From: a virus
Direction: 5' to 3' (one strand)
DNA length: 24,262 nucleotides
Virus record (IMG/VR): IMGVR_UViG_3300036716_000142
Span: 1 to 24,262 of that record
The position numbers and the translations under genes were made by a program. Below are positions 1-24,262 of the stretch, piece by piece (position 1 is the first letter of the stretch; each line of letters opens with the position of its first letter). The notes beneath the pieces were generated by a model, which worked only from the letters and a program-made list of their open reading frames with translations, was not told where the DNA came from and searched no databases.

Positions 1-111
1 GAGAACTCGGAGTATAAGATGACAATAACATCTACATCACCCCGCCCTGTTAAGATACTATCAACAGAGTTTGAGGCTAATTACTCTGCTCGAAGTTCGA
101 GGAAAGTTTAA
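1..111 (+). CDS. C-terminal end of a tail tubular protein B-like (T7 gp12) gene, partial
   Basis: An open frame enters from the left edge and gives 36 codons ending in TAA, which shares its last base with the ATG of the next gene (TAATG). The tail contains the segment STEFEANYSARSSRKV. The pattern of an acidic/aromatic stretch followed by Arg-Ser-Ser-Arg resembles the end of T7-like tail tubular B (nozzle) proteins. In T7, gene 12 lies immediately upstream of gene 13, and the next gene here is gp13-like, so position supports the call. Only the C-terminus is visible, so the identity is inferred from position and a short similarity. Confidence 0.55.
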   Translation, partial: ENSEYKMTITSTSPRPVKILSTEFEANYSARSSRKV

Positions 112-590
112 TGAAAGCAATCGTAAGAGAATCAATACTACAGGACGCTAGGGATATGGCTCCTAACTTACGCGATGCAGACTATGCAGAACTAAAGGCA
201 TCGTTAGGCGATGCACTAAACACAGAGGAAATCCTAGAGATAAGCATTGAGCATTCTGATGACCCAAGAACAGTAGAGCTTGATGGAAAGCCCATTGCTA
301 TCTTCGGTGTTGTGGACTCACACGAAACTATCCCAAGAGTGGGGTATGTGTGGATGTTAGGTACAAACAAGATTAAAGACATTAGAGGTCAGTTCCTACG
401 GAAGTGTAAGGAACAGTTAATACAACAGGAAGAGCCTTACGAAGTACTTACTAACTTTGTAGACAAACGTAACAAGGTACACATTAAGTGGCTACGTTGG
501 ATGGGCTTTACAATTATAAGAGAGGTAGAAAATTATGGAGCAGAGAAGAGAACTTTTTATGAATTTGCGAGGATTAAAGTAAATGTGTGA
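111..590 (+). CDS. Internal virion protein A-like (T7 gp13), GNAT-like fold
   Basis: 159 aa. A central part (VELDGKPIAIFGVV ... GYVWMLGTNKI) followed by a helix and a final WLRWMGFTIIRE stretch looks like a degenerate GNAT acetyltransferase fold. T7 gp13 has the same build: a substrate-like loop, a Trp-containing strand, an RGQF/RKFR-type helix and a 'contact residues then GF/GA' end. In T7, gp13 is a minor morphogenesis/internal protein. No complete acetyl-CoA loop is visible, so enzymatic activity is not implied. It starts on the TAATG junction with the gp12-like gene and overlaps the following gene by 8 bp (ATGTGTGA). Confidence 0.7.
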   Translation: MKAIVRESILQDARDMAPNLRDADYAELKASLGDALNTEEILEISIEHSDDPRTVELDGKPIAIFGVVDSHETIPRVGYVWMLGTNKIKDIRGQFLRKCKEQLIQQEEPYEVLTNFVDKRNKVHIKWLRWMGFTIIREVENYGAEKRTFYEFARIKVNV

Positions 591-1377
591 ACCCGTAGGA
601 ATGGCACTGCTTGGTGCGGCGCAGGCTAATGCAGCTAACGCGGCGCAGGACCGAATGTATGGGTGGAAGAAGAAGATGGAGGAAGCGGGTGAAGCTAGTG
701 CTTTCCTATCTAACGCTATCCAACAGAGACAGCTCGGTACTCAGACACAACAGAAGATGCGCTCAGTCAATGAGGAGATTCGCATGATACAACGTAAGGG
801 TAACCAAGTGGCTGCAACAGCCGCCGTAAGAGCCACGAAGGGTGGAGTGCAGGCAGACTCTGCTTCGGTACAGGCTCTACAACAACAGTTTGGTAAGGAT
901 GTTATGCAAGCTATTGGCATTAGGTCAGTAGAGGGTGAGGGCGTATTAACAATGGCTCAGCAAACTGCTAAGGCTATTGAGCTACAGACTCAAGCCCGCA
1001 TCGACGCAGCACAGGCAGGTCCTGCACCTGATAAGGGAGCACAGTTCCTTAATCTTGTTATAGGCGCGGCTCAGGGCTATATGATGGGTAAGTCTATGCA
1101 GGGTCCTGCTATGGCTCCTCCCGCGACTCCTATACTACCTACAAACATCCCCGCAGGTGCGATAGGAAATTCAGCCATGACCTCAGCATCTACAGCAGGA
1201 ATGTCAGCGTTTTCCCCTGTAGTAAGTCCAATAACAGGTGTGGCTCCTAACTTAGGCATCTCATCTATGTACCCAACCTTGGCTCCTACATCGCTATCTC
1301 CAAATTGGTGGGAGAGTATATTCTCAACTACTCAATACACACAGCCTTCTGCCTTATCCATCGGAGGTAACTACTAA
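583..1377 (+). CDS. Internal virion protein B-like (T7 gp14)
   Basis: 264 aa, somewhat longer than T7 gp14 (about 196 aa). The N-terminus MCEPVGMALLGAAQANAANA matches the short hydrophobic Ala/Gly-rich start of gp14 proteins. It is followed by a Gln-rich helical region (QQRQLGTQTQQKMRSVNEEI) and an IRAxxG-like motif (AVRATKGGVQADSASVQAL) that T7 gp14 also shows. The C-terminal third is rich in Pro, Ala, Ser and Thr and looks disordered. In T7 this protein is ejected and forms the outer-membrane part of the trans-envelope channel. The start overlaps the gp13-like stop by 8 bp, and the stop is joined to the next gene by TAATG. Confidence 0.8.
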   Translation: MCEPVGMALLGAAQANAANAAQDRMYGWKKKMEEAGEASAFLSNAIQQRQLGTQTQQKMRSVNEEIRMIQRKGNQVAATAAVRATKGGVQADSASVQALQQQFGKDVMQAIGIRSVEGEGVLTMAQQTAKAIELQTQARIDAAQAGPAPDKGAQFLNLVIGAAQGYMMGKSMQGPAMAPPATPILPTNIPAGAIGNSAMTSASTAGMSAFSPVVSPITGVAPNLGISSMYPTLAPTSLSPNWWESIFSTTQYTQPSALSIGGNY

Positions 1378-4300
1378 TGCCACAACGCCAACAAACACAG
1401 GGAGACTTCGGACTCCGCCCAACTAAGGTAACTCAAGGCATCACAGATGTCTACCATGCACCTTCAATTCCTAAGCCTAGTGTAGAAGGTCTTGAAGCTA
1501 TTGCTAACCTCAGTAAGACTGCTATGAGTCTTGTTGTTGAGCAAGATAAGCTAGAAAAGAAACGAGCCGCCGAAGCTGAGACTAGGGCTTACCGTCAGGG
1601 AGTAGTTGATAGAGCTTCAGAAGCGGAGAAACGCAGGCTAACTAAAGAGCAAATAGCTGCGGAGAAGGCGCAACGAGAGTCGGGACTAGCGTTTGGTGAA
1701 AACCACCCGTTTGCTGATGTAGCTGCGGATTCTCCTGAGTCCTACATGATTGGGCATAGCGAAGGGAGAGGCAATGCGCTCCGTCGTATGTTCCGAAGTG
1801 CTGAACAATCTAGTTGGGATACAGCATCTACGGCTGATACAGGTTTACTTAGAGATTTTGAAGCCCGTGCCACGCACCATGATGAGGCATTAACAGCATT
1901 CCTAGAAGAGCATGGCATTGACGGTATCGCTAGAGAGTCCTTTCTTCGTGGGACAGCCGAGCATCGCGTTGAACTAATAGGTAAACATGATACTGTAGCG
2001 ATGGGTGCAAATAAAGATGACTTCCTAGCTACAGGACAGGATATGACATTGAATGCTATTTCTTCATTGGAGGGGATAGCTGAAGAAGTGGGAGCTTTAG
2101 ATGATGGTTCTGTTATCAATGAGTATAGCCAACTATCAGGTAGGCTCGTGGGTGACCGCACTATCTCCTTAACTTTAGAGCAGCAGAAGGAGGAGTTAAT
2201 GTTCGAGAGAACTGCCCCGATTGTAGCAGAACTTCAGCAACATCTACAGACAGCCTATGCTATGGGTGATTCGGTTCTCAAAGAGGCGGTAGCTTCTATA
2301 TCAGAAGACTTAATAGAGGAGATGAAGAGTGGGAATAACCCACTATTAGCGGAAACTATCTACCGACGCCTGAAAACAGGAACGGGGGATTTTGCTGCAC
2401 GACCTGAAGTTGTTAGTGCCTATCGAGCAAATCAAGAGTCAATACACGCCAATATAAAAGCAAGGGCATACGATGTAGAGGCACAGGTTGCTTATAGAGA
2501 ATGGCTTGATGTTGCACCTCCAAATGCGACGTACAGAGAGATGCGGGCAATGCAGGATGCGGCAATGAATCATCTATTCACAAGTGATGAGCAGAAAGTT
2601 AAAGACGCTACAGCTATTAGGGTTAATTGGGAAGAAGCGCAGGAGTTAAATAAAAAGAATGCTCAGTCAGCGCAAGCTCTTACTGCTTATGGGACTAGCC
2701 CACAGGGAGGGAGAAATGTTCGGTTTGAGGACGCGCTAAAATCCTCAGGATTAAATCGTAGAGATTTTGTTAGGCAGATAGAGAGTGGACTGAGGAGTGG
2801 AGTGACGGCTGACGGCGAGACAGTTGAGCGACCTATAGCTGACTTTGTTAATCTCCTTGCAGACTATACTGATATGCCTTTAGAGAACTCTGACACAAGT
2901 GTAACTATTCAGCAGGCACACGGCTTATTATCATCGCACAGTGTAGACACTGACCTTGAGACTGTGGAGAAGGGACTAGAGCTTTTCAGAAATGCACGGA
3001 AGCATGGAATCGTTGATAGACTCGGTTTAAGTGATAAGGCTATTACATACTTAACACACGCTAACACAGCTTTAGCTTCAGGAGACATAGCAAATATTCG
3101 GGATTTACCTAACGGTATACCTATCAATATGGCAGGAGGATTTGATGTTGACGCGTCTAACATCCCAAGCTATAACGAGGTGCAAGATTATCTTGTCGGA
3201 GAAGAAAACACAGGGCTTATTGGTTGGATTGGTGATAATCTTTCTTACCCAAGACGTACCAAACTAGAGAGTGCAACACCACTCGCAGTAGCAATGATAC
3301 AGAACAGATTACTGTATAACGCTCAGCGTCCTGAGAACTCCGAACTAGATAAGGAAGGACTTCTCGACCTAACTTTAGAGCAGGTTAAAGCAATGGGAGT
3401 AGAGGAACGTAACGGTACGTTATTTAGAATGCCTCGTGACTATAAAGGAGAAGATATAGATACCATAGAGGAACACGCTAAAGAAGAAGCATGGCGATTG
3501 TTGGAATCAGATAGAGCAGAGATAGAGGAAATAAGAGCGGGGCTAGACCCTGATGCCCTCGCATCAGAAGCTATTGAGGGGATGTCTCCTGAACGCGCTC
3601 AAGCACTAGCTAACCTACCTTTAGCGGCGGAAGCTCTTCTAGTCGATGCTACGTCTATGGAAATGAGAGCATACGCTGAGTTTGTTAATCGTCACGATAG
3701 AGAACCTTACAGCTATCAGCCTGAGTATGTAGATATAAGAAACGCTGAGGATATGCCTATTATATTATCCTCAACTTTTGACCTAAACACAACAGCTAGT
3801 TACTACTTCACAACACCTAGCGGAGATAGGCTTATCTTTGAGGGAGAATCCTTACTTAATAAAGGTCTATCTTTACGGGGGATTGAAGCGGTTATTACAC
3901 CTCTTAAAAATAAAGCCCTCACAGACGCAAGTAATGCACGAGCAGAGGCATCCCTACAGAAGCTCAAAGAACGCGAAGATGCTATAAATACTAAAGCTGA
4001 TGAGGAACTTAATCTTCGTCTTGATAAATTACAAACTTCCGCAGACGCGCTAGAGGCTAAAGTGGACGCGGCTGTTGAAGCAGAGGATAAACAGTTAATC
4101 AAAGATGCGGTAGCTCAAGCAGCCCTTAACGCTAAGGAAGAACTACGCATGAAGAACCGACATGTTATGCCGCTTGAATCTGATGTAGATGTTATAGAGG
4201 GGGAGTTTGAGCAGAGTCAGTTGGATACATGGGAGAAGGACTTTGAGATGTTTAAGGATAAAACAGCGGGAGGCTTCAATCCATTCGGAAGTGGTTACGA

Positions 4301-4613
4301 TACGCCATCAGCACGGGATGCAGGCATGAAGCGGGATGCAGACGGTCATATGGGGAGTGTACGAGAAGTTACATTGAAGGAGAGAGCGCGTCACGGTCTA
4401 CCTGCAGAAGCGAGCCTATTCTTGAAAGGTGCTAAGCACCCGACATTCCAGTCGGCAGTTGACGAGGAGAGAAGGAGAGGTATGGACATTGTTAACGTAG
4501 GGGGTAGAATATGGTCTGTACCTAAGAAGTACACACACAGTTCGAGGAAGCTTTTCTCTGCATACCATGTTATGAAGAACAGAAACCCCGCATCAGAAAA
4601 GAGGAATAAGTAA
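1377..4613 (+). CDS. Large internal virion protein (T7 gp15 position)
   Basis: 1078 aa against about 747 aa for T7 gp15. Position between the gp14-like and gp16-like genes is the main evidence; recognisable sequence similarity is weak. The N-terminal ~110 residues contain a long charged helix rich in Glu, Lys and Arg. The body is helical and acidic. Residues ~845-925 form a strongly charged coiled-coil-like stretch (KLKEREDAINTKADEE, LNLRLDKLQTSADALEAKVD). The last ~70 residues carry a compact motif, LKGAKHPTFQSAVDEE then GGRIWSVPKKY, of a kind I associate with C-termini of phage structural proteins. In T7 the gp15 product forms the periplasmic tube of the DNA-ejection machine. Start is on TAATG; the stop TAA directly abuts the next ATG. 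Confidence 0.7.
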   Translation: MPQRQQTQGDFGLRPTKVTQGITDVYHAPSIPKPSVEGLEAIANLSKTAMSLVVEQDKLEKKRAAEAETRAYRQGVVDRASEAEKRRLTKEQIAAEKAQRESGLAFGENHPFADVAADSPESYMIGHSEGRGNALRRMFRSAEQSSWDTASTADTGLLRDFEARATHHDEALTAFLEEHGIDGIARESFLRGTAEHRVELIGKHDTVAMGANKDDFLATGQDMTLNAISSLEGIAEEVGALDDGSVINEYSQLSGRLVGDRTISLTLEQQKEELMFERTAPIVAELQQHLQTAYAMGDSVLKEAVASISEDLIEEMKSGNNPLLAETIYRRLKTGTGDFAARPEVVSAYRANQESIHANIKARAYDVEAQVAYREWLDVAPPNATYREMRAMQDAAMNHLFTSDEQKVKDATAIRVNWEEAQELNKKNAQSAQALTAYGTSPQGGRNVRFEDALKSSGLNRRDFVRQIESGLRSGVTADGETVERPIADFVNLLADYTDMPLENSDTSVTIQQAHGLLSSHSVDTDLETVEKGLELFRNARKHGIVDRLGLSDKAITYLTHANTALASGDIANIRDLPNGIPINMAGGFDVDASNIPSYNEVQDYLVGEENTGLIGWIGDNLSYPRRTKLESATPLAVAMIQNRLLYNAQRPENSELDKEGLLDLTLEQVKAMGVEERNGTLFRMPRDYKGEDIDTIEEHAKEEAWRLLESDRAEIEEIRAGLDPDALASEAIEGMSPERAQALANLPLAAEALLVDATSMEMRAYAEFVNRHDREPYSYQPEYVDIRNAEDMPIILSSTFDLNTTASYYFTTPSGDRLIFEGESLLNKGLSLRGIEAVITPLKNKALTDASNARAEASLQKLKEREDAINTKADEELNLRLDKLQTSADALEAKVDAAVEAEDKQLIKDAVAQAALNAKEELRMKNRHVMPLESDVDVIEGEFEQSQLDTWEKDFEMFKDKTAGGFNPFGSGYDTPSARDAGMKRDADGHMGSVREVTLKERARHGLPAEASLFLKGAKHPTFQSAVDEERRRGMDIVNVGGRIWSVPKKYTHSSRKLFSAYHVMKNRNPASEKRNK

Positions 4614-7600
4614 ATGGCTATACAAGACCCACAAAATCCTGAGCCTGAAGTCGTACCTGAACTTCAGAACCCTGAGCCTGAACAGACTGAACAGGAGCCT
4701 AAAGAATCAAAGCGTGTTTTTCAGCAAACCGAGGACTTCCCAACATTCACTCAAGCGGCGAGAGAAAAAAGTTTCAGTGAGAAAGAGTTTGGTACGACGG
4801 CGCATGATAAGGCAGAGCGATTTGAAGTTCGAGGATTCGGCGGTAAACTTAAAGATTTTGCCGCTAGTACTGAAGAGCTTATGGGGAGAGCCGCGCTGAC
4901 AACTATAACGGGAAATGCTTATCTTAATTCTCAAGCTCCTGACTTTGTTGATGATGCGGAATTTTTCAGGTCTTGGACACCTGAGTATTATGCTAAAGTT
5001 ATGACAGGGATAGCGGAGGACGAGCAACCTTGGATTCGAGATTCATCATCAGAGGCGGAGGTTCAGTGGAAACGAGAGTCTGTCCTCTTACGAATGAAGA
5101 ATGAGGTGAAACTTGCAGAGTATGGCTTTACAGGCTCTGCTGTCCGTCTTCTAGCAGACCTATCAGACCCTATATTTCTTGGAGCTTTCGCTGTAGGTGC
5201 TAAGTTTGCTCAGGCAATGATTGGTGCTAAGACAATAGTCATGGGGAGTAAACGATACGCTCAAGCTCAAGGACGTTTTAACCAAGTATATAAGGAGACA
5301 ATGAGGGGGGCTAGTGCAGAGGGTCTAGCTGTGGGGTCGAGAAGCTCTATGCCTGCATGGGAAACACAGGCTTGGGCTTCCCAACACCAACAAGCGGTGG
5401 CTGCCTCATGGCAAGCGGCTCATAAGATTTTGGTGCAACCTACGATACTTGAAAGAAGCATCATATCAGGTGTGGGCTTCGGAACAACAGAACTAGCCCG
5501 CGCCCATGTGAACCCCCTAATCCACGACGATGATGTATTACACGCCATCGGTGCAGGTATGGTGTTTGGCGCGGGACACGGTGTCGTGAATAAAATATGG
5601 CAGAAGTTCAAACACGCCCCTCCTATCTATACACCATTCGAGAGTTCCAAGTGGACACGTCCTATGGAGCCAAGAGGCGGCGGTTGGCACGGTTCTACAC
5701 CTCAAAGAGCTTTACCTGAACCTCCTAGACTGCTTCCACACCCTGATGTGGTCATACCTCCTGTTAAGCCACGAGGTCCGTTAGCTCTACCTGAGCCACC
5801 GCTACGACTTGGTGCGCCTGCAGAAACTGTAGCTCCTAAAGCTCCTGTACCTACGTCTGCGGATACCTTCGTTGGGCTACCTAACGGCACAGTTGTTAAG
5901 GTTCCTCACGCCTCTGTAGACCCACGCACTGCATTTAAGTCATGGGAGGTATTAACTAATCTTTCCCCTAAGACTCCGATGGAGGAAGCTCTGAAGGTTC
6001 TAAAGAGTAAAGGTGTAACTAAGAATGAAATAGCCTTCGTGGGTTCAGGTGTTACTAAAGAATTTCAGAAGATGACGGAGTATGTAGGGTGGCTAAACGA
6101 TGGGGACTACCACCAACTTAGTAACTCCATAATGTTTAAGAGGCTAGTACAGGCATACCCTAAGAAGGCAGAAGAGATAGTAGAGTATAAACATCTATGG
6201 AAAGAAGAGCGGAAGGCTATGGAGATAGAAGCAGACGATAATAAGTTACGCGCTTTTAAGGAGTGGCGTAAGATAGCAGATAAGCTATTCCCTAACCGAG
6301 AACGTGGTGAGGTGCTGAGTCTTAATGAACTCATAGATACATACGATGGAGGAGGCGTAGCTTTTTGGGGAGCCAACCCTACCTTGAATCCTGCGCAAGG
6401 GGGGTTAGACTTCAGCGAAAGTATACTAGGTAAACTCGACGCAGCGCACGACGTATACCGCACCACTGTCATCGCGTGGAAAGCACTGCGCCCATCAAGG
6501 TCAGAAATACCCATTGCTAACAAAGCCATAACAAGTAGGCTTCACAATAGGTCAGGTGTTGCCCCTCTAAAACTTCCTCTACCGAAATCAAAGGCAACCG
6601 TACAGGACCTTATAAATGATTACAGTGTTCCTGTGATAGACGTTGAGGTTTATTCGAGTGCTATCGAAAGCACGGAGAACCTTGCCGAGCTTAAAGCACT
6701 AGATATGCAACTTGCTGAGTTACAGCGGGCGAAAAAGGATGCGTTAAACATTTTTATATCTGACACCGATGAATTAGTACGGGCGTGGTGGTCTGACTTT
6801 AAAGCATCGTTAAGCGATAAAGAAATTAACGCCATTGGAGGTGATGGGAAGTACTCAGCTCCACATCGCTTAACGCCCGCGGAGGTCATCGAGGATAACA
6901 TAGAGCTTCTTAAAGTAAACGGCTACTCTAACGAGGCGATGAACTTTGTACGGGCAGTTCAAGGCTCAGAGTCCTTCGCGAGTTCTGAACTTAAGCATGA
7001 AATTGTAGAGGATGCTCTAGAGGCTTTCGATTACAGGGGGAAGGTAGAGGCTCTAAAAGGTCCTGAAGAAACTCAAGCAGTGTATGATAAGTCAGGAACC
7101 TCATTCACAGGTGTCGATAGAACCCGCGAGGTCCTACTCAGAGCTACAGGTGATGTATTCTACTTGGAGGGTCACTTTACAGGCAAGAAATCCCTACAAC
7201 TAACAGACCGAGGTGAGAACATTGTATCACATGGTCGTTGGGGATTCGAGGTTGGTAGTGATAAGAGAGCTGTTGGTTTTGAAATACAATCAGCCAACCA
7301 AAATTCCCTTGCTGTATATAGAAAAGAGGGTGTTGTTGCGAGGGGTGTAACTTCCGAAGAGGTAGAGAAGCGTCAAATGCTTGCCGCTACTTGGATAGCG
7401 CACACCACACAATCTATGATAATAAGTATGGTTAAGGATGGTGCGCGTCAGCTAAGGTTCGCTGACTACAATGAGGTGATTGCTAAGTCTGGACAATCTA
7501 CACCTAAGGAAGCTAAGGGTAGGCACATATATGATGTAGCGGTTCCTTCGTACTTAGAGAAGTATGCGAAGGCTCTTGACTTAAACTTACGGGTAAGGCT

Positions 7601-10600
7601 TGCTGATGCGGATGCCGTGGAACCTGCAATCTTTGACACAATCAAAAAGTCGTTTGAAGCGGCTAATATTTCAAAAAGCAATATACATTGGTATATAAAG
7701 AACGTGAAGATAGCGGCTAAAAACCCTAGCTTCCATGGCGCAGCTGAACGTCCTGAGGTGAAAGATTACTTGAATGATTTGAGAAAGTCTATACCTAACT
7801 ACAGCGAACTACAGGCACAAACTGATTTCAACTCCCTAGTTAGTCTATACAAGGCGTTCCTTGAAGCTAAACTATATACTCAGAGAACACTGCACCTTAC
7901 GGAGTACGATGCCAAGCGCATCCTAGAAACTGAGGGGCTATTCATCAATCCTTTTGTGAATAAGAAAGGTACAGTACCTAAGCCTAAGCCTAGAGGAGAG
8001 TATGAATTAGCTATCCATGATATAAATCTAGTACAGCCGCAGGAGCAGATAGGTTTAACAGGCATTGACCTTCGACAGCCCATAGAAATCATGGCTGATA
8101 ACCCTCTACTTTTAGATACTTCTTCTTTAGAAGGTCTTAGTATGAAAGAGTTACGGAAGATTGCAGAGCCTCTAGGAGTTAAGGGTCGTTCTAAACTAGA
8201 CCTGACTGCTAAGATTGAGGCGGCTAGAGAAGCTGAACCTAAGCTCTATGAGCCACCAACAGACTTACGCCCCGTCCTTGTACGTCAGCAGGAAGTAGAT
8301 AACTTCCCTGAGATTGTCAATGAGACAGGGTTCGTTATAGTTACTGATGCAGTCGCGGCAGCCGCCGCAGGCGCAGGAACACCACCACCTACTGTACCAC
8401 CTACAGCCGACGGCACTACACCGCCTCCTTCTGAGCCTACTCCTGAACAGCCTATATCTCACGAAGCAACGATGGCTCTACTATCTAGAATCCCTACAGC
8501 AGGCATGATGGATATGCGAGAAGCTGCTAAGTATTCTTGGAGTTTTTCAGCTAATCTAGGTAAACCAAGCGCACCTCTAGTACTGAGGTTCTTCCACCAA
8601 GAAGCTATCAATACAAACATTGGGGGTGAGATAGATGGTAAGACAGTACCTAGTGGTTTTGGAGCTGACATGAAGGCTGATGCCTACACGAGTATTGACT
8701 TAACTAACGTAGGTGAGCTTGAGGGTGGAGCCTTTGATGAGTGGTACTTAGCCAACAAAGAACGATTCCCCTTAATTGGTGGAGATGGTGGCGTTCGTGT
8801 CAAGAGCGCACAGGAAGAGTTCTATGGTCTAGTATTTAGAGGAATAGAAGGAGAGAAGGTTACTGACCCACTTGTACAGCGGTCTATAGATGCCTTCGCT
8901 GAGGGGTATAGAGTTCAAGCTGAAGCTATCCTTGAGTCGGGGATGTCAGAGACTCTACTAAACCATGAGGGATATGCTCCCCACTTATGGAAGACAGGGA
9001 AAGTAGGTGAGAATATAACACTCTACACATTAGATAGAATGACTGAGCTTTTCAATAACGGTTTGATGGCTAAGAACCCTACCTTTACACCCCGACAATC
9101 CTTACTAATATCTAAGGCACTGCTCATTAACGTGAATACTCGGGGGTTAGATGTAGACTATGAGAGTACTAACGGTATCGGTGAAGAGAGTTATGAAGCA
9201 TTCAAGCGTAAGCTATCTGCTATCCCTAACATCACTGAAGAGGAGATTGCAAATGTAATGAAGGCTGTGGAGAAAGGTCCTAATAAACCTTCCTTCCTAC
9301 GGAACCGCACCGAGCTAGATGTATTTGCTACGATGAAGATGCGTAATGGAGTGACAGGCGAGTTAGATGATGTGTCTATTATAGATATGCTTGATACTAA
9401 TGTAAAGGCATCCTTCATTCACCACACACGCCGACTGCGTGGACAGATAGCTTACCGTGAGTTAGGAAAAGAATTCAATAAGTACAGAGGGTTATCAGCA
9501 GATGCACCTCACGCTACTTGGGATGACATGAAAGCTATACTCAAGCGGGAGCTATTAGAACGTGGCGAGAACAACGCAAAAGCACTTGAGTTATTTGAAC
9601 ACACACAGCGAGTCGTTCTTGGTATCCCGATTGACCCCGCTACATCGAGTGTGGGAGAGGCGGCACGGATGCTACAGAAGACGGCATTAGTTGCCTTCGG
9701 TACAACATTCGGTACTGCGGCATTCGCAGAGGCAGGACAAGCAATAGCTATGTCATCTATAGATTCTATGAAACGTATGGCTCCTGAAATATGGCAGGTG
9801 TTTCAAGATGTGTTTAGTGGGAAGATTCCTACAGGAGAGTTTGCCCGCGAACTTCAAGGTTGGTCGGGAATGGCACAGCCAAAGTGGGGCAGAGGCACTA
9901 ACATGAATCGGGAGTTTGACCATATCTTAGAGAACTCACAAGGCTCAGTAGAATCCTTTTTGGATTTCTTAGGGGAGAAGTCACTACAAGCAGGCGGTCT
10001 GTTTGCTATTGATACTGCTCAGAGATTTACCACAGCGATGACATTCACAGATAACTTAGTAAATGGAATCATCGAAGGAGGTATACCTTATTCGAAGATA
10101 CACCTACAGCAGATAGGATTAACTACGGACATGGCTCACCGCATCGTGCAGATGATTGTTAAGAATGGCAAACTTTACGATGCTATAGGTGGGGGTAAGA
10201 AGATAGGACGGGCGCATCCTGAGACTTGGGTGGATACAGAAGCTGCTGAGCATTTCCGTTGGTCGTTAAACAAACACACCATGAGGACTATCCATACTTC
10301 ACAGAAGGGTCAGTACCATCACAAATTCCAAGGTCAGATAGGTAGAATGTTTTGGCAGTTCCGTACCTTCATGCTTTCAGCATACGAGGGTCAGGCTGTC
10401 ACTGCTGTACAAGGCATGAAGCATGGTGATAAGAGAGCTGCTATAGCTTTAGTTACTAACTCTGTATTTGCAGGCTTATCATACATCGCCACTATCCTAG
10501 TACGCTACGGACATGACGAGGAGAAGATGAAGAAGTACTTAACTAAGGAGCAGATAATGAAAGGTATGCTCTTCAAGTCAGGGTGGTTTACACTCGGCGC

Positions 10601-10907
10601 ACCTATCACTGATACGGCGATGCAGTTACTAGGGGAGGATAAGGTATTCTCTTATGCAGGTACTCGCTCAGGCTTGGCATCAGATGCTCTTATGGGGTCA
10701 CCTTCTATAGCTATCGCAAATGCACTAGCAGGCACAGCCAAGAGTTTACTAGCTCCTGTGTTTAATCCTTCCTATCAATACAGCAAGCAGGATTGGCGTA
10801 ACATCAAAACCCTTGCTCCTCTACACGGTCTACTTGGATGGGGCAACGCATTGGATGCAGTACCTAAATGGTTAGACCTTCCTGACTCATCCACTGTTAA
10901 AGAATAA
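4614..10907 (+). CDS. Giant internal/ejection protein (T7 gp16 position) with polyvalent-type domains
   Basis: 2097 aa, against 1318 aa for T7 gp16. Residues 1-40 are Pro/Glu-rich with a repeated QNPEPE. A long hydrophobic/amphipathic stretch lies near 172-209. Residues ~870-990 look like a 'large polyvalent protein-associated' domain: a VGFEIQS motif, then IYDVAVPSYLEKYAKAL. Residues ~1170-1203 (LSMKELRKIAEPLGVKGRSK) match a SAP-type DNA-binding helix-extended-helix. Residues ~1252-1283 are an Ala/Pro linker. The last ~250 residues (GRMFWQFRTFMLSAYEG and a hydrophobic segment ~1942-1966) resemble the C-terminus of gp16-type ejection proteins. I see no transglycosylase motif in the N-terminus, unlike T7 gp16. 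The probable role is an inner-core protein ejected with the DNA; domain calls are by eye. Confidence 0.72.
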   Translation: MAIQDPQNPEPEVVPELQNPEPEQTEQEPKESKRVFQQTEDFPTFTQAAREKSFSEKEFGTTAHDKAERFEVRGFGGKLKDFAASTEELMGRAALTTITGNAYLNSQAPDFVDDAEFFRSWTPEYYAKVMTGIAEDEQPWIRDSSSEAEVQWKRESVLLRMKNEVKLAEYGFTGSAVRLLADLSDPIFLGAFAVGAKFAQAMIGAKTIVMGSKRYAQAQGRFNQVYKETMRGASAEGLAVGSRSSMPAWETQAWASQHQQAVAASWQAAHKILVQPTILERSIISGVGFGTTELARAHVNPLIHDDDVLHAIGAGMVFGAGHGVVNKIWQKFKHAPPIYTPFESSKWTRPMEPRGGGWHGSTPQRALPEPPRLLPHPDVVIPPVKPRGPLALPEPPLRLGAPAETVAPKAPVPTSADTFVGLPNGTVVKVPHASVDPRTAFKSWEVLTNLSPKTPMEEALKVLKSKGVTKNEIAFVGSGVTKEFQKMTEYVGWLNDGDYHQLSNSIMFKRLVQAYPKKAEEIVEYKHLWKEERKAMEIEADDNKLRAFKEWRKIADKLFPNRERGEVLSLNELIDTYDGGGVAFWGANPTLNPAQGGLDFSESILGKLDAAHDVYRTTVIAWKALRPSRSEIPIANKAITSRLHNRSGVAPLKLPLPKSKATVQDLINDYSVPVIDVEVYSSAIESTENLAELKALDMQLAELQRAKKDALNIFISDTDELVRAWWSDFKASLSDKEINAIGGDGKYSAPHRLTPAEVIEDNIELLKVNGYSNEAMNFVRAVQGSESFASSELKHEIVEDALEAFDYRGKVEALKGPEETQAVYDKSGTSFTGVDRTREVLLRATGDVFYLEGHFTGKKSLQLTDRGENIVSHGRWGFEVGSDKRAVGFEIQSANQNSLAVYRKEGVVARGVTSEEVEKRQMLAATWIAHTTQSMIISMVKDGARQLRFADYNEVIAKSGQSTPKEAKGRHIYDVAVPSYLEKYAKALDLNLRVRLADADAVEPAIFDTIKKSFEAANISKSNIHWYIKNVKIAAKNPSFHGAAERPEVKDYLNDLRKSIPNYSELQAQTDFNSLVSLYKAFLEAKLYTQRTLHLTEYDAKRILETEGLFINPFVNKKGTVPKPKPRGEYELAIHDINLVQPQEQIGLTGIDLRQPIEIMADNPLLLDTSSLEGLSMKELRKIAEPLGVKGRSKLDLTAKIEAAREAEPKLYEPPTDLRPVLVRQQEVDNFPEIVNETGFVIVTDAVAAAAAGAGTPPPTVPPTADGTTPPPSEPTPEQPISHEATMALLSRIPTAGMMDMREAAKYSWSFSANLGKPSAPLVLRFFHQEAINTNIGGEIDGKTVPSGFGADMKADAYTSIDLTNVGELEGGAFDEWYLANKERFPLIGGDGGVRVKSAQEEFYGLVFRGIEGEKVTDPLVQRSIDAFAEGYRVQAEAILESGMSETLLNHEGYAPHLWKTGKVGENITLYTLDRMTELFNNGLMAKNPTFTPRQSLLISKALLINVNTRGLDVDYESTNGIGEESYEAFKRKLSAIPNITEEEIANVMKAVEKGPNKPSFLRNRTELDVFATMKMRNGVTGELDDVSIIDMLDTNVKASFIHHTRRLRGQIAYRELGKEFNKYRGLSADAPHATWDDMKAILKRELLERGENNAKALELFEHTQRVVLGIPIDPATSSVGEAARMLQKTALVAFGTTFGTAAFAEAGQAIAMSSIDSMKRMAPEIWQVFQDVFSGKIPTGEFARELQGWSGMAQPKWGRGTNMNREFDHILENSQGSVESFLDFLGEKSLQAGGLFAIDTAQRFTTAMTFTDNLVNGIIEGGIPYSKIHLQQIGLTTDMAHRIVQMIVKNGKLYDAIGGGKKIGRAHPETWVDTEAAEHFRWSLNKHTMRTIHTSQKGQYHHKFQGQIGRMFWQFRTFMLSAYEGQAVTAVQGMKHGDKRAAIALVTNSVFAGLSYIATILVRYGHDEEKMKKYLTKEQIMKGMLFKSGWFTLGAPITDTAMQLLGEDKVFSYAGTRSGLASDALMGSPSIAIANALAGTAKSLLAPVFNPSYQYSKQDWRNIKTLAPLHGLLGWGNALDAVPKWLDLPDSSTVKE

Positions 10908-11119
10908 TGACAACTAACGACCAAGACTTACTCCTATCCCTCGGCAGACTTGAGGGCAAGATGGATGCTTTAATAGCTATCACCAATGCGCATAACGATA
11001 TAATTCAGCGACACGATGAGCGTCTGCGTGAACTAGAGAACTCCCGCTCTGCCCTGATAGGCGCAGTAGCTATCTTATCCACAGCAATTAGTGCCGCTGT
11101 TGCTTATCTATCCCGCTAA
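10907..11119 (+). CDS. Small coiled-coil membrane protein, holin/XhlA-like
   Basis: 70 aa. The N-terminal ~46 residues form an amphipathic heptad-like helix (LGRLEGKMDALIAITN, HDERLRELENS). A single C-terminal membrane segment follows, about residues 48-68 (ALIGAVAILSTAISAAVAYL), with a final Arg. This build is that of XhlA/hemolysin-type proteins, which assist holins in other phages. It sits between the structural block and the lysis-type genes. Start and stop are both fused to neighbours by TAATG. Membrane topology is clear from the sequence; a role in lysis is inferred from build and position. Confidence 0.6.
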   Translation: MTTNDQDLLLSLGRLEGKMDALIAITNAHNDIIQRHDERLRELENSRSALIGAVAILSTAISAAVAYLSR

Positions 11120-11613
11120 TGCCATACGATAGACACAACGATGTTAAGCTACAGCGTCAGGCTATGGCTAGTCATGCTGAACAGCGTAGCACCGCTACGA
11201 CGGTAGTGGCGCACACTACAGCGATAGCCGCTAATACAGCCGCTATTGCTGTGGCAACTCCCGCGAGCTTGAATCTAAGAGTAGCCGCCCTAGAAGCTAA
11301 GATGGAGTTCATCCCTAAAGCGTTCGGAAGGTTCACCACGGTGGCATCTCCTGCATTACTCGGTACAAGCTATAACGTAGCCTCTGTCTCTCGCGCAAGT
11401 GCAGGGCAATACGCAGTAGTGATTGATACAGACCTAACCACAGCCAACTACACAGTCCTTATCAGCTATGAGGATTCAACAGCAACTATACAGATAGCAT
11501 CTACCAACAGCCATGCCACAACAGGATTCAACATTGGTTTGAGGGATGGTTCTAACGCCTTCTCTGATGCTTCCGAGTCTGTGTCCTTTGCTATATATGA
11601 GAACAACACATAA
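11119..11613 (+). CDS. Short tail-fibre-like or head-decoration-like protein
   Basis: 164 aa. Residues ~25-47 are an Ala/Thr-rich heptad-like helix (TTVVAHTTAIAANTAAIAV), a likely trimerising coiled coil. Residues ~70-164 are strand-rich with Thr/Ser/Asn repeats (YNVASVSRASAGQYAVVIDT, TTANYTVLISYEDST, FNIGLRDGSNAFSD). This is the texture of small phage receptor-binding or fibre-tip domains. It is far too short to be a full fibre and lacks a T7 gp17-type N-terminal anchor, so it may be an accessory spike. Both ends are TAATG junctions. Function is inferred from composition only. Confidence 0.5.
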   Translation: MPYDRHNDVKLQRQAMASHAEQRSTATTVVAHTTAIAANTAAIAVATPASLNLRVAALEAKMEFIPKAFGRFTTVASPALLGTSYNVASVSRASAGQYAVVIDTDLTTANYTVLISYEDSTATIQIASTNSHATTGFNIGLRDGSNAFSDASESVSFAIYENNT

Positions 11614-11927
11614 TGAAATATCTTCTACTCTTATTGCTATTGGTGTCATGCAGTTCGCTGATGCCTAGCTTACCTAGTGTACCTTCGGTGGGTACACCTA
11701 CAGCGGTAACTACTGTGGGTCAGGTATCTAAGGATATTGAGAGTAGCCTATGGAGCTACAGTTGGATTGCAATAATCCTAACGTTTATGTTCCCCTCACT
11801 CCGCGCCCCTTTAGTATTTTTTCTAAAGAGTATATTCGGATTGCTTTCCTTATTCCCCGACCTAGCAACAAAGCACGTTAGGATGCTTTACAACAAGAAA
11901 TATAACCATGGTAAAGAAGAAGACTAA
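11613..11927 (+). CDS. Lipoprotein with a C-terminal membrane segment, Rz1-like spanin candidate
   Basis: 104 aa. It begins with a classic lipoprotein signal, MKYLLLLLLLVSC, lipobox L-V-S-C with Cys13 as the lipidated residue. A Pro/Ser-rich run follows directly (PSLPSVPSVGTP), which is typical of Rz1 outer-membrane spanin subunits. Unlike Rz1, a hydrophobic region follows at ~47-81 (SWIAIILTFMF, PLVFFLKSIFGLLSLF) and then a basic tail. It starts on TAATG and overlaps the next gene by 20 bp. A lysis role is inferred; a membrane-anchored structural lipoprotein is the alternative. Confidence 0.5.
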   Translation: MKYLLLLLLLVSCSSLMPSLPSVPSVGTPTAVTTVGQVSKDIESSLWSYSWIAIILTFMFPSLRAPLVFFLKSIFGLLSLFPDLATKHVRMLYNKKYNHGKEED

Positions 11928-12408
11928 AGACTACATCGAGCCTGAAGAGGCTATCGAAATCATAGAGAACGGTGCGCCCCATAAGGTCAAGCCCGAAGCG
12001 TCAAACGATAAGGCGGCTAAGGAAGCACAGCTACTTGGCTCTACTAAAGAGGCTATTCAACTACGCATGGCAGAGATTCGTGGTGAACTACTACTACGTA
12101 AGGCTGAGTTGCAGGGTAGGATACGGGAGATAAAAGCTACAGAAAGTGCGAAAGAAGTAGGTGGCAAGCACTTAGCAAAATTCGGAGCTTTCTATTTATG
12201 TTTACTTGTCTTGGCTTTTCTATTCTCCGTTCAGTTTACTAACGGTGAGAACCTAGCCATCGTAGCCACCTTGATTACTCTAGTGGTTACACAAATATCT
12301 TCTATACTAAAAGGTATTACCGACGTAGCTGAGAAGCGTGACCCTACTGAACTGATGCACGACATTGTGCAACAACAACTAGAGAATGACCATGAGAAAG
12401 AAAACTAA
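11908..12408 (+). CDS. Two-TM holin-like membrane protein with coiled-coil N-terminus
   Basis: 166 aa. Residues 1-90 are hydrophilic and helical (KEAIQLRMAEIRGELLLRKA), followed by two membrane segments, about 92-110 (FGAFYLCLLVLAFLFSVQF) and 115-135 (NLAIVATLITLVVTQISSIL), and a charged tail. This matches 'holin of 3TMs'-type proteins found in phages and gene transfer agents (conserved layout: long cytoplasmic helix then paired TMs). It overlaps the preceding lipoprotein gene by 20 bp and the following small lipoprotein gene by 17 bp. No clear Shine-Dalgarno precedes the ATG, so translation may be coupled. It is the best holin candidate in the window. Confidence 0.55.
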   Translation: MVKKKTKDYIEPEEAIEIIENGAPHKVKPEASNDKAAKEAQLLGSTKEAIQLRMAEIRGELLLRKAELQGRIREIKATESAKEVGGKHLAKFGAFYLCLLVLAFLFSVQFTNGENLAIVATLITLVVTQISSILKGITDVAEKRDPTELMHDIVQQQLENDHEKEN

Positions 12409-12499
12409 AATACTAATCCTTGGAGCAACGCTTACCATGCTTGCGCTTCTGTGCCTGTCCTGCGCCGCCCCTATCCCCGTGCCTATCCCAATCTTCTGA
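12392..12499 (+). CDS. 35-aa lipoprotein, minimal Rz1-like spanin candidate
   Basis: A very short ORF of 35 codons. It has a basic start (MRKKTKILIL), a hydrophobic segment, and a cysteine at residue 24 within LLCLSCAA followed by a proline-alternating end (PIPVPIPIF). That is the pattern of a processed lipoprotein with a 12-residue proline-rich mature peptide, as in the smallest Rz1 proteins. The lipobox is imperfect (Cys rather than Leu at -3). Its ATG lies inside the holin-like gene (17-bp overlap). Its 3' 87 bp overlap the convergent metallopeptidase gene on the other strand. It is the last + strand gene. Confidence 0.5.
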   Translation: MRKKTKILILGATLTMLALLCLSCAAPIPVPIPIF

Positions 12500-12805
12500 G
12501 GGGACGAACATGAGGTAATCCGTGAGCTTCGGATTGTCGATAAGTACTTGGTATAGTACTTGGCTCAGGACATAAACTTCCTGATGCGTCATCTCTAGGT
12601 ATAGGAAGTCATCAATCGCATGAACTAATTCGTGCATGACGGTGACCCTTTCCTGCACAGGTTCACACTCCCTATTGAGAGTGATGGTCATATCATTGGG
12701 GTCCCACACGCCGTAGACTTCCTCTTCAGGGTCTACGGACTTACTGTTAGAAACAATCAAGGGTATTGACACACCGAGAAGACGGATATGTGTAGGTCTA
12801 TTCAT
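12413..12805 (-). CDS. Small HExxH zinc metallopeptidase-like protein
   Basis: 130 aa from the chosen ATG at 12805, which overlaps the exonuclease stop (ATGAATAG). A longer in-frame reading to 12874 would run deep into the exonuclease gene and is not preferred. The motif VMHELVHAIDD gives His58-Glu59-x-x-His62, the zinc-binding and catalytic signature of gluzincin/ImmA-type peptidases; Glu76 (THQEVYVLSQ) is a plausible third ligand. Residues ~1-50 are strand-rich and include YGVWDPNDMTITLNRE. The last ~28 residues are basic and lie antisense to the 35-aa lipoprotein gene, so that tail may be recent. Such metallopeptidases are common uncharacterised phage accessories; the substrate is unknown. 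Confidence 0.7.
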   Translation of the reverse strand: MNRPTHIRLLGVSIPLIVSNSKSVDPEEEVYGVWDPNDMTITLNRECEPVQERVTVMHELVHAIDDFLYLEMTHQEVYVLSQVLYQVLIDNPKLTDYLMFVPSEDWDRHGDRGGAGQAQKRKHGKRCSKD

Positions 12806-13544
12806 CTTCAGGACTCCATAGGTTTGTAGTATCAGATACAAAGATGTACTCCTCACCTCGTAGGATGCGGGCAACTTGTGCTTGTATTACAGCATCGTCA
12901 TAAGAGATGCCCTTCTGTGCGAAGGCTTCCAATACAGCTACCCACATATCTTTAGGAGGTACGTCGAGTATCTTCGCGGCTGTCTTAGGTCCAATGGCAG
13001 GGCATCCCTTGTAGCCATCGGTAGAGTCACCGCATAAGGTTTGGTACATATGGTTGTAGTGTGCTTCATCTTCTGTTACTTCTACTATACCATCTTCAGG
13101 GTAGTTGGGGTTGTAGTGTAACCCCGCTACTGTGCGTAGGTCTTTATCTATTGACACCATGATGCCATCCCATGAGAATAGACCAAGTAGGTCATCAGCT
13201 TCTAGCCTATCCACAGTCCGAGATTCGTAGGTCTTCTGCGCCCAAGCCTTCAAGGGCTTCAGCACTATAGGCTTGCGGTTCTTCTTGCGGTTAGCTTTGT
13301 AGGTAGGCAGTAACTCCTTGCGGAAGTTATTGTTACCTGAGAAGCATAGCAGTATAGGGAAGTCATCGGGGAACTCTGCCCTGATAGCTTCAATCTCTTG
13401 TTCAAAGATTTCCTTTGCTGTTCCGAGGTCTGAGTGGAGAGTCCATAGGTCATCTCCCCAATCAGTCTCTATCTCAGAGGCGAAGGATGCTTTATATAGA
13501 GGCACATCGGCATCTATAATTAGTAGTGGTAAGTCATCTTGCAT
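12798..13544 (-). CDS. 5'-3' exonuclease (T7 gp6-like)
   Basis: 248 aa. FEN/PIN-type nuclease acting on 5' ends; in T7 gp6 removes primers, degrades host DNA and helps recombination. Visible features in order are IIDADVPLY (Asp11, Asp13), the helical DLWTLHSDLGTAKEI segment similar to T7 gp6, RLEADDLLG (Glu115, Asp117, Asp118) and SIDKDLRTV (Asp133, Asp135). An H3TH region follows, GDSTDGYKGCPAIGPKTAA (Asp173, Asp176), and the end ARILRGEEYIFVSDTTNLW matches the T7 protein's C-terminus. All metal-binding acidic residues appear present. It has its own strong promoter just upstream and no Shine-Dalgarno before the ATG. The downstream metallopeptidase overlaps it by 8 bp. Confidence 0.93.
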   Translation of the reverse strand: MQDDLPLLIIDADVPLYKASFASEIETDWGDDLWTLHSDLGTAKEIFEQEIEAIRAEFPDDFPILLCFSGNNNFRKELLPTYKANRKKNRKPIVLKPLKAWAQKTYESRTVDRLEADDLLGLFSWDGIMVSIDKDLRTVAGLHYNPNYPEDGIVEVTEDEAHYNHMYQTLCGDSTDGYKGCPAIGPKTAAKILDVPPKDMWVAVLEAFAQKGISYDDAVIQAQVARILRGEEYIFVSDTTNLWSPEDE

Positions 13545-13556
13545 TGTTTCATTTAC

Positions 13557-13584
13557 ATTATAAAGTAGCGGAGTAGATTGTCAA
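13557..13584 (-). promoter_or_regulatory. Near-consensus sigma70 promoter for the exonuclease gene
   Basis: On the - strand, TTGACA (13584-13579) is followed after 16 bp by a perfect TATAAT (13562-13557). It lies in the 48-bp gap between the 79-aa gene and the exonuclease gene. The -10 box ends 12 bp before the exonuclease ATG, so a start 6-7 bp downstream of it would give a leader of about 5 nt. It is inferred to be read by host RNA polymerase. Confidence 0.75.
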
Positions 13585-13592
13585 GGATAATA

Positions 13593-13832
13593 TTAACATT
13601 CTATGTCGCTCATCTTTTCCATGAATCGTTGGTCTTCAAGGTGTACATGGTATGCCTTGTGTAGGGCATCCACAGTTTCCTTTAGTTCATCTACGTTTAT
13701 GATTGCGTCACCCTCTGCGTTCTTAACGATGACATCTCCGTCAGCGTAGAGCGCGAACTGTACCTCGTCGAATTGGTCAGGGTCAGATGGGTAACAGAAG
13801 TTTTCAGTCTCTATTGTTTTGATTGGTTTCAT
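13593..13832 (-). CDS. Small acidic protein of unknown function
   Basis: 79 aa, acidic. Visible content: YPSDPDQFDEVQFALYADGD, then a strand pair VIVKNAEGDAIINVDE and a helix ELKETVDALHKAYHVHLEDQ. This looks like a small compact alpha/beta protein. No family recognised. It lies between the exonuclease and a conserved 70-aa protein. The ATG is preceded by an A-rich AATAAACAAA rather than a Shine-Dalgarno. Possible modulator of replication or host enzymes by position only. Confidence 0.65.
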   Translation of the reverse strand: MKPIKTIETENFCYPSDPDQFDEVQFALYADGDVIVKNAEGDAIINVDELKETVDALHKAYHVHLEDQRFMEKMSDIEC

Positions 13833-13840
13833 TTTGTTTA

Positions 13841-14053
13841 TTAGTTAGTGTAAACCCATATAGGAGTATTCTCTCCTACATAAGCGTGGATGGTATTAAA
13901 CTCTAGGAACTCTAACGCTTCCTCATAGTCCATCCCATCCCTATCGTGAAGAACTTGTATAGCTTTATCTACAGAGTAGACAGCGATGTTATCTTTAGTT
14001 ATACCAAGCATCGCCTTATCAAACCCGTTTGCAATTAAAAGTTCTTCTTCCAT
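13841..14053 (-). CDS. Conserved small phage protein of unknown function
   Basis: 70 aa. The sequence DKAIQVLHDRDGMDYEEALE then FLEFNTIHAYVGENTPIWVY has the 'DxAIxxLxxRDGMxxEEAxExFEFN..GAYVGExTP' pattern of a widespread uncharacterised small phage protein family that I recognise by pattern only. It is often found near phage replication genes. It is joined to the DNA polymerase by TAATG (the polymerase TAA shares a base with this ATG), so it is probably translationally coupled. Function unknown. Confidence 0.7.
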   Translation of the reverse strand: MEEELLIANGFDKAMLGITKDNIAVYSVDKAIQVLHDRDGMDYEEALEFLEFNTIHAYVGENTPIWVYTN

Positions 14054-15987
14054 TAGTGAGTCTCAGCCCAATTGTTTCCTAGTTTATACTCACCGTCCAT
14101 CGGACAATGAATGTTGAATTGTTTCCCTGCGTGTATCATTGCTGACACAGCAAGTTGTCCAACTAGCTCTGCTTGAGATTCTTTAACCTCTAGCTGTACC
14201 TCGTCGTGGACATGGAGTACTAGTTTAGCATCTAATCCCTCCGTGTCAATAGCTTTCATTAGATTAACTGTAGCTTGCTTCATCAGGATAGCTCCTGTTG
14301 ATTGCATTAGTAGGTTCAAGGCTGAGTGTTCAGAGCGGACAGGTAACTTCCTGCCGTCTAGCCCACGCAACCACCCTCTCTTGTTAGCCACACCCTTCAC
14401 CTCTTTGATGAGAGAGCCAAGGGCAGGGATAGACTTGAGGAATCTACCTCGTAAGGCACGACCTGCCCCCTCACCACGCTCTACTATCTCACCTATCTTT
14501 GCATTACCTGCCCCATAGAGGAAGGCGTAGATGAAAGTCTTAGCTTGGTCACGGGTATCTAAACCCGCCGCCCATTGGTTGAGTGTATGTATGTCACCTG
14601 ATAGTATCTCATTAACATACTCACCTTCATCCCAATCGTGCATATAGTGAGCGAGACAGCGTAGCTCTAAGCCACTCATGTCTGCTCCCACCATCTTGTA
14701 TCCCTCACGGACGTTGAAGATAGAGCGACACGCCTCACCAAACTCAGCCCGTACCGCAGGTACTTGACTCATGTTAGGTGTGCTGTGTGTACATCTACCT
14801 GATAGCGCACCGTTGTGGTTGATGCGCCCGTGTATCCTGCCTTTCTTCTCTAACTTGAGCCATGCGTTATCGCCCTCAGCTACCTGACCTATGCGCTTGC
14901 ATAGCATCATGTATCTAGCTATCAACTCAGCTTCAGGATAGTCTAGCCCGTTCAGTATATCCTCATCGACACGGGGCTTACCTGTAGGGGAGAACTCAGT
15001 AGGTGTCCAATCATGTTTGTTGATGAATGCCTCAGCTATCTGCTGTCTGCTGTTAGGGTTGAAGTGTTTCTCCTTAGTCTTGAGAGGACCTTTAGTCAGG
15101 GCTTGCCTGATGTTGTAAGGAGCATCGGACTTGACCCGATACTTATTACCCTCAGCATCTAACCAATAGGCTACGGTCTTAGTGTCTACCGTGACGGGAG
15201 GAAACACCTTTGCAATTTCCTTCAACACTATATCCTTCTCGGTGAGGAGGTCAGCGTATAGTTTAGCGCAGGCTTCGGTATCGAAACCCACACCATTACT
15301 CTCCATCTTCAGCAGAGCAGAAGCAAACTCATGCTCTAGTACAATGCTACGGTTGCTAATCTCTAAGTCGTTAAGCTTACTCGCTAGGTGTAGGGTTACG
15401 ATTGTATCTTGTACGCAATAATCGCCCATGTCTAAAGAATACGCCGTCCAATCAGTATCCTCATGGCTGAACTCTCCCTTCAAGGAGTCTAGTCTATAAC
15501 CCCAAGCCTTGAGTGAGTGTGACCCACGATACTGTTTAGGTATCTTCTCAGCCATGTAGTCTGTATCCATCAGGTTAGGGTAAGCTAGACGAGACATCAC
15601 TAAGGTATCCCTCACCCTAGCTTGCGTCTGCCAATTAGGGTATATCTTCTTTATAGCAGGCAGGTCAAAGCCTAGTATGTTGTGACCTACGATACACTCA
15701 GCGTTAGCTAGGTGGTGTAGTGCCATTGGTACATCATCCTGTGCGAACAGAGATGTGTCACCGTTTGGTGTGGTTAGAGCGATGCAATGTATCTTAGTAC
15801 ACTCATCTAGTAATCCATCAGTCTCCATATCGAAGATGAAGGTGTCGTTTGTTTGTTCTTTTAATTGTCCCATTGTTTCTATTAGGTCAGGTCGTGGTTG
15901 GTTAAATGCCATCAAGTCCATCTTGAATGAAGGGCGAAAAGGCTGAGCATTCTCGCGTGGGTGTAGGTTGAAAGTCTCTGAACTCAT
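14053..15987 (-). CDS. Family A DNA polymerase with 3'-5' exonuclease (T7 gp5-like)
   Basis: 644 aa (T7 gp5 is 704). The replicative polymerase. Exonuclease motifs: ExoI FDMETDG (Asp53, Glu55), ExoII GHNILGFDLPA (Asn103, Asp108), ExoIII YCVQD (Tyr190, Asp194). Polymerase motifs: A, GADMSGLELRCLAHYM (Asp436); B, RDQAKTFIYAFLYGAG (Arg479, Lys483, Tyr487); C, HVHDEVQLEV (His594-Asp595-Glu596). All catalytic residues are present and motifs A and B are nearly identical to T7. ExoI lies ~45 residues further from the N-terminus than in T7. The segment matching the T7 thioredoxin-binding insertion (~255-307) is present but shorter. The start overlaps the primase-helicase stop (ATGA). Confidence 0.96.
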   Translation of the reverse strand: MSSETFNLHPRENAQPFRPSFKMDLMAFNQPRPDLIETMGQLKEQTNDTFIFDMETDGLLDECTKIHCIALTTPNGDTSLFAQDDVPMALHHLANAECIVGHNILGFDLPAIKKIYPNWQTQARVRDTLVMSRLAYPNLMDTDYMAEKIPKQYRGSHSLKAWGYRLDSLKGEFSHEDTDWTAYSLDMGDYCVQDTIVTLHLASKLNDLEISNRSIVLEHEFASALLKMESNGVGFDTEACAKLYADLLTEKDIVLKEIAKVFPPVTVDTKTVAYWLDAEGNKYRVKSDAPYNIRQALTKGPLKTKEKHFNPNSRQQIAEAFINKHDWTPTEFSPTGKPRVDEDILNGLDYPEAELIARYMMLCKRIGQVAEGDNAWLKLEKKGRIHGRINHNGALSGRCTHSTPNMSQVPAVRAEFGEACRSIFNVREGYKMVGADMSGLELRCLAHYMHDWDEGEYVNEILSGDIHTLNQWAAGLDTRDQAKTFIYAFLYGAGNAKIGEIVERGEGAGRALRGRFLKSIPALGSLIKEVKGVANKRGWLRGLDGRKLPVRSEHSALNLLMQSTGAILMKQATVNLMKAIDTEGLDAKLVLHVHDEVQLEVKESQAELVGQLAVSAMIHAGKQFNIHCPMDGEYKLGNNWAETH

Positions 15988-17621
15988 CGTGCATACATCG
16001 CTTGCTCTCTAGCTACATGAGATATGCAGTCAGTCTCTTTAAGTCTACCTGTTTCTTTAGAGTAACGCAAGGTACAGTTCACGCCTGTCTCCCCTGAGTA
16101 TCTATTCTTCAGAACTCTGACGGTAGTTACATCAGCTTCATCTTCAGATTGTTGGTCACGCTCGAAGCCTAACACTAAATCACTTAGTTGCCCAAGCGAT
16201 GCGCTACCTCTAAGCTGTGCCAAGCTAGTCTTCGCTCCCTCTTCATGAGCCTTACCTTCAGGTCTCTTGAGGTGGGATACTAAGATGAGTGCTATACCTA
16301 ACTCCTCTACAAGAGAGCGGAGCTTGGTCATGATGTTGTCGATGCGCCGACGCTCATCACCATCTTCATATCCTGATACGACAATGGAGATGTGGTCAAG
16401 GAATACATACTCTACGTCGAGAGCCTTAACCATGTACCTTATCTTACCGAGTAGGTGGTCAGAGTCCATCGAACCGAAGTGGTCATAGAGTACACAGTTA
16501 CCCGTACCCATCGTAGCTTGGAACGCATCATGTAGTTGTTCCATCCCTACATCAGTACCATGTATATGAATAGGCAGGTTGAGTGAGATACCCATGATGC
16601 CCTTAGCAGTACGCGCCACACTCTCTTCGAGTGCTATGTAGCCTACCTTCTTGTCATTGATTATCAGGTGATGTGCTATCTCTCGGCAGATGCTAGACTT
16701 GCCGATGCCTGTGCCTGACGTGAGTGTGACTAGCTCACCCTTGCGGATGCCGTAAGTCTTATCGTTCATCCCTGCCCATGGATATGGGAAGGATTCTGAA
16801 TCGTCCACCTCTGACACCTGCTCCCATAGGTCTTCACCTAAGACAACACCATCAGGTCTGAAGGGCTTAGCACCCCATTGAGCTGACACTATCTCACTAC
16901 CTCGACCTGCCACTAACATCTCGTTAGCGTCCTTCAAGGGTAGCGTAGCTATCTTAGCCTTACCTACTGAGAGCATGAGGCTACATCTCTCCGCCGCCTC
17001 GCGTCCTGCTTGGTCGTTGTCGAACATGAACACTACAGACTCGAATGTCTCTAGCCACTCAAGGCTACGAGCCACAGCTTTATGCGCACCCTGCGCACCG
17101 TTAGGTACGGACACGGTAGCCCACTTGTTGCCTGTCTGTTGGCTGACTGATAGAGCATCTATCTCTCCCTCAGTTACGGTAACCATCTTGCCACCGCTTC
17201 GCCATAGGTGTTCACCATACAGCCCCATCTTCTTGGAGTTGCCTAGTATCTGAAAGGATTTGTCAGGCATCCGTAGCTTCTGTGCTATCGGTACACCTGC
17301 ATCGTTACGGTACGTCGCTACCTGCATAGGCTTACCATGATGTAGTGTTACACCATAGTCCCATTTCTTACAGGTCTCTTCGTTTAGCCCACGGTTAGGT
17401 ATGGCTTGGTACTCTCTGTCTATTAAAGACTTAGAGACTTCGGGTTGCTTCTCGGAAGCTACTCCTGATTCTTGCTCGTGGTAACTACAGCTAAAGCAGT
17501 AGCCATGCCCGTCATCATATCTTGCAAGAGCGTCTGAGGATTCGCAACTTGGGCAGGCTTCATGTCCTGTAAAGTTACTGTCTGAATCAAGACGTGAGTT
17601 GTTGGTGTTGTTGTTGTCCAT
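15984..17621 (-). CDS. Primase-helicase (T7 gp4-like)
   Basis: 545 aa, bifunctional replication protein. The N-terminal zinc finger has Cys23, Cys26 (CPSC), Cys42 and Cys45 (CFSC), with the T7-like spacer SSD..xDGHGYC. The TOPRIM primase core shows VTEGEIDALS (Glu151) and FMFDNDQAG (Asp201, Asp203). The helicase domain has Walker A SGTGIGKSS (Lys308), the catalytic-Glu region ALEES, Walker B YVFLDH (Asp409), a GSASLGQLSD motif and an arginine-finger region NRYSGETG. The C-terminus lacks the acidic, Phe-ended tail that T7 gp4 uses to contact polymerase. The first 54 codons overlap the RusA-like gene in another frame. The ATG is preceded by AAACAAAACG, not a Shine-Dalgarno, so coupling to the upstream gene is possible. 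Confidence 0.95.
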   Translation of the reverse strand: MDNNNTNNSRLDSDSNFTGHEACPSCESSDALARYDDGHGYCFSCSYHEQESGVASEKQPEVSKSLIDREYQAIPNRGLNEETCKKWDYGVTLHHGKPMQVATYRNDAGVPIAQKLRMPDKSFQILGNSKKMGLYGEHLWRSGGKMVTVTEGEIDALSVSQQTGNKWATVSVPNGAQGAHKAVARSLEWLETFESVVFMFDNDQAGREAAERCSLMLSVGKAKIATLPLKDANEMLVAGRGSEIVSAQWGAKPFRPDGVVLGEDLWEQVSEVDDSESFPYPWAGMNDKTYGIRKGELVTLTSGTGIGKSSICREIAHHLIINDKKVGYIALEESVARTAKGIMGISLNLPIHIHGTDVGMEQLHDAFQATMGTGNCVLYDHFGSMDSDHLLGKIRYMVKALDVEYVFLDHISIVVSGYEDGDERRRIDNIMTKLRSLVEELGIALILVSHLKRPEGKAHEEGAKTSLAQLRGSASLGQLSDLVLGFERDQQSEDEADVTTVRVLKNRYSGETGVNCTLRYSKETGRLKETDCISHVAREQAMYAR

Positions 17622-17959
17622 CGTTTTGTTTCTATTGATGCTAGTATTCTCTTATCGTCCTCGATTACCCCATGCGTTTGAAGCGCATCCCATAGAGCCT
17701 TGTTGTAATTGTCAAGGTCAGGGTTAGGGTAGTCGAGTTTCGTAGTCTTCGGTCGTTGCACTTCAAAGATTTGTGCAATGAGTAGAGAACTATTAAGAGG
17801 TAATATACCTTCAGCCTTTGCTTCCTTGATAGCCTGCCTTATAGGTACATGGATATTCTTTCGATACTCCGTGTATTTCTTCCCATAATAAACTCCAAAA
17901 TTAGTGACTCTTGGTCTGCTAGCAGGCACAGGGTTTTGTTCAAGCTGAAGGTATAACAT
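17459..17959 (-). CDS. RusA-like Holliday-junction resolvase
   Basis: 166 aa. The N-terminal NPVPASRPRVT and KKYTEYR match the 'PxPxxRPR...Y..Y' DNA-contact region of RusA nucleases. DYPNPDLDNYNKALWDAL plus IEDDKRI supplies the conserved acidic set (Asp81, Asp83, Asp101, Asp102) and Lys87. RusA cleaves four-way junctions as a dimer. Here it holds the place of T7 endonuclease I (gp3), between the ssDNA-binding protein and primase, so it probably resolves branched replicative DNA before packaging. The family core ends near residue 128. Residues 113-166 overlap the 5' end of the primase gene in a different frame. The start is joined to the ssDNA-binding protein stop with a 1-bp overlap (TAATG). 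Confidence 0.85.
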   Translation of the reverse strand: MLYLQLEQNPVPASRPRVTNFGVYYGKKYTEYRKNIHVPIRQAIKEAKAEGILPLNSSLLIAQIFEVQRPKTTKLDYPNPDLDNYNKALWDALQTHGVIEDDKRILASIETKRWTTTTPTTHVLIQTVTLQDMKPAQVANPQTLLQDMMTGMATALAVVTTSKNQE

Positions 17960-18558
17960 TAGAAGTTGAAGCTATCGCCTCCTTCTACTTTAGTGAATCC
18001 CTCAGTACTTGCAGGTACTGTGGTCACCGCTGTTCCTTCTACCGCTTCAAAGTCACAGCCATCTTCATCGCCGTAGTAGTTAGCGTCGATAATCTGAGCT
18101 GATGCAATCTCAAACTTTATGCCAACTTTAGGTGCGCCGTAAGGTTTCATCTTCACAGATACTCTCATCTTAGTTCCCTTACCTATAGTACCTTCAGGTG
18201 TGAATGGGTTACCATCCGCACCGAACAACACAGGTGGTTTATTAGTCCACGTTGAGCCATCCTTTCTAGTACCACCAACTTCACGCTTACACTTGATGAC
18301 AAGCTTACCCGTTGGGTTTTTCTCTTCATCTAAATGTTCCTTAATTGGAATAGGGTTCGTTGGCTTGGTTGCACCGAAGTGCGAGCGAGTCTCTTCGTAG
18401 AATTTCTTAACTGAATCCGTAAAGGATTTAGCATCGTCTTTCTCTACAATCAAATCGACATACCATTTATGCTCGAACTTGGTATCGGGGTTATCGGGGT
18501 TGATGGCACACCATGAAGACATACCAATTGGAGTTACAATTTTTTGGAATTTAACCAT
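17959..18558 (-). CDS. Single-stranded DNA-binding protein (T7 gp2.5-like)
   Basis: 199 aa (T7 gp2.5 is 232). The OB-fold-like body includes KFEHKWYVDLIVEKDDAK, the LVIKCKREVGG strand, and GTKMRVSVKMKPYG then GIKFEIASAQIIDANYYG, as in gp2.5-type proteins. The C-terminus turns acidic and ends in ...GGDSFNF with a terminal Phe, the hallmark of phage SSBs that dock on polymerase and helicase. It lies just after the RNA polymerase gene, as in T7. A 30-bp gap before it contains GGCAGGAAAA, a possible distant ribosome site. It should coat ssDNA and coordinate the replisome. Confidence 0.88.
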   Translation of the reverse strand: MVKFQKIVTPIGMSSWCAINPDNPDTKFEHKWYVDLIVEKDDAKSFTDSVKKFYEETRSHFGATKPTNPIPIKEHLDEEKNPTGKLVIKCKREVGGTRKDGSTWTNKPPVLFGADGNPFTPEGTIGKGTKMRVSVKMKPYGAPKVGIKFEIASAQIIDANYYGDEDGCDFEAVEGTAVTTVPASTEGFTKVEGGDSFNF

Positions 18559-18588
18559 GTTAGTTACTATTATTTTCCTGCCTATTTT

Positions 18589-20958
18589 CTAATGAAAGAA
18601 GTATAAGGACTTATTTAGTTTAGTGATGTCTAACATTCCTGTTGAAGGGAAAGCTAAACGTTTGTTATGGTCATCAGGATATGATTGCCTGATGTCCTTG
18701 TCAAATGAAATCAGAAGATTATTTTGAAAAGTATCAATCGCTACTTCTCGCAACCCCTCAGCTAGGGCAGGCGCATCGCAAGCGTGTGTCGCAAACGAGT
18801 CATGCACCATAGCTAAGGAGAAGATACCCTTCGACTTCATAAGATTAGTTGTCGTGAGCATGATGCTCGCGTCAAGTGAGTGGATGTAGTTAGGCACGAT
18901 AGCCTTGAAGTTATTCCTCTTCGATAAGTTATCTAGTGGGTCACGGAAGTATGCTTCCTTCCTTATCTTCGAGCCTATAGCTGTGACTACACGCCGTCTG
19001 ATTGTCTGCCTGTATCCTTGATGCACTCTCAATCCTATCGGTGTCATCCACGACACCTCGTTGTTAGCTGTGATGGCAGGTCTTATCTTTCCTTTCACCC
19101 ATGCCATCAGCTCCATTGCTCTCGGCATCATCTCGTTAATAACCTCCCATGTTTCAGAGGCTAGTCGTGCGCTGTAGTCTCGCAACCTACCACCAAACTG
19201 TAGGTCTTCACCCTCAAGGTGACGTTGGTATAGAGTCTCTTGGAACAGTTGCACCATCGTGTAATAACTAGCACCATACGGTACGCTCATCACCACCTTC
19301 TTCATCAACGCTCTGTCTATACCATACCTTAACAATCGTAAGTTATGTTTGTCGGGGTTAGATTTCAGCCGTCGAGTCACCTCGTTAGCTACGTCTTGAT
19401 AGATGTCGGCAGGTGTACGTTGTGGTACACAGTTAGTTGCGCTACCTATCTGTTCATCTCTCAACACAAGCGACATAATTTGTAGCCCGTTGTTGCTTCC
19501 GTCCATCGCACAAGGTATGTGTGATAGGAAGTTAGGATTCTCTAGCCACTCAGCAAACTCAAAGCACCACGCTAAGAATTGAAACGGCTTGTCAGCATCA
19601 GCCCAATGTAGTTGGTTCATCGGGTCTGATGCGCTCGACTTACATAGCAGTTGCATCGCTAGTATCTTCTCGACTCTCTTGCCTAGTGTACCCTTGATAC
19701 CAAACAGGTTCGCACCATGTATAAGAAACCATTTGCTACCGTCACCCTTAAAGGGTTTACCCTCAGCGAAGTGCATCAATCCCTTAGCGATGTCATCACC
19801 TTGTGGATTGAATACCTTTGGTATAGGGTAGGCTCTACCTCTAAAGTCTAAGCTGTGAGGAAAGTATATTGCATCTTCCCCTGAAAATTTCTCTGCTATT
19901 TTTAGACACTCGTTCAGTCTGAACCTACGCCCCACGTTCAAGTTGTTAGTTGCCCTCACTCGCTGTACATCTCGGAAGTGCCGTCGCTTCTCGTTAGCTG
20001 TGCAGTCGGGGTTGTACTTAGGCTCATCTAGGAAGTTGCAATTAGGTAGCCCTGCTATCGTAGCTTCTGATTCCCACAGTTCCTTCATCACCTTGAGTAG
20101 CTTAGTGTTCACCTTCCACGGCGTAGCCTGTAGTGTGTTCACCGCATCGAACACGGCAGGGCAGTCATCATAGGTGAGGTTCTCATAGTGGTTACCTTCC
20201 TTCGAGTTAATGAAACCCTTAGTCTGAAACTCGTGTAACTTGTATCCACCTGTGTAGTTATCCACCCAATCTTCAGGTGGCTCGACCATCGGCTCATACA
20301 TCATGCCCCTTAGTCCGTCTTGTCTGTAGCTTTCCTCTAGCCATTCCTTCATGTCGGGTGTAGGTGCTACCAATCCTACACGCTTACCGTTAGTAATCCT
20401 ATGGTATAACATTATCATACCTGTGTGCTTCTCCATCAACATGAGTGCAGTCATACCTATAGCGATTAAGTCTTTACGTTCCCACCACTTGTTAATGATG
20501 CCCCGTGTTCTCATCTCCTTGAGTATGTCCTGCTCTTTCTCCTGCCAATTCTTATGCTTGTTCTCTATCATTTTAGTTTGGAAGATACCACGATGTTCTT
20601 CCTTAAACTTTTGCAGTTGATACTCTAACTGTATCGCTCTGCCTATAGCACCTGCGAGTGCCGTGCGCTTACGCTTGCGACTGATGCCGTCAAGCACAGC
20701 CCTTGCTATCACCGTCGCTGTGAGTTCGGGTGTCAGCAGTCTGAAGAAAGGCTTAACTTTCTTGCCTACCCCTGCACCCTCACCGTCAAGCCAATCAACG
20801 ATACCTAAAGACAGAGGTACGATTGCTCTTGATAGCGCGATGCTACCTGTTGCAGTCGTAGTCTCTTGCTCTTTAGCTACACGTTTAGCGTTGCGCTTCG
20901 TGCGTCGAGAAGCACCCGTGATGAGTGCTTCCCGTTCTTGTTCAGTTTGCTTAGACAT
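18589..20958 (-). CDS. T7-like single-subunit DNA-directed RNA polymerase
   Basis: 789 aa from the ATG at 20958 (MSKQTEQER), which overlaps the upstream stop (ATGTCTAA). A TTG/ATG extension by 6-8 residues is open but less likely. Motifs, numbered from the chosen start: PHSLDFRGRAYP (~367-378), motif A MDGSNNGLQ (Asp486), motif B RALMKKVVMSVPYG (Lys554, Tyr561) and motif C MVHDSFATH (Asp720). The specificity-loop region is near WMTPIGLRVHQGY. All four catalytic residues match T7 RNA polymerase. At 789 aa it is shorter than T7 (883), mainly at the N-terminus. It ends SLYFFH rather than T7's FAFA. It should transcribe replication and late genes from phage promoters. Confidence 0.97.
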   Translation of the reverse strand: MSKQTEQEREALITGASRRTKRNAKRVAKEQETTTATGSIALSRAIVPLSLGIVDWLDGEGAGVGKKVKPFFRLLTPELTATVIARAVLDGISRKRKRTALAGAIGRAIQLEYQLQKFKEEHRGIFQTKMIENKHKNWQEKEQDILKEMRTRGIINKWWERKDLIAIGMTALMLMEKHTGMIMLYHRITNGKRVGLVAPTPDMKEWLEESYRQDGLRGMMYEPMVEPPEDWVDNYTGGYKLHEFQTKGFINSKEGNHYENLTYDDCPAVFDAVNTLQATPWKVNTKLLKVMKELWESEATIAGLPNCNFLDEPKYNPDCTANEKRRHFRDVQRVRATNNLNVGRRFRLNECLKIAEKFSGEDAIYFPHSLDFRGRAYPIPKVFNPQGDDIAKGLMHFAEGKPFKGDGSKWFLIHGANLFGIKGTLGKRVEKILAMQLLCKSSASDPMNQLHWADADKPFQFLAWCFEFAEWLENPNFLSHIPCAMDGSNNGLQIMSLVLRDEQIGSATNCVPQRTPADIYQDVANEVTRRLKSNPDKHNLRLLRYGIDRALMKKVVMSVPYGASYYTMVQLFQETLYQRHLEGEDLQFGGRLRDYSARLASETWEVINEMMPRAMELMAWVKGKIRPAITANNEVSWMTPIGLRVHQGYRQTIRRRVVTAIGSKIRKEAYFRDPLDNLSKRNNFKAIVPNYIHSLDASIMLTTTNLMKSKGIFSLAMVHDSFATHACDAPALAEGLREVAIDTFQNNLLISFDKDIRQSYPDDHNKRLAFPSTGMLDITKLNKSLYFFH

Positions 20959-21295
20959 TTGATGTATTCCAAACATGAGCAATCTCTGTGCGCATCATGC
21001 GTCCTAACGTCGATAGCTGTACTAGCTTGCGACGCTTATCCGCAGGGTCGATGACACATTGAATTAAACCTGCACACTCACCGCCTCGTGGGTGGTCATC
21101 ATCTGAACCTAGCAATCGTAGGTATCGTATGATTGAGCCGTGACTAACACCCACCATATCCATCAGCTCTTTAACAAGCAAAGGGTTAGGGTCGTGTTCC
21201 ATAACGTGCAGTAGTAGCGAGACACCTTGAGTCTCCAAGTCTCCACCTGCATACCGACGCATGATGTCGAAGGTCTTAGTTAGATTCTGCATCAT
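20951..21295 (-). CDS. MarR-like winged-helix DNA-binding protein
   Basis: 114 aa. The central LLVKELMDMVGVSHGSIIRY is a helix-turn-helix with a recognition helix SHGSIIRYLRLL. It is followed by a wing with the MarR-style basic hairpin DPADKRRKLVQLS and a closing helix (TLGRMMRTEIAHVW). It resembles a minimal MarR/ArsR-type winged helix without long dimerisation arms. It lies directly upstream of the RNA polymerase gene with an 8-bp overlap, and follows the transglycosylase by TAATG. It may control the early promoters or modify host transcription. Inverted repeats near both right-hand promoters are candidate sites; no direct evidence links them. Confidence 0.7.
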   Translation of the reverse strand: MMQNLTKTFDIMRRYAGGDLETQGVSLLLHVMEHDPNPLLVKELMDMVGVSHGSIIRYLRLLGSDDDHPRGGECAGLIQCVIDPADKRRKLVQLSTLGRMMRTEIAHVWNTSNV

Positions 21296-21738
21296 TACTC
21301 TGCCCCCATGAGTGCAACCACACGGTCAGCGTAAGCCTTAGTGTGTTCACGGTTCATGCCGTTCCACCCACCGTGATGGATGCGAGCAAGGTTATAGTAA
21401 TCTTTCTCCTGCCATACGTCATTAGCATAGCGTCGGAAGTACCCCTCCATGATTAGCTTAGAGTATTCTTCGAGTGAGCATGAGTCATGCGTTCCCCCGA
21501 TGTTTATATACCCCATACTGTCTAACCAAAAAGAATATGTTATTTGGTGCATACCAATTTCTCCCGCTGAGCCAATAGCTAGTGGGTCACCTTCACTTTC
21601 TACCTGTGCAATAGCATGATAGAAGTCATCGAGTGTTGGCTCATGTTCTGTTAAGTTGTGATAGCTTATCCATGTGAGTAAGCCGAGAGCGATAGCTACA
21701 AGTATGTAGCCTACTGTTATTTCTTGTTTCTTTTCCAT
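21295..21738 (-). CDS. Membrane-anchored lytic transglycosylase (SLT-like)
   Basis: 147 aa. The N-terminus has a single hydrophobic segment (~9-26, VGYILVAIALGLLTWISY) after a basic-acidic start, fitting a signal anchor or SAR (signal-arrest-release) sequence. The rest is a small SLT-like domain: HAIAQVESEGDP with catalytic-candidate Glu47, SAGEIGMHQIT (the 'G.GLMQI' motif), and YNLARIHHGGWNG (the 'YN.G' motif). It cleaves peptidoglycan glycan strands if active. It is the only muralytic candidate in the window, yet it sits in the early operon two genes before RNA polymerase. Strong ribosome site GGGAGATTAAAA precedes the ATG. Confidence 0.78.
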   Translation of the reverse strand: MEKKQEITVGYILVAIALGLLTWISYHNLTEHEPTLDDFYHAIAQVESEGDPLAIGSAGEIGMHQITYSFWLDSMGYINIGGTHDSCSLEEYSKLIMEGYFRRYANDVWQEKDYYNLARIHHGGWNGMNREHTKAYADRVVALMGAE

Positions 21739-21740
21739 TT

Positions 21741-21926
21741 TTAATCTCCCTGTTTGGGTGGTTTAGTAGGTATGGCTACCTTAGTTAGTTGTTGTTGTAT
21801 CGAGCCGTCTGTCTTAGAGACAGCGACCCAATGCTTGTGGCACAAAGAATATGTGCCGTCCTTGCGGTCAGCGACGCTGATAAAATCACCGACCAACCTG
21901 CATCTTTTCCATGAGCATTTAATCAC
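21741..21926 (-). CDS. Small Cys/His protein, possible zinc-binding
   Basis: 61 aa, GTG start preceded by a good Shine-Dalgarno (GGAGGT, then ACAGA, then GTG). Cys4-x4-Cys9 near the N-terminus and Cys29-x2-His32 (LCHKH) could form a zinc knuckle. Between them lies a strand-rich stretch ISVADRKDGTYS. The C-terminal half is Lys/Pro-rich (VAIPTKPPKQGD). It overlaps the upstream gene by 8 bp and is separated from the transglycosylase gene by 2 bp. No family recognised; small zinc proteins in early phage operons often bind host factors, but that is conjecture. Confidence 0.6.
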   Translation of the reverse strand: MIKCSWKRCRLVGDFISVADRKDGTYSLCHKHWVAVSKTDGSIQQQLTKVAIPTKPPKQGD

Positions 21927-22197
21927 TCTGTACCTCCAAGTCTAGGAGTTCAACAGCTGTGATTTCTCGACCCATATCGAACCCCAACATATAAGCTACA
22001 AGCAGTCTATGCTGTACTTTCTTCGTGGTTCTAGGCAGTACGTTGATAGCCCTACCAAGCCTATCTCTTTTTAGTTGGGTGCTACCTAAGACATGACTTA
22101 AGTGGTACTTGCCATAGTATGCCCTACCCGACATCGCACTCGACATCTCGTTGAGCCTAGCTACCCCCTTTTCTAAAGCAATTTTGTAGTCGCTCAC
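21919..22197 (-). CDS. Small basic early protein of unknown function
   Basis: 92 aa, GTG start within an ACGCATCGTGA junction, where GTGA fuses this start to the upstream TGA; a GGAGG stretch lies just upstream. Content: helix MSDYKIALEKGVARLNEM, then AYYGKYHLSHVLGST, a basic middle (KRDRLGRAINVLPRTTKK) and a final helix (LLVAYMLGFDMGREI). No known motif seen. It overlaps the 61-aa gene by 8 bp. Part of a run of small early genes. Confidence 0.6.
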   Translation of the reverse strand: MSDYKIALEKGVARLNEMSSAMSGRAYYGKYHLSHVLGSTQLKRDRLGRAINVLPRTTKKVQHRLLVAYMLGFDMGREITAVELLDLEVQSD

Positions 22198-22481
22198 GAT
22201 GCGTCCTCCAATTTACTCAACTGTTCTTTAAGTTTAGTCTGAACATCTTGAGGTAAGTCAGTACATCTAATCCAACTAGCTTGAAAATCTTTTGGTGTAT
22301 CCTCAAAGCGTTCATAGGTGTTACCTGTCCAATCCCAAGCTATCTCAAGGACGTTAGATTCTGCGTAGAGGTTAGCTTCGCTTCCGACACCATCAAGAGT
22401 ACAGCTACAGCTATTGTCTTGTGTCGCACAAGCTACACCTGCCTCGTAAGCATGAACAAAATCATTAGGAAATAGTTTCAC
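22194..22481 (-). CDS. Small acidic Cys-containing early protein of unknown function
   Basis: 95 aa with a GTG start at 22481, chosen because AGGAG lies 8 nt upstream and GTGA overlaps the preceding stop. The longer frame to 22541 would overlap that gene by 64 bp. It is acidic, with several cysteines (ACATQDNSCSCTLDG and WIRCTD) and a Trp-rich middle (LEIAWDWTGNTYERFED). The final helix is LKEQLSKLEDAS. No recognised family. The last residues before the stop (DAS) and the junction sequence repeat those of the upstream gene (NAS). Confidence 0.6.
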   Translation of the reverse strand: MKLFPNDFVHAYEAGVACATQDNSCSCTLDGVGSEANLYAESNVLEIAWDWTGNTYERFEDTPKDFQASWIRCTDLPQDVQTKLKEQLSKLEDAS

Positions 22482-22699
22482 GATGCGTTCTCCTGTCGTG
22501 CTAAGACTTGAGAATACAGTTGGCTTGGTGCTAGACCGCACAAATCTACGATGGCGAAATTGTGCATCAGCAGTAGGCGTTTCATCACTACCTCCTTCGG
22601 CATCTTATCCTCTGCCATAGCTGTGATAAATTCACACCACATCTGTAGTAGGGTATCCTTGTCGGGGTTAGCCTTAAATTCTAGGTAGGTGTTAGTCAT
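22478..22699 (-). CDS. Small helical early protein of unknown function
   Basis: 73 aa from the ATG at 22699 (MTNTYLEF), chosen because GGAGGT lies just upstream; an 8-residue TTG extension is open but unlikely. Mostly helical: DTLLQMWCEFITAMAEDKMP and KEVVMKRLLLMHNFAIVDL. No recognised family. It overlaps the 20-aa leader ORF by 8 bp (ATGACTAA) and the next gene by 4 bp (GTGA), so the set is probably translationally coupled. Confidence 0.6.
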   Translation of the reverse strand: MTNTYLEFKANPDKDTLLQMWCEFITAMAEDKMPKEVVMKRLLLMHNFAIVDLCGLAPSQLYSQVLARQENAS

Positions 22700-22754
22700 T
22701 ACTCCACCTCCGTGATGTTGCAATACTCTGCGGTTTTGTTTCTAGGTTTGACAT
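22692..22754 (-). CDS. 20-aa leader ORF
   Basis: ATG at 22754 is placed 5 nt after CAGGAGAT, the best Shine-Dalgarno of the second early leader, and directly follows the GNRA hairpin element. It encodes MSNLETKPQSIATSRRWSND and ends in TAA overlapping the next ATG by 8 bp. It is the first reading frame on this transcript. Either it is a short translated peptide whose termination feeds the 73-aa gene, or the remnant of a gene that once stood behind the duplicated leader. Confidence 0.45.
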   Translation of the reverse strand: MSNLETKPQSIATSRRWSND

Positions 22755-22780
22755 TTTATCTCCTGTCTTCCGACGGTTAG
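22755..22780 (-). promoter_or_regulatory. Leader hairpin element, copy B (GNRA loop before ribosome site)
   Basis: Read on the - strand: CTAACC, then GTC-GGAA-GAC, then A, then GGAGATAAA. The stem is CC-GTC paired with GAC-(A)-GG, with loop GGAA (GNRA) at 22776-22762. It ends in the Shine-Dalgarno of the 20-aa ORF. It matches 23 of 26 positions of the copy at 24100-24125. Confidence 0.65.
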
Positions 22781-22817
22781 AGTAAGAGAGTGTCACCTCT
22801 CGTGGTTTGTTTGTAGT

Positions 22818-22845
22818 ATCTTAACATATCCTTAGGCTTTGTCAA
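22818..22845 (-). promoter_or_regulatory. Second early sigma70 promoter
   Basis: On the - strand, TTGACA (22845-22840), 16-bp spacer, TAAGAT (22823-22818). It is preceded by a very A/T-rich stretch (about 22850-22885) that could be an UP element. It should drive the small early genes, transglycosylase, winged-helix protein and RNA polymerase. Between it and the leader hairpin is GAGAG-GTGACA-CTCTC, a 5-bp stem. That stem contains AGGTGACACT, which equals the core of the SP6 phage promoter. Confidence 0.75.
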
Positions 22846-22861
22846 GAAGAAAAGACATAAA

Positions 22862-22882
22862 AAGAATTATTAAATAGTTCTT
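22862..22882. repeat. 21-bp imperfect dyad upstream of the second early promoter
   Basis: AAGAATTAT and ATAGTTCTT are inverted arms around a TAA centre; only one position is not Watson-Crick paired. It ends 17 bp upstream of the -35 box. Possible operator for the winged-helix protein, or a weak hairpin followed by TTTTT on the - strand. Confidence 0.4.
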
Positions 22883-22938
22883 GATTATCTTCAAGGCATC
22901 TTTACGATGGGGTTCGTGGTGGCTTTTACCAAGAGGAA

Positions 22939-22965
22939 GAAGGGTAAGTGAAAGACCTACCCTTC
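22939..22965 (-). terminator. Terminator-like hairpin after the 371-aa early gene
   Basis: Perfect 8-bp stem GAAGGGTA / TACCCTTC with an 11-nt loop, starting 15 bp after the stop of the 371-aa gene. On the - strand it is followed by TTCCTCTT, a pyrimidine-rich but imperfect T-tract. It separates the first early unit from the second promoter. The 257-bp gap between the 371-aa gene and the 20-aa ORF is accounted for by this hairpin, an A/T-rich dyad, the promoter and the leader element. Confidence 0.55.
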
Positions 22966-22980
22966 GGTTCTCTTTAGTAG

Positions 22981-24096
22981 TTACGACACCTCCTTATTTT
23001 CTATCTGCTTGATAGCCCCTTCTCTGAAGGACTCAACGGTGATTGACTTGGCTTCTTCTAGGTAGGCTAGGTTAGCTTCGTAGTGCATCTTGCCTATCTC
23101 GGCATCGAGTACAGCTAACTCTGCTAGTACAGGTCTGACCTTACGCATCAACTTAATCCCAAGCTGTTGCATATCAACGATAGCTTTACCTATACGCTCT
23201 CCCTCGTCGGTAGTACCAACGTCTATGGTGTAAGGCTTATCGCTGTACCCACTATCAGAATTGATAACTACCTTCACCTCTGATTCCCACTCGTCTATAG
23301 GGTTCATCTCTGTAAGGTTCTCAGTACACTCGTCAATGGATTCTCTCCACTCACGGCTACTGTCGTTAAAGACTCCACAAAAGATACTGCCTGTCTGTAG
23401 TTTCAATAGGCTTTTCTTCCTATCGTATCTTCCTTCAGTAACAATACCGTACTTGTTATTTATTAACTTGCGGTGTTCGTCAAACTCCGTAGCTAAGGTA
23501 GAGGCTAGTTCACTACTAAAGCTTTGATAGTAATTATTATTTCTGTACTGTATGGTTTCCCGAAGGTCATCAAAACTTTTCTGAAAAATCTCAATGCCGT
23601 CAGCATCTAGCTTATCAATATAAGACTGCTTCAGTTTGCGTAGCTTGCTTTTGTGATTATACTTAGCCGTGTCATTGATTCTTTTCTCGTGCTTAGTATT
23701 TACTCTAGCCTTCATAGCTGTAGCAAATCCTAGATACTTTGTGATGCCTTCTGAATCAAGACCCCACTCAGTTATAGCTGTGGCTAAGTTCGTAGCTAAC
23801 AGCGCATCTACCTTAGCCATGCCTTCGGTAGTGATACCTTCAGCAGAGGCTTCGCTAGTGCATATACCAAACCGTAAGGTGTAGTTACCTTTAGCTGTTT
23901 CCCCCATAAAGAAACAAGCGTTGTCTAGTTCCTCGAAGTTTTTCCATGTCTCCGTCTTGTAAGACCATCGAGCGTCGGCGCGGTGAAACTCGACGTGGTA
24001 GTCTGTTGATGTTAAAGTGTCAAGCATAGATACGATAGCCTGCGCTACGTTCTTATGCTTAGCCTTTAGTGAGTATGTAATTTCAAATCGTTGCAT
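22981..24096 (-). CDS. 371-aa early protein of unknown function
   Basis: The first complete gene of the - strand unit, driven by the right-hand promoter and bearing leader copy A. The ATG follows CAGGAGATAAACAA. Residues 1-125 look alpha/beta (MQRFEITYSLKAKHKN, YTLRFGICTSE). Residues 129-157 are Lys/Arg-rich (KARVNTKHEKRINDT, HKSKLRKLKQSYI), and the middle is helical (FSSELASTLATEFDEHRKL). Residues 270-300 are strand-like and acidic. The end is a long helix (LAELAVLDAEIGKMHYEANL). No recognised family or catalytic motif. Its early position suggests a host-takeover or anti-defence role, but that is inference only. Confidence 0.75.
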   Translation of the reverse strand: MQRFEITYSLKAKHKNVAQAIVSMLDTLTSTDYHVEFHRADARWSYKTETWKNFEELDNACFFMGETAKGNYTLRFGICTSEASAEGITTEGMAKVDALLATNLATAITEWGLDSEGITKYLGFATAMKARVNTKHEKRINDTAKYNHKSKLRKLKQSYIDKLDADGIEIFQKSFDDLRETIQYRNNNYYQSFSSELASTLATEFDEHRKLINNKYGIVTEGRYDRKKSLLKLQTGSIFCGVFNDSSREWRESIDECTENLTEMNPIDEWESEVKVVINSDSGYSDKPYTIDVGTTDEGERIGKAIVDMQQLGIKLMRKVRPVLAELAVLDAEIGKMHYEANLAYLEEAKSITVESFREGAIKQIENKEVS

Positions 24097-24099
24097 TTG

Positions 24100-24125
24100 T
24101 TTATCTCCTGCCTTACGGCGGTTAG
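24100..24125 (-). promoter_or_regulatory. Leader hairpin element, copy A (GNRA loop before ribosome site)
   Basis: Read on the - strand: CTAACC, GCC-GTAA-GGC, A, GGAGATAAA. Stem CC-GCC / GGC-(A)-GG with a GTAA (GNRA) loop at 24121-24107. It abuts the Shine-Dalgarno of the 371-aa gene. Compared with copy B, a C-G pair replaces T-A and the loop stays GNRA. Confidence 0.65.
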
Positions 24126-24140
24126 TGAATAGGAAGTTAC

Positions 24141-24163
24141 GTTCTCCCTTAAAGTGTGAGAGC
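24141..24163 (-). promoter_or_regulatory. Candidate phage RNA polymerase promoter (T3/T7-like core)
   Basis: On the - strand this reads ...CTCACACTTTAAGGGAGAAC. CACTTTAAGGGAGA differs from the T3 promoter core CACTAAAGGGAGA by one extra base and one substitution, and AGGGAGA equals the T7/T3 initial transcribed sequence. It lies between a sigma70 promoter and the leader hairpin. Only one such copy was found, so specificity for this polymerase is unproven. Confidence 0.35.
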
Positions 24164-24165
24164 TA

Positions 24166-24194
24166 AGCTTAGCCTAGCCCTCGTTGTTTGTCAA
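24166..24194 (-). promoter_or_regulatory. First early sigma70 promoter
   Basis: On the - strand, TTGACA (24194-24189), 17-bp spacer, TAAGCT (24171-24166). It drives the 371-aa gene about 70 bp downstream. All three sigma70 promoters here share the wider -35 context YCTTGACAA. Confidence 0.7.
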
Positions 24195-24208
24195 GACATT
24201 TATCTTGA
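24191..24208. repeat. Inverted repeat overlapping the first early promoter
   Basis: TCAAGA-CATTTA-TCTTGA, perfect 6-bp arms with a 6-bp centre, overlapping the -35 box. The same half-sites TCAAGA (22842) and TCTTGA (22879) recur around the second early promoter. Candidate repressor site; a chance palindrome is possible. Confidence 0.35.
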
Positions 24209-24262
24209 AAGTTTTCTGTGAATTATCATGCCCCCTCTTTCAGTAGGTTCAAGTGTATCTCT
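24200..24262 (-). CDS. Possible C-terminal end of an upstream early gene, partial
   Basis: A frame open from the right edge gives RDTLEPTERGGMIIHRKLSR and stops with TAA 6 bp before the -35 box of the first early promoter. Only 20 codons are visible and a second frame is also open for part of this stretch, so this may be chance. If real, an upstream gene reads directly into the promoter. Confidence 0.25.
   Translation of the reverse strand, partial: RDTLEPTERGGMIIHRKLSR

Follow-up and report, generated by a model that had tools for sequence, protein, structure and literature searches.

The window analyzed here is a virus fragment of 24,262 bases. Its plus-strand genes (1-12408) look structural by their size and order. 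The minus strand encodes a single-subunit RNA polymerase at 18589-20982 (Pfam RNA_pol, 3e-77; PHROG 'RNA polymerase'), just preceded by the gene for a MarR-like (winged-helix) regulator (20951-21295), and also carries a 5'-3' exonuclease gene. The ORFs at 15984-17621 and 14053-15987 correspond, judged by order and similarity, to the primase/helicase and DNA polymerase of related phages. A perfect sigma70 promoter (TTGACA-16-TATAAT, 12 of 12 positions, 13557-13584, minus strand) lies before the exonuclease gene, hinting that host RNA polymerase may be used beyond the early region. Among annotated phages, those nearest to the window are Autographiviridae that infect rhizobia and Pelagibacter; their RNA polymerases are approximately 32% identical to that of the window. 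Close relatives were found solely among uncultured contigs (L006, L007, L008, L009, and L010), where RNA polymerase identity is 79-98%. Records G002 and G003 contain L007 and L008, L009 is G004 (39.8 kb), and L010 is G005 (39.1 kb); four distinct phages, i.e., the window, G002/G003, G004, and G005, entered the leader comparison. The sequence of the nearest further relative, L046 (75% DNA polymerase identity), stops before the early region. The contig ends of G005 (L037/L038) have structural-operon leader sequence in common, which points to terminal repeats or to an assembly that is circular and complete.

Upstream of the regulator and RNA polymerase genes are two transcription units, presumed to be early from their sigma70-like promoters and their position before the polymerase gene. 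Their features, in the direction of transcription, are as follows:

24166-24194, minus strand: predicted sigma70-like promoter A, TTGACA (24194-24189), 17-nt spacer, TAAGCT (24171-24166), a weak -10 box
24131-24149, minus strand: leader A hairpin 1, AGGGAG-AACGUAA-CUUCCU (MFE fold)
24100-24125, minus strand: copy A of the repeated element, CTAACCGCCGTAAGGCAGGAGATAAA (24125-24100), with predicted hairpin core CCGCC GUAA GGC A GG at 24107-24121 and Shine-Dalgarno (SD) sequence AGGAG at 24105-24109
22981-24096, minus strand: ORF driven by leader A, 371 aa, with no relation to the ORF of 268-270 aa that G003, G004, and G005 carry in this slot
22939-22965, minus strand: terminator-like hairpin closing operon A, GAAGGGUAGGU-CUUUC-ACUUACCCUUC, 11-bp stem, flanks AAGAG/CUCUU
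22846-22938, minus strand: conserved noncoding block from the terminator to promoter B, with small hairpins CAUC-GUAAA-GAUG and CUUGA-AGAUAA-UCAAG
22818-22845, minus strand: predicted sigma70-like promoter B, TTGACA-16-TAAGAT, extended -10 TG, 10/12 matches
22786-22801, minus strand: leader B hairpin 1, GAGAG-GUGACA-CUCUC
22755-22780, minus strand: copy B of the repeated element, CTAACCGTCGGAAGACAGGAGATAAA (22780-22755), with predicted hairpin core CCGUC GGAA GAC A GG at 22762-22776 and SD AGGAG at 22760-22764
22692-22754, minus strand: ORF directly behind leader B, 20 codons, MSNLETKPQSIATSRRWSND, overlapping the next start codon

Predicted folds give the two leaders a common plan: hairpin 1 with a 5-6-bp stem, a single-stranded spacer of 9 nt ending in CUAA, hairpin 2 (the repeated element), the SD, and ATG. 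This plan is found in both leaders of all relatives, except for leader A of G002/G003, and is shared by leaders A and B despite the different sequences of their first hairpins. Hairpin 1 of leader A is identical in G004 and G005, and the G002/G003 version is one pair longer with a different loop. The stem of leader B hairpin 1 is invariant in all relatives, while its loop varies in sequence and length. Promoter A is in the same register as promoter C of the relatives (TTGACA-17-TATACT), a third promoter of the same type that lies upstream and has a different leader. The 5' arm of the terminator-like hairpin is invariant in the four phages, and promoter B and the noncoding block, taken together, are 90-96% identical. 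Across phages that diverge by as much as 20% in their coding DNA, the noncoding DNA at 22846-22978 of the window hardly changes; it could be a terminator/promoter joint, a small RNA, or an origin.

The preliminary description reported that the two copies differ at 3 of 26 positions, and reading both strands showed this to be exact. Two of the differences form a single base pair, C-G in copy A and U-A in copy B, as had been claimed, and the third falls in the tetraloop (GUAA in copy A, GGAA in copy B). A good SD and then an ATG stand directly downstream of each copy, at 24096-24094 for the 371-aa ORF and at 22754-22752 for the 20-codon ORF, in agreement with the proposed adjacency to ribosome sites. 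The window contains one direct pair of 26-nt stretches with at least 23 matches, and none was obtained in 60 dinucleotide shuffles. When three substitutions were placed at random, all five pairs were kept and a compensatory change was included in 1.5% of trials. The repeat is therefore real. Chance could have produced the paired change, but this is unlikely.

The hairpin was also suggested to be extended by pairing with two G residues of the SD, and to act as a translation switch. Those pairs are predicted, but only partly populated in the ensemble (pair probability 0.29-0.81); a further extension of the stem is possible in the B copies and mismatched in the A copies. In isolation, hairpin 2 has a predicted stability of -4.1 to -6.4 kcal/mol; 15 of 52 ribosome sites in these phages equal or surpass it in folding. 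Ribosomes open structures of such strength during translation initiation. A strong off-switch is thus unlikely, given a weak hairpin of ordinary stability for these phages and partly formed pairs at the SD. Processing by an RNase, at sites like the early RNase III sites of T7, would suit an early-leader position in a T7-like phage. RNase III cuts long duplexes, and the stems here, 3+2 bp with a bulge in hairpin 2 and 5-6 bp in hairpin 1, are far shorter than its sites; nearby, a long stem is present only in the terminator-like hairpin. The processing site that had been put forward is accordingly the least credible of the explanations, and we consider it extremely unlikely.

The absence of any similar element from relatives, which would have counted against the element, did not occur: homologous copies are present in the related phages. 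The stem of leader B, GUC/GAC, is unchanged in all four distinct phages, whereas the loop reads GGAA in the window and G005, GAAA in G004, and AUCAA in G002/G003. The GNRA loop noted in the preliminary description (GUAA and GGAA) therefore holds within the window but is not strictly kept, one B copy having a loop of 5 nt. The leader A element is identical in the window, G004, and G005. In leader A of G002/G003, the hairpin is deleted and only the SD is kept, with CUAAC joined straight onto AUAAGGAG; the hairpin is therefore dispensable there. Selection on the stem as RNA, which had been claimed outright, is plausible: wherever a relative has the element, its stem is retained even though the loop varies. 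The deletion in G002/G003 counts against it.

The change from C-G to U-A distinguishes the A copies from the B copies just once; it is not covariation that recurs within either set. When the B leaders were folded together, a second compensatory pair emerged in G005, where ACUCU...GGAGAU is replaced by ACACU...GGAGUU, i.e., U-A by A-U. It sits in the stem extension that covers the SD, at a position that is an A.A mismatch in the A copies. For the extended stem, in six distinct sequences, 18 of 500 letter shuffles reached the covariation score, and 157 of 500 matched the observed number of changed pairs; controls in which the pairing partner was slid gave at most one pair changed on both sides, against two observed. 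With the core stem alone, 89 of 500 shuffles equaled the observed covariation. Overall, the covariation is suggestive but not significant.

Paired changes that preserve an RNA stem preserve a DNA dyad too, and the inverted repeat might instead be an operator that binds a dimeric regulator and roadblocks both early promoters. A candidate for that regulator is the MarR-like protein encoded just before the RNA polymerase, and the copies lie approximately 40-45 nt downstream of the promoter -10 boxes. However, the one-sided bulged A makes the dyad asymmetric, and the change of loop length from 4 to 5 in G002/G003 alters half-site spacing. The copies are also fixed in position against the SD, and one leader is without the element. 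The asymmetric bulge and the changing loop length in particular make a DNA operator possible but disfavored, and we rate it as very unlikely.

The genes behind the leaders are far less constant than the leaders themselves. Promoter A and leader A are 99.1% identical between the window and G004, whereas the RNA polymerase genes are 78.9% identical at the DNA level. Identity with the relatives ends at the start codon, and resumes at the end of the operon with the terminator-like hairpin and the noncoding block. No family above cut-off in Pfam or PHROGs was found for the 371-aa ORF that replaces the smaller protein of the relatives. L001 was considered as a relative of this ORF and rejected as a spurious short match in a structural-type gene. 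Behind leader B, the relatives have genes of 74, 93, and 99 aa, and the 20-codon ORF is apparently the remnant of such a 74-99-aa gene, deleted in the window. Since both leaders carry different genes in different phages, the conserved unit is the expression cassette and not the gene, and gene-specific feedback is disfavored. The earlier proposal that the element co-regulates the two early transcripts is not supported as far as particular genes are concerned: with the cargo exchanged, any co-regulation would concern the expression slot.

Alternatively, the hairpin may have no function of its own. The copies would be paralogous or recombined ribosome sites, kept alike because promoters, SDs, and the sequences beside them act as recombination joints in the exchange of early genes, and their pairing would be incidental. 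The boundaries of identity at start codon and operon end are consistent with such joints, as are the loss of the hairpin from leader A of G002/G003, a stability that is not unusual, and covariation shuffles that are not decisive. What this explanation leaves unaccounted for is a leader B stem that stays constant across three loop forms, one with a change of length, together with two stem differences between the copies that pair up and the second compensatory pair in G005. We judge incidental pairing to be rather unlikely.

A regulated RNA switch or operator, in which a phage or host protein, or pairing of the pyrimidine 3' arm of hairpin 1 with the SD, would toggle both leaders, has a similarly low standing. 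It is the extended stem covering the SD that gains the compensatory pair in G005. SD pairing (CUCU:GGAG) is predicted even in leader A of G002/G003, where the hairpin is deleted, which speaks for such a switch; one predicted fold of G004 leader B likewise pairs the hairpin-1 3' arm with the SD. There is precedent in T4, where gp43 binds a small hairpin close to the ribosome site of its own gene (PMC3014915). Against this, the structures are weak, a pyrimidine-rich arm can easily complement a purine-rich SD by accident, the swapped cargo counts against autogenous control, and any effector is hypothetical. The loop, as GUAA, GGAA, GAAA, or AUCAA, varies unlike most hairpin sites for proteins and lacks gp43-type conservation, which argues against the protein-binding site that had been suggested. 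A specific version of the switch would be a two-state device in which an SD-like purine arm of hairpin 1 is paired with an anti-SD pyrimidine arm. Were hairpin 1 to open, the anti-SD arm could pair with the SD and shut off translation, and any inserted gene would acquire the same timing. We regard this version as a long shot.

The explanation that we prefer, although we put it at only about an even chance, is a generic leader with two hairpins, within a modular cassette for early expression that resembles the promoter-early stem-loops (PeSLs) of T4; the leader would tune translation or mRNA stability. The two copies would be the hairpin nearest the ribosome site in a standard 5' leader, used twice by the phages of a small T7-like clade, with each leader following a host-type (sigma70) promoter. 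The promoters and leaders would be conserved modules behind which early genes are exchanged, and the leader would then most likely do a generic job for any gene. It may protect early mRNA at the 5' end, and may keep the SD within a structure weak enough to open easily, so that translation proceeds at a moderate, reproducible rate. From the sequence and its predicted folds, we infer early transcription from these promoters, formation of the hairpins in the cell, and any effect on translation or decay. The comparison comprises few distinct sequences with just two covarying pairs, and recent recombination or DNA-level selection on the promoter and SD could also lie behind the conservation.

PeSLs reportedly join a sigma70-like early promoter to a terminator hairpin. 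The likeness to the generic two-hairpin leader consists of conserved cassettes of sigma70-like early promoter and stem-loop, between which nonessential early genes are exchanged. Host-type promoter sequences (TTGACA-16-TAAGAT and TTGACA-17-TAAGCT) are present here; the terminator-like hairpin is adjacent to a promoter, approximately 95 nt upstream of promoter B; and at the borders of the cassettes, relatives differ in the genes they carry, the ORF behind leader A being unrelated and that behind leader B variable. No comparable terminator hairpin was identified for cassette A within the window. Unlike the PeSL phages, this is a T7-like phage with its own RNA polymerase and only two or three cassettes, and the hairpin that its leaders share is not the terminator but lies at the SD, within the 5' leader. 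A 5' leader of the T7 gene 10 type has one 5'-terminal hairpin, made from a phage RNA polymerase promoter, and a strong SD. The leaders described here resemble it in that a short 5' hairpin precedes an A-rich SD region (GGGAG...CUUCC, AGGAGAUAAACAAAUG), but differ in their host-type promoters and the second hairpin at the SD.

PeSL cassettes of T4-type phages mediate gene shuffling between related phages (PMC4503421 and references therein). The leaders of T4 gene e, I-TevI, and Aeh1 mobE have hairpins that sequester the SD, and the gene e hairpin is strongly inhibitory, approximately 100-fold, and is absent from late transcripts (PMC3014915). The element shares with these, in its predicted fold, a leader hairpin with the SD in its 3' arm; in contrast to their strong inhibitory structures, its stem is weak and lies behind early promoters. 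The T4/RB69 gene 43 operator is also a small leader hairpin near the ribosome site, with stem and loop compared across phages (PMC3014915). Binding there depends on bases of the loop, and the operator is bound by the product of its own gene (PMC3014915), whereas the present element has a variable loop and stands before different gene products in different phages. If the modular-leader explanation is right, the idea of mobile early-gene cassettes extends from T4-like phages to a T7-like lineage, and the unit that is kept comprises, besides the promoter, a structured leader reaching to the start codon. 'Plug-in' leaders of this kind would mark the sites where phages load new early genes, and could therefore be used to find such genes; the hairpin by itself is a modest regulatory detail.

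The distribution of the element is narrow. Pattern scans of 2.9 million viral contigs found it only in this clade, although the scans were not fully exhaustive, one having missed the known G005 copy. A degenerate pattern matched 26 viral stretches, and outside the clade one of these kept the pairing and none had the context. A covariance-model search, which had been recommended as a source of further copies, returned only those of the clade from 1.1 Mb of T7-like relatives, a sample including approximately 79 loci found by DNA polymerase similarity; the next best hit (E 0.046) had a broken stem. The exact pattern had no match in 84,980 bacterial and archaeal genomes, and the leader region had no significant relative in annotated phages. 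Rfam gave no match at the gathering threshold, and a permissive search gave only chance-level hits, on the other strand, with E>3. Identity as a phage RNA polymerase promoter was considered and rejected: the element is confined to the two leaders and stands nowhere before late genes in these genomes, and is therefore not a general promoter of that polymerase.

Other noncoding features were observed in these genomes. The motif AAGTGTTTAGCCCTTTACGAAGGATAACTC, with a possible hairpin CCUU-UACG-AAGG, is conserved before the structural-gene operon in one copy per genome (L036:1527, L039:5682, and L037:62), and is a candidate late leader or phage promoter. In G003 (L039, approximately 11950-12500), the noncoding region upstream of the early genes contains TTTGCAAYATCCTA-type repeats. 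A noncoding region of approximately 450 nt is found in G003 and G004 (L039:13065-13560, plus strand, and L035:14070-14480, minus strand), at a location beyond the right end of the window. A sigma70-like promoter sequence precedes it, and the early promoters follow it. No Rfam match was found for it at E<=1. The two sequences are 87% identical, with an MFE z-score of -3.5 and four pairs with compensatory changes, albeit from just these two sequences. The region may be a large structured phage RNA, and as such a better lead than the hairpin.
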